From a virus: a stretch of 64,000 nt of DNA. Below are positions 1 through 64,000 of the stretch, piece by piece; position 1 is the first letter of the stretch, and the number at the start of each line of letters is the position of its first letter. Below the pieces are notes generated by a model. That model did not search any database and was not told the origin of the DNA. It saw nothing but the letters and a program-made list of their open reading frames with translations. The stretch lies in the IMG/VR virus record IMGVR_UViG_3300046820_002290, positions 27,973 through 91,972 of that record; one strand, written 5' to 3'. The position numbers were made by a program, and so were the translations under genes.

Positions 1-1
1 T

Positions 2-2251
2 GATCAACCGATTTATTTGTCTCTGTCTACCTCTCTGACCCCGGACATTCAGCCGGCTTATGACAGCGACTTGGGGCTTTGGTATTTTCAAACTCCCTCG
101 GACCTTGTCAACACAACGGGTTTGACGGCTTACCTTGCGTGGGCCAACAGTAATGCTACCCAAGCAAATAACTACCAACTTGAAGTTATCCTTCAACCGT
201 GGGTAGACCCTTCGGATTGGAATTCTATCCGCACCCTAGACAATTTCCGAGGGGTTTGGGGGAACAAGGGAGGAGATTTACCCTTTAACTTCGTGTTTGA
301 CGCTTTGAGCATCCACGGTTTCAGCGAGCGTGATTCCGTTTATCTGCCCGACGTAACAACCTCTCTGGATTTCAACGACATCGTTAATTATATTTACTAT
401 CAAAAAACCACGATATCTGAGTTGGCCCCTGGTGCTGCTAAAGTGGGTGACCTGTGGTGGAATGACGTAACGGGTGCTTTATCTGTTTGGCTCCCAAACG
501 AGAGCGGTTGCGAAGGCTGGGTAGAAATTGACTATCGGCAACAGCCTCGCCAGACCCCGGCTCCCCAGGTTGTCTATCCCGATGTTCCCACTTTTCAAGC
601 TAACTCCGGCTCCCTTTCCGTGGGTACTGTGGTTCGGATTAATGATATCACCGGTCTAACTGTTTCTGATAATGTGATTGGGGTTCAGGGGACATTAACT
701 GCCCCCGGCAGTTTGGTGCTTCATAGGGATTCTGCCGCTCCCTACTGGACGCCAGACGAGTTCGGCTATGCCAGTGTAACTAACTTTGAGCAAGATGCGG
801 AGTTGCTTCCTTACAAGGTTCCCGTAACTATTTACGACGCAACGGGACTGGCTCCGTCCGGGTATTCATACACCGTGAACAACCTGAGCATAACTATCGG
901 AGGTGATTACGAGGTGCTTCTAATGAAGTACTACACTAACACCACTTGGGAAATCTACCCGGACTCCCTCCTGAAGTACATTGCTTACTCTGCCCTGTTT
1001 GGTTCCCCCCTGCAAGGAGAAATGTGGTGGGATTTCGCCAACTCAGACCCAAATACCCGTGCGGCGGCAATTTATTACGGGAATGCATGGATTGCTGTAA
1101 ATACTCATCCCCTGAGTGGTCCTCCGTCGCCGGTTCTCAATCTAGGTACCGTCCTTTTCTACTGTGACGGAGTTCTTGTCTCCGTGACCGGGGGAACCGG
1201 AGTCTACATGACAGACGACTATATTTTCACATTAGTTTTTGATGCGGGGGCAGGAAAGTATGACATCACTTACCAGCCACGCACCTTTGTTGGACGAGTG
1301 CAGCTACCTGCCATTACTATTTCCGACTCCCTTACAACTACTTACCGCGCAGACATTACCAACTTGGTATTTAGTGGTCTGACCTACTACATGAGCCCCA
1401 ATGTTTATAACGCAGAGACCCCCCTACGGTTATGGAAAGCCCAAGCCCTTCAGGTTGCTGAAACAGTGGCTCATCTAGAGGAAAACAACTACATTAACCC
1501 TTTGCTCGCGGATCTAAATAATGGCCCTGGTCCCGAAAACTGGGAGAAATACTTTGTGCGCCTACCTCTGGAATACGGCCGTGATGAAGCGGTGTGGCAG
1601 AAAGTTGCTCTAACATGTCAGAATTTTGGCTACTGGGGGTCTAGCGTTGAACCTGAGCAAATGCGGTGTCCTCCTGAGGATGACCTTCCGGCCATTTACG
1701 AAGAGCTCTTCCTCTACGATCAACCGGTGCCAGACTACACTTACGTTTACTCTGAACCCTACCTTTACTCTAACATTGCTTACTTCAATTCCGTAGAAAG
1801 CGGTGAGCTTCAAAACTCCGGCGTCTACCCCTCGACGGACGTTGAGTTCGATGAATTTTCAGAAGCTGAAATCATTGAGTATGAGCCCCTACACAATAGG
1901 CAGGCAGATGTCACATCGCCAGTTAATCGGGGTTACGGCGAATGGTTGGGGGAATACGTAAACGTGAACCCCTGCATTCCTTTGACAGGGTTCTTCGATA
2001 CCGATTTACTCAGTGGTGGCGTTACGCCCATCGCGGCCCCCGTTTGGGATGCTTCTATCTATAAATTTGCTCCCACTTGTGCGAACGCCAAAGAGAGCTA
2101 CGCTGTGGATGCAAACCATTATAAAATTTCTTACAGCTACTTTGTTGCTGACGCTTCTGCTGCGGAAGATCCTTTCTTTGATATTGCCCAAGAAGCCGCT
2201 TGGCGCTATCCGGTCACTCAATCAAAAACCCTGTATCTCACTCCGCGCTAA
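2..2251 (+). CDS. Large virion structural protein, 5' end outside window
   Basis: Product not recognised. The frame is open from the first bases of the window; the first possible start, a TTG at base 17, has no ribosome site before it, so I treat the gene as cut by the window edge. About 750 residues are visible. Two stretches, near bases 440-540 and 1010-1100, carry GDLWWN and GEMWWD followed by a Trp-containing strand, a small beta module that recurs in fibre proteins further along this window. The last third is acidic and Tyr-rich. It is followed directly by a GGGTAAAAC element and then by a spike-like gene, so a tail or baseplate role is likely, by inference only. Confidence 0.75.
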   Translation, partial: DQPIYLSLSTSLTPDIQPAYDSDLGLWYFQTPSDLVNTTGLTAYLAWANSNATQANNYQLEVILQPWVDPSDWNSIRTLDNFRGVWGNKGGDLPFNFVFDALSIHGFSERDSVYLPDVTTSLDFNDIVNYIYYQKTTISELAPGAAKVGDLWWNDVTGALSVWLPNESGCEGWVEIDYRQQPRQTPAPQVVYPDVPTFQANSGSLSVGTVVRINDITGLTVSDNVIGVQGTLTAPGSLVLHRDSAAPYWTPDEFGYASVTNFEQDAELLPYKVPVTIYDATGLAPSGYSYTVNNLSITIGGDYEVLLMKYYTNTTWEIYPDSLLKYIAYSALFGSPLQGEMWWDFANSDPNTRAAAIYYGNAWIAVNTHPLSGPPSPVLNLGTVLFYCDGVLVSVTGGTGVYMTDDYIFTLVFDAGAGKYDITYQPRTFVGRVQLPAITISDSLTTTYRADITNLVFSGLTYYMSPNVYNAETPLRLWKAQALQVAETVAHLEENNYINPLLADLNNGPGPENWEKYFVRLPLEYGRDEAVWQKVALTCQNFGYWGSSVEPEQMRCPPEDDLPAIYEELFLYDQPVPDYTYVYSEPYLYSNIAYFNSVESGELQNSGVYPSTDVEFDEFSEAEIIEYEPLHNRQADVTSPVNRGYGEWLGEYVNVNPCIPLTGFFDTDLLSGGVTPIAAPVWDASIYKFAPTCANAKESYAVDANHYKISYSYFVADASAAEDPFFDIAQEAAWRYPVTQSKTLYLTPR

Positions 2252-2252
2252 C

Positions 2253-2261
2253 GGGTAAAAC
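2253..2261 (+). promoter_or_regulatory. Putative late promoter element GGGTAAAAC
   Basis: Exact GGGTAAAAC one base after the preceding stop and 21 bases before the next start; TTAAA follows at the usual spacing. Promoter role is inferred from the recurrence of this element on one strand upstream of virion genes. Confidence 0.6.
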
Positions 2262-2282
2262 CCATTAAACGAAACTATCACG

Positions 2283-2585
2283 ATGGCTACTAGGCGGCGC
2301 CCTTCCGGATTCACGGAGCAAGAAAAAGAAGAAGCGGCAAGTATCTCCGAATTTCTTGACGACAGTGTGAACGAAATTCTCGAAACTCTTTCGCGCGAAG
2401 AAGATGTGGACGCCGCCCCCTTTGCCCCCTCGGAGATAATTCCGACTGAAGACGTGGGCCCTCGATTTTTGCAGGAAGTTGTCACTCCCGCAGCTCAAGA
2501 GTCAACTGACACGGTAAGCCCCCTCCTTCAACCGCCGCCAAAACGCCACCCACGCAACATCCCGAAGTTTTCTCGTTATAAGTAA
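2283..2585 (+). CDS. Small acidic protein of unknown function
   Basis: Not recognised. A 100-residue protein with a basic N-terminus (MATRRRPSG), a Glu/Asp-rich middle predicted helical and a proline-rich basic tail ending in FSRYK. It starts at the first ATG after the GGGTAAAAC element and ends two bases before the spike-like gene, so the two are very probably co-transcribed. The charge layout would suit a disordered linker or assembly factor of the baseplate, which is only a guess. No signal peptide or membrane segment is visible. Confidence 0.7.
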   Translation: MATRRRPSGFTEQEKEEAASISEFLDDSVNEILETLSREEDVDAAPFAPSEIIPTEDVGPRFLQEVVTPAAQESTDTVSPLLQPPPKRHPRNIPKFSRYK

Positions 2586-2587
2586 CT

Positions 2588-3385
2588 ATGCGCCCCCCTA
2601 AACTTCGCTCAACCCCCCTTGTCCAAAGCCTGGCTCTCTTGCAGCAACAAGCGGAAGCGAATATGAAGTTTGCCGGCTTACCTCGGGGCACATTGCGTGG
2701 AACCATTTGCGATGTAGATGATCCGGAGAATAGAGGCCGGGTTTGTGTTATTTTTGATGACATGAACCCAAATATCCCTCAAGTATCCGGAGCGGGTGAA
2801 TGGTCTAAGGAACGGGTAGGCGAAGAACCTGACCGGTCACACTGGTTGGATGTGACTCCCGCTTTCAAGGGTAGGCAGCCAAAAGGTTTGGTAGGAAAAC
2901 GAGTAAATATATCCCCGTCCAACGGCCAATACACTATGGCGTTGGCGGGAGACGTTGTTTACGATCCTCAGATGCTTGCTAATGGGGAAAAGTTAAAAAT
3001 GCCAAACAACTCGTCGATGACGAGATTGCCTATTTACACTTCGGGTGATTTACCTCCTGCGTCTGAAGAGAATCACGGGTGCATGGTTGTAGAAATGAGC
3101 GGGCCTATGGATTCAGATTGGCTGTGCGTTTGCCTGAAACGTCAGGGGTCGTATTATTGGGTTCGCCACATTGACATGGCCCACGGCCACGCAGGTGAAA
3201 ATGACGGTAAGCAAGAGGGAGTTGACACTGGCGGAGACGCCGAACAACCCGTCAATCAACAAGCTGTCTGGGACTTTGTTTTCCCTACCACGGGAGGGGA
3301 AATGCAGAAGTATTCCAAATACGGTACAAACCCTCGACCCAATCCTTTTGGAGGCGAGGCAAAATGGTACGATCCCCCTAAATAA
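2588..3385 (+). CDS. Baseplate spike / gp5-like OB-fold protein
   Basis: Probable baseplate hub or spike protein. Residues about 30-60 read LRGTICDVDDPENRGRVCV, the strand pattern of the gp5/VgrG-type OB fold, where a short loop with Asp-Pro-x-x-x-Gly-Arg-Val precedes the next strand. The following 100 residues (VGKRVNISPSNGQYTMAL) continue as beta structure, and the C-terminus is Gly/Asp-rich. At 265 residues it lacks the lysozyme insertion and the long beta-prism needle of T4 gp5. It lies in a tail/baseplate gene group, two bases after the previous gene and two before the next. Family assignment rests on motif recognition; other beta-rich tail proteins cannot be excluded. Confidence 0.55.
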   Translation: MRPPKLRSTPLVQSLALLQQQAEANMKFAGLPRGTLRGTICDVDDPENRGRVCVIFDDMNPNIPQVSGAGEWSKERVGEEPDRSHWLDVTPAFKGRQPKGLVGKRVNISPSNGQYTMALAGDVVYDPQMLANGEKLKMPNNSSMTRLPIYTSGDLPPASEENHGCMVVEMSGPMDSDWLCVCLKRQGSYYWVRHIDMAHGHAGENDGKQEGVDTGGDAEQPVNQQAVWDFVFPTTGGEMQKYSKYGTNPRPNPFGGEAKWYDPPK

Positions 3386-3387
3386 CT

Positions 3388-3633
3388 ATGAGTACACCTA
3401 CTTCCTACAGTCTAACCTACCCGGACCCTTGCACACAAGAGATTGGTTGTGGGCAAGGACCTTGTCTAGGTAAAATTTTGTTTAATCCGCGCCCGCAAAA
3501 CTTCTGCGAAGACGTTACCATCCAGAAAGATTTATATGTCGTTCCGGATTACTTATTTGTAGGAGGAGCCCGCTATAAACCAACCACAGTGGTAGCAAAT
3601 AATGGCACCTTTGTAGTACTGGCGCAAGGCTAA
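3388..3633 (+). CDS. Small structural protein, unknown
   Basis: Not recognised. An 81-residue protein rich in Tyr, Pro and Thr, with three Cys in the N-terminal half (near DPCTQEIGCGQGPC) that could bind metal or pair. The C-terminal half (YVVPDYLFVGGARYKP) looks like two beta strands. Start ATG lies two bases after the spike-like gene, and its stop TAA overlaps the next ATG by one base, so it sits in a translationally coupled tail cluster. A small baseplate or spike-tip partner is plausible but unproven. Confidence 0.65.
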   Translation: MSTPTSYSLTYPDPCTQEIGCGQGPCLGKILFNPRPQNFCEDVTIQKDLYVVPDYLFVGGARYKPTTVVANNGTFVVLAQG

Positions 3634-4454
3634 TGGCAATCCGTCGTCCCTCAATCTCATCGCCTGATTGGCTCTTTCAGGATTTCCTCTACCAAGAGGC
3701 TTCGGGTCTTGGGGGGTCCGAATTGCGCTATGTGCAAATCAAGTGGGACGGTGAGCCCTATACCCGTATATCTCAGTCCTTTGACTACAGCGACCCGCCG
3801 TATGTAGGCTCCGAGCAACGCGGTGGTAGCATTGTGGGTCAGATTGATTACGAAGTCAATGCCTCTACGCGCCTTGTCACCATTTACTCCTGGGCGGTCA
3901 ACTGGCGAGATGAGTGGCCATTGCGTCTCGGCGTTAACTATTTGGGGCAGTGTCTATATCCGGCCTCTAAGGGTTTTCAGGTCCGAGTTGCTGGTAATGA
4001 GGTTTATACGTCTGCTGGCGAAGCTCTAGAAAAACCAAATCAGTTTCCCTACGCATTCTGGGTATCGGAGCAATACGACCCCCTAACTAACCGACCCGAT
4101 GATTATTTATTGCGGTTTGGTAGAGCTCTAACAACTCAAGAAAACCCGGTCCCTATCGTCTATGGTTTTGACTCCTTTGTCCAGGTAACGGTCCCAGACA
4201 CCTACATTCTGGTAACCGTAACTTCTGCGGGGGTCAACCTTCAAACTCCTCTCTACTGGAAGGTAACCGGGGATATTACTCCCGCACTTTTAGTGAGTGG
4301 CTTCACCGAAGGTGTCCTCCTGGTGAATAGTAGCCAGGAGTTTTTGAAGCTTTCGCTCGTTCGGCCGGTCCCCACTGGTCCGACCGGAGCCATTGAGTTT
4401 TATGCTGATGCACAGTATACGACCCTTCTCGGAACGACGACAGTAACCCTGTAA
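3633..4454 (+). CDS. Tail/baseplate structural protein, unknown family
   Basis: Not recognised. The 273-residue sequence is rich in Tyr, Trp, Val and Thr and looks all-beta, with no membrane segment or signal peptide. The C-terminus (PTGPTGAIEFYADAQYTT) resembles the last strands of immunoglobulin-like or Calx-beta-like surface domains. It is joined to the previous gene by a TAATG overlap, and a GGGTAAAA element starts two bases after its stop, so it ends a transcription unit that begins with the spike-like group. A decorated baseplate or tail protein is the simplest reading. Confidence 0.7.
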   Translation: MAIRRPSISSPDWLFQDFLYQEASGLGGSELRYVQIKWDGEPYTRISQSFDYSDPPYVGSEQRGGSIVGQIDYEVNASTRLVTIYSWAVNWRDEWPLRLGVNYLGQCLYPASKGFQVRVAGNEVYTSAGEALEKPNQFPYAFWVSEQYDPLTNRPDDYLLRFGRALTTQENPVPIVYGFDSFVQVTVPDTYILVTVTSAGVNLQTPLYWKVTGDITPALLVSGFTEGVLLVNSSQEFLKLSLVRPVPTGPTGAIEFYADAQYTTLLGTTTVTL

Positions 4455-4456
4455 CC

Positions 4457-4464
4457 GGGTAAAA
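4457..4464 (+). promoter_or_regulatory. Putative late promoter element GGGTAAAA
   Basis: GGGTAAAA with TTATC downstream, two bases after the preceding stop and 25 bases before a GTG start. Role inferred from the repeated layout. Confidence 0.55.
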
Positions 4465-4489
4465 ACTGTTATCGTAAGAGCGTAGCGCG

Positions 4490-5572
4490 GTGGCGATCCC
4501 CCAAATTAAAGAGATTACGGTACCCAGCACCTCCACAGTGATGCTGTGGTTTGACGGCCCCCTAGACAGCAAAGTTCCGGTGCCGGTAGGGTGCTTTACG
4601 GTTAACTACGGCAACTACGGAGTTACTACCGTAAACTACGCCTCTGACACAATGATTACCCTGGAGCTGGACTCGTTCCTGTCCCCGTGGGACGAAGTTT
4701 TTGTCTCCTACGAACCGCCCTTAGACCTCAAGCAATGTCTGCGAGGACCGGTTCCCCCCACCGCCAACGATGTTGTCGTCAAGAGGAATGCGGTCCGAGC
4801 TTTTTATCGTGTTCCCGCACGAAACCAACTTGCGCCTGACGAGAAGACGGACGGAAGTCAGGTTCAGGCTAACTTGGGTCAGACTATTGGCGGATTTGGT
4901 TTCCCATACCAAAACCGCTCCGGCGTAATGACCGAGCACAAGTCGGACCCCAAGTCCGCTAGCCCGGATGACTTTATTGTAGCTTATGGCCTGAAGGAGG
5001 CGATTCAACTTACGAACATTGATGACGCAGCTGCTACCACGGTAAATGTGGCCAAGCTCCGGATGGCAATCCAGGACGCTAACTCGCTGATTGATAGCTA
5101 CATTGAGCAAAGTGGCAAAGCGGGAATGGTTCTCATTACCAGCAACCGTCGCCGCACCGCACTCATTATTGCTCGTTACTATCTTGACACGGTTCGTCGC
5201 CGTGAGGATGTAAAGCAAGATTACGAAACTGCGTTGAAGCAACTTGCCGCCGAAATGCAGATGACTGCTATTCGGGCAGGTAATGGCGATAGTGCGATTG
5301 ATACTCCTGCGGGCATTATGCGCTCGTGGCGTATCCCACAGCGTTACAATATGGTGTCCGGCAAAGGTTTGTCCGGCTTCGTTACCGATACTGCGGGGGA
5401 CCAAGCACCTGACTACAGGATAGGATATGGTGCCATCGGGCAAAATGACGACCAGCCCAACTGGCTGAACGGTTCCAACTACGAAGAGCTCACCGGAGGT
5501 ACTCCCCTAATCGCCGAACCAACTGATGCAGGCGGCTTACAGATCGATGGCAACCAGGGCTGGGGTCCGTGA
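4490..5572 (+). CDS. DUF1320 (Mu gp36-like) protein with N-terminal beta domain
   Basis: Probable head-tail connector or tail-completion protein. Residues about 180-262 carry the DUF1320/Mu gp36 pattern: a helix with DANSLIDSYIEQ, then a helix of RRTALIIARYYLDTVRRRED, then a Tyr-Glu-x-Ala-leading final helix (QDYETALKQLAAEM). The family is normally about 140 residues; here a beta-rich domain of about 100 residues (IPQIKEITVPSTSTVMLWF onward) precedes it and a Gly/Asn-rich tail of about 95 follows. The GTG start is chosen because the GGGTAAAA element lies 25 bases upstream. Family assignment is from motif shape, so moderate. Confidence 0.55.
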   Translation: MAIPQIKEITVPSTSTVMLWFDGPLDSKVPVPVGCFTVNYGNYGVTTVNYASDTMITLELDSFLSPWDEVFVSYEPPLDLKQCLRGPVPPTANDVVVKRNAVRAFYRVPARNQLAPDEKTDGSQVQANLGQTIGGFGFPYQNRSGVMTEHKSDPKSASPDDFIVAYGLKEAIQLTNIDDAAATTVNVAKLRMAIQDANSLIDSYIEQSGKAGMVLITSNRRRTALIIARYYLDTVRRREDVKQDYETALKQLAAEMQMTAIRAGNGDSAIDTPAGIMRSWRIPQRYNMVSGKGLSGFVTDTAGDQAPDYRIGYGAIGQNDDQPNWLNGSNYEELTGGTPLIAEPTDAGGLQIDGNQGWGP

Positions 5573-5608
5573 TTTACCTGAGTGTTTGATTGCTATATTA
5601 AAAACAAA

Positions 5609-6235
5609 ATGTTTCACACAGTATATTTATCTTTTGAGGACGGTAAAGTAGGGCGCGATTACATCGGTAAGCACAGCAGTGAGGACCCGTACGATGATTA
5701 CCTGGGGTCTTATAGAGACAAGTCCTTTGATCCGTCAGGGAAGATTATACTAGAATACGCCAAGACGGAGGAGGGTGCAGTAGAAGCGGAGGTCCGTTGG
5801 CAACAAGTTTTTAGAGTGGCGGAAGACCCTCAGTTTGCGAATCAATCTTATCAAACTAATAAGAAGTTCGTGTTAGACACTCGGGGAGAAAAACATCCAC
5901 TATTCGGTGCAAAGAGACCTGACACACGGGAGCGGAACCTTCGGGATAACCCTTCAAAAAAGCCCGAGGCAGCAGCAAAAATCGCCGAAGCTGCCCGCAG
6001 GAGGAAGGGCAAGGATTCAGAGGAAACTCGACGAAAGAAAGGGAAAAGTATAGCTAACCGGGTGAGCGAAAATCCAAACTACCAGTCAGAGTGCGGGTCT
6101 ATAGCGGCTTCTTTGAGATTTTACGATCCTGATCACCCTGAGTTAGGTGCTCAGAATGCGGGTAACTTGGTGCAGATGCAGAAACGCAGGGGATATCCAC
6201 ACGGCCCAGAAAACAGGAAGGCGGTAACCGGGTAA
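5609..6235 (+). CDS. GIY-YIG-type homing endonuclease
   Basis: Probable free-standing homing endonuclease. The N-terminus reads MFHTVYLSF...RDYIGKHS, a variant GIY-YIG core (TVY for GIY, YIG intact), followed by DDYLGS and a Glu-containing helix near residue 65. The middle is Lys/Arg/Glu-rich, as in NUMOD3-type DNA-binding linkers. The C-terminus (DPDHPELGAQNAG...PHGPENRK) matches the C-terminus of the HNH protein near 61.8 kb. The ATG is preferred over an upstream GTG because the paralogue at 57.1 kb starts at the same MFHTVY. Its stop codon is the TAA of the following GGGTAAAAC element. It separates two virion genes, as mobile endonucleases often do. Confidence 0.75.
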   Translation: MFHTVYLSFEDGKVGRDYIGKHSSEDPYDDYLGSYRDKSFDPSGKIILEYAKTEEGAVEAEVRWQQVFRVAEDPQFANQSYQTNKKFVLDTRGEKHPLFGAKRPDTRERNLRDNPSKKPEAAAKIAEAARRRKGKDSEETRRKKGKSIANRVSENPNYQSECGSIAASLRFYDPDHPELGAQNAGNLVQMQKRRGYPHGPENRKAVTG

Positions 6236-6238
6236 AAC
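6230..6238 (+). promoter_or_regulatory. Putative late promoter element overlapping a stop codon
   Basis: Exact GGGTAAAAC whose TAA is the stop of the endonuclease gene. It stands 24 bases before the next ATG. The downstream TAAC part is poor here (TAGGG). Confidence 0.5.
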
Positions 6239-6262
6239 TAGGGTGATCAACGCCTTAATGTA

Positions 6263-6733
6263 ATGGCTGCGTCTTTCCCCCCGAATCCATCGGTGGGACA
6301 ACTATATACCAGCAATGGTAGGACTTGGAAGTGGACAGGAACCCAATGGACTGCGCAAGCAGTCACCACACCAACCTCTGCACCGGTGTATGTAAGTGTC
6401 TCCCCACCACCCAACCCTATCCAAGGCTCGCTTTGGTACGACAGCAATAACTCTTATCTCAACATCTGGTATACCGACCTCAACGGCGGCGCTTGGATCT
6501 CAGTGACCCCATTCCCTGAGGACACCATCGATCAGAACGGTGGCGTCTTCCAGGGACCCATCTACGCGCAATACGAAATCCCCAACAACCCTTCCGCCTT
6601 CATCACAGTAGGCTATTTCCAAAACCAGCTTGTGGCCTACCTTACCCAGGAAGGCTATATGAGGGCTGGCAACGGCATTCAACTTGACACCAACGGTCAA
6701 ATCCTCTCCATCGACTCCGGACTTCTCGTTTAA
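6263..6733 (+). CDS. Short tail-fibre-type protein
   Basis: Probable virion fibre component of 156 residues. The N-terminus FPPNPSVGQLYTSNGRTWKW followed by TGTQW is a small module common at the start of phage tail-fibre proteins. A GSLWYDSNNSYLNIWY module near residue 52 is the same LWWD-type beta unit seen in the first gene. The C-terminus GIQLDTNGQILSIDSGLLV also recurs at the end of the 1644-residue fibre (IISIDPGLIQ). It ends four bases before the next fibre gene, so the two are probably made together. No catalytic motif is visible. Confidence 0.7.
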   Translation: MAASFPPNPSVGQLYTSNGRTWKWTGTQWTAQAVTTPTSAPVYVSVSPPPNPIQGSLWYDSNNSYLNIWYTDLNGGAWISVTPFPEDTIDQNGGVFQGPIYAQYEIPNNPSAFITVGYFQNQLVAYLTQEGYMRAGNGIQLDTNGQILSIDSGLLV

Positions 6734-6737
6734 TACC

Positions 6738-9700
6738 ATGGCACTTACCGTTCAAAACCTCCGCGCAGTTGGCACTGGTGTCGAGCCTGCGTCTCTCCTC
6801 CCCGGTCAGATTGCTTTCAACATTACCGACAAGGTCCTGTATGTTGGCGATGGTTCCAGCTTCAAGACCTCTTTCGACGGCACTCAGGTGGCCGGCGTTC
6901 CCGGCGAAGGCTGGTATGCAATGCCGATGGACTTTGCCTCCCTCGGTGACTATTATGTTGCTAACCCTGGCTACTGGGGCGACGTTCCTACCGACCAGCA
7001 AGTTTTAACCTGGAGCACCGCTCTCAATCACCCCATCTGGATCACTGGAACAGGTGGTGGCGGAAGCCAAGTTTATGTGGTGAGCAATGCGAATGTTGCG
7101 GCTGCGTCCGGCGCAACAACTAGCGACAAGATTTCAGCAGCTATTGGCGTTGCTTCTCCCGATGAGGGCAATGTCACCATCGTCACCGGTCTGCCCGACG
7201 ATGTTTACGAAGGACTTTACTTCTTTACCACTGAGTGGGTGAAGGGAGCTGCATACGCTTATCCGAGTGCCTCCGAAGTCATCTACGACAACACCGCACA
7301 CCCGACTCTGACTGCGACCGTACAGGGCGCCATCGACGACCTGGATGACGGACTGATTGCAACAACCGCAATCGCGAATACTGCAAACAGCACTGCAACT
7401 TCGGCTCTGGCTATCGCCTCCGCCGCACTGCCGAAAGCAGGCGGTACGATGACCGGAACCATCGTCGCCCAGAACATTAACGTTCAAACGAGTTACGGGG
7501 TTCAGTTTAACTCAGGAGTTAACGGAACCATTACCGGAATCAACGACTCGATCAATGCAACTTCTTCCACAATCGCTGCTTCTGGAACCGCAGTAAAAAC
7601 CGCTTACGACATTGGCGCCGCCGCTCTTGCTCGCTCTGGCGGGACGATGACCGGTGCCATCACGTTTGTCGCTGGTCAGACTTTCCCGATTTCCGGCATC
7701 CAGATTGCTTCCACCTCCCAGCTCGGCGTGGTGCAAATCGGCACTAACATCAATGTAACCGGTGGCGGCACCATTAGCGTTAACTCCGCCAGCACCTCCA
7801 CTCCTGGTATCGTTCAGCTTAACGATACTCTCTCAAGCTCTTCCGTAACAGAAGCCCTCACCGCTCGCGCTGGCGCTGACCTTCAAACCCAAATCACTTC
7901 TCTTTCCGTTGCCTCGAACATTGACCTCGGTGGTTCTCTGGATTGCACGGTTAGCCCTGGCGGCACGATCGACTCCGTTACCGCCGCCGGCACTGCGGCT
8001 GGCCTGTTCGTAGGAAACCCACTTCCTGCACCAGGGCCAGGAAACGTTGATGTCTATGTGATTGTTACCACGGGTTCTCTCTCCTTCAGTCCCACCGGGG
8101 GCGGTGGCCCTTACGCTCCCGAAAACGGCGACTGGTTCCTTTCCAATGGTACGCAATGGCAATACCTTGGCGTTGGAGCTCGCCCCTCTTATGCCTCGAC
8201 TTCTACCGCTGGCATCATTCAGCTCGGTTTCCCTGCGGACACACAGGCGGGCGTAAATAACACTCTTGCTGTTACACCTTTTACTCTACAGAGTAAAGTA
8301 TCCGACAGCACGAGTACCACAAGCTCAACCACGATTGCTTCCAGCACCGCTGTCAAGGCTGCTTACGATTTGGCAAACGCCGCTCTGCCGAAGGCAGGTG
8401 GAACGATGACCGGGGATATCACCCTGTCTGGAGCTGGGGTTGGCATCGTATTCAATGACGCCTCCACAGTTGAAGCCATTAGCGACAGCGTTGCGACCAC
8501 ATCCAGCGTAACTGCCGCTTCTAGCACAGCTGTCAAGGCTGCCTACGATTTAGCCACCACCGCAAACACAACAGCAAACGCCGCTCTACCTAAAGCAGGT
8601 GGTACCATGACAGGTGCCATCACATTTGTTGCAGGGCAAACCTTCCCGGTCTCTGGCATCCAGGATGCAACGACCGTTCAAAAAGGCGTTGTGCAAATTG
8701 GAACCAACATTGATGTTTCCTCTGGAACCATTAGCGTCAAGAGTGCCTCCACAACGCAGGCTGGCATCGTTCAACTCAACAATACAAACTCATCTACGTC
8801 AACTACACAGGCGCTTACTGCCAACCAAGGTAAGTTGCTTCAGGATCAAATCAACGCTCTTTCTACTTCCAACAACCTGACCTTTGCTGGCACAATCGAC
8901 GGTTCCACTGGCTTGATGCTCACGGTGACAACCGAGGGTGCCTCCGTTGGATTCACCGTTGGGGCGGTTCTTCCCTCGCCTTCGGCAACAATCAACGAGT
9001 ACTTTGTGATCGCCAGCGTGGCAGGCACAATGACTCCTCCTGGTGGTGTTTCCACTCAGGTTTATGTCGGTGACTGGTGGTTGGCCTCCTCGACCACTTG
9101 GACTTATATCGCCGCTGGTTTCCAGCCGCCCTACGCATCCACTACTACTCCGGGTCTGGTTCGCCTTTCCACAAACGCTGAGACGCAAACTGGAACTGAC
9201 GCTACCGAGGCCGTCACCCCTGCTTCACTCCAGAGCAAGGTTTCCGACTCCACCTCAACAACCTCCAGCACGACCATCGCGTCCAGCACCGCTGTTAAGA
9301 GTGCTTATGACTTGGCAAATGCTGCGGTGCCCAAGTCCATCTACTCGGCCCTCGGCGTCATCGCTTCCGGGACAGGCGCCGGAACTGTTGGTGGTCTAGC
9401 CCTGGGCACCACCGGTCAGTTCCTTGCTGCCAACACAGCTTGCGGTGGCGGTATTGAGTGGTGCACACTGTCACTCGCCTGCATTCCTTGCTCTGCTTTC
9501 ACAGCTGCTGGTCAACTCCTGGCTGGCACCGGGTCCAGCGCCTTTACTGCTCTCAACGTTGGCTCAAACGGTCAGTTCTTGACTGTGGATAGCACTTGCA
9601 CAGGGGGAATCAAGTGGGTAACTGCCAATGGCGCTAACATCTGCGGGTTCACCTGCGCACTCACGCCTTTCAACACTGTCATCGGTGCAACCGCTGGTGC

Positions 9701-11222
9701 ATTGCTTACCGGCTTGTCCGTGGCGAACACCGCCATCGGCTATGCTGCTCTCGATGCCGAAACAGTAGGGGACTTTAATACGGCCATCGGTCACAATGCC
9801 CTGACCGCTCAGAACGGCCCCACCGGTAACACTGCCGTAGGCGGCAATGCAGGTGCTCAGATTGTGGGCGGTGCTTGCAACACCTTGATGGGTTACAACA
9901 CCGGGGATGCCCTCACAACTGGAAACAACAACACCGCTCTGGGCATGAATGCCCTCGGCGCCACTATTTCCGGAGGCAATAACGTTGCCGTGGGCATGAA
10001 CGCCCTCGCTACTTCCACGGTTGGGTGTCAAACTGCGGTTGGCTACTGCGCCTTGGCTTCTGCCACAACCGGTATTCAGAACACCGGACTGGGTTACTTC
10101 ACTCTCAACAACTTAATCGCCGGTAACCAGAACACCGCTGTTGGCTTCGCTGCTGGTCAGTTCACGAGCGGAAACTCCAACACCTACCTCGGTTACAACT
10201 CCGGTAACGCGGTAACAACAAGCTCGTTCAACACGATGGTTGGCTGGGAAGCTGGCGTAACCACGACCAATAACGGCAACAACACTTACGTTGGCGCCTG
10301 TTCAGGTAGGCTTCAGACAAGCACCAATAACACCGCCGTCGGTACCTGCGCTCTGGCTAACACTGGCGTCAATAACAACACTGGTGTTGGTTTTGCTGCC
10401 GGGGCCGCTCTGACTACGGGTAGCAGCAATACCTTCGTGGGTGCCACTGCTGGTGACAACGCCACCACGGCTGACAACGCGGTTGCCGTTGGATACAATG
10501 CTCTGGGTGCTGCACACACACCTAATGGCACGGTTGCCATCGGTGCTAATGCTCTGGCTGCCAACACAAGCGGCGCTTGCAACACCGCTGTTGGTTTCAA
10601 CGCCGGTACCGCCGTCACGACCGGTAGCAACAACACCATGCTCGGTTATGCCGCTGGCGATACCGTCACCACGGGTACTCAGAACACCTTCCTCGGCTCT
10701 GGCTCCGGTGGCTTGGCTGCTACTACTTCCGAAGGTAACACGGGTGTTGGTTTCAGTGCCTTGGGCCAAGGTGTCTTGTCGGGTGCTTACAACGTCGCTC
10801 TCGGCAACAACGCTGGTCTGTCGGTAACTTCCGGTGCCATCAACACCCTCGTTGGTTTCTCCGCTGGCTCCGCTATCACGACCGGTGGTAGCAACACACT
10901 GGTGGGCCGCTACGCCGGTACCGCCGCTCTGGCTAACAACGTCGTTCTCTCTGACGGCGCTGGCACCATTCGCTTCCAGTCCAACTCCTCAGGCGCTATC
11001 AGCCTGGGTGCTGGCGGGTCTTACGGCACTGCGGGTCAAATTCTTGTCTCCGGTGGCTCTGGTGCAGCTCCAACTTGGTCTTCCTCCCTCCCACAAGTTA
11101 CAGCTCCCACTGCATCTACGGATGCTGGTACACAGGGTCAAATCGCTTCTGACGCAACCTACTTCTATATGTACACTGGTGGCCGCTGGCAACGTGTTGC
11201 CTGGGATGCCACTGCCTGGTAA
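6738..11222 (+). CDS. Giant tail fibre with YadA-like head repeats
   Basis: Predicted trimeric tail fibre or adhesin of 1494 residues. The N-terminus (LLPGQIAFNITDKVLYVGDG) resembles the attachment domain of the phage major-tropism-determinant type. Residues about 240-870 contain repeated fibre modules: ALPKAGGTMTG (four copies), STxAGIVQLN, ALTAxxGxxLQxQI and VSDSTSTTSSTTIASSTAVK. From about residue 990 to 1390 come many GNTAVGxxAL-type repeats, as in YadA/trimeric-autotransporter heads, several with Cys. The C-terminus is a short Gly/Tyr/Trp segment (YFYMYTGGRWQRV). There is no S74 chaperone. The start ATG is four bases after the previous gene; earlier in-frame codons overlap that gene and were rejected. 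Confidence 0.85.
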   Translation: MALTVQNLRAVGTGVEPASLLPGQIAFNITDKVLYVGDGSSFKTSFDGTQVAGVPGEGWYAMPMDFASLGDYYVANPGYWGDVPTDQQVLTWSTALNHPIWITGTGGGGSQVYVVSNANVAAASGATTSDKISAAIGVASPDEGNVTIVTGLPDDVYEGLYFFTTEWVKGAAYAYPSASEVIYDNTAHPTLTATVQGAIDDLDDGLIATTAIANTANSTATSALAIASAALPKAGGTMTGTIVAQNINVQTSYGVQFNSGVNGTITGINDSINATSSTIAASGTAVKTAYDIGAAALARSGGTMTGAITFVAGQTFPISGIQIASTSQLGVVQIGTNINVTGGGTISVNSASTSTPGIVQLNDTLSSSSVTEALTARAGADLQTQITSLSVASNIDLGGSLDCTVSPGGTIDSVTAAGTAAGLFVGNPLPAPGPGNVDVYVIVTTGSLSFSPTGGGGPYAPENGDWFLSNGTQWQYLGVGARPSYASTSTAGIIQLGFPADTQAGVNNTLAVTPFTLQSKVSDSTSTTSSTTIASSTAVKAAYDLANAALPKAGGTMTGDITLSGAGVGIVFNDASTVEAISDSVATTSSVTAASSTAVKAAYDLATTANTTANAALPKAGGTMTGAITFVAGQTFPVSGIQDATTVQKGVVQIGTNIDVSSGTISVKSASTTQAGIVQLNNTNSSTSTTQALTANQGKLLQDQINALSTSNNLTFAGTIDGSTGLMLTVTTEGASVGFTVGAVLPSPSATINEYFVIASVAGTMTPPGGVSTQVYVGDWWLASSTTWTYIAAGFQPPYASTTTPGLVRLSTNAETQTGTDATEAVTPASLQSKVSDSTSTTSSTTIASSTAVKSAYDLANAAVPKSIYSALGVIASGTGAGTVGGLALGTTGQFLAANTACGGGIEWCTLSLACIPCSAFTAAGQLLAGTGSSAFTALNVGSNGQFLTVDSTCTGGIKWVTANGANICGFTCALTPFNTVIGATAGALLTGLSVANTAIGYAALDAETVGDFNTAIGHNALTAQNGPTGNTAVGGNAGAQIVGGACNTLMGYNTGDALTTGNNNTALGMNALGATISGGNNVAVGMNALATSTVGCQTAVGYCALASATTGIQNTGLGYFTLNNLIAGNQNTAVGFAAGQFTSGNSNTYLGYNSGNAVTTSSFNTMVGWEAGVTTTNNGNNTYVGACSGRLQTSTNNTAVGTCALANTGVNNNTGVGFAAGAALTTGSSNTFVGATAGDNATTADNAVAVGYNALGAAHTPNGTVAIGANALAANTSGACNTAVGFNAGTAVTTGSNNTMLGYAAGDTVTTGTQNTFLGSGSGGLAATTSEGNTGVGFSALGQGVLSGAYNVALGNNAGLSVTSGAINTLVGFSAGSAITTGGSNTLVGRYAGTAALANNVVLSDGAGTIRFQSNSSGAISLGAGGSYGTAGQILVSGGSGAAPTWSSSLPQVTAPTASTDAGTQGQIASDATYFYMYTGGRWQRVAWDATAW

Positions 11223-11231
11223 TTAAGGAAA

Positions 11232-11453
11232 ATGGCCTCAGTCTCTCAAATCAGGTTACAGAAGGAAATCAACGTAAAATATACCGGGGGAGAGCCCATC
11301 CTCCCCCAGGAGCCAACTCCCTTGCCAGAGCCGATGCTCGTGATCGGGGGTCAACCCGTGCCCGACGGTACGGATTTTGGCGTTGTAAAAGTGGAAGAAG
11401 GGGAATTGATTATCGACCCCGACGACTTCAACGTTGACTTCAAGACTTTTTAA
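11232..11453 (+). CDS. Small acidic protein following the giant fibre
   Basis: Not recognised. Seventy-three residues with a basic helical N-terminus (SVSQIRLQKEINVKY), a proline-rich centre (LPQEPTPLPEPMLVIGG) and an acidic C-terminus (GELIIDPDDFNVDFKTF). It begins nine bases after the fibre stop, with AAGGAAA just upstream as a ribosome site. Position suggests a fibre-assembly or capping partner, which is inference only. A variant GGTAAAAG element follows immediately. Confidence 0.65.
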   Translation: MASVSQIRLQKEINVKYTGGEPILPQEPTPLPEPMLVIGGQPVPDGTDFGVVKVEEGELIIDPDDFNVDFKTF

Positions 11454-11455
11454 TG

Positions 11456-11464
11456 AGGTAAAAG
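11456..11464 (+). promoter_or_regulatory. Variant late promoter element AGGTAAAAG
   Basis: One mismatch to the recurrent GGGTAAAA core; lies three bases after a stop and 38 bases before the next ATG, with GTAAC downstream. Confidence 0.4.
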
Positions 11465-11502
11465 TAACGTAACCCACGACACACACATAGCTTTTTGAAA
11501 AA

Positions 11503-12477
11503 ATGGTTAACAATCTTCAGTTTCTTCGCAGTCTGAACGCCGGCACCTCGCCCGCCTCTCTGGCTGCTGGCCAAATTGCTTTCAACCTGCCCGATCAGAA
11601 ACTCTTCGTTGGTGACGGCACTGACACCATCAAGCGCCTTGATGGTACCACCGAGTCCGTGCTCCTGGGCGAGGGTTACTTCGAGAGCGACCTGAGCCTG
11701 GTGTCTTCCAGCGCCTATACCGATCAAAAGATCGCTGATCTGGTTGATTCGGCCCCTGAGCTGCTTAACACCCTTAACGAACTGGCTGCGGCTATCGGCG
11801 ACGACGCAAACTTCGTCACCACCATCACCACCGCTGTCAGCGGTGTTCAGAGCAACCTGAATACCGAGGTTTCTCGCGCTCAGTCTGCTGAGGCTTCCCT
11901 TAGTGCTGCCCTGAGTGCCGAGATCTCTCGCGCCCAGTCTGCCGAAGGCGTTCTGACCGCCGACCTGGCTGCTGAAGTTGCCCGCGCAACCGCCGCTGAA
12001 GGTGTCCTGACCAGCGACCTCGCTGCCGAAGCCGCTCGCGCTCTGGCCGCCGAGGGAGCTCTGTCCGCTGACCTGGCCACCGAAGTCTCACGTGCCCAGG
12101 CTGCCGAAGGTGTCCTGACCAGCGACCTCGCCACCGAAGTGGCCCGTGCAACTGCTGCTGAAGGCGTTCTGACCGCTGACCTGGCTACCGAAGCCGCTCG
12201 CGCTCTGGCTGCTGAAGGCGTCCTGGCTGCCGGCCTGGCCACTGAAACCTCACGTGCCCAAGCCGCTGAAGGCGTCCTGACTGCCGACCTGGCTTCAGAG
12301 GTTGCTCGTGCAACCGCCGCTGAGGCTTCCGTGCAAGCGGCAGCTGACGCTGCTGTCAACTCCGAAACTGCTCGCGCTCTGGCTGCTGAGGCTGCCCTGA
12401 GCGCTCGTATTGCTGACATCGAAAACGGTATCGACCTTGGTACCTTCGGTGGTGGTGGTCAGGCCCAACAGTTCTGA
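11503..12477 (+). CDS. Tail fibre with 18-residue coiled-coil repeats
   Basis: Predicted fibrous virion protein of 324 residues. The N-terminal 60 residues (SLAAGQIAFNLPDQKLFVGD) match the attachment module of the preceding giant fibre. Residues about 121-275 are a tandem array of 18-residue units of the form AEGVLTADLATEVARATA, Ala-rich with regularly spaced Leu and Arg/Glu, as expected for a long trimeric coiled coil. The C-terminus is a short Gly-rich tail (GTFGGGGQAQQF). A strong terminator follows 18 bases after the stop. The unusual Ala/Glu richness creates long but meaningless reading frames on the other strand. Confidence 0.8.
   Translation: MVNNLQFLRSLNAGTSPASLAAGQIAFNLPDQKLFVGDGTDTIKRLDGTTESVLLGEGYFESDLSLVSSSAYTDQKIADLVDSAPELLNTLNELAAAIGDDANFVTTITTAVSGVQSNLNTEVSRAQSAEASLSAALSAEISRAQSAEGVLTADLAAEVARATAAEGVLTSDLAAEAARALAAEGALSADLATEVSRAQAAEGVLTSDLATEVARATAAEGVLTADLATEAARALAAEGVLAAGLATETSRAQAAEGVLTADLASEVARATAAEASVQAAADAAVNSETARALAAEAALSARIADIENGIDLGTFGGGGQAQQF
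11863..12328 (+). repeat. In-frame 54-bp tandem repeats
   Basis: About eight and a half diverged copies of a 54-base unit encoding the 18-residue coiled-coil repeat (core AEGVLTADLA then TEVARAT or SRAQAA). Two alternating subtypes (ARATAAE and ARALAAE or SRAQAAE) are visible. The contiguous coding nature rules out a CRISPR array. Confidence 0.85.
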
Positions 12478-12495
12478 TTTCCACTTCGGTTTTTC

Positions 12496-12522
12496 GACCC
12501 TCGCTTCGGCGGGGGTCTTTTT
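12496..12522 (+). terminator. Intrinsic terminator
   Basis: GACCCTCGC, loop TTCG, GCGGGGGTC, then TTTTT. The nine-base stem with a stable UUCG-type tetraloop lies 18 bases after the coiled-coil gene. Confidence 0.85.
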
Positions 12523-12538
12523 GTAGGCGGGTGTGCCG

Positions 12539-12547
12539 GGGTAAAAG
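12539..12547 (+). promoter_or_regulatory. Putative late promoter element GGGTAAAAG
   Basis: GGGTAAAAG 44 bases before the endonuclease start and 16 bases after the terminator T-run. An additional TATAAT at about 12571-12576 could serve as an ordinary bacterial -10 box. Confidence 0.5.
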
Positions 12548-12591
12548 TTACCAGAGCAATAAACCACTATAATAGCTGAAACTCTGTTAGT

Positions 12592-13266
12592 ATGGCCCAC
12601 AAGGATTCCCCATCGCTAGACCACATTGACCCGCTCTGGGAAGAAGGGCGGGATTATCAGTTAGTGTGCGGATGGGACTGTAAGAGAAACTGGCGGGAGT
12701 TGACTTATTCAGAAAACTCCGTCAAAGGTAACCGGTTCCTTCCGTGGAGGTATAGCAAAGATGGGATCGGGACGAAACCTGTGGAAACTGGTGATTGGTG
12801 TCAGTTCTACAATCCCTTGACCCAGGACTGGGAACTGATGGAGTTCGAGGGAGAGCGGTGGTGGGAGTTATCCAGGGCCTACGATGCTCGCCACCGCAAC
12901 ATGACGAAAATAAGCTCTACCATTCTTGCTATGCGAACGGAAGAGGGGAAGAAAAAGGGTGGGTACGCGGCTGGGGCGTTGGCTGTCGAGCGGGGCGCAT
13001 TTGACCTCGACTCCCCCAACTGCATAAAAACATGTGAGACTTTGAGTGCAGCCGGCAAAATTGGCGGAAGAATCGCCGGAGCAAAGTGCCGAGACGAAGG
13101 CATTGGTTGGTGCGGGGCAGATGAAGAAACTCTGAGGGATTGGAAACGGGCAGGTGGGCGAGCATCAAAAGGAATGCTTTACTGGAATGATGGGACAAAA
13201 AATAAACGAGCCCGTGAATGTCCAGGCGAAGGATGGGTTCGCGGGAGGATTAAAAAATGGAGTTGA
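12592..13266 (+). CDS. Putative HNH-type homing endonuclease
   Basis: Probable mobile endonuclease of 224 residues. The N-terminus HKDSPSLDHIDPLW followed by a basic Asn-rich stretch (NSVKGNRFLPWR) resembles the central DHxxP...N...KGN part of an HNH nuclease, but the usual first Cys pair is missing, so the domain may be short or degenerate. Residues 100-190 are Lys/Arg/Gly-rich helices of the NUMOD kind. The C-terminus LYWNDGTKNKRARECPGEGW is a module shared with the GIY-YIG protein near 45.4 kb. It overlaps the next gene by ten bases. Nuclease activity is inferred. Confidence 0.5.
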   Translation: MAHKDSPSLDHIDPLWEEGRDYQLVCGWDCKRNWRELTYSENSVKGNRFLPWRYSKDGIGTKPVETGDWCQFYNPLTQDWELMEFEGERWWELSRAYDARHRNMTKISSTILAMRTEEGKKKGGYAAGALAVERGAFDLDSPNCIKTCETLSAAGKIGGRIAGAKCRDEGIGWCGADEETLRDWKRAGGRASKGMLYWNDGTKNKRARECPGEGWVRGRIKKWS

Positions 13267-14477
13267 ATAGCCTAACTCGCATCGAGCAGTTTATGGTGGA
13301 TGCTCTGATTGCTTCCCCCCTTATCCCAATTGGTGTAAACGTATTGCGTCTCGCAGATGTCATAGATCGCGAAGGGGTGGTCTCGCAAACTAACAACATT
13401 GTTGTCCGATATACAGGGGCTACAAACACGGTAAAAAACAGGATACCGATGGTATTTGAAAGGACACTTCGGTTCGAGTGCAATTACTCGTGTCAGAATT
13501 ATCTGACCTCTTCCGGCCACGATTTTGCCACACAGCTTATTACGGGGGCATTCATAACCCTAAATGGCTCGGTTCCAGGTGGAGCATACGTGCAAGCCAT
13601 TGAACCTTTTGTCTGTGTGAGCGAAGACTTTACGGGTTTATCCGATCAGTCTCAGTACACTTACACCCAGGTTTGGCAGATTATCATTGAGGAGGCGTTG
13701 CCAGTAATTGCTTTAGATCCCTGCGTCCAACGTGGCGATTGCCGTCAGATCTTCCCAGCCCTTGGTGTCGAGTCTAAGCTACCTCTTGGTGGCATTCTCG
13801 ATGACACCACTGGGGATATTTACGTTCCCGCATACGACTGTGATGGTCAACCACCGGAGGATTACGATGCGTGTTATGGGATAAAATGGAGTAACGAACT
13901 GACACAAAGCGGTAACTGGGTCTTTATTTGTGACCCCGATTGCGTCTTCCTAGAGGATCCTCTCGGTCAACCGATTTATCTTCTCTCTAACAATAGTTAC
14001 ACTGAAGACGGTCGCCTCGTTGTGACAATCTTCGACGCGGATACAAAGGAGCCTATTCGGGAAGTATTCTACTGCAACACAGGTAAGAAACTGGCTCGAT
14101 ATGCAGTGGAGCTCTGGAACGATACGGTAAACAAGATTGGCCCAATCTCATCCAAAGCAGTGAAAGATGCAAGCTGGTATCAGAGTATGAACTACGGTGA
14201 GTTCGCTGTGGTTCTTGGCGGATATCAGTTCATCTACGTGGATCCCCTCAATCCCGATTCCCCTCAGCTTTACGTTGACGGTGGGGTTCTCATCGGCGTC
14301 CAGATGCAAACATTTATTCAGACTCCTAAGGGTAGATTTTATTATGTGGGACAGTCTCCGCAAGGAAAAGGATGGCTTTTAGAAGGGACATTTGAATTAG
14401 CTTCTGTAAACTCCCTGTGGCGCTTGGGCTGTCTCCCGTGCACGGACGGTATAAATTCTCCGCAGCAACCTTGCTAG
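13257..14477 (+). CDS. Virion protein, possible Mu gp37-like tail-terminator N-terminus
   Basis: A 406-residue protein, not firmly recognised. The first 120 residues (LTRIEQFMVDALIASPL, then a beta segment and a helix before FITLNG) have the order seen in Mu gp37-like tail-terminator proteins, which would fit a genome also carrying a gp36-like DUF1320 protein; this is weak inference. The rest is beta-rich with many Cys and Asp (YDCDGQPPEDYDACYG) and has no obvious catalytic motif. The phrase LGQPIYLLSNN echoes the first visible residues of the window. The ATG overlaps the endonuclease stop, suggesting the endonuclease was inserted just upstream. Confidence 0.6.
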   Translation: MELNSLTRIEQFMVDALIASPLIPIGVNVLRLADVIDREGVVSQTNNIVVRYTGATNTVKNRIPMVFERTLRFECNYSCQNYLTSSGHDFATQLITGAFITLNGSVPGGAYVQAIEPFVCVSEDFTGLSDQSQYTYTQVWQIIIEEALPVIALDPCVQRGDCRQIFPALGVESKLPLGGILDDTTGDIYVPAYDCDGQPPEDYDACYGIKWSNELTQSGNWVFICDPDCVFLEDPLGQPIYLLSNNSYTEDGRLVVTIFDADTKEPIREVFYCNTGKKLARYAVELWNDTVNKIGPISSKAVKDASWYQSMNYGEFAVVLGGYQFIYVDPLNPDSPQLYVDGGVLIGVQMQTFIQTPKGRFYYVGQSPQGKGWLLEGTFELASVNSLWRLGCLPCTDGINSPQQPC

Positions 14478-14484
14478 AGGCAAA

Positions 14485-14643
14485 ATGCAATCGGCTCAGC
14501 AACTCTGGAACAGTTACCATGCCGCAGTCAAAGCGGGTAACATTGATTTAGCGAATAGGATCTTACGATCCCTACAAAACTACAAAGGGAATCCGCCTCC
14601 CGCAAAAGGCGGATGTGTTAAATGCCGTAGGAGGCTTTATTAA
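14485..14643 (+). CDS. Small Cys-containing protein upstream of terminase genes
   Basis: A 52-residue gene. It reads MQSAQQLWNSYHAAVKAG, a helix, then a basic proline-rich linker and a C-terminal CVKCRRRLY that could hold one half of a zinc site. It starts seven bases after the previous stop with TAGAGG as ribosome site, and its TAA overlaps the next ATG by one base, so it is coupled to the presumed packaging genes. Function unknown; a DNA-binding packaging accessory is one possibility. Confidence 0.65.
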   Translation: MQSAQQLWNSYHAAVKAGNIDLANRILRSLQNYKGNPPPAKGGCVKCRRRLY

Positions 14644-14927
14644 TGGCTGACTCTAAAGAAAAAGAAGCAATTGTGCGCCAAAAGGAGTTTCTGGCGGAAG
14701 AGGCTCTCAAGGTAGCCAACGAGGCTATCGGTCTTCTTCAAGATCAAATGTCCGAATGCTCTACGCGAGACCTTGTGCAAATTTTCTCTGCTTCCGTGAA
14801 AGCACATCGGGAAATCACTGAGGATATCGTGATTCTTACGAAGCCCGAGCCCGCTTCTGAACAGTCCTTAGCTCGTGAGTATGACGGCAAGGTTGAGGAG
14901 CTTTTGAAGCGCATCTCGAACTTCTAG
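14643..14927 (+). CDS. Possible small terminase subunit
   Basis: Ninety-four residues, almost entirely charged helices (EEALKVANEAIGLLQDQMSE, then LVQIFSASVKAHREITEDIV). Size, helical content, and position directly before the large terminase with a single base between them are all typical of small terminase subunits that form rings and recognise phage DNA. I see no clear helix-turn-helix, so the name rests on context. It is coupled to the preceding 52-residue gene by a TAATG overlap. Confidence 0.45.
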   Translation: MADSKEKEAIVRQKEFLAEEALKVANEAIGLLQDQMSECSTRDLVQIFSASVKAHREITEDIVILTKPEPASEQSLAREYDGKVEELLKRISNF

Positions 14928-14928
14928 T

Positions 14929-16680
14929 ATGCGCCCTATAATCACTAAAGCCAGTTTGCTTGATGAGCATAGCACTTGGCGAAAATACATTCGAGGCATC
15001 CAGGAATTGATTGTGATGGAGGCTCCGGCATCCATCATCGAGGAATATAAGTATAAGGCTGCTCAAAATTGCTTCCTGGCATTTGCCGATATCATGAAGA
15101 AAGGCGACCTTAAAGTGGTCGCGTTCCACGAAGTGATTGCGTCCGCGTTCGAGGATCTTGCCAATAAACGGTATCGCCGTTTGATCGTATCGTGTCCTCC
15201 ACGATCCGGAAAGTCAATGCTGGCGTCGATGTTTGTGGCGTGGTTGCTAGGTCGTGACCAAATGACCCAGCATATTATTGCGTCCTACGGCCAACAACTA
15301 TCCGGTAAGTTTCATAAAGACACAATCGGGTACCTGAAACACCCGGAGTTTAAGAAGATATTCCCGGACTGGAAGGGGTTCTCCCCCGACTCCAAATACG
15401 ACATGCTTGGTGGCGGTTACATCCTGCCTACCTCCGTGGGCGGTGTGCTTACTGGTTTCACTGCGGGAACGACTAACATTACGAGTCCGGGGGTGGGGGC
15501 TATGATTGTGGACGACCCTCTCAAGGACTCGACTTCCACTGCCGCACTTGAAGCGTTGGAATCATGGTGGGGCGAACAAGCGAGTACTCGACGCACCAAC
15601 AACTGGTGTCAAATGGTAATCGCGACTCGATTCCACCAACATGACTTGCACGGTGTGCTACTAGAGGCAGACGGTGAATATGATGAAGTTGAGAATCCGA
15701 ATGGTTGGCGCTGGGTTAACATTGCTGGACTGATTGAAACGGCAGAGCAACGAGCGAACGACCCTCTTGAACGTGACCTCGGTGAATCTCATTGGCCTTC
15801 AAACACTGCCTTCACGGTCGACATGCTCATGGCTCAGAAGAAGACCATGGGTTCATTTGCTTTCGCGGCTCTCTACCAAGGCAACCCCGTTGCGGCAGAA
15901 GGTCAGATTATCCGGGATAGTTGGATCTCCCGCATTGAGAAACCCGATTGCCCAGAGTTTGACTTAACTTGGTTGGCAGTTGACTGTGCATTCTCTGAAA
16001 AAGAAATGGCAGACGAGACTGCTATTTGCGTAGCGTCTATTTCCCACCGTTTTCCCGGCAAAGTCTATATTCGCGAAATAATCACAGGCAGGCTAGGTTT
16101 TCCAGACCTTATTGCCAAAGTAAAGCATTTATACTCGTTCTACGACGCTCGAGTTCTCTGCATTGAAAAAGCAGCTTCGGGTCAGTCCTTAATTCAGATG
16201 CTCAAGAAGGAGGCGAAGATTCCGATCGAGGAAATGAAACCGCTGAAGTCTAAGACCGTGAGGCTACAGGCAGTTGCCCCACTTATGGAATTTGATCGGG
16301 TCAAGTTTGTCGAGGGGGACTGGATTGACCCCTTTATTAAAGAGTTGACTACTTTCCCTTTCACTAAACACGATGACCGAACTGACGCTTTCACATGGGC
16401 GCTTACGTATTATTCCATGAAGTTAGATACGGTAGATCGGGGCCTCCAGGATGCAATCATTCAAAATAAACGCTTCTTTGGCGAGCTGACCCGGCCCGGT
16501 TTTGGCAATCAGAATGTTTTCCCCAACCTCAGTCGGGGTCGTTTACGTATGTTCCCTGCGGATCATAATTATAACGATCCTGATTACGATTCCGTGAGCG
16601 GGGAAGCGGATCCCCGATCTTCTTTTGCCAGAGGAGTGAGAAGTGGGCAGCGTAACATTGGGTGGGATACAGAGTTGTGA
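14929..16680 (+). CDS. terL: Terminase large subunit
   Basis: ATP-driven DNA packaging motor and headful nuclease, 583 residues. Walker A is CPPRSGKS at about residues 89-96, Walker B AMIVDDP at about 191-197 and a coupling motif VIATRFHQHD at about 230-239. The RNase H-like nuclease domain follows, with acidic residues in LAVDCAFS (about 350), CIEKAASG (about 411) and HDDRTDAF (about 481), the usual three-Asp/Glu arrangement. Length is normal for the family and no intron or endonuclease interrupts it. It acts at the portal during head filling. A variant GTAAAA element follows the stop. Confidence 0.95.
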   Translation: MRPIITKASLLDEHSTWRKYIRGIQELIVMEAPASIIEEYKYKAAQNCFLAFADIMKKGDLKVVAFHEVIASAFEDLANKRYRRLIVSCPPRSGKSMLASMFVAWLLGRDQMTQHIIASYGQQLSGKFHKDTIGYLKHPEFKKIFPDWKGFSPDSKYDMLGGGYILPTSVGGVLTGFTAGTTNITSPGVGAMIVDDPLKDSTSTAALEALESWWGEQASTRRTNNWCQMVIATRFHQHDLHGVLLEADGEYDEVENPNGWRWVNIAGLIETAEQRANDPLERDLGESHWPSNTAFTVDMLMAQKKTMGSFAFAALYQGNPVAAEGQIIRDSWISRIEKPDCPEFDLTWLAVDCAFSEKEMADETAICVASISHRFPGKVYIREIITGRLGFPDLIAKVKHLYSFYDARVLCIEKAASGQSLIQMLKKEAKIPIEEMKPLKSKTVRLQAVAPLMEFDRVKFVEGDWIDPFIKELTTFPFTKHDDRTDAFTWALTYYSMKLDTVDRGLQDAIIQNKRFFGELTRPGFGNQNVFPNLSRGRLRMFPADHNYNDPDYDSVSGEADPRSSFARGVRSGQRNIGWDTEL

Positions 16681-16697
16681 CCGGGATTCAGCCAACC

Positions 16698-16705
16698 CCG
16701 TAAAA
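16698..16705 (+). promoter_or_regulatory. Weak variant of the late promoter element
   Basis: CCGTAAAA in place of GGGTAAAA, 18 bases after the terminase stop and 27 bases before the next ATG. Two changes in the core make this uncertain. Confidence 0.3.
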
Positions 16706-16732
16706 AGTTGCTGTTGTTTACAACAGATTACC

Positions 16733-16921
16733 ATGGCTATTCAACCGAACCCTGACAACGTCCCCAGCATGATGCAAGAGGACTTCGGAACTAAAGTTTT
16801 GATTACGGATCTCGCCGCTGATCGTTATCTAGAGCAAGCGGCCAAGCATGGCACCGAGCGCTACCGTAAATGGTGTGGCGGACGAGACGGATTTGATGAT
16901 TTTGCGGAACGCTTACATTGA
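16733..16921 (+). CDS. Small protein, probably frameshift-truncated
   Basis: Sixty-two residues in this frame, starting at ACCATGG. It is not recognised; the sequence is polar with a C-terminal ERYRKWCGGRDGFDDFAER. After the stop, the +1 frame continues as YIDWLLEKDAWWTM and ends at base 16958, nine bases before the next GGGTAAAAC element, the usual distance from a gene end to this element. Sequence composition also continues smoothly. I therefore think the natural product is about 75 residues, read either by a +1 shift near CGCTTAC or before a one-base change. Function unknown. Confidence 0.55.
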   Translation: MAIQPNPDNVPSMMQEDFGTKVLITDLAADRYLEQAAKHGTERYRKWCGGRDGFDDFAERLH

Positions 16922-16966
16922 TTGGCTCCTGGAAAAAGACGCCTGGTGGACGATGTAGTGGCAACC

Positions 16967-16975
16967 GGGTAAAAC
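16967..16975 (+). promoter_or_regulatory. Putative late promoter element GGGTAAAAC upstream of phoH
   Basis: Exact GGGTAAAAC, 23 bases before the ATG chosen for phoH. It helps to fix that start, since an upstream TTG would lie inside the preceding gene. Confidence 0.55.
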
Positions 16976-16998
16976 TAAGGGTCGGTCGCAGTCCTCCA

Positions 16999-17817
16999 AT
17001 GCCCGATTCCATATTTCAAGGGGGTGAGTGCAATGTAGAACTCATTGGCAACAAAGTGTATGACCTACCCACCGATTGCTTCCAGTTACTTAACATGCTC
17101 ACTTCCCGTGAAAAGCGCAAGAACCGTCGCGCTGAATCCGCTCAAATGCTAGAAAATTCTTACTCCAAGGGGATGGATGTTCAACCCCCCAAATTCTTGA
17201 CATGGCGTCAGGAGGAGTTGTGGAATTGCTTCAAGAAGAATACCGTTACAATAGGCTTCGGGTCAGCCGGTACAGGCAAAACCCTTATAGCCCTACATTA
17301 CGGTCTTTTCGGAATTGCTCAAGGGCAGTTTGATAAAGTTTACTACGTTCGTAGTGATGTTGGTGTGGAGTTCCAACGCGGGAGAGGTGCTTTACCTGGC
17401 GACCTGTCGGAGAAAATTGCTCCGCTGATTGCCCCTGTCTTAGATAATCTACCCTGCATTATGCGTTCCCAAGGAGCAGCAGAATACCTCCTCAATAAAA
17501 AAATTATTGAGCCAGTTTTGCTTGAGGACATTCGGGGAAGATCTCTTAATAATGCGTTCATCATTGTCGATGAAGCACAAAACTTCCTTCCCTCTCACGT
17601 GAAAACTTGCCTCTCCAGGGTGGGTAAAGATTCAAAAATTTGCCTCATCGGTGACACAAAACAGACCGACCTCGAAGTTTTCCGTCGGGAGAACGGTCTT
17701 GTTGATGCCATTCACCGCCTCCGCCAACTTGCCGAAGTTGACGTTGTGGAGTTTCAAAAAGAAGACATTGTGCGCAACTCTGTAATTGCGCATATTCTAG
17801 ATCGGTATGATGATTAA
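16999..17817 (+). CDS. phoH: PhoH-like ATPase
   Basis: P-loop ATPase of the PhoH family, 272 residues. Walker A is GSAGTGKT at about residues 88-95, preceded by the family's TWRQEELWNC segment; Walker B is FIIVDEAQN at about 187-195; LIGDTKQTD carries the sensor-like third motif. In bacteria PhoH is a phosphate-starvation protein linked to RNA metabolism, and it is very common in phages of marine and freshwater cyanobacteria; its role in infection is unsettled. The ATG lies 23 bases after the promoter element. It stands alone between terminase-linked and small unknown genes. Confidence 0.92.
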   Translation: MPDSIFQGGECNVELIGNKVYDLPTDCFQLLNMLTSREKRKNRRAESAQMLENSYSKGMDVQPPKFLTWRQEELWNCFKKNTVTIGFGSAGTGKTLIALHYGLFGIAQGQFDKVYYVRSDVGVEFQRGRGALPGDLSEKIAPLIAPVLDNLPCIMRSQGAAEYLLNKKIIEPVLLEDIRGRSLNNAFIIVDEAQNFLPSHVKTCLSRVGKDSKICLIGDTKQTDLEVFRRENGLVDAIHRLRQLAEVDVVEFQKEDIVRNSVIAHILDRYDD

Positions 17818-17832
17818 TCCCCGGAGGGAAGC

Positions 17833-18165
17833 ATGAGAAAGGACACACGCTTTAGGCGCCCTGAACGACAAGAAATTGAATCTCGGCTTCCCCAAGGGAT
17901 TTTATCCGACCCGCAAGCGCTAGGTGTGTGGAATATGATGCTGAGGGGAGATGACCCCTCCGACATCGCCCACACCTATCGTTCTTTCCGAGACAGCTCC
18001 TATTGCACAGTTCCTCGTGAGCATCTCCGCTCGATGCGGGATACCATGATTACGGCAATGAGGGAAGCTAATCGCCAAGATCCGAAACCGCGCAAAGAAA
18101 AGAAAAAAGGAATCCATTACAGTGCAATGCCAGACGGCTGGATGCCGCGTCGTACGTCAGCTTAA
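17833..18165 (+). CDS. Unknown basic protein after phoH
   Basis: Not recognised. One hundred and ten residues, strongly basic (RKDTRFRRPERQEIESRL and a C-terminal KPRKEKKKGIHY), mostly helical, with a middle segment (LGVWNMMLRGDDPSDIAHTY) that has the rhythm of a small helix-turn-helix. A good ribosome site (GGAGGG) precedes the ATG. It follows phoH by 15 bases and precedes the next gene by two. A nucleic-acid-binding role is possible from charge alone. Confidence 0.65.
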   Translation: MRKDTRFRRPERQEIESRLPQGILSDPQALGVWNMMLRGDDPSDIAHTYRSFRDSSYCTVPREHLRSMRDTMITAMREANRQDPKPRKEKKKGIHYSAMPDGWMPRRTSA

Positions 18166-18167
18166 TC

Positions 18168-18521
18168 ATGAACGCTAAGAAAGAAATCGAACGTCATCGT
18201 CTCCCGTGCGGGCCAATGGCGGTTTCAATTGAAGGCGTCTGCCGTCGCCGTCTCCGTGACAGTATGGATGCGTTACTGGACAGGTTGACACAAGAGACTC
18301 ACCCTGAAGGTGTAGATATAGATATTCTTGAAATGGACGAAGAGGTAGAAATTCCAGAACCGGAAGAACCGGAGGAAACCGATGAGGAAAAGAAACAACG
18401 CTTGATCCGGGAAGGAAAACTTAAAGTTGACGTTAAAAAAGAAGTGCAAAAGTACGAAGAGAAACTGTTCGGCAATTCGAAAATGCTGCAGAATGGATCG
18501 GGTAAGATTAACAAACGGTAA
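18168..18521 (+). CDS. Unknown protein with acidic proline-rich centre
   Basis: Not recognised. The N-terminus is basic with two Cys (IERHRLPCGPMAVSIEGVCR), the middle is a run of Glu and Pro (EVEIPEPEEPEETDEEKK) and the C-terminus is a Lys/Glu helix. At 117 residues with such opposite charge blocks it looks like a scaffold or linker protein. It lies two bases after the preceding gene and nine before the next, within one transcription unit following phoH. Confidence 0.65.
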   Translation: MNAKKEIERHRLPCGPMAVSIEGVCRRRLRDSMDALLDRLTQETHPEGVDIDILEMDEEVEIPEPEEPEETDEEKKQRLIREGKLKVDVKKEVQKYEEKLFGNSKMLQNGSGKINKR

Positions 18522-18530
18522 CTAACCAAC

Positions 18531-18866
18531 ATGACTAACAGGATCGGTGGCGATTTTGACGCGGAAATCATTGAAGCATTTCGCGCAGCTTACGCCCAAC
18601 AACTTGCGTCTCCTGATCAAGATGAGATTGCTAACAACTCCGGCCTCCCCACCAACGTTGTAACAAACACTTCTCCCTGGATCGAGCATACCGGCTTGTG
18701 GAAATATCCCAGTGGCAAAGGGCCGGAGGAAGACCTCAAAACACCGTTCAATCCCAATGATTATCTCTCTGACGAGGTGCTGGACGGAGATGGCGAGATT
18801 GAAGAAATGAGTGACGAGGAAGTAATAAACTTGGTGAACGAAATTACCGGGGACGAAGAGGAATAA
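18531..18866 (+). CDS. Unknown acidic protein
   Basis: Not recognised. One hundred and eleven residues with a markedly acidic C-terminus (SDEEVINLVNEITGDEEE). The N-terminal 30 residues form a likely amphipathic helix (DAEIIEAFRAAYAQQLAS). A central PWIEHTGLWKYPSGKGPEED segment is the most distinctive part. It ends the phoH-linked group of small genes; a GGGTAAAAC element follows three bases after its stop. Confidence 0.65.
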   Translation: MTNRIGGDFDAEIIEAFRAAYAQQLASPDQDEIANNSGLPTNVVTNTSPWIEHTGLWKYPSGKGPEEDLKTPFNPNDYLSDEVLDGDGEIEEMSDEEVINLVNEITGDEEE

Positions 18867-18869
18867 TAA

Positions 18870-18878
18870 GGGTAAAAC
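18870..18878 (+). promoter_or_regulatory. Putative late promoter element GGGTAAAAC
   Basis: GGGTAAAACC then GATTAAC, among the best matches to the extended consensus; 22 bases before the next ATG. Confidence 0.6.
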
Positions 18879-18900
18879 CGATTAACCAAGCCGGTAAGCC

Positions 18901-19518
18901 ATGGCATCTCTACGGTCGCAGGAGACCTTACAAAAAGAATACGACCTACAGGCCGAGTACACCACTCGCATTAACCTGGAACTCCAGCGAGGCTCTATTC
19001 CTAACTACAAGGAAACCCTGGAAGATTACGCTGTTTTTGCGAATGTTTTGCGCAAAGTGGCGCCCGAGAAAACCCTCGTTTTACTCCACCCTCGCCCAGA
19101 AATCATTCTGCAAGCCGAGAGCGAAGGGTACGAGGTGTCTTTGTTCATAAGTGGCCGGATTTGGCTCTTTAAGGTGAACAAATCGGTTCACTATATTCTG
19201 CCTCCGGAACTGGCTGCCGGGGCTGGTTTATTGCTTAAGCGTATGTGGGATGCCACTATCCCTTGTCTGCCAGAAGGTTTTATTATTCGTGGCAAGATTG
19301 ATCGACGGGATCCGAAAGAAGAAACCGAAGCACGAACAAAAATCCAGCAAAATCTTGGGTTCTCTCTCCCTCAGATCGATGATTTTGTATATGGGGTAGT
19401 TCGTGATAAAAAACTCCACCCCATTACGCTGGAAGAAGTGATTACGTTGACGGGGGAAGTCCCCGATCACCTGGACCAAAAGTTTAATGTCCGTAAGATT
19501 GATTGGCCGGGAGCCTGA
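18901..19518 (+). CDS. Unknown protein, 205 residues
   Basis: Not recognised. The N-terminus is a charged helix (LQKEYDLQAEYTTRINLELQ), the centre alternates strands and helices (KTLVLLHPRPEIILQAESEG, then LFISGRIWLFKVNKSVHYIL) and a C-terminal helical part follows. It looks like a soluble globular protein with no signal peptide. It opens an operon of seven tightly spaced genes starting from the GGGTAAAAC element. Virion or packaging function is possible from position between the terminase and fibre regions. Confidence 0.65.
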   Translation: MASLRSQETLQKEYDLQAEYTTRINLELQRGSIPNYKETLEDYAVFANVLRKVAPEKTLVLLHPRPEIILQAESEGYEVSLFISGRIWLFKVNKSVHYILPPELAAGAGLLLKRMWDATIPCLPEGFIIRGKIDRRDPKEETEARTKIQQNLGFSLPQIDDFVYGVVRDKKLHPITLEEVITLTGEVPDHLDQKFNVRKIDWPGA

Positions 19519-19520
19519 GC

Positions 19521-20234
19521 ATGTTTGGTTCTTCTTTTGATTTTAGTGGCGTAACCCTTCCGGGAGTCGGGGGAGGGATCAACGCGAGCAACGCTATCAG
19601 TGGCGAACAGCTCAAGAAAATGAACGACTCCGGTAAAAAATGGCGTCCAGGCCCCGACGGTATGGGTATGTCTCATCACAATGAAAGCATTTTGAAGATG
19701 AATGCAGAGCATCGCGAAAAGCGTGCCAGTCTGGTAAACCGCGATTACAACGAGAACGCGGACAGCAAAGATGCGATGAAAGAAATTTTTGATCGCAAAA
19801 AGTCCAGAATGTCCTCTTTCAAAGAGATGAAACGGGGCGAGTATGGATTCTCCGAGGGCGACTCCCAAGATAGCGAGCTTCTGAGCATGCCCCTCCCCTC
19901 CTTCAAAGATCACACCTGTAAGGGAGCTGGCTGCCCAATTTGCGCCAACAACAAGCAAAAGGATGCAGAGTACCGTGAGTGGTCAACAGAAAAGCGCAAG
20001 GCCCTTAAGGAAGGAAAAGTGAAGGGCTCTTTTGCAGGGCCAGACATGAGCTTCCCCATAGCTAGCCCGGTGGATGTGGCCGCCGCTTGGGCATCTGTGG
20101 GTCGTGCCTCTAACCCCCGCGCAATCATGCGCAATATCATCCGAATCGCAAAACAAAATGATTGGGAGTCGGGTCTCCCGGAATCCGTCAAGAAACGTCT
20201 GGCAGCCGGAGAATCAGGTTTACCAACGGAGTGA
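19521..20234 (+). CDS. Unknown protein with Cys/His motif
   Basis: Not recognised. The 237-residue chain begins with a Gly-rich stretch (FGSSFDFSGVTLPGVGGGIN), has a long Lys/Glu-rich helical middle and then DHTCKGAGCPICANNK, a His-Cys cluster able to bind zinc, followed by a basic region and a final helical domain (NPRAIMRNIIRIAKQNDWES). The ATG is two bases after the preceding stop; an earlier in-frame codon would overlap it. It may be a scaffold or head-assembly protein given its composition and location, by inference. Confidence 0.65.
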   Translation: MFGSSFDFSGVTLPGVGGGINASNAISGEQLKKMNDSGKKWRPGPDGMGMSHHNESILKMNAEHREKRASLVNRDYNENADSKDAMKEIFDRKKSRMSSFKEMKRGEYGFSEGDSQDSELLSMPLPSFKDHTCKGAGCPICANNKQKDAEYREWSTEKRKALKEGKVKGSFAGPDMSFPIASPVDVAAAWASVGRASNPRAIMRNIIRIAKQNDWESGLPESVKKRLAAGESGLPTE

Positions 20235-20237
20235 GCC

Positions 20238-20570
20238 ATGGGGATGGAGCTATTGGGGATTGTTGCATCATTTGCGACAATCGTTTCTGGTTTTGGCTGG
20301 CTCATGGAGCGGAGCGCCAAACGATCTGAACGAATGTTCATGGAAACCCACTCTGCTATCACCAAAGTCGAAACTAACGTTGAAAACATGGAGAAAGCTT
20401 TCACCGATTTAAGGGTGCTTCTACCAACCAACTTCGTAACAAAGCAGGAGCTTCTGCAACATATCCAGGGTGAAGAAGCTTGGCATAACACAACATCTGA
20501 GCGCCTTCGCCAAATCCAAGAGGAAATCCTCGCCTTACGCTATCATTCGAACAACAATGGACATCACTGA
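20238..20570 (+). CDS. Small membrane-anchored coiled-coil protein
   Basis: A 110-residue protein with one hydrophobic segment at about residues 4-23 (LLGIVASFATIVSGFGWLM), then a heptad-like charged helix (SAITKVETNVENMEKAFTDL), LPTNFVTKQEL and a second helix. One N-terminal anchor plus a long helix is seen in phage holin-associated and spanin-like proteins and in many cyanophage proteins of unknown role. There is no lysis gene next to it, so lysis is only one option. Its 3' end overlaps the next gene by 14 bases. Confidence 0.6.
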   Translation: MGMELLGIVASFATIVSGFGWLMERSAKRSERMFMETHSAITKVETNVENMEKAFTDLRVLLPTNFVTKQELLQHIQGEEAWHNTTSERLRQIQEEILALRYHSNNNGHH

Positions 20571-21126
20571 ATACGACTGGGAACGTTTGGCAGGCTTAGG
20601 TTTTGCCGAAAAAGCTAAAGAAGGGCTGAAGTCCGCCTGCTGGAAAGGCTATGAAGCCATCGGGATGAAGACCAAAAACGGTCGTAAAGTTCCAAATTGC
20701 GTCAAAGTGAAATCAGACTCAGAGCACGGCGAGGGAGATATTGCCACTGCGGAAATGACTCCGAATTACTTGCCTAAGGAACCAGGAAAAGGCGACGAGA
20801 AAAACCCGCAGATGGGTGAGCAAAAGATTCGTATGCCCCGTATGGAGGAGATTACTAAGTCTTCTAATCGCAATGGGCATCTGGCAATGGCTGCTGCTCC
20901 CAATTATGTAGAGGCCGAGGACTTCTTTGAAGGTATCAACTCCATGGAGCCGAATGCTGCTATGGCAATCAATCAGCTCCGGGTGATGCGGGAAAAGATT
21001 GATATTATGCTTGGCATCCTTTACCCGGATGATAACATGGAGCCTTGGATGTCCACCAAACTGGCAATGAGTGCTCAAAACCTGGCCTCCGTAGCCGACT
21101 ACATGCGTTTTGGAGCAGAAGCATGA
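20557..21126 (+). CDS. Virion-associated protein with CWKGYEAIGMK motif
   Basis: Function unknown. Residues about 15-45 read CWKGYEAIGMKTKNGRKVPN followed by Cys, a short basic Cys-bounded motif that I know from many phage structural and head-maturation proteins. The rest is polar, with two helices near the C-terminus (AMAINQLRVMREKIDIMLGI). The ATG within the end of the preceding gene is chosen because upstream in-frame residues are low-complexity overlap. It ends in an ATGA overlap with the next small gene, so the group is translationally coupled. Confidence 0.65.
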   Translation: MDITEYDWERLAGLGFAEKAKEGLKSACWKGYEAIGMKTKNGRKVPNCVKVKSDSEHGEGDIATAEMTPNYLPKEPGKGDEKNPQMGEQKIRMPRMEEITKSSNRNGHLAMAAAPNYVEAEDFFEGINSMEPNAAMAINQLRVMREKIDIMLGILYPDDNMEPWMSTKLAMSAQNLASVADYMRFGAEA

Positions 21127-21257
21127 ACCCACAACTTCACCATAAGTGGAATTCTGAGCGTAATCCTAGCCGAGGGTCAGATCGCGAAGGAGCTCAAATC
21201 CTTGAAGAAGACGTTGCCAAAAACAAAGTAATCTTAAAACAAGACAAGCCGAGATAA
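21123..21257 (+). CDS. Forty-four-residue protein
   Basis: A short gene starting with ATGA overlapping the previous stop and ending two bases before the next start. The sequence begins MNPQLHHKWNSERNPSRGSD and ends in a Lys-rich helix (VAKNKVILKQDKPR). Not recognised; its support is the perfect coupling to both neighbours and the absence of any other frame covering this stretch. Confidence 0.5.
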   Translation: MNPQLHHKWNSERNPSRGSDREGAQILEEDVAKNKVILKQDKPR

Positions 21258-21259
21258 CT

Positions 21260-21613
21260 ATGTTTGGAAATTTCCCAGAAGATCTTCTAGATCAGTTCAA
21301 GCGTGATTACGCCGAAAGGCAAGCAATGGCTATAGGCTACCCTCAGCAGTCTTTTGCAGACAAAAGCTCAATGCCCTGTAACAAGCCGCGTGCTGAGACT
21401 CACAACGGCAAATCTCACGTAGTGAAGGCATGTGAAGGCGGGAAAGAGCGGCTGATTCGCTTCGGTCAAGCCGGAGTCAAAGGGTCTCCTAAGAAAGAAG
21501 GGGAATCAGAATCTTACCGTAAGCGCCGTGAGTCCTTCAAAGCGAGACATTCCAAGAATATTGCTAAAGGAAAGATGAGCGCTGCTTACTGGGCTAATCG
21601 AGTCAAGTGGTAA
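21260..21613 (+). CDS. DUF6321-like small basic phage protein
   Basis: The C-terminal 70 residues match a sequence type I recall as DUF6321 from phages: GKSHVVKACEGGKERLIRFG, then a GSPKKEGESESYRKRRESFK stretch and KMSAAYWANRVKW at the end. The N-terminus is a helix with FPEDLLDQFKRDYAERQ. Members are small and basic, and their function is unknown. Here it is the last gene of the operon that starts at 18.9 kb, two bases after a coupled 44-residue gene. The family name is from memory and was not searched. Confidence 0.65.
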   Translation: MFGNFPEDLLDQFKRDYAERQAMAIGYPQQSFADKSSMPCNKPRAETHNGKSHVVKACEGGKERLIRFGQAGVKGSPKKEGESESYRKRRESFKARHSKNIAKGKMSAAYWANRVKW

Positions 21614-21616
21614 CAA

Positions 21617-21625
21617 GGGTAAAAC
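21617..21625 (+). promoter_or_regulatory. Putative late promoter element GGGTAAAAC
   Basis: Exact GGGTAAAACC with CTATAAC downstream, three bases after a stop and 24 bases before the next ATG. Confidence 0.55.
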
Positions 21626-21649
21626 CCACTATAACGTCTCCGTCCGGCA

Positions 21650-22171
21650 ATGCGAAAGGACTCGATCAATAATGAGGCTATTGAAAAAGCCTATCTCATC
21701 TACAAAGAGCACGGTCATCAAATTGTTGACTACGATTTCTCGCATCCGCCAACTGACTACAAGCGGAACACAGTCGAGGAGCCCGAAGTAAACAGCAAGC
21801 TGCGCGACGCTTTCAACGAGCTTCTTCCCGCAAACGTCATGCAGGGAGACAAGTACGAAGACCTGGAGAAGCAAGCTCATGCCCTCAATCTTCGTATCGA
21901 CAAACAGCAAGACAAACTGCGTGTGTGCCGTATGCGCGGAAACTTCCAAGAGTTTCACCGCTGCATGCAGGAAATGCAGGAAATGATTAAAGAAAAAGAG
22001 CGTCTTGACGCCAAGATGGCAGTAGCAGCCCCTGGCGGCAATGCAGGACAAAAACAAATGGAAGATTACAATCGCACCCACGAGCAAGAAAGTTCCTATT
22101 CCGAGATGGAAGATCTCGGCGCTCAAATTGCTGCTCTCGAGGAAATGCTGCAGGAATATCTCGAGCAATAG
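21650..22171 (+). CDS. Coiled-coil protein before the fibre array
   Basis: Not recognised by family. Of 173 residues, the section from about 70 to 125 is a strong coiled coil (LEKQAHALNLRIDKQQDKLR and HRCMQEMQEMIKEKERLDAK), followed by a Gly/Gln-rich linker and a second acidic helix (LGAQIAALEEMLQEYLEQ). The N-terminal 60 residues are polar and Tyr-rich. It lies alone between two promoter-like elements, directly before the 1644-residue fibre. A structural or assembly role is likely. A minus-strand frame of similar length opposite it is a shadow of the coiled coil. Confidence 0.7.
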   Translation: MRKDSINNEAIEKAYLIYKEHGHQIVDYDFSHPPTDYKRNTVEEPEVNSKLRDAFNELLPANVMQGDKYEDLEKQAHALNLRIDKQQDKLRVCRMRGNFQEFHRCMQEMQEMIKEKERLDAKMAVAAPGGNAGQKQMEDYNRTHEQESSYSEMEDLGAQIAALEEMLQEYLEQ

Positions 22172-22180
22172 GGGTAAGAG
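22172..22180 (+). promoter_or_regulatory. Variant late promoter element GGGTAAGAG
   Basis: One change in the GGGTAAAA core (G for A), directly after the preceding stop and 44 bases before the start of the largest gene here. Confidence 0.4.
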
Positions 22181-22224
22181 TGTAGCAACGTGTCTTCACA
22201 CGCTACACTACTTGCTCTTTAGCC

Positions 22225-25200
22225 ATGTCTGCCACAAAAATTATATTCAAGCGTTCCAGTTTACTTGGTAAGCGTCCAACTGACGCCAACCTGGAGCCAG
22301 GAGAAATTGGCCTTAATACAAACAGTAATGATCCCGGCCTCTTCTTCGAAACGAATAATGGCAGCGTAGTCAAGGCAGGGCCTACCGCTTATTTGGCGGA
22401 GGCACCCACACAAACGCCAGCGCGAGGCGAGCTGTGGGTAGACCGGGATACCAAAGCTATGAGCATCGGTGATGATGCTGGAAAATGGCAAAAAGTTGCG
22501 GCTCCCTACCTTGGTGGAACCGACGGCCTTACCGTGTTTGTGGCACCAGAGTTCCCTAATGCTACGGATTCTCTGGCCAATGATGGTCAAACGGTCCCGT
22601 TTATTACTATCAACCGGGCTATATTAGAAGTAACAAAGAATATTATCCAAGATGCCCTGAGTGGAGTTGCTACTGGCAATAACCGTTACCTTATTATTCT
22701 TGCTCCTGGACAGCACTGTGTGGTCAATCGACCAGGTGTAAGCACAACAAACTTCACTGTTAATTTCTCTAACCCTTATCAAGAAGTCACCCAAGACGAT
22801 CTGGCTCAGTTTAACCCTGAGTCGGTGGGTGGTCTCATTTTACCTCGCGGTGTCTCCATCATTGGTCTGGATCTCAAGAAGTGTGAGATTCACCCCACAT
22901 ATGTCCCCAAGTACACCCACCCCGCGTTCCCGCCTGGATACCGTCAGCAAGTTAACGGACCTGAATATTCCAATCAACCCTTGTCCTCCATCTTCCGGTG
23001 GTCTGGAAACACCTACGTTTCCAACTTTACTGGTCTCGATAAAATTGACTATAGGATTGGAACTCAAGTCTTTAAGCAAGATGGGACAAACTGGGCCATC
23101 ATTAAGACTGAGCGCCCCCACGGTTTAGATTTCAACGATTTTGTACAAATCAATTACACTGATTCCACCGACCAAGCCCCCAATCTTTTCTTGCCAGGAG
23201 CTTACTACGTAAATCCGATCAACAGCTACGAGTTTTTGGTATCTGGCGGACCTTGGGGAGGGGCAAATCAGAATCCAGTGCTGGCGGCCAACATGCCGTC
23301 TTCCTATTTTTCTACCGAAATCGGACCGACATCCAAATTCAGAATCTGGAATATCTATCCTTACTACATTCCTGCTGATGGGGAGAGCTATGAGTTTTCT
23401 TCTTACTCTCACCATCGCCTTAGCTTCATTAAAAACGCTTCCCTTGAACAACTCAATAACTTCTACATTAAGGTCCAGAAGGCTTTCCCCGGTGTCTTCG
23501 GGGGACAAGTTAATACCGATCTTGTTTCTCCTGCCGAGTACGAAATTGTTGCACCCGCAATAAATGATTACCCTAACAACCTTCCTGCCAACAGCACAGA
23601 CAACAGCTCCCCGTATCAGAACTCAGTCAACCATAGGTCTGACTACGGTATGGCAAATGGGGATTATGACGGTAACCTCGTAAGCGGATTTAAGTCGGTT
23701 ATTGTTAACGCTTCCACAGCCGTGATCCTTCAAAAAGACCCGGCGGCTTACTCGATCTACTCCAGCACACCCCAGGATTGGATTCAGCTAACTGAGTATA
23801 CTCAGCAGAGTCTTGGGGGTGCAGATTTGATTACCTCCATCCCAACGCAGAAACAGCTCGAAATTCTTAATAACGCTAACATCCCCAACATTCGCTATTA
23901 TTACACTACTCTCACGGTAACTGACCCAGACTCCGGTGCGCAAAAGAGCATCGGGGTGCCCGACCCTGACAATGACTTCCGTCATTTCGGCTTCCGAATT
24001 GAAGGGCCTAACTCCTACATGCAGGCCCAATCTACTTACACCATCGGTGCTGCTATCGCATGCTGGACAAAATATGGGGCAATCATGTCCCTCACCAACG
24101 CCACTACCAACTTCGGGTCCGTGGCATTCCAGGCCGAAGGCTTTGCGGGTTTGGGCACATTGGGTGGCGCCAATACCATCAACAAAGGCTTCCTGCTTTC
24201 CGGTATCGTTCGCCCTTTACGGTTGCTTGAAGATTCGGTAGTAAGCGATGAGCAGAAACGCATTTTGTTCCTCGGAAGCAAAGTAGTGGGCGTTGGAACA
24301 GACCCCCTGGATCCCGGCGTTCAGCTCATCTACCTGCAACGGCCTTTCGACCCAGCGTCTATTCTACCCTTCTCCCTCAAACCTGGTTCAGCCGTCTACA
24401 CATCAGACGGCGTTTGTAGTTTCCGCGCCTTTTTCGTCACGGACGGTACGCCAACTTGTATTCTGAGTGCAAGTGCTGGTCAAAACCCATACTCGGAGTT
24501 TGGAGCTATCCTTCGCGTGCGGTCTTCAGACTCTACCATCCCCGGCGGAGCGGTAAACAATCTGGACATTCCCTACATTCGGCGCTATGTTGACCCTCGC
24601 ACCCCCGCCGAAAAATCTTACGGGTTTTACACTCAGTCTACTAACCCAACGAGCCAAGCGCCGCAGCTAGGGTCTGTGTTGCGTCTTAACCAGACGGGTC
24701 AAAACCTCTCCAACTCCATTAAACGCAACTTCCAGTTTGACCCTGGCATTTACGGCGGCATTGCGCAAGTTTTCACCGTAGACTATGTGGAGACAGAGCA
24801 GTACTCGGTGTCAGCAAACTTTAATTACAAAGTAGCCGATGCCTCTCAGGCAGTCAATTACGTGGTCTATGCGTCTCTGACAGATGCTACTACACCGTGG
24901 GTTCAATCAGTTCCGTCGGATCCAACAGATTTCACCAGCGATTTTGTCCCTGCGTACAACCCTCAGGGCAGTTACATCACCTATCAAAACAAAAACTACT
25001 ACGCTGCGGAGAACAACCTTTGGACTTCCCTTTACTACGAAACATCCTTTAATGCTCTAAACGGCCCTACGAAGGTTTCCCCTGATAAGAGCGACTCGCC
25101 CTTCGTAATCACTAGCGTCCTCGAAAACGCTGAGCTTGTCGCAGACTCGTGGCAAGGTGTTGTTCCCGACCCTTACTATGATTACTATGTGAATGGGGTG

Positions 25201-27159
25201 CCCGCACCCTACAATGTCAACCTGTCCTACATGCGTGGCGCCGTAGTTCCTTACACAGAATTCGCACCGCAGTTCCAGGTGGATGATGACGACAGCTCTC
25301 CCGATCTAGGTATTATTTTCAAGAGGGAGCCGATAGATGCTTCCCAAACTCCGATGGTGACCGCATCCAAGGTGATGCAAACCGCCATCCCTATGTCTTC
25401 CCCCTTCGTAGCTTCCCCCACCCGTGGGCGTCCCGAGATCATTCAGTTCGAGGTTCTCCAAGTCCAGCAAATCATGCTGCCTAAGGAAGGAGTCAGCATT
25501 CTTCAACTTACTAAAACAGGTGAAGACTGGGTGGAATATGTGCGGGTAGTTTCGGTTAATTCGAATGTCATTCAAGCCATTCGAAACTATTACCCTGAAT
25601 ATTCACAAGGAAACCTCCCGATACAGTGGCCCGCAGGCACTACCGTGAAAGTTTGCGTTAGCACGGGTTATCCGGAGCCCTCTATCTATGACCCCGATTG
25701 GGCTGTAACCAAGGCGACCATGTTCCGCTTCTTCCAGCTGATGGGTTATGCTCCGAGCAAAGTGGCATCTTACTTGACCCCTCGCTACTACGGGGAGAGA
25801 AATCTGCAGATTAACTCTTTACCTTTTTCCCCTATCGGCGGCTACGCAAACATCACCACTGCGTGGCCAATCGAGTTTAACAACCCGTCTGCCATCATCG
25901 CTAACACTCACACCTGGGAGTATGTGGGTTACTTTGATTATTCTCGAGGTCTTCCGAAGTATCAAGTCAATGAGATTTCCAAGAAACTCTCTTACGACTA
26001 TTTATGCACAACCTCCTGGGGTGGCCGTCTTACCGTCATGGGTGCTAATGAGACTGGGCAACTGGTTTTCCTGGGCCCCGTCAGAGAGGCGCTCACAGGA
26101 CAATTCTATGTCACAGAGAGCCCACTCTCGTATGCCGCCGACCGTCAAGTTTACCGCACTCCCGACCCCGTGGCATTCCCCAACCCAGTCTTGGTTTACT
26201 CAGTCGACGACATTTCGGGAGGGTTCAACGGGGTGGACAACACGTTCAACCTTACTCGGGGCGGCTACAACATCCCGACTTCGCAGCTTTCTACTTACGG
26301 TGTGTTCGTCTTCCTCGGCGGCGTGGTCCAAAAACCGGGAGAAGCTTACTCCATTCTTGGCGAGTCCGCTGGCGTCACGATCCCTCGAATCGTCTTTACG
26401 GAAGCCCCTCTCGCTGGCACCAGCTGCGACATTCGCATCGTTTCGTCGGACGACGCAGAAGAGACTGTGGAAGTTGTGCCGTTTGCTTTGAGCCCCGCGT
26501 TTGACGGTGCACAGACAACCTTTGCAGCTGGCCCCTCAGAACCTACGTTATCCAACCTTAACGCTTTTGTTTTCTTGGGCGGCGTTGAACAAACTCCGGG
26601 AGGTGCCCCCCTGCAAAACTCCCCTGCTTACACCATCCTGAGCAATCCCACCTCGGTGGCCTTCACCGGTTCGCCTTCCGCCGGCACAGTGCTTGACATG
26701 CGTGGAATCCTTTCTGGATCCCGTTACCGGAACGCCGGGGTGTCCACTGTGTTCGTATCCTCTGTTGACGACATTTCCACTCTTTTCAACAGCACTCAAA
26801 CGAAATTCCCTCTTACAATTGGCGGCGTAGCACTTGATCCTAATAAAGTGAACGCCCAGAATATGTTTGTAAGTCTTGGTGGCGTCATGCAGATTCCGGT
26901 CACTCAAGCCGGAGACCCACTGGCCGGCCTTGCGTACACCGTTGGCGTGGACTCGGTGACAAATGTTCTTGAGATCACATTTGCAACTCCCCCGGCCATC
27001 GGCACTCTTTGCAACATCAGGGTCATCACCTCTGACGAATTCCTGACTTGCCCGCTTCCCTCTGAACTGCTGGACAACTCCCTGCAGGATGGCCCAGGAA
27101 TCATCATCAATGATCAAAACCAGATCATTTCGATTGATCCGGGATTAATTCAACCCTGA
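22225..27159 (+). CDS. Giant virion protein with beta-helix-like N-terminal region
   Basis: Predicted tail or fibre structural protein of 1644 residues. The N-terminus (IIFKRSSLLGKRPTDANLEP, then GEIGLNTNSNDPGLFF and VVKAGPTAYL) is a form I know from large cyanophage virion proteins and is shared in part with the gene at 27.2 kb. Residues about 95-240 (RYLIILAPGQHCVV, LPRGVSIIGLDLKKCEI) resemble the entry turns of a pectate-lyase-type right-handed beta helix. The last 350 residues hold three related modules with FVFLGGVxQxPG and VDDISxxFNxxxTxF. The end (IIINDQNQIISIDPGLI) matches the small fibre protein at 6.3 kb. No catalytic residues are assigned. Confidence 0.8.
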   Translation: MSATKIIFKRSSLLGKRPTDANLEPGEIGLNTNSNDPGLFFETNNGSVVKAGPTAYLAEAPTQTPARGELWVDRDTKAMSIGDDAGKWQKVAAPYLGGTDGLTVFVAPEFPNATDSLANDGQTVPFITINRAILEVTKNIIQDALSGVATGNNRYLIILAPGQHCVVNRPGVSTTNFTVNFSNPYQEVTQDDLAQFNPESVGGLILPRGVSIIGLDLKKCEIHPTYVPKYTHPAFPPGYRQQVNGPEYSNQPLSSIFRWSGNTYVSNFTGLDKIDYRIGTQVFKQDGTNWAIIKTERPHGLDFNDFVQINYTDSTDQAPNLFLPGAYYVNPINSYEFLVSGGPWGGANQNPVLAANMPSSYFSTEIGPTSKFRIWNIYPYYIPADGESYEFSSYSHHRLSFIKNASLEQLNNFYIKVQKAFPGVFGGQVNTDLVSPAEYEIVAPAINDYPNNLPANSTDNSSPYQNSVNHRSDYGMANGDYDGNLVSGFKSVIVNASTAVILQKDPAAYSIYSSTPQDWIQLTEYTQQSLGGADLITSIPTQKQLEILNNANIPNIRYYYTTLTVTDPDSGAQKSIGVPDPDNDFRHFGFRIEGPNSYMQAQSTYTIGAAIACWTKYGAIMSLTNATTNFGSVAFQAEGFAGLGTLGGANTINKGFLLSGIVRPLRLLEDSVVSDEQKRILFLGSKVVGVGTDPLDPGVQLIYLQRPFDPASILPFSLKPGSAVYTSDGVCSFRAFFVTDGTPTCILSASAGQNPYSEFGAILRVRSSDSTIPGGAVNNLDIPYIRRYVDPRTPAEKSYGFYTQSTNPTSQAPQLGSVLRLNQTGQNLSNSIKRNFQFDPGIYGGIAQVFTVDYVETEQYSVSANFNYKVADASQAVNYVVYASLTDATTPWVQSVPSDPTDFTSDFVPAYNPQGSYITYQNKNYYAAENNLWTSLYYETSFNALNGPTKVSPDKSDSPFVITSVLENAELVADSWQGVVPDPYYDYYVNGVPAPYNVNLSYMRGAVVPYTEFAPQFQVDDDDSSPDLGIIFKREPIDASQTPMVTASKVMQTAIPMSSPFVASPTRGRPEIIQFEVLQVQQIMLPKEGVSILQLTKTGEDWVEYVRVVSVNSNVIQAIRNYYPEYSQGNLPIQWPAGTTVKVCVSTGYPEPSIYDPDWAVTKATMFRFFQLMGYAPSKVASYLTPRYYGERNLQINSLPFSPIGGYANITTAWPIEFNNPSAIIANTHTWEYVGYFDYSRGLPKYQVNEISKKLSYDYLCTTSWGGRLTVMGANETGQLVFLGPVREALTGQFYVTESPLSYAADRQVYRTPDPVAFPNPVLVYSVDDISGGFNGVDNTFNLTRGGYNIPTSQLSTYGVFVFLGGVVQKPGEAYSILGESAGVTIPRIVFTEAPLAGTSCDIRIVSSDDAEETVEVVPFALSPAFDGAQTTFAAGPSEPTLSNLNAFVFLGGVEQTPGGAPLQNSPAYTILSNPTSVAFTGSPSAGTVLDMRGILSGSRYRNAGVSTVFVSSVDDISTLFNSTQTKFPLTIGGVALDPNKVNAQNMFVSLGGVMQIPVTQAGDPLAGLAYTVGVDSVTNVLEITFATPPAIGTLCNIRVITSDEFLTCPLPSELLDNSLQDGPGIIINDQNQIISIDPGLIQP

Positions 27160-27162
27160 ACA

Positions 27163-27171
27163 GGGTAAAAG
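27163..27171 (+). promoter_or_regulatory. Putative late promoter element GGGTAAAAG
   Basis: GGGTAAAAG with GCTATC downstream, three bases after the giant gene's stop and 49 bases before the next ATG. Confidence 0.5.
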
Positions 27172-27220
27172 TTGCTATCAACCTTCAGGGTCTACCTGAT
27201 TGTAGTGACATTTAGTCAAA

Positions 27221-27727
27221 ATGGCAACGAACAAAGTTACACCCATTCAAGTCCTTCGGTCTGAAGTCCTTAACAAACGCCCCGATCCAACTAAAATGTT
27301 GGCGGGGCAACCTGCGGTAAATATTGCCGCCGCACAACCGGGTTTATTTTTTGCCGATGACACTGGCAACGCCCTCTTCAAGGTGGGGCCTTGCACTGTA
27401 GGCACATTGCCCCCGAATGACCCTTTGATCGCCCCTGTTGGGGCCCCCGGTAACACGGTTGGAGAACTTTGGTTGGACCTGAACGGAGACCCCCCGTTGT
27501 TCCCAGGCCCTGTGCTTAAGGTCTGGGATGGTGTTAACTGGGTCAACTGCTTCCCGTCGCCAACGATTTACGCAACTCCGATTATCTCAGATACGGCACC
27601 CGCTCTGGTTTCCCATCCAAATGGGACTCTGTGGTGGGACTCAAGTAGCGGTCTCATGTATATTCTTTACCAAGATACCGCTGGAACACGCCAGTGGACA
27701 CAAGTTTCTGGCAACCCCGTGCCTTGA
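27221..27727 (+). CDS. Fibre-type virion protein, short
   Basis: A 168-residue probable virion component. The N-terminus (VLRSEVLNKRPDPTKMLAGQ, then PGLFFADDTGNALFKVGP) is a short version of the attachment region of the preceding giant protein. Two LW(W/L)D modules follow, GELWLDLNG and GTLWWDSSSGLMYILYQD, each ending in a Trp strand. No C-terminal receptor-binding domain is present, so it may be an adaptor or a minimal fibre. The start ATG lies 49 bases after the promoter element, and the gene ends four bases before another. Confidence 0.7.
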   Translation: MATNKVTPIQVLRSEVLNKRPDPTKMLAGQPAVNIAAAQPGLFFADDTGNALFKVGPCTVGTLPPNDPLIAPVGAPGNTVGELWLDLNGDPPLFPGPVLKVWDGVNWVNCFPSPTIYATPIISDTAPALVSHPNGTLWWDSSSGLMYILYQDTAGTRQWTQVSGNPVP

Positions 27728-27730
27728 GCC

Positions 27731-27739
27731 GGGTAAAAC
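27731..27739 (+). promoter_or_regulatory. Putative late promoter element GGGTAAAAC
   Basis: GGGTAAAACCAATTAAC is a near-ideal example of the extended motif; three bases after a stop and 30 before the GH18 fibre start. Confidence 0.6.
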
Positions 27740-27769
27740 CAATTAACAGGACCCGAGAGCGAAGAACTA

Positions 27770-30700
27770 ATGGCCGGCATCCCCCCGTTTAATTCACAGG
27801 ATCCAATCCCAAACACTCCCTTTTATAACCCTGACGCAAACCGTTATAACCTGTCCTACCCAACAGGACAACTGGTCTTTGGTAGCTATTTGTTTGTAGA
27901 CTACACGACTGGTAACGTATATATTTCCCCCAACCCTCCAAATAACGGTACTGTCCGGCAAGTTACTGCTGGTGCAGGTCTTGAGACATCCCCTGCCTCG
28001 GGTATCACAACTGCTGGAAGCATCGGTCTTAAGGCGATTTCAACTTTAACTCCGGGATCCTACACCTATCCGACCGTGGCGGTGAACGGATATGGTCAAA
28101 TCACCCTGGCCGCTAACGGTAATCCTCCGCTGGTTACCCTGGTAGGCACCGCCCCCATTTACGTTACCGGTACAAACCCGATCCGCAACGTAGGGATCCT
28201 GCAAGCAAGTCTTGCTGCTCCCGGCGCAGTGCAGCTGACGGATGACGTATTTTCGACAAGTACAATCACGGCTCTTACCGCACTCCAGGGATACAGCCTG
28301 GGGTCCCAAATGTCGATCATCGGGTCTTCTTTGGCAGGGCAGTATTTTGCTGGTGCCATCAACCCTGCGACAGGGAATCTCACTTTCGTTTCCCCTGATG
28401 GATTAGCAGCGGGTGGTCTAACAGTTGGAAGTCCTCTTCCTGCTGCCTCAGCAACTTACAAGAAAGCCTACTTCACCATTACAGCAGACGGCACATACAC
28501 ACCCCCTGGCGGTGTTGCCACAGCGGTGGTAAAGAACGACCGTGTTTACTGCATCAACAACACTTGGCAGATTATTCTCTGCGGGCAGCGCCTTGTACCC
28601 GCATCCACCACGGTATTCGGCACAACAGTACTTTCTACCGCTGCTGAAGTCCAAGCTCTCACTGAACCCAACAAATCTGTTACTCCGGCTGGTCTCACCA
28701 TTATGGTAGCTTCGGAGACCCAGGTAGGTTTTGTCGAGCTTGCTACCGACGCTGAGACTCAGGCATTTACCGACAACACTCGTGCAATCACGTCCTCAAA
28801 CCTCGGAACTCTCAATGCAACTACCGCCACTCGTGGACTTGTTCTTCTAAGTGACTCGGTTTCGGACCCGTCGGTGACAAGCGCACCGACCGCAAACGCT
28901 CTGAAGACATATGTTGATTCCTCGCTAGATACTGCCACGGTAACAGCCAAAGGCGATCTGATTGTTGGTCTCGGATTTGAGACCCCCGGTATTCTCCCTC
29001 TGGGCGACAACGGTTCGGTTCTTACCGTTGACGATACCAAGCCCACGCAAGGAAGCATGGACTGGACTAGCCGTGATTCCCTTAACTCCTGGCCCGTAGG
29101 TTCTATTATTTGGCAACTGGCTACCACCCCCCTTGGCGGCGTGTGGATGGAGTGCGACGGTCGCCTTCTCGACGCAAGCATCACAGGGCCTTACTACAAC
29201 CTTTACGAGCTAATCGGTACCACTTACAACCAACCTGGCGACGCTGCTGGTTTCTTCCGAGTTCCTGATCTTCGCGGCATGTTCGTTCGTGGCTGGAGCG
29301 GTGCGGGCCCCAACCCCGTTCCAACGGCTCTCGACCCTGCTCGTACATTTGCCAGCACACAGAGCAGTGCGTACAAGCAGCACCTGCACACGGTCACTGA
29401 TCCTGGTCACATTCACGACTTTGACCTCATTCAGCACCAGCACACGAGCAATTCTTCGACTGTTCAACACCTTCACGGTGCAACTAGCAACCATTCCCAC
29501 AATCTCGACGGATTTCCGAATGCGGAAGTTGTAGGAGATCAAGCGGGATATTACGATGGAAACGCACAGTGGGGGGCCCCTTCGGGACCAAATTCAAACA
29601 GCCCGACAACAGGTATTATTGTTAATAACTCTCTTACCGGTATAACTCTTCAGAGTAAAGTTACAGGTATTACGGTTAACACCGTAACCACCGGCCTCAC
29701 CGTTGACAACTCTCCCCCGACGGCTCCAGTACCTGACGAGACTCGCCCCTACAACATTGCCCTGCTCCCTGTAATCAAGTACGGCAACGTTCCTGCTGGC
29801 CCTACGCCGCCTACGCCAACACCCCCCGTTCCGACTTACGTCGTCAATACAACGCCTACGGCAGCTACCGAAAATACCGTTATCACGACGACCATCACAA
29901 CAGCCAACGTGTCGAATGGCACTACCCTGTACTGGCAAATGTCAGGAACGGGGATCGTTGGCGCATTCTTCACCTCTGGCAGCTTAGTCGGAAGCACCAC
30001 GGTTGCAGCAAATTCCGCCTCGTTCACTCAAACTCTGGCTGCCTCGCTGCCTGGACCGGGCCCTTACACCCTGTCTATCGACATTTACTCCGATTCCGCA
30101 CGCTCCGTGCAGGTGGGTACCACCAGCCTTGTAATCGCGATTACACCTGGCGTAACCCCGAGTACACCTCAACTCGGTTCTTACATCGACCTTTGGCAGT
30201 ATCGAAACACAGACGCTACCTATCCGTTCACAGCAAACAGCGGCCTCAACCCTGTTGTTCGTGCAAGTAACATCTCTGCCAATGCTCTGTCCTTGTTGAA
30301 CAAGTTCTACCTGCTGGCTGAAGTTCAAATCAATGGACTTGACAGCAAGCTTTACTTCGGTGCCCCAACAGGGTTCCCTGCCGCTGCGCAAGTTCTCAAC
30401 GCCGCTGGCACAGACTGGAACACCAACACCGGTAGTGCTAACGGCACCTATGTGAGCCCCACAAACCCTGATTACACCTACTCGGCTTGGGCTCTCAAGA
30501 ACACGAATGCCTACATGGATACCCAGTCGGTCTCTAAGGCTAACTTTATGTTGTCAATCGGCGGTTACAACCTGTCCAATAACATGGACCTGGCAGGTGC
30601 AAGTGTAGCCCAGGCAAATGCCGCCGCTGCTCAAATCGTTACCCTGATGAACCTTTGCGGTGCCAAAGGTGTCGACATTGACTACGAACCGGTGGGCATC

Positions 30701-31426
30701 ACTTGTAACCCTGCGCGTATGGCAACGCTGATGCAAGCCATTTACAACGCTGTCAAGGCTTACAACGCTTCCTACGAGGTTCATCTGACTCTGATTCCGT
30801 CCCTGTCGGTTGCTGACCCTGACCTGAAGATTGCTACCGCAGTCGCCTGCCAAGCTTACGCCGACCAAATCAACGTTATGACTTACGATGATCCTAGTAA
30901 TCTCAGTCAGCCTCTGTATGAACCCGGTGGAGTCACTGTTTACAACCATACTGGCGTAGCCCGCTCGGTTCAAAGTATTCAGTGGTTCATCGACGCCGGT
31001 GTCTCCCGCTCGAAGCTTGGTATGGGTATTGCCCAGTACGGCCGCAATACCTCCAATCCTTCGGCTGCATTCAACGCTGCTAACCCAGTGCCTTACAGCC
31101 AGATTGTTGCCTCGGCAAATGCCGCTGGTCAAATCACAAACTCCTTCCCTCTTGGCCGCTACTTCGGTGCCGTCAAGATTCAAAACCCTGCCCCAACAAA
31201 TCAAACCGACTACTACAGCCCCACTTACACAGCCCTCTGGGGCTTCGACTCGGTGGACACCATCCAAGACAAGGTCGAGTCCGCTTCGGATATGGGTCTC
31301 CGTGCCGTGTTTACCTGGCAGATCTCCAACGACTACGCCGATCCCGCATCGCCGAATCCCCCCGGAGACGCACGAGCCAACTTCGCTCTGCTTGCCGCCG
31401 CCCGCGACGCCATCACGAATCTGTAA
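27770..31426 (+). CDS. Tail collar fibre with C-terminal GH18 (chitinase-like) domain
   Basis: Predicted tail fibre of 1218 residues carrying a polysaccharide-active domain. Residues 1-50 hold the array's common anchor (DPIPNTPFYNP). Fibre repeats follow to about 435. A tail collar domain occupies about 440-540 (PVGSIIWQLA, ECDGRLLD, FFRVPDLRGMFVRGW), then His-x-His metal-binding repeats to about 580. A proline-rich linker (PAGPTPPTPTPPVPTY) and an Ig-like segment lead to residues 803-1218, which resemble glycoside hydrolase family 18: LSIGGY, GVDIDYEP with the DxDxE catalytic core, INVMTYDD, GMGIAQYGR and AVFTWQIS. The first Asp of the DGxDxDxE signature is Lys here. It would cleave beta-1,4-linked N-acetylhexosamine glycans outside the host cell. 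Confidence 0.8.
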   Translation: MAGIPPFNSQDPIPNTPFYNPDANRYNLSYPTGQLVFGSYLFVDYTTGNVYISPNPPNNGTVRQVTAGAGLETSPASGITTAGSIGLKAISTLTPGSYTYPTVAVNGYGQITLAANGNPPLVTLVGTAPIYVTGTNPIRNVGILQASLAAPGAVQLTDDVFSTSTITALTALQGYSLGSQMSIIGSSLAGQYFAGAINPATGNLTFVSPDGLAAGGLTVGSPLPAASATYKKAYFTITADGTYTPPGGVATAVVKNDRVYCINNTWQIILCGQRLVPASTTVFGTTVLSTAAEVQALTEPNKSVTPAGLTIMVASETQVGFVELATDAETQAFTDNTRAITSSNLGTLNATTATRGLVLLSDSVSDPSVTSAPTANALKTYVDSSLDTATVTAKGDLIVGLGFETPGILPLGDNGSVLTVDDTKPTQGSMDWTSRDSLNSWPVGSIIWQLATTPLGGVWMECDGRLLDASITGPYYNLYELIGTTYNQPGDAAGFFRVPDLRGMFVRGWSGAGPNPVPTALDPARTFASTQSSAYKQHLHTVTDPGHIHDFDLIQHQHTSNSSTVQHLHGATSNHSHNLDGFPNAEVVGDQAGYYDGNAQWGAPSGPNSNSPTTGIIVNNSLTGITLQSKVTGITVNTVTTGLTVDNSPPTAPVPDETRPYNIALLPVIKYGNVPAGPTPPTPTPPVPTYVVNTTPTAATENTVITTTITTANVSNGTTLYWQMSGTGIVGAFFTSGSLVGSTTVAANSASFTQTLAASLPGPGPYTLSIDIYSDSARSVQVGTTSLVIAITPGVTPSTPQLGSYIDLWQYRNTDATYPFTANSGLNPVVRASNISANALSLLNKFYLLAEVQINGLDSKLYFGAPTGFPAAAQVLNAAGTDWNTNTGSANGTYVSPTNPDYTYSAWALKNTNAYMDTQSVSKANFMLSIGGYNLSNNMDLAGASVAQANAAAAQIVTLMNLCGAKGVDIDYEPVGITCNPARMATLMQAIYNAVKAYNASYEVHLTLIPSLSVADPDLKIATAVACQAYADQINVMTYDDPSNLSQPLYEPGGVTVYNHTGVARSVQSIQWFIDAGVSRSKLGMGIAQYGRNTSNPSAAFNAANPVPYSQIVASANAAGQITNSFPLGRYFGAVKIQNPAPTNQTDYYSPTYTALWGFDSVDTIQDKVESASDMGLRAVFTWQISNDYADPASPNPPGDARANFALLAAARDAITNL

Positions 31427-31429
31427 ACC

Positions 31430-31438
31430 GGGTAAAAC
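31430..31438 (+). promoter_or_regulatory. Putative late promoter element GGGTAAAAC
   Basis: GGGTAAAACCCCTTAAC, three bases after a stop and 33 bases before the next fibre start. Confidence 0.6.
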
Positions 31439-31471
31439 CCCTTAACTTGCCTCCTCAACGATATAACGAAC

Positions 31472-33490
31472 ATGGCCATCGTTCCGTTTAACCCTAATAA
31501 CGAAGTCATCCCGATTCCCAATAACCCGTTTTATTGGCCCCAAGAATCGGCGTTCCAGACCCCGCAAGGTCCCCTTATCTTTGGGGCAGGCTTCTCCGTT
31601 GATTACAATACCGGTGTCGTAAGTGTTGATCCGGCACCTCCGGCGTCCACGGGTACGGTAACTTCTGTTACCGCTGGCGCTGGCTTGATCACAAGTCCTT
31701 TCGCCGGTATTACAACAGTCGGTCAAGTTTCGCTCGCAACTGTCCCCGGCGTTGTTCCCGGAACTTACACTTATGCGGCGTTTAGTGTTGACTCTTATGG
31801 CCGCATCACATCGGCTGCAAGTGGAGTAGCTCCCGTTCAAACACTAAGTGGAATCTACCCAATCAACGTTACTGGAGCTGCGCCCTCCCTTACTGTATCA
31901 ATCGCTGCCGGAACTACCGCAAACGCGGGTGCCGTTCAGCTGGTTGACAACGTAAGCACCCCGTCCAACACACTCGCCCTGACTGCCAACCAAGGGTACC
32001 TTCTTCAAAACCAAATCAACGCAATTGCTGGAACAGCCAACATCCAATTCCTGGCTGGTACTCTCAACGCTGCCACAGGTAATGTTGTTACTGCGACTGC
32101 CGAAGGTAACACCGCAGGCATCTTGGCTGGTAGTCCCCTGCCTGCCGCAAGCGGCACAAACATCGGTGCTACTCTCCTGATTACAACTGCCGCCACCTAC
32201 ACACCTCCTGGCGGTACTGCGGTTAGCGTAGTTCCTGGCGACCAACTCCTGAGCGACGGCACAAACTGGGTTTACTTCCAGACCGGTTTCCGTGCTCCTT
32301 ACGCCACCACCACCACTGCCGGCATCGTTCGTTACGCCACTGTTGCTGAGACACAGGCACTGGCCGATAATACCATTGCCGTGACACCTTTTGGTCTGTC
32401 CGGAATGGTTGCCTCGACCACTCAGCGTGGTTTCGTTGAGTTGGCTGACGCTGCAGAGACTCAACTGCTTGCCGACACCACTCGTGCTGTCACCCCTGCA
32501 GGACTCGGTACTCTTCAGGCTACCACAACTTCTCGCGGTATCGTTCAACTGAATGATACACTGACAAGCACTTCGACCACGCTGGCCCCAACTGCTCGTG
32601 CGCTCAAACAAGCTTTCGATGAGTCGATTCACAATAACATTATTCAAGCTAACGGCGATCTAATCGTTGGCCAAGCTGCTGCAGACCCTCAAATCCTTCC
32701 AAAGGGTTCGAACGGTCAGGTTCTCACGGTAGACAATACCGCTTCCTTGGGTGTATCTTGGCAGACGCCAATCGCCCCTGAGTCCACTCCGGTTGGCTCG
32801 GTGTGCTGGTTCACAACTGATGATCCTGCCAAGCTCCCCGTGGGCTGGTTGGTTGCAGATGGCTCTTCTTACGGTGTTGACTCTTCCAACCCCTACTATC
32901 CGCTGTACCAAGTAATCGGTACAACTTTCACCCCTCCCGCCGATCCTCCGGGAACTTTCCGTGTCCCCGATCTTCGCGGTCAGTTCATTCGTGGTTGGAA
33001 CGACGCCGGCACTCAAGGTCCTGGAAACCTGGATCCCGGTCGTGCTTTTGGCTCCTGTCAAGCAGACGCCTATCAACAGCACTCACACTCGGTAACTGAT
33101 CCTGGCCACATCCACGCGATTACTGATCCGGGCCACAACCACCTTATTACTGATCCTGGGCATACGCACACTGTTACCGATCCCGGTCATAGCCACCAGT
33201 TCAATGTCCCCAACTCCGAAGTTGTGGGCGATCAAGCTGGCTTCTACGACGGTAACAACAAGCGAGGGAACAGAGGTGCGGGCACTACAAACAGCAGTGC
33301 AAATGTTTCTATCAACAACGCAACAACAGGCGTGACAATCAACACCGCTCTCACCGGTATCACCCAAACAATCATCTGCACCACTGGACTCACAGTTAAT
33401 AACTCTCCCGCCAGCGCTCCGGTTCCCAACGAGACTCGTCCTACAAACTTCTCACTACTCCCTATCATCAAGTACCGGGATCCTGTCTGA
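31472..33490 (+). CDS. Tail collar fibre with DPGHxH repeats
   Basis: Predicted tail fibre of 672 residues, a shorter relative of the preceding protein without the hydrolase. The anchor is IPIPNNPFYWP. A linker repeat (GTVTSVTAGAGL, SVDSYGRITSA) and fibre modules lead to a tail collar domain at about 440-535 (PVGSVCWFTT, FRVPDLRGQFIRGW). Five H-x-H pairs follow, four in a regular TDPGHxH series at about 538-575, of the kind that binds iron or zinc along the axis of trimeric fibres. The C-terminus PVPNETRPTNFSLLPIIKYR is the same ending that precedes the proline linker in the GH18 fibre, so the hydrolase looks like an addition. Confidence 0.82.
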   Translation: MAIVPFNPNNEVIPIPNNPFYWPQESAFQTPQGPLIFGAGFSVDYNTGVVSVDPAPPASTGTVTSVTAGAGLITSPFAGITTVGQVSLATVPGVVPGTYTYAAFSVDSYGRITSAASGVAPVQTLSGIYPINVTGAAPSLTVSIAAGTTANAGAVQLVDNVSTPSNTLALTANQGYLLQNQINAIAGTANIQFLAGTLNAATGNVVTATAEGNTAGILAGSPLPAASGTNIGATLLITTAATYTPPGGTAVSVVPGDQLLSDGTNWVYFQTGFRAPYATTTTAGIVRYATVAETQALADNTIAVTPFGLSGMVASTTQRGFVELADAAETQLLADTTRAVTPAGLGTLQATTTSRGIVQLNDTLTSTSTTLAPTARALKQAFDESIHNNIIQANGDLIVGQAAADPQILPKGSNGQVLTVDNTASLGVSWQTPIAPESTPVGSVCWFTTDDPAKLPVGWLVADGSSYGVDSSNPYYPLYQVIGTTFTPPADPPGTFRVPDLRGQFIRGWNDAGTQGPGNLDPGRAFGSCQADAYQQHSHSVTDPGHIHAITDPGHNHLITDPGHTHTVTDPGHSHQFNVPNSEVVGDQAGFYDGNNKRGNRGAGTTNSSANVSINNATTGVTINTALTGITQTIICTTGLTVNNSPASAPVPNETRPTNFSLLPIIKYRDPV

Positions 33491-33511
33491 TTAGCCCGAA
33501 CCCCAAACCAC

Positions 33512-33520
33512 GGGTAAAAC
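33512..33520 (+). promoter_or_regulatory. Putative late promoter element GGGTAAAAC
   Basis: Exact GGGTAAAACC, 21 bases after the preceding stop and 28 before the ATG chosen for the next fibre. Confidence 0.55.
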
Positions 33521-33548
33521 CAGTCAAGCTGAAGATTTGGTCGTCACT

Positions 33549-35867
33549 ATGCCCGCCTTACCCGTTGATTTCGATCCGTACAATCCGATTCCAAACGGAC
33601 CGTTTTACTCCCCCCTAACCTATTACCTGCAAGGTCCGGTTGGCCCTTTGGTAGTTGGTTCGGGTCTGTCCGTCAGTCTGCAAGGTGTAATCAGTGCCAC
33701 CGGTGGTGGCGGTGGTGGTGGCACAGTGACTTCCATCACTGCCGGCCTAGGTCTGACCGGCGGAACCATCACTGGCTCGGGAACTATCAGCCTTGCTCCT
33801 AGCGGCGTGGTCGCTGGCGCTTACACCTACCCTGCGCTTTCGGTAGACTCTTTCGGGCGTATTACGTCCATCATGAGTGGCAGCCCCGTTACCAGCATCT
33901 CTGCTAGCGTTCCCCTGCTTCTGACTGGCTCCCCCACTTCCCCAACTATTTCGATCCAGCCTGCGTCTACTTCGCAAACAGGATCCGTACAACTCAATAA
34001 TACGACCACCAGCACCCTTACCAACCAAGCCCTGACCGCTGCTGCTGGTAAGAGCCTGCAAGATCAAATCAATGCCGTTGCACAAAATGCCAACGGCCTG
34101 GTTCTGGCTGGCACTCTAAACGCTGCTACTGGCAATGTTGCCAACGCAACTACCGCTGGCGTTTCCGCTGGTTTTACCGCTGGTTCCCCTGTTCCCGCTG
34201 CTTCGCCGGCAATCAATGATTACTATGTAATCGTCACCACTGCTGCCGCTTCTTATACTCCGACTGGCGGAGCTACCATCACTGGCGTAAACGTTGGTGA
34301 CTACATCCTGTGCTCCAGCGGCGCTTGGACCATCCTGCGTGTCGGACCCATCACAGGTGCTTACGCCACAACAACCACCGCTGGTGTGGTTGAACTGGCG
34401 ACCTCCGCTGAGGCCATCACCGGTACCGATCCAAACGCAGTTCTGACTCCGTTCACTGGTACTGCTACTTACGTTGCCCGTAAGTGCTTCACCGGTCCTG
34501 GTCAGATTCTGGCAAGTAACGGTAACGCAACTTATGCCGCTCTTGGATCGGGCATTGACGGTCAAGTTTTGACCGCTGACTCTTCCGCTCCCCTCGGCGT
34601 CAAGTGGGCACCTGGTGGTGGTGGTGGTGGTGCCAGCATTAACATGAGCTTCCTGGCTCCGATCACTGGTACTACCAACCCCTACAGTGGTGGCGTCGTG
34701 GCAGTAGGTATCAATACTGCCTCCACAACTGCTCTGGGTGCTGTCCAGCTAGCTGACACTGCCGCCACTCAAGCTGGTGTATCTCCTTCCCTTGTGGTAA
34801 CTTCGCTGGGCGCAGCAAGCACTTACATCCCTTTCTGCGACTTTACGGCAAAAGGTCAACTGATTGTCGCCTCAGGTCCCAATGCTTACGCCATGGAGCC
34901 TCCTGGTGCTGACGGTCTGGCTCTGGTGGCTTGCGCCGCTTGCGCCAATGGCGTTACTTATGCCAACCCTCTGGCTGTTGCGACTCCCTCTACTCTTGGT
35001 GCGTTCAAAGGATTCGCTGCCGGTACCGGTGGCAACCTGTCCCTTGGTGGCTCCGCTCTAGCCGGCATCGGCGCTGGTGTCGCTAACACTGCCCTCGGTG
35101 TTCAATCTGCCACCACCCTTACCACCGGTAACGGTAACACCGTAGTTGGTAATGGCGCTCTTGCTCTTGATACCACCGGTAGCTGCAACGTGGCGATGGG
35201 TGTTTGCGCCCTTTACTCCACTGTTGGCGGCGAAGGTAACACCGCTCTTGGTACCGGCGCTGGCGCCACGATGACCAGCGGTGACTTCAACGTTCTGATT
35301 GGTTTCTGCGCAGGTGACGTAGTAACTACGGGTTGTTACAACATCGCCATCGGTGCCAACGCAATGGGCACCACGGCCACAACCGGTTGCAATAACGTTC
35401 TGGTTGGCTGCGGCGCCGGTAACAACGTCACCACCCAGAGCAATCAGATTGTCATCGGTGCGGGCAACTCCTGCACAACAGGAACCGCAAACGGCGGCGC
35501 AACATTCGCGTTCGGCGGTGGTTGCTCCATCTATGCCGCAGCTCAAGCTGCTGGCACAGCCGTCTGGACTTCTGTGTCCGACCAAAGCCTAAAGGAAGAC
35601 GTTGCTGACTTGGCGCTGGGCCTCGACTTTGTGGGTCAGCTTCAGCCACGCACCTACACCTGGAAGGCAGACGGTGGCAAGTCCGCTGGTTTCATCGCTC
35701 AGGAAGCTGCTGCTGTTGTAGATGCTCACGGCGCCGATTATCTCGGTTTCGTTGACAAGTCTAACGAACTCTGGGGTGTTGGTCCTGCCGCTCTCATTCC
35801 AGTCCTGGTGAATGCCATCAAGGAACTGAAGGCCGAAGTAGATGAACTGAAAGCCAAACTTGGCTGA
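33549..35867 (+). CDS. Tail fibre with YadA-like repeats and S74 intramolecular chaperone
   Basis: Predicted self-trimerising fibre of 772 residues. The anchor NPIPNGPFYSP and a Gly loop (ATGGGGGGGGTV) start it. GIVQLN-like and GQVLTADSSAPLGVKWA modules fill the middle, and GNTALGTGAG-type YadA-head repeats run from about 507 to 640, with several Cys. The final 100 residues are a peptidase S74 domain: VSDQSLKEDVADL with the Ser and Lys of the self-cleavage dyad, LQPRTYTW, GFIAQEAA and a terminal coiled coil (ELKAEVDELKAKLG). The domain folds the trimer and then cuts itself off. The ATG is preferred over a TTG four codons upstream. Confidence 0.88.
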   Translation: MPALPVDFDPYNPIPNGPFYSPLTYYLQGPVGPLVVGSGLSVSLQGVISATGGGGGGGTVTSITAGLGLTGGTITGSGTISLAPSGVVAGAYTYPALSVDSFGRITSIMSGSPVTSISASVPLLLTGSPTSPTISIQPASTSQTGSVQLNNTTTSTLTNQALTAAAGKSLQDQINAVAQNANGLVLAGTLNAATGNVANATTAGVSAGFTAGSPVPAASPAINDYYVIVTTAAASYTPTGGATITGVNVGDYILCSSGAWTILRVGPITGAYATTTTAGVVELATSAEAITGTDPNAVLTPFTGTATYVARKCFTGPGQILASNGNATYAALGSGIDGQVLTADSSAPLGVKWAPGGGGGGASINMSFLAPITGTTNPYSGGVVAVGINTASTTALGAVQLADTAATQAGVSPSLVVTSLGAASTYIPFCDFTAKGQLIVASGPNAYAMEPPGADGLALVACAACANGVTYANPLAVATPSTLGAFKGFAAGTGGNLSLGGSALAGIGAGVANTALGVQSATTLTTGNGNTVVGNGALALDTTGSCNVAMGVCALYSTVGGEGNTALGTGAGATMTSGDFNVLIGFCAGDVVTTGCYNIAIGANAMGTTATTGCNNVLVGCGAGNNVTTQSNQIVIGAGNSCTTGTANGGATFAFGGGCSIYAAAQAAGTAVWTSVSDQSLKEDVADLALGLDFVGQLQPRTYTWKADGGKSAGFIAQEAAAVVDAHGADYLGFVDKSNELWGVGPAALIPVLVNAIKELKAEVDELKAKLG

Positions 35868-35889
35868 GTGCAAATAAAATAAGAAAGAC

Positions 35890-35913
35890 GGGGAGGGAAA
35901 CCTCCCCATTTTT
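35890..35913 (+). terminator. Intrinsic terminator
   Basis: GGGGAGG, loop GAAA, CCTCCCC, then ATTTTT. The seven-base perfect stem with a GNRA loop lies just after the S74 fibre gene. Confidence 0.88.
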
Positions 35914-35925
35914 GTAGATAGCAAC

Positions 35926-35934
35926 GGGTAAAAC
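35926..35934 (+). promoter_or_regulatory. Putative late promoter element GGGTAAAAC
   Basis: GGGTAAAACCAGTTATAC, immediately after the terminator and 24 bases before the ATG. The terminator-promoter pair marks an independent fibre unit. Confidence 0.6.
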
Positions 35935-35958
35935 CAGTTATACGAACTTGTGGTGACT

Positions 35959-38900
35959 ATGGCGCTTCCGATTCGCCCGAACAACCCAAACATCCCCATT
36001 CCAAACAGCACGTTTTCTTCTCCGTTAAATCTATATGTATCGGGGCCATACTTCCCGGTGGTCATGGGTACGGGAATTGACATCAATAATAATTCCAAAG
36101 TAGCCGACCTCAATAACGCAGGCCTTCTTGAGTTCAACGGGGCTGTCGGAGATGTCAACTTATTAGCAGGCCCCGGAATCGCTGTTACCGAAAACGGCGG
36201 AGACTTTACGATCGACAACATCGGCGTTTTGGGCCTTGTAGCTGGAGGAAACGTCCAGATTTCCGAAAGTAACGGAATATACACAATTAGTGCAAGCGAT
36301 GCTCAAACAGGAACCGTAACTTCTGTTGGCACAGGAGTTGGGCTTACTGGAGGGCCCATCACCACTTCCGGCACAATTTCTCTCGATGTTTCCGGAGTTA
36401 CCGCTGGTTCCTACACCTACCCTAACATCACGGTTGATGCTTACGGTCGTGTTACCGTCGCGTCTAACGGCGTTACTCCCCTAACTGCGATTAACGGCAC
36501 AGCACCTGTTCAAATCACGGGGACTGCCCCGACCCTGAATGTCGCCGTTGCAAATGCAAGCACGGTAGCCCCTGGTGTTGTTCAACTTAACGACACAACC
36601 ACAAGTACCTCTACAACCCAGGCACTCACGGCAGCCCAAGGTAAGAACCTTCAAGATCAAATTGATGCTCTCCCTGGCGGAACTGTTACCAGCGTTACCG
36701 CAGGGACTGGCTTGTCTGGGGGGACGATCACAACGTCTGGAACCATTGACCTGGCAAATACGGCAGTAACCGCAGGTTCATACACAAACGGTTCTTTCAC
36801 AGTAGACGCCCAGGGGCGCCTTACTGCTGCTTCAAGTGGGACTCCCCCCGTCACCGCAGTTACCGGTACTGCTCCGATCGTTTCCACCGGCGGTTCAACT
36901 CCTGCCATTTCTCTTGCCAATACCGCAGTAACTCCTGGATCTTACACCAACGGCTCGTTTACTGTTGACGCTCAGGGGAGACTCACCGCTGCCTCTAGCG
37001 GCACTGCTCCCGTCACCGCAGTAACTGGAACCTCCCCCATAGCAGTAACTGCCGGAGCTACGCCCGTTGTTAGCATCGCTGCAGCCTCAACAACTGCCGC
37101 TGGCGCTGTTCAGCTGAACAACACAACCTCAAGCACGTCTACTTCGCTTGCTTTGACTGCGGCTCAAGGTAAGAGTTTGCAAGATCAAATCACTGCTCTT
37201 TCGGTTTCGTCTAACATTATACTTGGAGGGACATACAACGCCAATACCGGTGTTGTTGACAGCGTGACTGCCCAGGGCACCACTGCTGGACTTGTCGTTG
37301 GAAATGCCCTTCCCGCAGCATCCCCTGCTAACAACGAAATTTTCGTAATCGTTGACGTCCAGGGTTCCACGGGTCCTTCCGGCACTCCTCCGTATCACGT
37401 CGGAGACTGGTACCTGTCTGATGGCACCACCTGGCAGTTCCTTAACGTAGGGTATCAACCAGGTCAGGCCACCACTCTGTCTCAAGGCACGGTGCAGCTT
37501 GCTACGAATGCTCAAGTTCAAGCAGGGACCGACTCCAGCAATGCTGTAGTTTCCTCCTCGCTCCAGAGTAAACTATCCGATAGCGTCTCCACAGTTTCCT
37601 CAACAACTATCGCCTCTAGCACAGCTGTGAAGACAGCCAACGATGCTGCAGCGGCCGCTCAGGGCGACGCAACTCAAGCCCTGGCTGATGCCGCAAGTGC
37701 CCAGGCAACTGCTGACGCCGCACTGCCTCTGGCTGGCGGATCGATGACCGGTGACATCACTTTCAATGCCGGCCAAACTTTCCCAGGCACCGTTGGCGAT
37801 CTCGACTTCCAGGCAAAGGGTGACCTGATTTCTGGGTTCGGGGTTAACTCTTTTGGAATCACAGCGGTAGGTGCAAATGGCCAAGTTCTCTCGGCTAACT
37901 CAGCTTGCGCGTCCGGACTGGAATGGACTACCCCTAGCAGTGGACCTTCCCCCGCGACCCCTACGGTAGCAGGATTGCTGACAGGTTGCGCCGATGGTGT
38001 CCTGAGCACAACTGCAGTCGGTAACAACGCACTCTTGTCCCTGACTAACGGCGTTTGCAACACGGCCATTGGTTTAGACGCCGCTTGCAGCCTTACGACG
38101 GCCTCGGATAACACGGCTTTAGGATCTTCCGCACTTTGCTCAGTCACTACCGAAGGCGAAAACACGGCAGTGGGTGCCCGAGCTTTGATTCTTACCTCCG
38201 GAGGCAGCAACAGTTCTTTAGGCTCACGCGCAGGGCGGTGTATAACAACAGGGTACGGAAACACGGCAGCCGGCAGGTCTGCTCTGGAGTATACTTGTGG
38301 AGGAAACTATAACTCTGGCTTTGGTTTAAGCGCCCTTCGTAATGCTTGCGGTAGCTATAACGCTGCAATAGGTTATCAGGCGGGATACAAGTCCGACGGT
38401 GACTACAACGTCTTCATTGGCGTAGATTCCGGCACTCAACTATTGACAGGTGCTTGCAACATTTTCATCGGTTACAATACGGGTCTCAGCGTAACCAGCG
38501 GGTGTGATAACGTTATCATTGGCCCTAACGTAGACCCGGGCGCAGACGTGAGTCAGTGCTTGTTAATCGGAACCGGAACATACAACTGGCTGAGCGGCGA
38601 CTCCACTGGTGCGGTAAAGCCTGGCGCGGGCGTTATTGATTGCTCAGGGTCGTGCGGAACATCCGGCCAGGTCCTGATGTCCAACGGCAGCAATGCCATT
38701 TGCTGGGGAACAGTGACAAGTTGCCCAGGAACCGTAACTTCAGTCACCGCTGGCACTGGCTTGACTGGAGGAACCATTACCTCTTCTGGAACAGTAGCCC
38801 TCGACACTACTTGTGTTATTCAACCTTCGGCCCTCACCGCAAAAGGCGACATCATCACCGCCACCGCTGCAAGCACACCAACGGCTCTCGGAGTTGGCAC

Positions 38901-39393
38901 AAATGGCCAAGTTCTGACCGCTTGCTCGGCTTGCTCCACGGGCCTTGTCTGGGCCACTCCGACAGGCGGAAGCAGCCCGGTAGAGACATACAACACACTG
39001 ATCACATTCAACCCTGGTGATAACAACCAGGCTATCATCGGGTGGGAGTCCGAGCGAGGGGGCAGCGAGAGCTATCTCCTCTCGGGCAATGTATCCGCGA
39101 TGGCCTACATTACCATTGGCAGTGGGACTAACGGGGCCACCCCCGAAGCGTGGGCGATGATTATGATTTCATCGATGGGGGGAGAAGGGTTGTCTCAAAT
39201 AATTGCTCAAGACAACACCGGAGGTAACTTCTACATTATGCCTTGGGTGTACCCGGCCTTCAGCGATACAACTATTGTGTATACTCCTCAGCCCTCTGTC
39301 ACTGTGGCTACAACCTACATTGCAAACGTGTCTCTAAACTGGTTCGGAGGATTCCGTTACCAGCCTATCGTCTACGGAACCCCTGCATCATGA
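35959..39393 (+). CDS. Large tail fibre with YadA-like repeats, no S74 domain
   Basis: Predicted fibre of 1144 residues. The anchor is IPIPNSTFSSP. It carries repeated linker modules of the type GTVTSVTAGTGLTGG, NGSFTVDAQGRLTAASSG (duplicated) and LQSKLSDSVS, one PLAGGSMTGDITF unit, and Cys-bearing GNTAVGARAL repeats from about 680 to 870. A second linker set (GQVLTACSACSTGLVWATP) leads to a distinct 115-residue C-terminal domain rich in Gly, Ser and Trp (IGWESERGGSESYLLSGN) that I do not recognise and that probably binds the receptor. The ATG is preferred over a GTG three codons upstream. Its TGA overlaps the next ATG. Confidence 0.82.
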   Translation: MALPIRPNNPNIPIPNSTFSSPLNLYVSGPYFPVVMGTGIDINNNSKVADLNNAGLLEFNGAVGDVNLLAGPGIAVTENGGDFTIDNIGVLGLVAGGNVQISESNGIYTISASDAQTGTVTSVGTGVGLTGGPITTSGTISLDVSGVTAGSYTYPNITVDAYGRVTVASNGVTPLTAINGTAPVQITGTAPTLNVAVANASTVAPGVVQLNDTTTSTSTTQALTAAQGKNLQDQIDALPGGTVTSVTAGTGLSGGTITTSGTIDLANTAVTAGSYTNGSFTVDAQGRLTAASSGTPPVTAVTGTAPIVSTGGSTPAISLANTAVTPGSYTNGSFTVDAQGRLTAASSGTAPVTAVTGTSPIAVTAGATPVVSIAAASTTAAGAVQLNNTTSSTSTSLALTAAQGKSLQDQITALSVSSNIILGGTYNANTGVVDSVTAQGTTAGLVVGNALPAASPANNEIFVIVDVQGSTGPSGTPPYHVGDWYLSDGTTWQFLNVGYQPGQATTLSQGTVQLATNAQVQAGTDSSNAVVSSSLQSKLSDSVSTVSSTTIASSTAVKTANDAAAAAQGDATQALADAASAQATADAALPLAGGSMTGDITFNAGQTFPGTVGDLDFQAKGDLISGFGVNSFGITAVGANGQVLSANSACASGLEWTTPSSGPSPATPTVAGLLTGCADGVLSTTAVGNNALLSLTNGVCNTAIGLDAACSLTTASDNTALGSSALCSVTTEGENTAVGARALILTSGGSNSSLGSRAGRCITTGYGNTAAGRSALEYTCGGNYNSGFGLSALRNACGSYNAAIGYQAGYKSDGDYNVFIGVDSGTQLLTGACNIFIGYNTGLSVTSGCDNVIIGPNVDPGADVSQCLLIGTGTYNWLSGDSTGAVKPGAGVIDCSGSCGTSGQVLMSNGSNAICWGTVTSCPGTVTSVTAGTGLTGGTITSSGTVALDTTCVIQPSALTAKGDIITATAASTPTALGVGTNGQVLTACSACSTGLVWATPTGGSSPVETYNTLITFNPGDNNQAIIGWESERGGSESYLLSGNVSAMAYITIGSGTNGATPEAWAMIMISSMGGEGLSQIIAQDNTGGNFYIMPWVYPAFSDTTIVYTPQPSVTVATTYIANVSLNWFGGFRYQPIVYGTPAS
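36760..37075 (+). repeat. Duplicated fibre linker module inside one gene
   Basis: Two adjacent, nearly identical copies of a unit of about 60 residues (NTAVTAGSYTNGSFTVDAQG then RLTAASSGTPPVTAVTGT versus NTAVTPGSYTNGSFTVDAQG then RLTAASSGTAPVTAVTGT). Codon choices differ between copies, so the duplication is not very recent. Confidence 0.75.
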
Positions 39394-39959
39394 TCTGGAA
39401 CAACGCCGAGTTTTACACATCCGTCCTAATGGTTGAGCTGGAAAAGAACGTAAAGTTCCAGGACAGCCCCATCGCTCTCTACGGACTTCTCACTTCCTTC
39501 CAAAGTCCCGCTTTCCGTGATTCCACAGTGAGGGATTTTCTGGAGTCTTTCTCGTCGGTGCAAAATAATATCGGCATCGAAATCGACAGAGTAGAAGAAG
39601 TAATCACCAAGCTTCCCGCAATCTTCGTCTTCCCTAACAAAAAACTAAGCCACTCGCAAGTGCTGGAAGTAGTCAACCAACACCTGGAAACACCCTATGA
39701 GCCTGTAAACAAGGACTTCCGTGCCCTGGGATTCTTCCCATCTCGGGAGGGGTGCCCGGTCCGTGAAGTCTCCGCTGAAGGAATCGTTTACAACAACAAA
39801 GAAGTTTATGGTAAAGAAGGGACAGGCGAAATCCCTGAGTGGGGCATTCCCCTGGTGGAAGAAGCAAGCAAGTTCTGTGACGCTAAGTACAACCACTACA
39901 AGGTAACAGATAAACCCCCCACGCAAAAAGTGTACATCCACGCTAACAATCTCTTCTAA
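39390..39959 (+). CDS. Unknown soluble protein coupled to a fibre gene
   Basis: Not recognised. A 189-residue globular-looking protein without fibre repeats: helices with VLMVELEKNVKFQDSPIALY and DFLESFSSVQNNIGIEIDRV, then an EVVNQHLETPYEPVNKDFRA stretch. Its ATG overlaps the stop of the large fibre (ATGA) and it ends two bases before the next fibre gene. It is the only non-fibre frame of this kind between two long fibres, which suggests a dedicated assembly chaperone or capping protein. That is inference from position only. Confidence 0.65.
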   Translation: MIWNNAEFYTSVLMVELEKNVKFQDSPIALYGLLTSFQSPAFRDSTVRDFLESFSSVQNNIGIEIDRVEEVITKLPAIFVFPNKKLSHSQVLEVVNQHLETPYEPVNKDFRALGFFPSREGCPVREVSAEGIVYNNKEVYGKEGTGEIPEWGIPLVEEASKFCDAKYNHYKVTDKPPTQKVYIHANNLF

Positions 39960-39961
39960 CT

Positions 39962-41584
39962 ATGGCTAACTTTAGAATTGGTGGCATCCCGGGCGGCTTC
40001 GACATTTCCGCAGCGGGGGAAATCAGCCCCAGGACCGTACTAGATCAGAACGGGTGTGCCGGAACCGCTGGGCAAGCCCTAACTTCCGATGGACTCGGAG
40101 CACTTACTTGGGCTACAGTTGGTGGCGGTGGTGGTAGTGGCACCGTCACAAGCATTACTGCTGGAACTGGCCTTACTGGGGGAACAATCACAACCTCCGG
40201 CACCATTGCCCTCGATACCGCTTGCGTTCTAAGACCAGCGGATTTCACGGCGAAAGGGCAGCTAATCGTGGGAAATGGCAGCGGTTTCTGCCATGTTCTG
40301 TCCGCTGGCACCAACGGTCAATACCTGGTTGCCAACTCCTCGATCAACCCTGGCGGACTTGTTTGGTGTACATTCCCAGGAATCTGCTCCTCTGCCTACA
40401 CCGCCAAAGGCGCAATCCTGTCCGCCTCCGCTGCCTCCGCCCCATCAGCTCTCGCAGTAGGCGCTAACGGCACGGTACTTACGGCAGACTCAGCGTGTGC
40501 TCTAGGAATAAAATGGGCTGCGGCGGCTGGGGCTTCGGCCGCTACCCCAACAGCTGCTGGAACTGTGTTCGGCTGCACTATGTCTGCAGGGTTGCTTAAC
40601 ACGGCCCTCGGAAACAATGCTCTGGCAGCTCCCGGATCTTTTGGATGCAACACCGCCGTCGGATACTGCGCCTTAGCATCTTCCACCTCTGCATATTTCA
40701 ACACAGCTGTCGGCAACTGTGCTGGAAAAATCGTAAGCGGCACCAACAACACTTTCGTAGGAAACCGTGCTGGCGGTGCTTTTACAGCTGGGGGTTTCAA
40801 CCAAAGTAGTGCAACTGCTATTGGTGCGGGTGCCATGGCAAACTCCACCGGCGCTGGTTCCACAGTCGTAGGGCAGAGCGCAGGAAACTACATGAACGGA
40901 AACTATAACGTCGGTGTAGGGACGTCAGCCCTTCACGGAAGTTTTTCGGGAATGACCGGCGCCTTTAACATCGGCATCGGGGATTTTGCCGGGTGTGGAC
41001 TTTCTACAGGCTGCTGTAACATTGCCATCGGATTCCAAAGTCTGACGGCTGCGGACACCGCTGTGTGTAACACAGGTGTAGGTTTCCAAACTCTTTGTAA
41101 CGTTACCTCTGGAATCAACAACATTGCTATTGGCCCAAACTCAGGCACTGTTATCAGCGGGGACACTAGCGGCATCGTCAACTTGACGACAGAGTCAAAT
41201 CGCATTGTGATGGGCAACTTCAACCACACTTGTGCTCAAATCAAGATTGGCTGGACCGTAACCTCAGACGTTCGCGACAAAGCTATCGACCCTGTAGGAG
41301 TACCTTACGGACTCTCCTTCGTCAAGCAGATTACCCCAATCTCCTACTGCTGGTGTGATCGCACGACCGGTGAAATTACCGAGGATCGGAAACGTTTCGG
41401 ATTCAGTGCCCAAAACATCTGCGCTCTGGAGACCGAAACCGATCACCCTGTCATCGTTAGTGCCGATGACCCCGAGCATCTGATGATTACCGATCAGGCG
41501 CTGCTGCCAGTTCTCGTCAACGCAATCAAGGAACTCTCAGCCAAAGTCGAAGCACTCGAAGCAAAGCTGGCGGCCCACGGGTAA
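39962..41584 (+). CDS. Tail fibre with YadA-like repeats and S74 chaperone (second copy)
   Basis: Predicted self-processing fibre of 540 residues. It lacks the PIPN anchor; instead it starts FRIGGIPGGFDISAAGEISP. Linker modules (GTVTSITAGTGLTGGTITTS, NGQYLVANSSINPGGLVW) lead to Cys-rich NTAVGYCAL-type repeats at about 210-410. The C-terminal S74 domain shows TSDVRDKAIDPV with the Ser/Lys pair at about residue 433, ITPISYCW, FGFSAQNICAL and a final coiled coil (ELSAKVEALEAKLAAHG). It has no GGGTAAAAC element of its own and probably shares transcription with the large fibre upstream. Its stop is the TAA of the next element. Confidence 0.87.
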   Translation: MANFRIGGIPGGFDISAAGEISPRTVLDQNGCAGTAGQALTSDGLGALTWATVGGGGGSGTVTSITAGTGLTGGTITTSGTIALDTACVLRPADFTAKGQLIVGNGSGFCHVLSAGTNGQYLVANSSINPGGLVWCTFPGICSSAYTAKGAILSASAASAPSALAVGANGTVLTADSACALGIKWAAAAGASAATPTAAGTVFGCTMSAGLLNTALGNNALAAPGSFGCNTAVGYCALASSTSAYFNTAVGNCAGKIVSGTNNTFVGNRAGGAFTAGGFNQSSATAIGAGAMANSTGAGSTVVGQSAGNYMNGNYNVGVGTSALHGSFSGMTGAFNIGIGDFAGCGLSTGCCNIAIGFQSLTAADTAVCNTGVGFQTLCNVTSGINNIAIGPNSGTVISGDTSGIVNLTTESNRIVMGNFNHTCAQIKIGWTVTSDVRDKAIDPVGVPYGLSFVKQITPISYCWCDRTTGEITEDRKRFGFSAQNICALETETDHPVIVSADDPEHLMITDQALLPVLVNAIKELSAKVEALEAKLAAHG

Positions 41585-41587
41585 AAC
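41579..41587 (+). promoter_or_regulatory. Putative late promoter element overlapping a stop codon
   Basis: GGGTAAAACCACTTATC; its TAA terminates the S74 fibre gene. It lies 25 bases before the next ATG. Confidence 0.6.
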
Positions 41588-41612
41588 CACTTATCGCTAG
41601 GTAGTTTGTCAG

Positions 41613-42914
41613 ATGGCATTGCCCGTCCCCCCAACACTCAATAATCCCATCCCAAACAACCCATTTTATAGCCTTCCGGCATACATTACCAAGGGTGCGT
41701 ACTACCCGATCACAGTAGGGGCCGGTCTGAGCGTCGATCCCGCCACAGCCGTCATCACCTCAACCGGTGGTGGCGGTGGTGCTGTATCCAGCATTATTGC
41801 TGGGTCGGGAATTAGCGTAAACGCTGCTACAGGCAATGTCACGGTTACCAACACAGGTGTAACAAATATCACCGCAGGCACCGGTATCTCCATCTCTGGC
41901 GGGACCGGTAACGTAACCATCAACTCGCTTACGACCGGGACGGTTCTGGCAGTTAATACTGGCGCTGGCCTTACGGGTGGCCCGATTACCACCTCCGGCA
42001 CCATCGATCTTAGGACCACCGGGGTGGTCCCAGGCACATACACCAACCCCACCCTTAGCGTTGACGGTTACGGTCGGATTTCTTCGGCATTAAACGGAAC
42101 TTCCGTTGGTTCGGTAACTGGTACTCTACCTATTACGGTAACCGCCGGTGCCAACCCCGTCGTGGCAATCAATCCGGCATCCACCGCAAGCTGCGGTGCA
42201 GTCTTGCTTTCGGACGCAGTCAATAGCACATCTTCGGCAACTGCTGCAACATCGTTGGCCGTAAAGACAGCTTACGACATTGCCATCGCAGCCATTCCCA
42301 AGAGTTGCATCACTGGCGTTGGCACCCTGATTACCGGTACCGGCCCGAGCACTCCGGTGGCTCTCCCGGTTGGCACCAACGGGCAGATTCTCGCTGCGTG
42401 TTCTTCCTGCGTTGGCGGCTTGTATTGGGCGAGCACAAATGTGCCCCCGTTTGGCACTCCGAACTACGGCTCCTTCCTTAACACTGGTACCCAGACTATC
42501 GGCACAGTGAACGTGCCGCAACCTGTCACACTCAACACGACTGTTGCCGCAAGCGGATTCACTCTGATCGGTGGCTCTCAAATTACGGCAACAAACGCCG
42601 GTATTTACAATCTTCAGTTTTCAATTCAGCTCGTTGTTACTACCGGTGGTGGCGGCATCGCTGAGATCTGGCTTGTGAAGAACGGGGTTGCAGTGCCGAA
42701 CAGCAATACCCAGTTTGCTGTCAAGAATACTAACGAAGCTGAGTTTGCCGCTCTGAACTTTGTGGAGAGTCTGGCTGCGGGCGATAACTTGCAGCTGTTC
42801 TGGGCTACAGATGACATTCACGTACAACTCATCTCGTATGCTGCGGGCGCCAACTTCGCAGGAGCGCCTGCGATTCCAAGTGCCATTGTCACTGTGGTTC
42901 CAGTCGGCGCCTGA
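41613..42914 (+). CDS. Tail fibre with C-terminal jelly-roll (C1q/TNF-like) domain
   Basis: Predicted fibre of 433 residues. The anchor is NNPIPNNPFYSLP. Linker repeats with GTGISISGGTGN and SVDGYGRISSALNG follow, then one NGQILAACSSCVGGLYWAS module. The last 150 residues have the strand order of a C1q/TNF-like trimeric jelly roll: FTLIGGSQITATNAGIYNLQ, AEIWLVKNGVAVPNSN, FVESLAAGDNLQLFW and IPSAIVTVVPVG. This domain type often binds ligands at fibre tips. The assignment is by pattern. It occupies its own promoter-to-promoter unit. Confidence 0.8.
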   Translation: MALPVPPTLNNPIPNNPFYSLPAYITKGAYYPITVGAGLSVDPATAVITSTGGGGGAVSSIIAGSGISVNAATGNVTVTNTGVTNITAGTGISISGGTGNVTINSLTTGTVLAVNTGAGLTGGPITTSGTIDLRTTGVVPGTYTNPTLSVDGYGRISSALNGTSVGSVTGTLPITVTAGANPVVAINPASTASCGAVLLSDAVNSTSSATAATSLAVKTAYDIAIAAIPKSCITGVGTLITGTGPSTPVALPVGTNGQILAACSSCVGGLYWASTNVPPFGTPNYGSFLNTGTQTIGTVNVPQPVTLNTTVAASGFTLIGGSQITATNAGIYNLQFSIQLVVTTGGGGIAEIWLVKNGVAVPNSNTQFAVKNTNEAEFAALNFVESLAAGDNLQLFWATDDIHVQLISYAAGANFAGAPAIPSAIVTVVPVGA

Positions 42915-42918
42915 TAAC

Positions 42919-42927
42919 GGGTAAAAC
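42919..42927 (+). promoter_or_regulatory. Putative late promoter element GGGTAAAAC
   Basis: GGGTAAAACCAGTTTAC, four bases after a stop and 30 bases before the next ATG. Confidence 0.6.
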
Positions 42928-42957
42928 CAGTTTACGAGGTCGCCCTGTCGCTAGAAG

Positions 42958-44685
42958 ATGTCTTTAATCACTCCCATCCCTAACGGTCCGTTTTATTCTT
43001 CTCCATCGTATTACGTAAACTCTCCCCAGGGCTTCCTCATCGTTGGGAGTGGCCTTTCGGTTGCTCCTGATGGCACCTTGCTATCGGCGTCGAGTGCGGG
43101 TGGTACCGTTACCGGTGTTACCGCTGGCGTCGGCCTCTCGGGTGGCACAATCACTCTCGCAGGCACCATCAACCTGGTTCCCGCCACGAACTCCACTCTC
43201 GGTGGTATCAAGGTCGGTGCCAACCTGATTGTTGCTCCTGACGGTACGCTGTCGGCGTTGCCCCCAGGCACAGGAACTGTAAATAATATTACTCTCGGCA
43301 CAGGACTCATCGGCGGTGGTGGTGGCCCTGTCGTCAACATTTCGTTGGCTCCCGCCTCCAAGACCCAGTTCGGTGGCGTTGTCATCGGTAACGGTATTGA
43401 CGTTGTTGGTGGTTTGATTTCTCTGAGTGCTGCTACCACAGCAGCGGTGGGTGGCGTCCGCCTGGCAACTTCTGCCGAGGTTATTGCTGGTACGGACGCT
43501 AGCAAGGTTGTTACGCCTGCAACTCTGGCGGCAAAGACAGCCACCTTGCTGCGGCCGGGAATCGTACAGCTGTCGGACAGCGTAGCTATCGCTGATAGCA
43601 CCAAGGCTGCCACGCAGACTGCGGCGTTCACTGCAAATGCCGCTGCCGTAGCCGCTCAGGCAACTGCCAACGCAGCGCTGCCAAAAGCTGGCGGGGTGAT
43701 GACTGGCGTCATTACGTTCGCCGCTGGGCAAACATTCCCCGGTGTTGCTTTCCCGGTTGCTACTGCCAACTCGCTCGGTGTAATCTCCGCTGGCCCTGGC
43801 CTATCGGTTAATGCCTCTGGCGTTCTCAGCACGGTCAATAACGGAACTGTAACTGCCGTGACCGCAGGGGAAGGTCTCGGGGCTCCTGCAACTGGTAACA
43901 CCATTTCTACATCGGGCACACTTCGTGTCGTTCCCCCTAGCACAGATGGGACCAAGATTGGGGGTGTGAAGGCTGGCACCAACGTTTCAATTGCCTTTGA
44001 CGGAACCCTTAGCGTCCCTGGCTCCAACTTCATCGCAAGTAATAACCCCTATCTCTTCAATGGCTATGTCTGGCCTGCTCCGTTAGCTTCGCCCTCATTG
44101 CCTTTCCCTGGAGTCAACGGTCAGGTTCTGACTGTTATTGACAATGTTGCGGGGACAATCGGATGGACTAGCACAGGCACTCTGCAGTCGGTTGTTGCTG
44201 GTCCGGGGCTGACCGTCACTTCTACGCCGACAACTGCTACAGTTTCTTTGACGACGGTACCATCTATTACTGCCGGGAATTTTGGTGGGACCACGCTCAT
44301 ACCCACGCTGTCAGTCAATCAGTATGGGCAACTTGTTTCTGTAGGTGAGGCAAATTGTTACCCGCCTTTCCTTCAGGCCACGGTTACGGCTCCGCCTTCG
44401 CTGGTTCTTGACTTCACCACCAATAATACTAATTGGGAATACACTCTGCAAGGAAACACTACAATTATCAACCCCGTAAACGCTCAGTCGGGCCAAACGG
44501 GATATTTACTCCTGCGTCAAAATCCGCTGTCCCCTTACACAGTTACTTGGGACTCAAGCTGGAAGTGGGCTAATTTTGCCCCTTACGCAGGAAACCCTAC
44601 TCTGGCTGCCGTGGACATGATTCAATTCGTGGTTGTTGATCCTAACTATGTCGTTGTTACTGGCCTGATCGAAAACATAGGGTAA
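42958..44685 (+). CDS. Tail fibre of the PIPN-anchor family
   Basis: Predicted fibre of 575 residues. The anchor ITPIPNGPFYSSPSYY starts almost at residue 1. Linker modules (GTVTGVTAGVGLSGGTITLA, NLIVAPDGTLSALPPGTG), a VRLATSAEVIAGTDASKVVT unit and ALPKAGGVMTGVITFAAGQT follow. The C-terminal 110 residues (ATVTAPPSLVLDFTTNNTNW, then NTTIINPVNAQSGQTGYLLL and VDMIQFVVVD) resemble small beta domains found at fibre tips in many phages; receptor binding is inferred. Its stop codon is the TAA of the following element. Confidence 0.8.
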   Translation: MSLITPIPNGPFYSSPSYYVNSPQGFLIVGSGLSVAPDGTLLSASSAGGTVTGVTAGVGLSGGTITLAGTINLVPATNSTLGGIKVGANLIVAPDGTLSALPPGTGTVNNITLGTGLIGGGGGPVVNISLAPASKTQFGGVVIGNGIDVVGGLISLSAATTAAVGGVRLATSAEVIAGTDASKVVTPATLAAKTATLLRPGIVQLSDSVAIADSTKAATQTAAFTANAAAVAAQATANAALPKAGGVMTGVITFAAGQTFPGVAFPVATANSLGVISAGPGLSVNASGVLSTVNNGTVTAVTAGEGLGAPATGNTISTSGTLRVVPPSTDGTKIGGVKAGTNVSIAFDGTLSVPGSNFIASNNPYLFNGYVWPAPLASPSLPFPGVNGQVLTVIDNVAGTIGWTSTGTLQSVVAGPGLTVTSTPTTATVSLTTVPSITAGNFGGTTLIPTLSVNQYGQLVSVGEANCYPPFLQATVTAPPSLVLDFTTNNTNWEYTLQGNTTIINPVNAQSGQTGYLLLRQNPLSPYTVTWDSSWKWANFAPYAGNPTLAAVDMIQFVVVDPNYVVVTGLIENIG

Positions 44686-44688
44686 AAC
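44680..44688 (+). promoter_or_regulatory. Putative late promoter element overlapping a stop codon
   Basis: GGGTAAAACC whose TAA ends the fibre gene. The following endonuclease start is 66 bases away, the longest spacing seen, and the TAAC part is missing. Confidence 0.45.
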
Positions 44689-44754
44689 CTGACGGGTTGG
44701 TTGGTTTTCTTTAGCGAGTTTTCCAACCTTCCCAATAAACTCGCTACCAGTATT

Positions 44755-45579
44755 ATGCAACCACGTATTTATACGTACAAGATCACGTTTGAAGAGATTC
44801 CTCACTGGTATTGGGGAGTGCATAAAGAGAAGAGATATAGCGATGGGTATATGGGCTCTCCCGTGACTCATAAATGGATGTGGGATTTCTATACGCCGAA
44901 GATTCAGATTTTGGAGTTCTTCCCTTACACAGAAGAGGGATGGAAGCAAGCAAACTTAGTTGAAGACAGATTGATTAAACCAGACTTAAATGACCCGCTC
45001 TGTCTAAATGAGGGTTGCGGAGCTCGAGTTTCCAGGGAAGCCGCACAGCGTGGTGGATACAAGATGAAAGGAGTTCCCAAGACCGGTGAGCACCGCAAGA
45101 AGATAGGTGATGGCAACAGGGGGAAGAAAAGAAGTCCAGAGTACTGTCAGGCTCTTTCCGAACGGAATAAGGGAAGAATTTTAACCGAGGAACAAAAGGC
45201 TCAACGAAGTGCATCCATGCGTCAATTCTACCAAGAAAATCCCGAGGCTAGGCAGAAAAAATCAGAAGAGGGTAGTCAAAGAAAGTGGTATCACAACTCT
45301 GCAACGGGGGAAACTCGCCATTGTGTAGAGGCCCCTTCTCCTGAATGGAAAGAGGGTAGACCAATTGAATACTTAGGGGCCCCATGGTGGACGGATGGCA
45401 AACAAAATAGAAGGTCTCTTGAAAAACCGGGGCCCGAGTGGGAGCGAGGTATAAGCAATCACCCGAGTAAAAGGCGATTCCGGTGCACACTAACCGGGTT
45501 TGTTTCTAGTTCCGCCGGACTCACAAAGTATCAAAATTCACGGGGGATTGACACCTCAAATCGCGTTCGCGTTGAGTGA
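44755..45579 (+). CDS. GIY-YIG-like homing endonuclease with NUMOD repeats
   Basis: Probable mobile endonuclease of 274 residues. IYTYKITFEEIPHWYWGVHK then SDGYMGS follows the GIY-YIG layout (YTY for GIY, YWG for YIG) with a Glu in EDRLIKP as candidate metal ligand. A basic middle with GVPKTGEHRKKIGDGNRGKK and RSPEYCQALSERNKGR is of NUMOD3 type. Two C-terminal units, KWYHNSATGETRHC and APWWTDGKQNRRSLEKPGPE, match the C-terminal module of the HNH-like protein at 13.2 kb. The ATG is chosen over an upstream in-frame TTG. It splits the fibre array before the glycosyltransferase gene. Confidence 0.68.
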   Translation: MQPRIYTYKITFEEIPHWYWGVHKEKRYSDGYMGSPVTHKWMWDFYTPKIQILEFFPYTEEGWKQANLVEDRLIKPDLNDPLCLNEGCGARVSREAAQRGGYKMKGVPKTGEHRKKIGDGNRGKKRSPEYCQALSERNKGRILTEEQKAQRSASMRQFYQENPEARQKKSEEGSQRKWYHNSATGETRHCVEAPSPEWKEGRPIEYLGAPWWTDGKQNRRSLEKPGPEWERGISNHPSKRRFRCTLTGFVSSSAGLTKYQNSRGIDTSNRVRVE

Positions 45580-45628
45580 TTTACCAGCGGTCGCATTAAG
45601 CTAAAATCACATTACACATCAGCAACCA

Positions 45629-46564
45629 ATGTCCGACAAAAAATACTCGATCTTTACCCACCAGGGTGGATTAGGGAAGTCGATCGCAGCAACCGCTGTG
45701 GCCCAAGCTATCAAGAATAATTTCAAAGACAGAGAACTCATCGTGGTCACACCCTGGCCGGAGTTGTGGGTGAACCTCCCGTTTGTTTACCGGGTTTTTC
45801 CACTCGGCAACACCAGTTACTTTTATGAAGAATTCGTGAGAGACAAGGGTTCTCTCATCTTTGGTAATGAACCATATTACACGCACACCCACATTAATCA
45901 TGAGCTCCCGCTTGCAGAAAGCTGGTGCAAGATGTATCAAATAGAATTCAAAGGCGAAAAGCCGATGATTCGTATCAACAGTGAACAACGTAAGGCAATC
46001 CGTAACTTTTACGAACCCAAGTTCGAGGGTAAAGACCTCCTGATTCTTCATTGCTGCGGGGGCCTCTATCAAAATGAGAAAGCGTTTTGCTGGCAAAGGG
46101 ACATGCCTTATGAGGTAGCCACCAAGGTCGCTAAGCATTTTCAACAGAAGGGAATGTATGTGATGCAGATCACACGACCAGCAAGTTACAAAATCCCGGA
46201 CGTATTTGTGCGAAATGAACAATTATCGCAGACTGAACTCGTAGGCTTGCTGGAACTGTCTTCCAAGCGTCTACTCATTGATTCGAGCCTTCAACACGCT
46301 TCAATGGGCCTCGGTTTACCCTCAGTTGTTCTTTGGAACGCAACCGATCCCTTGCTATTCGGATATCCTTTCCACACAAACATCGTAGCCAAACAGAAAC
46401 CTCACAAGCCATTGCCTGGCGCATTTTTGTTTGATTATAGCTTCGATGGTTCAGAAAATGAGTGGCCCTATGAGGAAGGGGACGAAAAAGACTTGTTTAA
46501 TGTAGACGAGATTATCTCAGCCTTGGAAGCTCAAACTAACGAACCCAAAAAAGGATTCGCATAG
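45629..46564 (+). CDS. Glycosyltransferase, GT9/heptosyltransferase-like
   Basis: Predicted GT-B glycosyltransferase of 311 residues. The N-terminus has IFTHQGGLGKSIAATAVAQA, the Gly-rich first loop of this fold, then IVVTPWPELWVNLPFVYRVF. The C-terminal half holds LVGLLELSSKRLLIDSSLQH followed by ASMGLGLPSVVLWNATDP, matching the donor-binding region of family 9 enzymes (GPxHLAxAxGxPxVxLxG pattern). The likely reaction is transfer of a sugar from a nucleotide-sugar donor. Substrate is unknown: fibre proteins, phage DNA or host envelope are all possible. No GGGTAAAA element precedes it; GCTAAAATCACATTACAC at about 45600 may replace it. Confidence 0.65.
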   Translation: MSDKKYSIFTHQGGLGKSIAATAVAQAIKNNFKDRELIVVTPWPELWVNLPFVYRVFPLGNTSYFYEEFVRDKGSLIFGNEPYYTHTHINHELPLAESWCKMYQIEFKGEKPMIRINSEQRKAIRNFYEPKFEGKDLLILHCCGGLYQNEKAFCWQRDMPYEVATKVAKHFQQKGMYVMQITRPASYKIPDVFVRNEQLSQTELVGLLELSSKRLLIDSSLQHASMGLGLPSVVLWNATDPLLFGYPFHTNIVAKQKPHKPLPGAFLFDYSFDGSENEWPYEEGDEKDLFNVDEIISALEAQTNEPKKGFA

Positions 46565-46578
46565 TTTGCTTCGCAAAC
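46564..46578. repeat. Short hairpin repeat GTTTGC-TTC-GCAAAC
   Basis: A perfect six-base stem with a TTC loop, overlapping the end of the glycosyltransferase gene. The same hairpin recurs at 53705, and the GC-NNN-GC pattern recurs in two intergenic clusters. Confidence 0.7.
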
Positions 46579-46588
46579 CTGACACCAC

Positions 46589-46615
46589 GGGAGCCGCAAG
46601 GCTCCCTTTCTCTTT
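46589..46615 (+). terminator. Intrinsic terminator
   Basis: GGGAGCC, loop GCAA, GGCTCCC, then TTTCTCTTT. The seven-base stem with a GNRA loop lies 24 bases after the glycosyltransferase stop. Confidence 0.85.
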
Positions 46616-46621
46616 GGCAAC

Positions 46622-46630
46622 GGGTAAAAC
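46622..46630 (+). promoter_or_regulatory. Putative late promoter element GGGTAAAAC
   Basis: GGGTAAAACCCCCATAGC directly after a terminator and 29 bases before the next ATG. Confidence 0.55.
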
Positions 46631-46659
46631 CCCCATAGCACCTAACCCGTTTGCATAAT

Positions 46660-47148
46660 ATGCCCGCCATCGTCTTTCCGCCATCGCCGGCACTCAACGA
46701 TGTCTACCCCTTGGACCCCGGCACTTCCGGAGTCACCCAATACAAGTGGGACGGCACCAAGTGGGTAGCTGTGCCCACTGCAATCAACCTTGGCTCCCCA
46801 AACCAAGGCGCCTTTAACGATTATCAATGGCCGCCTACCGCAGGTGCGGCTGGGCGCCAGTTGACAACGGATGGCCTCGGCAACCTGACATGGAGTGGCG
46901 AAGCCGATGTGAGCATCCAGGCTCTTGGCCTCTCCACATTGATTGACGGAGTTTCGAGCACCTACACATTGACCGAACTCGGCACCCCAACATTCTTCAC
47001 TCCGACCCCCTCTACCAACATCGTGGTCTTCCTGGGCGGCGTACCGCAGACGCCCACAGGATACTCAGTGACTGGCAACCAAATCACTTTCACCGGTGTG
47101 CCGCCGGCTGGTACGACTTTCTACGGAATCTCGAACGTTGTGGTATAA
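46660..47148 (+). CDS. Short fibre-type protein
   Basis: Probable virion fibre component of 162 residues. The start AIVFPPSPALNDVYPLDPGT then VTQYKWDGTKWVAVPTAINL is the FPPxP...WDGTxW module also found at 6.3 and 53.9 kb. A FNDYQWPPTAGAAGRQLTTD unit follows, and the C-terminus (NIVVFLGGVPQTPTGYSVTG) matches the FVFLGGVxQxPG modules of the 1644-residue protein. The ATG is taken rather than a TTG three codons upstream. It forms its own promoter unit within the fibre array. Confidence 0.7.
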   Translation: MPAIVFPPSPALNDVYPLDPGTSGVTQYKWDGTKWVAVPTAINLGSPNQGAFNDYQWPPTAGAAGRQLTTDGLGNLTWSGEADVSIQALGLSTLIDGVSSTYTLTELGTPTFFTPTPSTNIVVFLGGVPQTPTGYSVTGNQITFTGVPPAGTTFYGISNVVV

Positions 47149-47162
47149 ACTTGACGGCAGTA

Positions 47163-47171
47163 GGGTAAAAG
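47163..47171 (+). promoter_or_regulatory. Putative late promoter element GGGTAAAAG
   Basis: GGGTAAAAGCAGTTTAC, 32 bases before a GTG start. Confidence 0.55.
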
Positions 47172-47203
47172 CAGTTTACAGGAAATAGTTTGGAGTTAGC
47201 TTC

Positions 47204-48169
47204 GTGGCTTTGACTCGTGCTCAGCTCTTGAGTGGCGATGGCTCACAAGGATTTGTTCTCCCTGGACAAGTACAAGCAGTCACCGCCGGAACAGGCGTAA
47301 CAATCTCTCCCACAGGTGCTCTGTCGATTAATACGGCAGACCCGGCATTCAACGCATTTATTCGTACTAACGCCGCTGGGGCTTTTAACGGTTATGTCTG
47401 GCCCGCTGGCCCTGGCACGGTCGGTCAGCAACTAACACTGGCTGCAGGCAACGCTCTTGTGTGGAGCGACTCCGACGGCATCCCCTGGACGACCCTCGGT
47501 CAGCTTGTCGTAGGTACGGGCGTAGGCACCGACATTCTGCTTAATGCAGGGGCAGACACTGCGGTGTTGATGGCGGATTCGAGCACTGCCAGCGGCCTAG
47601 CATATAGCGACTCTGTGACGAGCGCGATGCAGGTTCCGTCAGGCACCACTCTGCAGCAGCCTGCCACTCCCTCGATCGGTCAACTTCGCTACAACACCGA
47701 CCTTGACCAGTTTGAAGGATACCTGGGCGCTGTTCCGGCGTGGGCTCCGATTGGCGGTTCTCTCAATCCGGCCACCCTCGCAGAAGCTGCCGCCGGTGTC
47801 TTAACCACCGTCTACTCTTCCCCCGAAACCGCTGTACCGAAAGATGCCTCCGGTATGACCGGTGCTGCCATCCTCCCAGCAGGTACATCCGCACAGCAAC
47901 CGGCAGCCCCGGTCGACGGGATGTTCCGTTTTAATACCACCAACGATGCGTTTGAGGGATACGGTCAGAATCTGACTTCTTGGGAACCGCTGATGCCCAC
48001 GGGTGCGGCGACCGATAAGACTGTTTACCTTAACAACCAGACAATTACAGCGAACTATACCATTCCTACGGCACCCATTATCAAGAATGGTCTTTCCGCT
48101 GGACCCATCACAATTTCCGCTGGCGTCACCGTCACAGTGCCTGCCGGTCAGGCATGGTCGATTGTTTAA
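47204..48169 (+). CDS. Tail fibre protein
   Basis: Predicted fibre of 321 residues with GTG start. It begins with RAQLLSGDGSQGFVLPGQVQ, then GTGVTISPTGALSINT, and shares FNGYVWPAGPGTVGQQLTLA with the preceding gene. Two copies of a unit with GTxxQQPAxPxxGxxRxNT...FEGY occur, the second with VPKDASGMTGAAILPAGTSA, a module common to the next three fibres. The C-terminus NGLSAGPITISAGVTVTVPA followed by GQAWSIV is an ending frequent in phage fibres. It lies 18 bases upstream of a glycine-rich adhesin, probably in the same transcript. Confidence 0.78.
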   Translation: MALTRAQLLSGDGSQGFVLPGQVQAVTAGTGVTISPTGALSINTADPAFNAFIRTNAAGAFNGYVWPAGPGTVGQQLTLAAGNALVWSDSDGIPWTTLGQLVVGTGVGTDILLNAGADTAVLMADSSTASGLAYSDSVTSAMQVPSGTTLQQPATPSIGQLRYNTDLDQFEGYLGAVPAWAPIGGSLNPATLAEAAAGVLTTVYSSPETAVPKDASGMTGAAILPAGTSAQQPAAPVDGMFRFNTTNDAFEGYGQNLTSWEPLMPTGAATDKTVYLNNQTITANYTIPTAPIIKNGLSAGPITISAGVTVTVPAGQAWSIV

Positions 48170-48187
48170 TCCCGTCTTTACCTGAAC

Positions 48188-49588
48188 ATGGCTACTCTTC
48201 AAGTTACAAATTTACAGAATACGGCGGCGACCGTTACCAACGTATCCCTACTCGCTGACGGGACGACAACCCTGGTTCTTAACTCGACGGGAACCGCACG
48301 CACTGGCGGCATCCGCTACAATGCAGGCAGCCTGGAAGTTTACACTTCCGGTGGAGTCTGGGCGCCTATCGGTGGTGGTGGAGGTGGCGTTAGCAGTGTG
48401 ACTGCTTCAGCCCCCCTGGTCTCCAGCGGCGGCGCAACCCCGAATGTTACTGCAACTCTGGCTACTGCAGCTCAGGCGGCGGCTGGAACTAGCAACGTGG
48501 TTCTTTCCACGCCCGAGTTTTCAGTGCCGAAGGATGCTTCCGGCATGACTGGTGCGGCAATCTTACCGTCAGGAACTGACCTGCAACGTGCTGCGATTGC
48601 CAGCCCTGTGGTCGGTATGACCCGCTTTAACACCGATAGCGGGTATGAGGAGGTTTATACCGGAGCAACTAAGGGTTGGCGCTCACTGGATTTCCTATAC
48701 GTCCCTGACCCTTTACCGGCGGACTTAACTATCTCCGCAAACACTACTCTGTCCGGGGTTATTAACTGTAATAACTTCACAGTAAACGCTGGCGTTACTC
48801 TTACAGTTGGTAGCCAGTCCCTCATCATTTATTGCGCCGGTACTGCTACGATTAACGGCACCGTAAATGCAAATGGTGCAGGACCGGTTGGAGGACCTCC
48901 AACTTTCAATAGCGTTTCTTCTGGCTCACTAACTGTAAATGGAGCGTACGGGGTTGGTCCGGGGCAAAGCCGAAGAACTTACAACCCTAGTGACTTTTTA
49001 CCGGGGTCGGGGGGTAATTCTGCCGGTCTTGAGCTAGGGGGCGGTTTTGGAGCGGGTTCAGGAGGTACGAACGGAGGAGGCACCGGTGGTGGAGGATTTG
49101 TCGTCCGGGCTGCCGGCAATATTACCGTATCCGCAACTGGGGTCATTACGGCAAATGGGACTAGCGGGGGTTCAACCGTCGGCGGAAGTAGCGGTTTTTA
49201 CGTAATTCCAGGATCTGGTGGCGGGTCTGGGGGAGCTGTAATCCTGCATTCTGACAAAAACATCACAATGGCGGGATCCATCTCCGTTCAAGGCGGTAGT
49301 GGAGGTGCTGGAACAACAACTTATTCTTCCAACCCTGCCGTAGGAGGTGGAGGTGGAGGTGGAGGTGGTTTTATCATCCTACAAGCTGGCGGAACGCTCT
49401 CAAACACGGGGACTACCTCCCTCACCGGTGGCGGTGGCGGGACCACAAATAATATTGCAACAGGATTTGGTTTGTCTGGCTCCCCAGGAGCCTCGTACGG
49501 GGGTGCCGGGGGCGGCGGTGGTGGATCTGGCGTAAACGCCACAGCGGGTGCAGCCGGTCAATACCTTACTTCCGGAAGTCCTTTTTAA
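48188..49588 (+). CDS. Glycine-rich tail adhesin
   Basis: Predicted receptor-binding adhesin of 466 residues. The N-terminus (LQVTNLQNTAATVTNVSLLA) and the module VPKDASGMTGAAILPSGTDL are shared with the fibres at 50.6 and 52.5 kb. A beta part (ADLTISANTTLSGVINCNNF) is followed by about 230 residues of glycine-rich sequence with runs such as GGGTGGGGFVV, GSGGGSGGAVILHSDKN and VGGGGGGGGGFIILQAGG. This resembles poly-glycine-II adhesins such as gp38 of T-even-like phage S16, where glycine blocks pack side by side and display variable loops. The ending is GQYLTSGSPF. A paired small gene follows after three bases. Confidence 0.78.
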   Translation: MATLQVTNLQNTAATVTNVSLLADGTTTLVLNSTGTARTGGIRYNAGSLEVYTSGGVWAPIGGGGGGVSSVTASAPLVSSGGATPNVTATLATAAQAAAGTSNVVLSTPEFSVPKDASGMTGAAILPSGTDLQRAAIASPVVGMTRFNTDSGYEEVYTGATKGWRSLDFLYVPDPLPADLTISANTTLSGVINCNNFTVNAGVTLTVGSQSLIIYCAGTATINGTVNANGAGPVGGPPTFNSVSSGSLTVNGAYGVGPGQSRRTYNPSDFLPGSGGNSAGLELGGGFGAGSGGTNGGGTGGGGFVVRAAGNITVSATGVITANGTSGGSTVGGSSGFYVIPGSGGGSGGAVILHSDKNITMAGSISVQGGSGGAGTTTYSSNPAVGGGGGGGGGFIILQAGGTLSNTGTTSLTGGGGGTTNNIATGFGLSGSPGASYGGAGGGGGGSGVNATAGAAGQYLTSGSPF

Positions 49589-49591
49589 GCC

Positions 49592-50389
49592 ATGAAATTA
49601 CTCATCCTCTTTAATAATCAACCGCTGATCTATGATGTTGAAAGCAGCGAAACAACTCAAGAAATTTTATCATCATTAGGCGTCAGTGATCCCTCCTTGT
49701 ACCAGGAGTTTTCAGAATCTGATTTTGATCCCGCCTGTTACAGTTTTGTTTCAGCATTCTCCCTAGCCGAAGGTGTAGTTTCCTTCAATCTGCCGGACGC
49801 CAAGGTTCAAGCTAGCAACACCGTCAAAGTCCAGCATGCCGCAACCGAGCAAGCCGTAACCGCAGGTTACTCCGACACCGTTATCGCATCTCAATCCGGC
49901 CTCCCCGAAGGTGACCGTTTGCCAGAGATTCAGGCTGTTATCAGCGAAGTTAACTTCCTCGCCTACCAACTCTCGGACAACCTCGCCAAAATCGACGCTG
50001 CTACCGACGTAGAAACCGTTTACAACATTGTACAACAGCCTTCTGGCATCATTAATACCGGTCGTGGCGGTGACGGTCAGGCTGGTCCTTTGGATCTCAA
50101 CCTGTCGTACTTCCCCGAACTTAACGATATGCCTGGCTACACTCAGGCTGATCTCGAGTTGTTTATCCCTGGCACCAACACCGTAATCCCCTACGACCCC
50201 GAGCTTCCGGCACCTTACACCTTTGATTCTGCGGGTAACTGCTTTAAGAACAACGACTGGCGCCTAGTCATTCGTTACGCTGGTGGCGGAGCTGTGTTGC
50301 GGACCATCACGGTTGAGGAAGGTAATAACCAGGACGTGGCATGGACTTATAACCCTGCTATTCCCGGTGGTGGTTCACATTCGGCCTAA
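49592..50389 (+). CDS. Adhesin-linked accessory protein, paralogue A
   Basis: A 265-residue protein whose first 75 residues (LLILFNNQPLIYDVESSETT, then SDPSLYQEFSESDFDPACYS) are clearly related to the gene after the second glycine-rich adhesin. A helical segment follows (EIQAVISEVNFLAYQLSDNL), and the last 110 residues form an extra beta-rich domain (DLELFIPGTNTVIPYDPELP) absent from the paralogue. Because both paralogues directly follow a glycine-rich adhesin, I infer a tail-fibre assembly chaperone or adhesin partner. No known domain recognised. Confidence 0.6.
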   Translation: MKLLILFNNQPLIYDVESSETTQEILSSLGVSDPSLYQEFSESDFDPACYSFVSAFSLAEGVVSFNLPDAKVQASNTVKVQHAATEQAVTAGYSDTVIASQSGLPEGDRLPEIQAVISEVNFLAYQLSDNLAKIDAATDVETVYNIVQQPSGIINTGRGGDGQAGPLDLNLSYFPELNDMPGYTQADLELFIPGTNTVIPYDPELPAPYTFDSAGNCFKNNDWRLVIRYAGGGAVLRTITVEEGNNQDVAWTYNPAIPGGGSHSA

Positions 50390-50406
50390 GTGCGGTTAGC
50401 GTGTTG

Positions 50407-50533
50407 GGTTGCCTAACGGCAACCAGGTCGGGTGCTACGCACCCTCCCGCAATTTTCGCAAAATAGTTTCAAACATTTCTCGCACAAAATCCGAGGAGGA
50501 GTGCGCAGCACTCCGACTGGTTGCGAAGCAACC
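50407..50533. repeat. Cluster of four short hairpin repeats
   Basis: In the 225-base gap after the accessory gene: GGTTGCC-TAAC-GGCAACC (50407-50424), GGGTGC-TAC-GCACCC (50430-50444), GGAGTGC-GCA-GCACTCC (50498-50514) and GGTTGC-GAA-GCAACC (50519-50533). All stems are perfect. None has a following T-run, so they are not ordinary terminators. I see no gene in this gap. Confidence 0.8.
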
Positions 50534-50575
50534 CAATCGCCCACCGCAAACCACCAGCAAACACACTCGACGGCA

Positions 50576-50584
50576 GGGTAAAAC
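50576..50584 (+). promoter_or_regulatory. Putative late promoter element GGGTAAAAC
   Basis: GGGTAAAACCAACCTAACGG; the 22 bases from here match the copy at 52433 except for two positions. It is 30 bases before the next ATG. Confidence 0.6.
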
Positions 50585-50614
50585 CAACCTAACGGTCCAA
50601 TCACGCGAAATAAA

Positions 50615-51937
50615 ATGAGCTTGCTCTCAGTATCTTCGATTTCCAACCCGAGTGCACCCCAAGCGAATATCTCGCTGAATGCAGATGGCTCGGTGACGTT
50701 GCCTGTTTATACCGGGAGCAGCGCACCGTTGCTCTTCCAGGCGGGGACTCTCTGGTACAACACCACTGGCCCCGCTCTGCAAATTCGTAACCCTGCAAAT
50801 ACCAGCTGGGTGTCTCTCACGCCTCCGGTTGCGGCGACGTTGGCCGAAGCTGCTGCGGGCACGTTGAATACGGTTTATTCCAGTCCGTTGACTTCCGTTC
50901 CGAAAGATGCGAGTGGGATGACTGGAGCGGCTTTGCTACCAACTGGAACAAATGCTCAGCGCACCGCTATTGCGACGCCAGTCGCAGGCATGACTCGTTT
51001 CAACACGGATTACACTCCGGATTCGCTCGAGGTTTACAACGGCACCAACTGGCGTCAAGTTGCTTACGTGCCGAATCCGACTCTGCCTGCTGACTTGACG
51101 ATTTCGGCAAATACAACTCTTACAAACTCGACTTACGTTGTTAACAATCTGACGATTGCCGCTGGCGCTACTGCAACCTTAAGTTCTCAGTCCGTGGTAT
51201 TCATTTGTTATGGCGATGTTAATATTGCTGGGACAATTAATGGTAGTGGGAGTGGTCCCACTGGTGGATTTGCCGCTGCGAGTGGCGGCACCAGTGTTAC
51301 CCCGGTAATTGGGGTCAATATTGGGTCCAAGACCCCAGGGGTTGCTCTTGGCGCTGCGTTACCTTATCAGCCTTTAACAAGTTCAACGGGATCCGGTGGA
51401 ACATCCGGGCAAGTTTTTAGCGGTGCTGGTGGCTTAGGGTTTTCTTCCGGCGGGAATGGAGGTGCGGGTATTCTTATTCGCACCTTAAAAAATGCGACAA
51501 TCACTGGCTCCTTACTTTCGACTGGAACTGCGGCGTCTACCCCAGTCGCTAATGCACCGGTAGGAGTTACAGGTGGAGGTGGAGGGTCTGGTGGCGCCGT
51601 TGTGGTCCATGCTGCCGGGTTAATTAACTTTAGTGGAGTAATTGACGTTTCTGGTGGAGCTGGCGCAGCGGGCGTCATAAATGGAGTCGGAGTCGGAATG
51701 AATGGCGGTGGTGGTGGTGGTGGTGGTTATGTTATTTTAGAGGCTGACTCTGGTTTAACAAATACTGGTACAATCACTCTGACTGGGGGAGCTGCTGGTG
51801 CAACAGCAGGAACTGTAGACGCAAACGGCGGAGGAAACGGCGGATCTTACGGGGGTAAGGGAGGACAACACTACCAAGGCCCAGGACCCACAGCAGGAAG
51901 CGCAGGCGTATTCGCAACAGCAGGAAGCCCTATCTAA
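50615..51937 (+). CDS. Glycine-rich tail adhesin, second copy
   Basis: Predicted adhesin of 440 residues, paralogous to the one at 48.2 kb. N-terminus SLLSVSSISNPSAPQANISL, module VPKDASGMTGAALLPTGTNA, then ADLTISANTTLTNSTYVVNN with the same spacing as the first copy. The glycine-rich C-terminal half has GVTGGGGGSGGAVVVHAAG, MNGGGGGGGGYVILEADSG and GGGNGGSYGGKGGQHYQGPG and ends FATAGSPI. Loop sequences between glycine blocks differ strongly from the first copy, as expected for alternative receptor specificities. The accessory paralogue follows nine bases later. Confidence 0.78.
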   Translation: MSLLSVSSISNPSAPQANISLNADGSVTLPVYTGSSAPLLFQAGTLWYNTTGPALQIRNPANTSWVSLTPPVAATLAEAAAGTLNTVYSSPLTSVPKDASGMTGAALLPTGTNAQRTAIATPVAGMTRFNTDYTPDSLEVYNGTNWRQVAYVPNPTLPADLTISANTTLTNSTYVVNNLTIAAGATATLSSQSVVFICYGDVNIAGTINGSGSGPTGGFAAASGGTSVTPVIGVNIGSKTPGVALGAALPYQPLTSSTGSGGTSGQVFSGAGGLGFSSGGNGGAGILIRTLKNATITGSLLSTGTAASTPVANAPVGVTGGGGGSGGAVVVHAAGLINFSGVIDVSGGAGAAGVINGVGVGMNGGGGGGGGYVILEADSGLTNTGTITLTGGAAGATAGTVDANGGGNGGSYGGKGGQHYQGPGPTAGSAGVFATAGSPI

Positions 51938-51946
51938 TTTCGAGCT

Positions 51947-52408
51947 ATGCAAAAAGTTATTGTCATCTACAACGGGGCTTCTCAAGTTTGTCCCCTGCTC
52001 TCCGAGCAAACAGCGGAGTCAATCGCTGCCAGCTATGGCGTTACCGACCCTGCTCTTTACAAAGAGTTTGCTGAATCGGATTTTGATACCGCCTGCTACG
52101 GGTGGTCCAATGCTTTCACCCTTACTAACGGGGTGGTTAGTTTTGATCTGAACAAAGCAAAACAACTTGCGGAAGCAATTGTTAATCTCCAAAGTAACGA
52201 AAAAGCCAAGGAAATTCTGGCCGGTCTCAGCTACGACGTTTATATCGCTCAGTGCTCCCTCCCTAAAGAGCAACGAATCGCAAAGTATCAAGCTGCCATT
52301 AACGCTAATAATGCTCTCGCCATTGAGACCGAAAATCGCGAACAGGCTATTTACGCCGCTAGCACCATCCAAGAAGTGAATGCGATTGTGTATCCGCCGA
52401 AGGACTAA
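51947..52408 (+). CDS. Adhesin-linked accessory protein, paralogue B
   Basis: A 153-residue protein related over its first 75 residues to the gene at 49.6 kb (SYGVTDPALYKEFAESDFDT then ACYGWSNAFTLTNGVVSFDL against the SDPSLYQEF...FDPACYSF of paralogue A). The rest is helical (AEAIVNLQSNEKAKEILAGL, IAKYQAAINANNALAIETEN). It lacks the extra beta domain of paralogue A. Position directly behind a glycine-rich adhesin in both cases supports a shared role in adhesin folding or attachment. Family not recognised. Confidence 0.6.
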   Translation: MQKVIVIYNGASQVCPLLSEQTAESIAASYGVTDPALYKEFAESDFDTACYGWSNAFTLTNGVVSFDLNKAKQLAEAIVNLQSNEKAKEILAGLSYDVYIAQCSLPKEQRIAKYQAAINANNALAIETENREQAIYAASTIQEVNAIVYPPKD

Positions 52409-52432
52409 TCGCCAACGGCAATAACCGCAACA

Positions 52433-52441
52433 GGGTAAAAC
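52433..52441 (+). promoter_or_regulatory. Putative late promoter element GGGTAAAAC
   Basis: GGGTAAAACCACCCTAACGG, 30 bases before the next ATG and 24 bases after a stop. Confidence 0.6.
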
Positions 52442-52471
52442 CACCCTAACGGTCCAAATCTCTATATCCCA

Positions 52472-53428
52472 ATGAGCACTCTCTCAGTCTCTCAGATTCA
52501 GAATACGGCGAGCCCTACGACGAATATCGTCGTGAATGCCGACGGCTCCGTCACGCTCGGTTTGTATCGAACGACTGGCGTTGCGCCAGCGCCGGTCCAA
52601 ACTGGAACCTTGTGGTATGACGTTGGCGGCGCCGGTCTGGTAATCTGGGACGGTGCTGCTTGGGTGAGTGCAGGCGGTGCCGTTAGTAGCGTGTCTGGCA
52701 CAGCCCCGATTGTTTCTTCAGGTGGCGCCAACCCTGTAATTTCGGCAACCTTGGCCACGGCGGCGCAGGCTGCGGCGGGGACGAGCAATGTAGTGCTTTC
52801 TACGCCCGCGTTCAGCGTGCCGAAGGATGCGGCGACAATGACTGGGGCTGCGATTCTACCTGCGGGAACGGACGCACAGCGTGCTGCGATTGCCAGCCCT
52901 GTTGCCGGGATGCAACGGTTTAACACCACGCAAAACTCGATGGAGTATTACGACGGGACTAACTGGCGTGGTCCTTATGAGTATATCCAATCGGCAGGTT
53001 GGTTTGGGGGGAGCCCTGGGGCGATCGCGCAGCAGTTTGTTACCAGCAACACGGAAGCAACTTTCAACCTTAACGCAATTACATTAACCCCAGGAACCTG
53101 GTTAGTAGCTCTAAATTTTTATGCTCAGTGCAGCCCGAATAATCCGGCCGGAGTGTTCTCAATCAACGTAACTTTCCCTTACGCTGCTACCGGTGGGCTT
53201 GCAGATCCTAACATTATCTGGTGCTCCAAACCGGATGGACCGTTTTTCAGGTCAATATTGACCAGTGCCACCCCCTATGAGCTCGACACAGTAATAGCAA
53301 TGAAAGTGGGCCCAGGAAACGTGACCCTGAATCAAATCAAAGGAAGTTGGGGCGATCTGGGATCTTCAGGCGCTGGCCCGCACGACCTTAAGATCAATGC
53401 CTGGTTCACCGCAATGCGAATTGACTGA
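52472..53428 (+). CDS. Tail fibre with beta C-terminal domain
   Basis: Predicted fibre of 318 residues and third member of the family beginning STLSVSQIQNTASPTTNIVV. It shares VSGTAPIVSSGGANPVISAT and AILPAGTDAQRAAIASPVAG with its neighbours. In place of a glycine-rich part, the last 150 residues form a beta domain (FVTSNTEATFNLNAITLTPG, TWLVALNFYAQC, HDLKINAWFTAMRI) with the look of a jelly-roll tip. So one N-terminal type carries two different receptor-binding ends. A single GCGATCGC (the cyanobacterial HIP1 octamer) lies inside the gene at 53021. Confidence 0.76.
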   Translation: MSTLSVSQIQNTASPTTNIVVNADGSVTLGLYRTTGVAPAPVQTGTLWYDVGGAGLVIWDGAAWVSAGGAVSSVSGTAPIVSSGGANPVISATLATAAQAAAGTSNVVLSTPAFSVPKDAATMTGAAILPAGTDAQRAAIASPVAGMQRFNTTQNSMEYYDGTNWRGPYEYIQSAGWFGGSPGAIAQQFVTSNTEATFNLNAITLTPGTWLVALNFYAQCSPNNPAGVFSINVTFPYAATGGLADPNIIWCSKPDGPFFRSILTSATPYELDTVIAMKVGPGNVTLNQIKGSWGDLGSSGAGPHDLKINAWFTAMRID

Positions 53429-53437
53429 TTTAACACC

Positions 53438-53686
53438 ATGAATTACGTAAAAGCTCCTACACCCGGTCGAGTCGTTCGTTACCGTGGTGAGTCCCTGTCT
53501 GACCCCGACTGGTTTGCAGAGGATGTTTCCGCCGATGAGTACGAAGGCGATTACGAATCCCTTGAGAACTACGATGCTCCGGGCAAGCCCTGGGACCCGA
53601 CCCGTTTCCCCAAGCCAACTGCCGCAGAGAAGTTGGCCGCAGCTGGTCTTACAGTAGACGAGCTCAAAGAATTGCTCGGTCTCTGA
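53438..53686 (+). CDS. Small acidic protein after fibre
   Basis: Eighty-two residues: a polar N-terminus (VKAPTPGRVVRYRGESLSDP), an acidic centre (DVSADEYEGDYESLENYD), then RFPKPTAAEKLAAAGLTVDE followed by LKELLGL. The last part has the pattern of short helix tails seen in small phage tail proteins. It starts nine bases after the fibre stop, as the accessory genes do behind the glycine-rich adhesins, but is not related to them by sequence. Function unknown. Confidence 0.65.
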   Translation: MNYVKAPTPGRVVRYRGESLSDPDWFAEDVSADEYEGDYESLENYDAPGKPWDPTRFPKPTAAEKLAAAGLTVDELKELLGL

Positions 53687-53704
53687 TTACTGTTAGCGTC
53701 TTCT

Positions 53705-53903
53705 GTTTGCTTCGCAAACGGTCGGCGCTTCGCGCCTCCGCGAATCTTGCCTCTGGCTCCGGCCAGGGGCTTTTTGCTATCTGCCAAAAATCGCGGGAGG
53801 GTGCGAAGCACCCGACCTGGTTTGCGTAGCAAACCCAACACGCCACCACCCTTATGTTGCCTTGAGGCAACCTATAACGCCTTTGGGTTGCCTTGAGGCA
53901 ACC
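53705..53903. repeat. Cluster of six short hairpin repeats
   Basis: In the 259-base gap: GTTTGC-TTC-GCAAAC (53705-53719), GGCGC-TTC-GCGCC (53724-53736), GGGTGC-GAA-GCACCC (53799-53813), GGTTTGC-GTA-GCAAACC (53819-53835), and twice GTTGCC-TTGA-GGCAAC (53856-53871, 53887-53902). A true terminator lies between the second and third. No gene is visible in the gap. Confidence 0.82.
53749..53775 (+). terminator. Intrinsic terminator
   Basis: GCCTCTGGC, loop TCCG, GCCAGGGGC, then TTTTT. The nine-base stem (one G-T pair) lies about 60 bases after the small acidic gene. Confidence 0.85.
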
Positions 53904-53912
53904 TTAGCCCCA

Positions 53913-53921
53913 GGGTAAAAC
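53913..53921 (+). promoter_or_regulatory. Putative late promoter element GGGTAAAAC
   Basis: GGGTAAAACCTTCCTAAC, 24 bases before the last fibre gene of the array and just after the hairpin cluster. Confidence 0.6.
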
Positions 53922-53945
53922 CTTCCTAACAGACCCCGCCGCAAT

Positions 53946-55004
53946 ATGCCCCTCCTTACCTTCCCAGTGCCAGCCTCTGACGGCCAACTGTATCCGGCAA
54001 CGCCTTTACCTGGCGAGAATCAGTACCAGTACGACGGACCGAACCAAACTTGGCGCTTGCTGGGAACGGCCACTGGTGTAAGCGCAGGGACTTACGGAAA
54101 CGCCAGCAACGTCGGTCAATTCACGGTAGATGCCACAGGGCGGATTACATCCGCGCAGAATGTTGCCATTGCAAGCGGTGGTATCGGTACAGTAACGCAA
54201 GTTGATACGGGGCTCGGGCTGATTGGTGGCCCAATAACAACCACTGGTATTATTTCCGCATTGCAGGCAACCCCTGTAAGCGAGGGAATCGTATTTGGAT
54301 ATACTGACGGGATATCTGTTTCGTTGGGGGTGAATGCTCTACTTAGTATTTCCGGGGGAATAAACAACACGGCCATCGGCAATGACTCGTTGCTTAACAA
54401 TGGGTCCGGCAACAACAACACTGCAGTAGGAGCATCTGCTCTCTGCGCAAATACGGGGGGATCTCTAAACACCGCCGTTGGCGTAAGCTCTCTGAAGAAT
54501 TCCTCTGGAACCCTAAACACGGCAACAGGGTTCGGTGCCTTAATTAATAGCACTATCGGATCAAACAATGCTGGTTTCGGTGCTGATGCTGGTTTCCGAT
54601 TGACGACGGGAGCCTGCGACACCGCACTCGGGACTTACTCCCTGTTTAACACAACGACTGGAAGTCAAAATGTAGGCGTTGGCTATAGCGCGGGATGCAA
54701 CATTACGACTGGTTCTCAAAATGTTGCGATTGGCCCCAACGTTACGGTTGCTTCGGCAACGGGAAACTGCCAACTTGCCATCGGTTTCTCCGCTACTGAC
54801 AACTGGCTGACTGGGGATAGTACCAAGGCGATTAAACCCGGTGCGGGTATCCTGGACTGCACAAACTCTACCGGAGCGGCAGGACAAGTGCTCATGTCCG
54901 ATGGCGCCAACGCAGTTTGCTGGAGTGGCGGGGTCACAGGCATCTACACGTTTGGTACTTGCACAGTTGTCATTACGAATGGTATTATTACCTCGGTGAC
55001 TTGA
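53946..55004 (+). CDS. Short tail fibre with YadA-like repeats
   Basis: Predicted fibre of 352 residues. It starts with LTFPVPASDGQLYPATPLPG then ENQYQYDGPNQTWRL, the FPxP...W module. One linker (GTVTQVDTGLGLIGGPITTT) leads to GNNNTAVGASAL-type repeats at about 135-280, including Cys positions. It ends abruptly after a GQVLMSDGANAVCWSG module and IYTFGTCTVVITNGIITSVT. No S74 chaperone or distinct tip domain is present, so it may be a degraded or minimal fibre. It closes the array; the next gene is on the other strand. Confidence 0.75.
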   Translation: MPLLTFPVPASDGQLYPATPLPGENQYQYDGPNQTWRLLGTATGVSAGTYGNASNVGQFTVDATGRITSAQNVAIASGGIGTVTQVDTGLGLIGGPITTTGIISALQATPVSEGIVFGYTDGISVSLGVNALLSISGGINNTAIGNDSLLNNGSGNNNTAVGASALCANTGGSLNTAVGVSSLKNSSGTLNTATGFGALINSTIGSNNAGFGADAGFRLTTGACDTALGTYSLFNTTTGSQNVGVGYSAGCNITTGSQNVAIGPNVTVASATGNCQLAIGFSATDNWLTGDSTKAIKPGAGILDCTNSTGAAGQVLMSDGANAVCWSGGVTGIYTFGTCTVVITNGIITSVT

Positions 55005-55011
55005 TAAGGAT

Positions 55012-55027
55012 CCTGTCGCTTGGCAGG
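55012..55027. terminator. Weak hairpin between convergent genes
   Basis: CCTGTC, loop GCTT, GGCAGG (one G-T pair) between the stops of the last fibre and the minus-strand gene. There is no clear T-run on either side, so termination is uncertain. Confidence 0.35.
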
Positions 55028-55061
55028 TGCTGTTAGTTGTCTTCCTCATTACAGAGAAAAA

Positions 55062-55817
55062 CTAGAAGTCAAGTGACATGCAATCAGGGTCATCAGATTT
55101 GAACGACCCTAGCAATTCGGGCGGTGTGCAGTAATCTCCAGCACCTTTGCTTCGGTTTGCAGATGCCAACGTGAGGGAGTAGCGGGCTTTGGCCATGTGC
55201 CATGCCACCCACTCCTGCCACAGTTGGCTATCAGTGAAGACCTTTGCGGTGGGTGGTCCTTTCAAAGTAATATCCGTATATTTCAAACCTTTTTCCGAAA
55301 GGAAGCAATCGGCAATTTCGGAGAAGGTCATTCCGACGTGATCAACATCTGTTTTCTGCCCGGGGATGATCTTCTTGCCAGATATGCTGCAGATTAGCGG
55401 TAATTGGCACGAATCCCGGAAAGCCCGCAACTGATATGTTACGGCAAACCTCATCGCAACCCGCACGTTATTGAAATGTTTCTGCTCAGGCGTCGCCGTT
55501 GTAGCAATTTTCTTAGTGGGGTATAATGCTGACACCAACTTGGCTTTGGGAATTGGCTGCTGGCTGCCACCTCGCTCCAACGATAACATTTTCACCTTCC
55601 TACCTCCCGCAATTTCAAGATTGCGTAGATATACCAAGGTCTCGGAATCGTTCGCAAGCTTCCCCCACTGGTCAGTAAGGCGGCAACAACGCAAGACAAA
55701 ATCGCGGGCTTCGCCAATAAGCCTGGAGTTGGCCCTGTGGTTCGTGATAATGCGCCCAAGCTTCTGATTAAACTCTGTTTTTGTTAATCCGAAAGTATCT
55801 TTCCCAAGGGTTGACAT
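55062..55817 (-). CDS. DUF3223-like protein with CxxSG...DVDH motif
   Basis: The only minus-strand gene I accept, 251 residues. Near residue 142 it reads LICSISGKKIIPGQKTDVDH followed by VGMTFSEIADCFL, the pattern of DUF3223 proteins and reminiscent of an HNH-type Cys/Asp-His core without the usual second Cys pair. The N-terminal half is basic and helical (NQKLGRIITNHRANSRLIGE). Its start faces that of the next plus-strand gene across 35 bases. Opposite orientation and lack of the GGGTAAAAC element suggest early or separate expression. Function unknown; family from memory. Confidence 0.6.
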   Translation of the reverse strand: MSTLGKDTFGLTKTEFNQKLGRIITNHRANSRLIGEARDFVLRCCRLTDQWGKLANDSETLVYLRNLEIAGGRKVKMLSLERGGSQQPIPKAKLVSALYPTKKIATTATPEQKHFNNVRVAMRFAVTYQLRAFRDSCQLPLICSISGKKIIPGQKTDVDHVGMTFSEIADCFLSEKGLKYTDITLKGPPTAKVFTDSQLWQEWVAWHMAKARYSLTLASANRSKGAGDYCTPPELLGSFKSDDPDCMSLDF

Positions 55818-55827
55818 GGTAGTAGGT

Positions 55828-55835
55828 TATAAATA
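55828..55835 (+). promoter_or_regulatory. T4-type late-promoter-like octamer TATAAATA
   Basis: TATAAATA exactly, in the 35-base gap between divergent genes, 17 bases before the plus-strand GTG. It matches the T4 late promoter core, but one octamer is expected by chance about twice in a window of this size on two strands. Confidence 0.3.
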
Positions 55836-55852
55836 ATATGTAAAATTTACCC

Positions 55853-56269
55853 GTGCCCCCAGCCAACTATACTGCAAACAGTCGCAAAGTCCCCGGTGGT
55901 TTGAGCTCCTCTATAATTCGTCGCCGAGACGACCTTCGCCTGCTTGAAGGTACCCAGGTTCGGGTTTCCGCCCGCGTCAAGGAACTACGCAAGCATCCAA
56001 AACGCCGCGACCTTCACTCTTTCTGCTTGGTGAATGTTTTTGTCAGCCCTGTGCCAATGGGTGAAACCATTTACCTGTCCCACATTTTTGTTCTCAAACG
56101 TCAGTTTAAGAAGATTGGTCGTGTACCTAACCTCAATGAGAGGGTCACATTTATGGCCACTGTGTATAGTTACAGAAGACTCGGAGGCAATTCCCATGAC
56201 CGTGGCCTCTACAATTCAACAGATTATGGACTACTACCCGTGAGTTATGAAGGTAACGATTGTAAATAA
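55853..56269 (+). CDS. Unknown basic beta-rich protein
   Basis: Not recognised. A 138-residue protein read from GTG, with a basic N-terminus (NYTANSRKVPGGLSSSIIRR) and a beta-rich middle (LEGTQVRVSARVKELRKHPK, then HSFCLVNVFVSP and ERVTFMATVYSYRR) that has the strand rhythm of an OB fold. It opens the DNA-metabolism operon and overlaps the next gene by 23 bases, so a nucleic-acid-binding role is reasonable though unproven. Confidence 0.6.
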   Translation: MPPANYTANSRKVPGGLSSSIIRRRDDLRLLEGTQVRVSARVKELRKHPKRRDLHSFCLVNVFVSPVPMGETIYLSHIFVLKRQFKKIGRVPNLNERVTFMATVYSYRRLGGNSHDRGLYNSTDYGLLPVSYEGNDCK

Positions 56270-56483
56270 ATTCACGCCGCAAGGCCAAGAGTTTTACGAG
56301 TGGTGGTTGGCAGATGGGCCCGACGGCGTCGAAGAAGTTCACGGCTATGCCACCGACTTGATTACTTCCTTCTCGAAAATACTAGAATGGCATGAGCGGA
56401 TTGCCTCCGATTACGCTCAAGAAGTTATTTCAGAAATTGAAACCGCAAAACAATTTATTCAAAACGATGAAACCCACGACTGA
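56247..56483 (+). CDS. Small unknown protein, 78 residues
   Basis: Not recognised. Starts KVTIVNKFTPQGQEFYEWWL, then an acidic GPDGVEEVHGYATDLI and a C-terminal helix (IASDYAQEVISEIETAKQFI). It overlaps both the preceding gene (23 bases) and the exonuclease gene (17 bases), so all three are translated in a coupled way. No other frame explains the segment as well. Confidence 0.55.
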   Translation: MKVTIVNKFTPQGQEFYEWWLADGPDGVEEVHGYATDLITSFSKILEWHERIASDYAQEVISEIETAKQFIQNDETHD

Positions 56484-57087
56484 AGCCTTAGCCGAATACA
56501 AAGACGCCGCCAGTAGGTGGGCTCAAGAAAGGCTTGCTGATGCCAACACCGTGATTTTGGATCTTGAGTCAACTGGACTCTTGCGAGAGGATCCCGAAAC
56601 CGAGATCGCCCAGATTTGCATTACAAACACTAAGGGGAGACAACTTTTTTCAATGCTGTTGAAACCGTGCGCACCCATGTCAGACAAAGTGATTGGGATC
56701 CACCACATCTCAAATGAGGAAATAGTAAATCAACCGATTTTCCCACAAATTGCAAAAATAATTTCTTTTGTCCTTCGGGGCAAGCATGTAGTAGCGTTTA
56801 ATCTGGAATTCGACTGGAAACTTTTAGTGCATATGTTCCAAAAGTACGATCTCCCAAAACCTGAGGTAGTGGGATTGTCTTGTGCGATGGACCGTTATTC
56901 AGAATGGTGTGGGGAATGGAATGCAAAACGTGATGGGTTTAGGTGGCAAAAACTCCCCAACTTTATTGGAGACGTTAGTCACGATGCCTACAACGATTGT
57001 AGAAACACCGTCAAAGTTATGGAAAAAATGACAGGGATGTTTGATGAGGGTAAATTGACGGCAGAGGATATAGATCTCGATTTTTAG
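56467..57087 (+). CDS. DnaQ-like 3'-5' exonuclease (DEDDh)
   Basis: Predicted 3'-5' exonuclease of 206 residues. Exo I is VILDLESTG (Asp32 and Glu34), followed by IHHISNEEI, the usual segment before Exo II. Exo II is VVAFNLEFDWKLL (Asp116), and Exo III is SHDAYNDCRNTVKV with His172 and Asp177, which makes it the DEDDh type. Such enzymes act in proofreading or in degrading single-stranded ends. The ATG inside the end of the preceding gene fits the start of the first helix. It lies directly before a GIY-YIG endonuclease in the replication operon. Confidence 0.85.
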   Translation: MKPTTEALAEYKDAASRWAQERLADANTVILDLESTGLLREDPETEIAQICITNTKGRQLFSMLLKPCAPMSDKVIGIHHISNEEIVNQPIFPQIAKIISFVLRGKHVVAFNLEFDWKLLVHMFQKYDLPKPEVVGLSCAMDRYSEWCGEWNAKRDGFRWQKLPNFIGDVSHDAYNDCRNTVKVMEKMTGMFDEGKLTAEDIDLDF

Positions 57088-57095
57088 GTAATCCA

Positions 57096-57794
57096 ATGTT
57101 TCACACAGTCTATAATTCGTATGAGTCTAAACCGGAAGGGAGAGATTATATTGGCAAACACAGTACGGAAAACCCTTATGACCAGTATATGGGGTCGTTC
57201 TTGGATGAGAGTTTTGACCCGGACTTCAAAATTATCATGGCGTACGCAAAAACACCAGAAGGGGCTACTTGGTTTGAAATAAATTTTCACAATGTGTTTA
57301 ATGTTGGAGCAAATCCAGAATTTGCGAACCTCGCAAAAGCAGCGAAAATTAAGTTTGACAGGACGGGAGTAAAAAACTCTGCTGAAACCAAGTTAAAGAT
57401 TAAAAAATCTTGGACTGAGGAAAGAAAGCAGAGTATTAGAGAAAAAAGATCAGGCGAAAATCACCCCCTTTGGGGAACTACTCTTTCGGCAAAAACTCGA
57501 AGAAAAATGAGAGAAGCCAAGTTAGGTAAATCAAATCCAAGTGCTACTGAGAAACTTAAGGGAAGAAAACGTCCAGAGCATTCTAAGAAGATGTCTGGCG
57601 AGGGTAATCCCAAAAGCAAGAAAATAGAAGTCACCTACCCGGAAGGCAACATAGAGATTTTCCCATATGTAAAACTTGCAGCAAAAGCCCTAGGGTATGA
57701 CGCCAACACTTTGGGAAAATGGGCCTCTAAAAACTACGTACCTCGCAAGGGTAGGTTAGCTGGTTACGCCTTTCGTTACGTACAGGACTTCTGA
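57096..57794 (+). CDS. GIY-YIG-type homing endonuclease (paralogue)
   Basis: Probable homing endonuclease of 232 residues. Its first 90 residues (MFHTVYNSYES, GRDYIGKHSTENPYDQYMGS) are close to those of the protein at 5.6 kb. The middle has repeated NUMOD3-like units (AKTRRKMREAKLGKSNPSAT, RKRPEHSKKMSGEGNPKSKK), and the end (EVTYPEGNIEIFPYVKLAAK, ALGYDANTLGKWA) resembles a NUMOD1-type helix-turn-helix. So the nuclease core is shared but the DNA-binding end differs. It lies eight bases after the exonuclease and overlaps the next start by one base. Confidence 0.78.
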   Translation: MFHTVYNSYESKPEGRDYIGKHSTENPYDQYMGSFLDESFDPDFKIIMAYAKTPEGATWFEINFHNVFNVGANPEFANLAKAAKIKFDRTGVKNSAETKLKIKKSWTEERKQSIREKRSGENHPLWGTTLSAKTRRKMREAKLGKSNPSATEKLKGRKRPEHSKKMSGEGNPKSKKIEVTYPEGNIEIFPYVKLAAKALGYDANTLGKWASKNYVPRKGRLAGYAFRYVQDF

Positions 57795-58405
57795 TGGACA
57801 CTCGGCTAACAGACGACGGTTTCTTCTGGATGCGTGACGGTGTACTTTCACCCGAGTTCTGTCAAGATCTTATCTCAAAGTTTGAAGCTTGTCCGGATAA
57901 GGGCCCAGGAAACACACTAAGTGGTTACAACTCAAACTCCAAGATTTCCACAGATCTGATGCTTTCAGGGCATCCCGACTTTCGGGAGGAGGATCAAACT
58001 TTATATCTGTCTCTGCAACTAAACAGCCGGGATTACCTCGACCAAATCGCCTATAGACCTTGGAAAGGTCCCTATGGAGACACCGGATACAACATTCAAC
58101 GCACACTGCCAGGCGAATACTTCAACTGGCACACCGATTTCTTTGCGGATCCTTGGGCTAACTTTGTCAGAGTCTATACTTTCATCTGGTACCTGACGGA
58201 TGTAACTGGTGAAGGGGGCCACACAGAGTTTGCCAATGGCTTGCGAGTGCAACCGAAGGTCGGACGCATGCTGTTCTTCCCCGCAGAGTTTAGCAACATG
58301 CACCGGGGGGTTGCCCCTGAGACCGATACCAAGTACATCGTAACGGGGTGGATGCACCAGCCGATTCATCCTCAGTTTACACCAATGCCTTCCCCACTAC
58401 AATAA
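57794..58405 (+). CDS. 2-oxoglutarate/Fe(II) oxygenase, prolyl-4-hydroxylase-like
   Basis: Predicted non-haem iron dioxygenase of 203 residues. NWHTDF gives the HxD pair (His113, Asp115), and AEFSNMHRGVAP gives the distal His170; DTKYIVTGWM follows, where Lys180 or a neighbour would hold 2-oxoglutarate. Strands with IQRTLPGEYF and FIWYLTDVTGEGGHTEF fit the P4H double-stranded helix. It hydroxylates an unknown substrate using O2 and 2-oxoglutarate. Such enzymes are frequent in cyanophages. The ATG overlaps the endonuclease stop. Confidence 0.85.
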   Translation: MDTRLTDDGFFWMRDGVLSPEFCQDLISKFEACPDKGPGNTLSGYNSNSKISTDLMLSGHPDFREEDQTLYLSLQLNSRDYLDQIAYRPWKGPYGDTGYNIQRTLPGEYFNWHTDFFADPWANFVRVYTFIWYLTDVTGEGGHTEFANGLRVQPKVGRMLFFPAEFSNMHRGVAPETDTKYIVTGWMHQPIHPQFTPMPSPLQ

Positions 58406-58425
58406 ACCGTTATTTACTACCAGCA

Positions 58426-58674
58426 ATGACCCCCGACTACGGAACCTACCGTCTGTCTTACACGCCTCCCGAAGCCGATGGGGACGAGGAGTATCCCCTC
58501 ATCGCTATCGAGATGAGCACTAGCGGTGACACAAACGTGGACCAAATGCTGCGATTCTACGAAGCTTTTCTCGCAGCCGCAGGCTATCCCATTGACGGAG
58601 AACTTCAGGTCGTTCAACGAGAAACCCGAAGCTACGACTCCCGGTTCACTACTATCAGTTCGCAGTCTTGGTGA
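58426..58674 (+). CDS. Small unknown protein before thyX
   Basis: Not recognised. Eighty-two residues: a beta start (YGTYRLSYTPPEADGDEEYP), then a helix (TNVDQMLRFYEAFLAAAGYP) and a final beta turn ending SSQSW. It reads as a small alpha/beta protein. The ATG is taken after the 2OG gene rather than an upstream in-frame codon that overlaps it. Its TGA overlaps the thyX ATG by one base, so it is coupled to nucleotide metabolism; function unknown. Confidence 0.6.
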   Translation: MTPDYGTYRLSYTPPEADGDEEYPLIAIEMSTSGDTNVDQMLRFYEAFLAAAGYPIDGELQVVQRETRSYDSRFTTISSQSW

Positions 58675-59459
58675 TGGAAAATAATAATTGTTGGTTCATT
58701 GAAGGTTCGAGCAAAGCGCGATTGGTCTCGGTGACTCCGGACCCGGAAGGTGTACTTGGCTACATTGCTCGTGTAACCTCAAAGGATCAAACCAATCCAA
58801 ATGTTGAACGACTCCTAAAGTACTGTGCCAAGCACGGACACTGGTCGGTGTTCGAGCAAGCGACAATGACGGTTGAGGTTGTTACCCCGCTGGCTATTGC
58901 GGTCCAACTTCTCCGTCACCGCAGCTTCTGCTTTCAGCAGTTCTCTGGCCGATACGAAGATCAGCAGGAGATGGTTAAGCACACCGCTGACTTAACTTCC
59001 TATAACAATCTCTTTTACATGCCCGAGGAGGCTCGGGTTCAAGACCCGAAGAACCGGCAGAATTCCATTCCTGCCACAGACCCTGCGTTGACAGACGCAA
59101 TGTGGGCAACAATGTCCACCTCGTATATGGTCGCTCTTCAGTGCTACAATGACTTACTCCAGCGAGGCATCGCGAAAGAAATCGCACGGTTCGTACTCCC
59201 AGAAGGCGTTTTTAGCCGTCTGTATGTTACTGGGAGTTGTCGGAGCTTTATCCACTATATTGGTGTTCGTGATGACGAGGGTGTTGCTCAGTACGAGCAC
59301 TGTGAACTCGCCCGGTGTATCAGGTCCGTCTTTGCAACGCAATTTCCAACCGTGAACGCTGCTGTTTTTAACTCTGAGCGCCCACCCGTAGAGATCGAAC
59401 TTGAAGAGGCAAAAGCAGAGATCGCTGTCCTGAAGGCCACGCTTCGAGGTAAGCTATGA
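58674..59459 (+). CDS. thyX: Flavin-dependent thymidylate synthase
   Basis: Methylates dUMP to dTMP using methylene-tetrahydrofolate, NADPH and FAD; acts as a homotetramer. The 261-residue protein carries the ThyX signature RHRSFCFQQFSGRYE at residues 81-95, with the RHR(x7)S core intact. GHWSVFEQATMTVEVVTPLA comes before it and GSCRSFIHYIGVRDDEGVAQ later contributes substrate-binding residues. The ending is a coiled helix (ELEEAKAEIAVLKATLRG), longer than in short ThyX proteins. The start is the ATG overlapping the previous stop. It supplies dTMP for phage DNA synthesis with the nucleases around it. Confidence 0.95.
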   Translation: MENNNCWFIEGSSKARLVSVTPDPEGVLGYIARVTSKDQTNPNVERLLKYCAKHGHWSVFEQATMTVEVVTPLAIAVQLLRHRSFCFQQFSGRYEDQQEMVKHTADLTSYNNLFYMPEEARVQDPKNRQNSIPATDPALTDAMWATMSTSYMVALQCYNDLLQRGIAKEIARFVLPEGVFSRLYVTGSCRSFIHYIGVRDDEGVAQYEHCELARCIRSVFATQFPTVNAAVFNSERPPVEIELEEAKAEIAVLKATLRGKL

Positions 59460-60073
59460 GAAAGTCAGGGGTATTCACTGACTGGCTCTATGAGTGGGAC
59501 GTTCCCGAAAATGTTCTCGAGATTTCCCTGAGTCACGCTCAGAAGGCCACCTATTACAACGGTGTAAAAAACCAAACGTCCTACCCCGAGCAGTTTTTCG
59601 GGGATGACTTTGACCCAGTTCGAGATTGGGTAGATGCCAGACTGCACGAAATTAAACTCGATCTCGATCTGGAATGCGAGTTTCTTAAGTCCACTGTCTT
59701 CTGGACCACCAAGAGTGAACGAGGCCAGTGGCATCACACTCATAAGCACGGTTTCTCAGTCGTTAGCGGTATAATCTATCTGACCCCTTCGGGCTCACAA
59801 ACTTGGTTTAGCAGAGAAAGTGTCTGGTCTCCGGATTACACTGGCATAGCCATCCACAACCAGGAAAAAAGCACGCTCTTCTTCAAACGCCAGACCGAAG
59901 TTGGCAAAGCCATCTTCTTCCCTAGCGGGGTAATGCACAGTGTCACCGAACACGACCGAACAGAACCCCGTCATACATTATCATTTAACAGCTACGTTTC
60001 CGGCCAAATCGGAAGCTACTCAGACATCCACTCTCGTCGTCTCCTCAACCTCACTGTCAATCAAAAGCAATGA
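59456..60073 (+). CDS. Second 2OG-Fe(II) oxygenase-like protein
   Basis: Predicted iron-dependent dioxygenase of 205 residues, of the phage/bacterial type I know as TIGR02466. QWHHTHKHGFSVVSGIIYLT contains the His cluster (His94, His96, His98), with GKAIFFPSGVMHSVTEHD giving the distal His161 and EPRHTLSFNSY giving Arg172 for 2-oxoglutarate. It is unrelated in close sequence to the oxygenase at 57.8 kb. It starts with ATGA overlapping thyX and ends ATGA-overlapped by the next gene. The substrate is unknown. Confidence 0.75.
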   Translation: MRKSGVFTDWLYEWDVPENVLEISLSHAQKATYYNGVKNQTSYPEQFFGDDFDPVRDWVDARLHEIKLDLDLECEFLKSTVFWTTKSERGQWHHTHKHGFSVVSGIIYLTPSGSQTWFSRESVWSPDYTGIAIHNQEKSTLFFKRQTEVGKAIFFPSGVMHSVTEHDRTEPRHTLSFNSYVSGQIGSYSDIHSRRLLNLTVNQKQ

Positions 60074-60288
60074 TTACCGCTAATCGTCAATCCATTACCG
60101 GTCACTGGAAGATTATGGCTGATTACCCGTCAAAAGACGGGGACTACATGGTTGTTTTCCGTAGGGAGGACGGAGGCATTGGAGACCCTGACATTTGGAG
60201 TTTCCAGCGAGGGGAATGGGAACCCCTCTTCGGTTACACCCCTGACTCTGAGCCTGAGTATTGGCTCGATATTCAAATGCCCCAATGA
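60070..60288 (+). CDS. Small DUF551-like protein
   Basis: A 72-residue protein with WKIMADYPSKDGDYMVVFRR near the start and EPEYWLDIQMP at the end. The pattern P-x-x-D-G-x-Y-x-V, then a Trp strand, then a terminal W-x-x-x-x-x-P recalls the DUF551 domain found in many phages, whose function is unknown. It overlaps the previous gene and the next by four bases each, in the same operon as thyX and the 5'-nuclease. Confidence 0.5.
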   Translation: MITANRQSITGHWKIMADYPSKDGDYMVVFRREDGGIGDPDIWSFQRGEWEPLFGYTPDSEPEYWLDIQMPQ

Positions 60289-61253
60289 TGGAACGTCCTA
60301 AGTTTGAAAACATAATCGAGATAAATACCAATCCCAGCGCTCTCTGGGTTATTGACTACAATGTCATGGTTCACGATATATTGAACTGGTATGTCTCTAA
60401 AATCGAAGGCTCTTTCTCTAAGGAAGTTGAAGCCAAACTGGTTAAAGGTGTCTGGGCTCTTTACGTAAACCGAGGCCCTCAGTTTCTCCCTAGAAACTCC
60501 TATCGCACAATCTTAGTTGCTGACTACCGTGATCCGGAAACTTCTAATTACTGGCGCGACGAATTTATGCGCGAGTCTGAACAAGTTCAACAAGCTTGGG
60601 CTGACTATGCGGAACAGCAAGGAGTTGATAAGGACTCCTTACGGACCAACTATAAGGGAACACGTGGCGCTAAGACAGAGTCTTTCTGGTTTGTTTACAA
60701 CATCGGTAAAGACTATTGTCAAAAATTCTTCCCGTGGTACTGGCAGCTTGGGTACGAGGCTGACGACCTTTCGGGATCAATTGCTCGACTCAGTCGAACT
60801 TCTGAAAAAGATTCGGTGATCCACCGCAGACAAATCCTTCTGCACACTTGTGACAGAGATTGGGCACAACTGATTGACGATGAGAATAAAATCTACTTCT
60901 CGAACTCACGCTGGTGCCGCCCAAACGAGCGGATCCAAGAGCAACTTCAAAAGGAAGAAGGAGTCCTTGAGTGGGTCGAATACAAGATGAAAGTGAAACT
61001 CAAGCACCCCTCGGAGATGGCTGTGCACAAGTCGATCCAAGGTGACATGGGCGACAATGCCGTCAAGGGATCGCCCGTGGAGTTGTACGACCTAATTTAC
61101 CCGCACCCGAAGTGGAACATTGATGAGTTGCTCTGGACCGAGGAGTTTATTGAGTCGATGAATAATCCTGAGCCCACAACAAGGCATGACCATTACGAGC
61201 AGACTATCCGCCAATTTGCAAAAATCTCTCTAGAAGTACCAATTAGGGTATAA
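60285..61253 (+). CDS. 5'-3' exonuclease / flap nuclease (T4 RNase H-like)
   Basis: Predicted FEN-family nuclease of 322 residues removing RNA primers or 5' flaps during replication. ALWVIDYNVMVHD supplies the first Asp of the PIN-like fold, YRTILVADYRDP the second strand, YEADDLSGSIARL the conserved Glu-Ala-Asp-Asp, and ILLHTCDRDWAQLID the T-x-D-x-D site. Later, GDMGDNAVKG corresponds to the helix-3-turn-helix GDxxDNxxG motif. The ATG pair at its start overlaps the preceding gene. It is the last member of the DNA-metabolism operon. Confidence 0.85.
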   Translation: MMERPKFENIIEINTNPSALWVIDYNVMVHDILNWYVSKIEGSFSKEVEAKLVKGVWALYVNRGPQFLPRNSYRTILVADYRDPETSNYWRDEFMRESEQVQQAWADYAEQQGVDKDSLRTNYKGTRGAKTESFWFVYNIGKDYCQKFFPWYWQLGYEADDLSGSIARLSRTSEKDSVIHRRQILLHTCDRDWAQLIDDENKIYFSNSRWCRPNERIQEQLQKEEGVLEWVEYKMKVKLKHPSEMAVHKSIQGDMGDNAVKGSPVELYDLIYPHPKWNIDELLWTEEFIESMNNPEPTTRHDHYEQTIRQFAKISLEVPIRV

Positions 61254-61317
61254 CTTTAAGGGGTTGGTGATTTCCTCGCGAGGGTTCTCACCTCCCCAAA
61301 CCCTCGCAAAGTTTAGA

Positions 61318-61869
61318 ATGAATAAAGAAGTCTCCATCGTGAAGGTGGATTTTAGACCGTACAGGAAAATAGCTCAGGAGAACTGGGGACTTACGGATGA
61401 ACAGATGCAGGGAATGCACGTTCATCACAGAATACCCGTTTCTCGCGGGGGTACAAATGATCCCAGTAATTTGTACGTCTGTAGCGCTTGGTTTCATATG
61501 GGCGTCTGGCATGCTGAAGACGGATTTAACAGCCTAATCCCTCATGCTGTGCAGGGAGGTAGGGTAGGAGGTAAGAAATCCCGTGTTGGCCCCATCTCTT
61601 ACGAAAGAAAGTTTGGAATATTTGGGCTTGACCCGGACAAAAAGAAGGAAGCAGAAGTAAAAGGCGGTAGATCCACTTTTGAACAAAAGACGGGTTGTCA
61701 TGCACCTGAATTCAAGGGAGTAGGAGCCAGAAAAACCAATTCAACCTACTGGGAAGATCCGGATCACCCTGAGCTTGGTATATTGCAGGCCGGTCCGTTA
61801 GCTCGAAGACAAAAGGCGCGGGGCTTACCGCACGGCAAGGAGAACCGCAGAAGAGTAAAGAGCGATTAG
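61318..61869 (+). CDS. HNH homing endonuclease
   Basis: Predicted HNH nuclease of 183 residues. MHVHHRIPVSRGGTNDPSNL then YVCSAWFHMGVWH shows the His-His/Asn/His order of the HNH fold without Cys pairs. The middle has repeated GGRVGGKKSR and KGGRSTFEQKTG units. The C-terminus DPDHPELGILQAGPLARRQK then ARGLPHGKENRR closely matches the end of the GIY-YIG protein at 6.2 kb, so a DNA-binding module is shared by two nuclease types. The ATG is chosen; a TTG 54 bases upstream is unlikely. It follows the 5'-nuclease as an insertion would. Confidence 0.78.
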   Translation: MNKEVSIVKVDFRPYRKIAQENWGLTDEQMQGMHVHHRIPVSRGGTNDPSNLYVCSAWFHMGVWHAEDGFNSLIPHAVQGGRVGGKKSRVGPISYERKFGIFGLDPDKKKEAEVKGGRSTFEQKTGCHAPEFKGVGARKTNSTYWEDPDHPELGILQAGPLARRQKARGLPHGKENRRRVKSD

Positions 61870-61876
61870 AAACACA

Positions 61877-61885
61877 GGGTAAAAC
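61877..61885 (+). promoter_or_regulatory. Putative late promoter element GGGTAAAAC
   Basis: GGGTAAAACCAATCAGAC, seven bases after the HNH stop and 21 bases before a GTG start. It marks the return to late virion genes after the replication operon. Confidence 0.55.
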
Positions 61886-61906
61886 CAATCAGACTAAGGT
61901 TCAAAT

Positions 61907-62563
61907 GTGGACGCAGCGTACCAGGCAAAATATCTCGGCATGGCTCGCCTCCTTTGGCAGGCAAGCGAGGGGGATCCTTCTCGGATCCCTGCGGATTATG
62001 CTGGGTATCTTGACCATGTTTACAATGATGGGGATATCTCTCTGGTTGGTTGCCTCCCTTTAGTGGAGGATTATTCTGAGCTCGAAGATTTTGAAATTGA
62101 CGAAGCTATCGAAATGCTGGGCAAGGTCAATCCAGGTGACTGGCCTGACGTAGGAGACATTGAAGGAGTTTCCATGGAGGAGCTCCTTCATGTTTATGAT
62201 GAAGATGCCTCTGAGTTTGACTTCGTAGAAGACAACTTGGGGACAGCTGAAAAAGTAGAGCAGGTTCTTAGCAAGGTTATATCGAGTGTGTTCGGCGACA
62301 AGGTCTCAACAATACGTAGTGAAAAAGGCTATTTCGCCAGCCCTAAGAACAACTTCTTGCAGGAAGACGACGGCACCTTTGCGGGAACCTTCATGCACGA
62401 TGGGAATAAATTTGTGTTCGAGATAGCCCCAGCTGAAGATGGCTGGATTTGCACATACCGAATGCACTGGAATGACTTAGATAAACTACCCCCGCTTCAT
62501 GACGAAGACGATAGTAATAAGAATGACTACACGAGACGTGTTCGCCATCGTGGCTGGAAATAG
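61907..62563 (+). CDS. Unknown acidic protein upstream of baseplate gene
   Basis: Not recognised. A 218-residue, strongly acidic protein read from GTG: an N-terminal helix (DAAYQAKYLGMARLLWQASE), a long Glu/Asp section (PLVEDYSELEDFEIDEAIEM), and a C-terminal beta part (GTFAGTFMHDGNKFVFEIAP then GWICTYRMHWND). Late promoter element upstream and baseplate gene 10 bases downstream suggest virion assembly. An ATG two bases upstream begins a different, short hydrophobic frame, so the true start is slightly uncertain; an internal ATG 11 codons in is an alternative. Confidence 0.65.
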   Translation: MDAAYQAKYLGMARLLWQASEGDPSRIPADYAGYLDHVYNDGDISLVGCLPLVEDYSELEDFEIDEAIEMLGKVNPGDWPDVGDIEGVSMEELLHVYDEDASEFDFVEDNLGTAEKVEQVLSKVISSVFGDKVSTIRSEKGYFASPKNNFLQEDDGTFAGTFMHDGNKFVFEIAPAEDGWICTYRMHWNDLDKLPPLHDEDDSNKNDYTRRVRHRGWK

Positions 62564-62573
62564 GAGGTAGCAT

Positions 62574-64000
62574 ATGGCATCCCAAGGCGGCGTATTAGCC
62601 ACGGTAGGCATCACCCCTTCCTTCATCACGCAGTTGGCCACGCAAACGGCATCAAACGGCGTCCCCCAAGCACTTGGCCAAGTCTGGCAAGGATCTGGCC
62701 AGTCGTTTTTTGGGTCTGCGGGCCAGGCACTTGGTGGCGCACTCGCAGGGTCCGCAGTTAACATTGCTTTGAATTCAGCGCTAGGGACGAATGTTGTTGG
62801 CCCTCAGGGTTTGAGTTTGACCTCCGGTGCTAACATTTTAGCGTCGACCATCACCCCCTATGTGACAGGAGCCGTTGCGGCCGGGATAAACCAAAGTATT
62901 AATAACAGTTTGAAGTCAGCAGGGCCTTTCGGCCCGATTCTGTCTAACATTGGCACTTCCTTAGTCAACCAGACATTTAACGGAATCACAAATGCCATTA
63001 CGGGGGCCACCACTCCCGGCACCGGCAATGCGACTAACTATAAGATGTTCCCCGGGGCAGACGGCATTGGAGAAGTTCCGGCGGTTTATAATGATGGGGG
63101 AGCTTACACCTTAACGGATATTGTCTTCTCTCTGCAACCTGCCAACCAGGGGCCACAAGCATTCGGGGACAGTCAAGCAGCTAATGACCCCAAAACTGCT
63201 ACAACCGCAGCCGTCACGCAAGTGGCAGGGGATTCAGGGTCCGTGACATCTTCCGCCGGAGCCACCGCTAATGCCGCTAAAGCCGAAAAAATGGCGCAAG
63301 GAACCTCGGGGACTACGGACTACGATAGAGCGATTCTTCGTTTCATGTCAAAAGGTACTCCCACCTCTGAGGCGGAAATTGCCAAACTCAATACTGAAGA
63401 ACTTACCGCTCTTAATGATACTCTAAACGCTACGGACGGCCAAGGTCTAGAGCCTCTACCCGCAGCGGGTTATTTTGGGTCTTGGTCCTTCATCACCGCA
63501 CCTGAGAACATTGAATGGGATGTGGCAAACGCCTCCAACCGTGTGGATATATTTGGAACCAATAATCCGCCGGTGGTTGCAGGCACAAAGGGCATGCGCG
63601 ATTTAACTCTGGGCAATGCTTTAGTGGAGGGTTTTGTCCGTGGGGTTTCTCTGGAAGGAAAAATTGCGGCTCTTGAAAAGCTGATGAATTACAAGCTTAA
63701 TTCTTCAGACGGGTTCGTGTCAGTTCCTGTTTACCAAGTTTGGGCAAGTGAGAAAAGTTATGGCGGGTCCGAAGCTTATTACATAATTAAAGACGTGAAA
63801 ATCAAGGAGACAATGCGCGACCTGAAAGGAAATGCAACTCGCGCGTATGTCGACATATCTCTAACGCAAGTTCCGGCATACCAAGTTAACTCCGGGAGAG
63901 ATCAAGCCAGTGCAACCACTGCAGGCGCTAAGTCGGGTTTGCTGGCCAAAGTTAAAGAACAAGCTGGGACAACAGCGACTTCAGGTGCCACGTCCAACGC
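62574..64000 (+). CDS. Baseplate hub / tail-tube initiator-like protein, 3' end outside window
   Basis: Incomplete gene, 475 residues visible and open at the right edge; GGAGG lies six bases before the ATG. Residues 1-145 are Gly/Ala/Asn-rich (LGGALAGSAVNIALNSALGT), with repeated amphipathic stretches. Residues about 300-455 read WSFITAPENIEWDVANASNR, FGTNNPPVVAGTKGMRDLTL, VPVYQVWASEKSYGGSEAYY, DVKIKETMRDLKGNATRAYV and DISLTQVPAYQV, a pattern I associate with cyanophage baseplate tube-initiator (gp48-like) and CIS tube/hub proteins. The assignment is from memory of related sequences. It would sit at the base of the tail tube. Confidence 0.6.
   Translation, partial: MASQGGVLATVGITPSFITQLATQTASNGVPQALGQVWQGSGQSFFGSAGQALGGALAGSAVNIALNSALGTNVVGPQGLSLTSGANILASTITPYVTGAVAAGINQSINNSLKSAGPFGPILSNIGTSLVNQTFNGITNAITGATTPGTGNATNYKMFPGADGIGEVPAVYNDGGAYTLTDIVFSLQPANQGPQAFGDSQAANDPKTATTAAVTQVAGDSGSVTSSAGATANAAKAEKMAQGTSGTTDYDRAILRFMSKGTPTSEAEIAKLNTEELTALNDTLNATDGQGLEPLPAAGYFGSWSFITAPENIEWDVANASNRVDIFGTNNPPVVAGTKGMRDLTLGNALVEGFVRGVSLEGKIAALEKLMNYKLNSSDGFVSVPVYQVWASEKSYGGSEAYYIIKDVKIKETMRDLKGNATRAYVDISLTQVPAYQVNSGRDQASATTAGAKSGLLAKVKEQAGTTATSGATSN

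Follow-up and report, generated by a model that had tools for sequence, protein, structure and literature searches.

Why should the tail fibre of a cyanophage-like virus end in what appears to be a glycoside hydrolase of family 18 (GH18), and is that domain an exchangeable part of the fibre? The question is raised by an open reading frame (positions 27770 to 31426, starting with ATG, 1218 residues) in the window, the 64,000-nucleotide stretch analysed here, which covers bases 27973 to 91972 of a 91,972-base IMG/VR virus record; the window features mapped below, other than the homing-endonuclease-like genes, lie on its plus strand. The encoded protein matches the tail collar fibre family of PHROGs (phrog_910, 3e-27), and in this fibre context residues 446 to 506 (29105 to 29287) match the phage tail collar domain PF07484 above its cut-off (Pfam 5e-11, 42.8 bits, cut-off 24). 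This agrees with the preliminary description, which had seen a GH18-like domain fused to a tail collar fibre within a span (29086 to 31426) that starts shortly upstream of the collar domain and ends at the stop. As also described there, an HxH region and a PT-rich linker precede the GH18 domain. The former, recognized by reading and aligned with a paralogous fibre and with the related contig L159, occupies residues ~537 to 577 (29378 to 29500), and the latter, which forms the module junction, residues ~675 to 690 (29792 to 29839). An Ig-like domain (residues ~690 to 792; 29837 to 30145) and the GH18 catalytic domain (residues 801 to 1218; 30170 to 31423) follow, the latter being the only GH18 domain in the whole record.

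The five peptides from which GH18 had been recognized are all present, in single copy and in the order claimed: LSIGGY at residue 928, GVDIDYEP at 967, INVMTYDD at 1034, GMGIAQYGR at 1084, and AVFTWQIS at 1179. The Glyco_hydro_18 profile (Pfam PF00704) matches residues 910 to 1188 with an E-value of 9e-28 (98.3 bits, cut-off 29.6), which is far above chance level. Sequence searches of the PDB retrieve the chitinases CrChi1 of Clonostachys (3g6l, 1e-11), Chit42 of Trichoderma (6epb, 3e-11), and Chi40 of Streptomyces thermoviolaceus (4w5u), with E-values of 1e-11 to 3e-8 over the three. These enzymes share with the fibre domain the barrel order, the DxDxE, MxYD, and YGR motifs, and the Trp; they differ from it in overall sequence (15 to 20% identity in fold alignments), in the first Asp of the signature, replaced by Lys or Val in the phage proteins, and in the location of the phage domain on a fibre. 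An AlphaFold2 model (529 residues, 24-sequence alignment) has the alternating strands and helices of a (beta/alpha)8 barrel, with only moderate confidence (mean pLDDT 66, below 50 in the beta7-beta8 insertion); the PDB fold matches listed are all GH18 proteins, including the chitinases ChiW, ChiA, and ChiA1 (best E-value 2e-14, TM-scores mostly 0.4 to 0.6). In the alignment with 3g6l and 6epb, the window's KGVDIDYE falls on DGIDVDWE/DGIDIDWE, and the Glu of its DxDxE motif falls on the catalytic Glu of the solved chitinases. That residue is E973; position 971, where it had been placed, is the middle Asp. The GH18 assignment withstands both conditions under which the preliminary description would have given it up, a fold other than a TIM barrel and a DxDxE Glu out of register with the catalytic one.

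Conservation of the active site was followed in five contigs that viral-contig scans recovered, beyond the window's record, with members of the same GH18 clade (L002, L003, L144, L157, and L158), and in 79 cellular GH18s. The window, L157, and L158, the last two scoring 95 to 98 bits against PF00704, all keep D969, D971, and E973 of the catalytic DxDxE (within KGVDIDYE, 30665 to 30688), M1037, Y1039, and D1040 of MTYD (30878 to 30889), Y1090 and R1092 of YGR, which follows strand 7 (31037 to 31045), and W1183, the floor of the -1 subsite (31316 to 31318). L144 keeps the catalytic residues within the part that it covers. This set is invariant or nearly so among the cellular proteins, and the M, Y, and D of MTYD, as well as the Trp, are the same residues in all 79. 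The full DGxDxDxE signature is a different matter: its first Asp is, as previously noted, a Lys in the window (K966), and it is a Val in L157 and L158, so that in this phage clade the position is not conserved, whereas it is Asp in 79 of 79 cellular GH18s, a set gathered with the pattern [DK]G..D.D.E and thus biased in the signature columns. The first Asp is not taken as family-defining here, given the strong profile match and the intact catalytic portion of the signature. The aromatic lining of the chitin cleft is also missing: the W, W, and F that the solved chitinases conserve, and that most cellular GH18s share, correspond to Y933, L1045, and Q1089 in the window and are replaced across the phage clade. 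Our reading is that the catalytic machine has been retained and the sugar-binding cleft changed; with the first Asp and the cleft aromatics lost, activity could be lower or specificity different.

The replaced cleft aromatics make chitin a doubtful substrate. They also bear on the idea that the enzyme lets virions cling to chitinous particles in the habitat of the host, or pass through them, and acts on no polymer of the host itself; true chitinases head both the sequence and the fold matches, but with the aromatics gone clade-wide this appears very improbable. Chitolectins typically lack the catalytic Glu or the middle Asp. A degenerate GH18 that merely binds HexNAc glycans in the manner of a chitolectin, for reversible attachment to the host or to particles, would fit the Lys or Val at the first Asp, the altered cleft, and the Ig-like partner, given that the Hoc-type Ig fold of phages has been linked to mucus adherence. 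However, the DxDxE, MxYD, and Trp are kept in every member that covers the region, and the Ka/Ks values of the Ig-GH18 unit (0.036 between L157 and L158; 0.044 and 0.071 against L144) indicate that it is under strong purifying selection and that the domain has been kept functional, which makes binding alone distinctly unlikely.

How the enzyme is joined to the fibre can be read from the fibre encoded next to it. This paralogous collar fibre (31472 to 33490, 672 residues) lacks the module and serves as an in-genome control: it is 48% identical to the GH18 fibre over 680 aligned positions and, as had been noticed, ends where the linker starts (..NETRPTNFSLLPIIKYRDPV), whereas the GH18 fibre runs on (..DETRPYNIALLPVIKYGNVPAGPTPPTP..). 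The window fibre has the collar domain, fibre repeats, and HxH region in common with T4-type collar or short tail fibres (PHROG 910, PF07484); these normally end past the receptor-binding tip, whereas here ~540 residues are appended. The preliminary description had regarded the linker and the hydrolase as an added module. The addition is borne out, since related phages have the same unit fused to two further carriers; the Ig-like domain, however, had been overlooked, so the appended part includes it as well, between linker and GH18. The Ig-like region is predicted with good pLDDT to form seven strands, a beta-sandwich of the kind found on phage structural proteins. Foldseek searches of viral models match it to a virion protein of cyanophage P-SSM2 (Q58MM8; 42% identity over 104 columns) and to the baseplate hub of S-CAM3, that is, to virion proteins of Prochlorococcus and Synechococcus phages, and a homologous Ig-like domain (30% identity, E-value 3e-9) is encoded elsewhere in the window, at 3633 to 4454. 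We also looked for an orthologue of this fibre that lacks the module; the single orthologue recovered, in L159/L172 (63 to 65% identity), ends with its contig exactly at the junction and hence says nothing on whether the module is present.

The collar fibre is one of three carriers. L002, in which this fusion is repeated, derives from the same virus (100% DNA identity over 17 kb) and may therefore not count as an independent instance. The second carrier is a protein of 161 residues. In the window it is joined to the Ig-like domain, without GH18, in the 273-residue product of positions 3633 to 4454, which has its C terminus at the last Ig strand; L152 to L155 encode the bare 161 residues without Ig, and gp99 of Synechococcus phage S-CBWM1 is a short, bare relative. 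In L003 (7140 to 8249), a protein 71% identical to the window's along all 273 residues continues into GH18, whose start is 79% identical to that of the window over 84 residues before the contig ends, so that this fusion is represented by one contig and by the first 83 to 84 GH18 residues only. An AlphaFold2 model of this carrier was discarded as too poor (pLDDT 55), its fold matches being meaningless. The third carrier is found in L157 (8465 to 10561) and L158 (8189 to 10561), where the carrier protein is followed by linker, Ig, and GH18 and the gene lies immediately upstream of that for the DNA polymerase. Its homologue in the window's own record, C1:4097-4837, outside the window, has 246 residues and no GH18, and the homology extends over the whole length in L158, with the middle segment missing from L157. 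In L144, which like L003 ends inside GH18 at the contig end, the GH18 C terminus likewise lies just upstream of the DNA polymerase, and this contig probably carries Ig-GH18 on the third carrier. The window phage thus has both of these other carriers, neither with GH18, and gene neighbourhood suggests a virion location for each. A separate observation concerns L004, which encodes (10089 to 14030, outside the window) a very long tail sheath of 1313 residues; its middle contains a domain in common with the 246-residue protein and with head-closure families.

The second carrier bears on a possible role as tail lysin. GH18 includes endo-N-acetylglucosaminidases active on peptidoglycan, and a module cutting GlcNAc-MurNAc at DNA entry, comparable to the lysozyme domain of T4 gp5, would be at home in L003, where the carrier gene directly follows one whose product has a weak, sub-threshold match to a phage-baseplate OB domain of the spike type. 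In the window, however, the module terminates a collar fibre, past the HxH region and outside the tube, and its occurrence on differing carriers is better suited to a surface substrate. Because the module tolerates the fibre-end position, an outer glycan is preferred over peptidoglycan, and the lysin explanation is considered unlikely.

The same contigs might be suspected of chimeric assembly, with a single true architecture mimicking a change of carrier, since L003, L144, and L159 stop at or within the module, where assembly graphs would branch. The fusions in the window and in L157/L158, however, are contig-internal, have collinear genes on either side, and originate from separate datasets; their two arrangements use different carriers at different loci, and the Ig-like domain of L003 matches that of its own carrier, not that of the fibre. 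Such an artefact is hardly credible.

Sequence comparisons also show that carrier, Ig, and GH18 have discordant histories, as their identities disagree. Between the window and L144, the DNA polymerases are 88% and the GH18 domains 59% identical, whereas between L144 and L158 the corresponding values are 84% and 88%; between the window and L003, the GH18 N termini are 79% and the Ig-like domains 34% identical, the L003 Ig going with its own carrier. We considered whether L157 and L158 had exchanged GH18 by itself but abandoned this idea, because most of the carrier gene is similarly close (73 to 100% past the first 30 residues); the block of high identity covers most of the carrier gene together with Ig-GH18, so that the exchanged unit was the larger part of the gene rather than a single domain. 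Homing-endonuclease-like genes lie between structural genes in the window (44701 to 45579, 57096 to 57794, and 61264 to 61869) and right behind the second carrier in L152 (10570 to 11283 and 12392 to 12964); those at 57096 and 61264 have NUMOD3 and HNH matches, and the others are GIY-YIG-looking frames judged by eye. It is possible that such genes act as agents of gene exchange.

A tblastn search of 50,697 phage records gave no match at E 1e-5. The signature was present in ~40 stretches when 2.9 million viral contigs were scanned, and 8 of these, not counting the window's, were confirmed above the Pfam cut-off; the pattern GVDIDYEP gave chance matches only, apart from the same virus. Large viral-contig proteins of L056, L060, L061, and L062 (IMG/VR) also include a GH18 signature, below the Pfam cut-off in L061 and L062, and phmmer detected no similarity between their GH18s and the window clade. 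Judged by eye, the partners in these proteins are a GH5-like domain (L060), an SGNH-like domain (L056), and tail-protein-like frames (L061 and L062). Single-sequence searches found no close relatives in bacterial genomes, and alignment searches gave GH18s ~21 to 31% identical at best. In the tree, a long branch leads to the phage clade and no clear donor emerges; therefore no origin is claimed.

The virus itself has no DNA similarity to known phages at the megablast level. Its terminase and DNA polymerase are 56% and 58% identical to those of S-CBWM1, and gene order is common to both, from which we infer a cyanobacterial host. Homologues of S-CBWM1 gp117 (27221 to 27727; 43% identity) and gp118 (46651 to 47148; 42% identity) border an island of ~19 kb that is missing from S-CBWM1 at that site and consists mainly of fibre genes. 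Most fibres of this island (27770 to 46600) have a short N-terminal motif, ..IPNxPFYxP.., which suggests that several adhesins, as alternatives or mounted together, attach at a single site. The exact 10-mer GGGTAAAACC occurs 15 times in the window (0.19 expected), on the plus strand only and 11 to 32 bases upstream of listed gene starts, at 2253, 18870, 21617, 27731, 31430, 33512, 35926, 41579, 42919, 44680, 46622, 50576, 52433, 53913, and 61877, thus on both flanks of the GH18 fibre gene. L003, L152 to L155, L158, and L159 contain it too, as does, in one copy, the part of S-CBWM1 examined; it is a candidate late promoter or processing element.

A host-glycan depolymerase role for the fibre GH18 is plausible, and we consider it rather probable that the domain acts as a virion-displayed depolymerase on a host-surface N-acetylhexosamine glycan and forms an exchangeable module at the C terminus of its carrier. 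The evidence for the fold and for module swapping is good; activity, substrate, and host we infer. Fusion to a fibre protein speaks for presence in the virion, and the T4-type collar fibre of this S-CBWM1-related myovirus would anchor the linker-Ig-GH18 module on the virion, with the Ig-like domain as a spacer and possibly a weak glycan binder. The GH18 domain would hydrolyse the glycan, thereby opening a path to the cell, by the substrate-assisted mechanism usual for GH18 enzymes, in which E973 would be the acid/base, D971 would orient the N-acetyl group, and Y1039 and D1040 would stabilize the oxazoline. Found also on two other, unrelated carriers, Ig-GH18 behaves as a swappable enzyme unit, which would have been exchanged among a collar fibre (window), a baseplate-adjacent protein (L003), and a structural protein encoded upstream of the polymerase (L157/L158). 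Tentatively, it might even be an itinerant cassette that, within one phage lineage, moves among non-homologous virion proteins and works wherever it is displayed, selection favouring its presence on the particle and not specifically at the adhesin tip.

A GH18-like depolymerase on a phage particle is already known. The capsule depolymerase TP84_26 of Geobacillus phage TP-84 is reported to have a GH18-like C-terminal domain and was found in purified virions by Western blot (PMC10131341). The likeness, a phage protein with a GH18-like C terminus, is one of description; the TP-84 host is a Gram-positive thermophile, unlike the probable cyanobacterial host here, and the passages on TP84_26 consulted make no mention of a collar fibre fusion, an Ig-like spacer, or a change of carrier. 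A prophage has been reported to contain a putative chitinase gene (PMC11788074), and receptor-binding proteins are known to shuffle their domains (PMC10684548). Tailspike and tail-fibre depolymerases likewise combine an enzyme with an adhesin and undergo modular exchange, with Ig-like domains among the shuffled parts, whereas here one GH18 module is found on three non-homologous, probable virion proteins of one phage lineage. Two features are new within the open-access literature searched: a GH18 domain joined to a T4-type collar fibre in a cyanophage-like virus, and the switch of that domain from one carrier to other, non-homologous ones.

If the module is active, cyanophage-like viruses gain a recognizable enzyme for cutting glycans, with a fold that phage particles seldom display. 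The three-carrier pattern amounts to a natural experiment on whether such an enzyme is needed at the fibre tip or anywhere on the particle, and the GH18 domain is a defined tool with which to identify its HexNAc glycan target.
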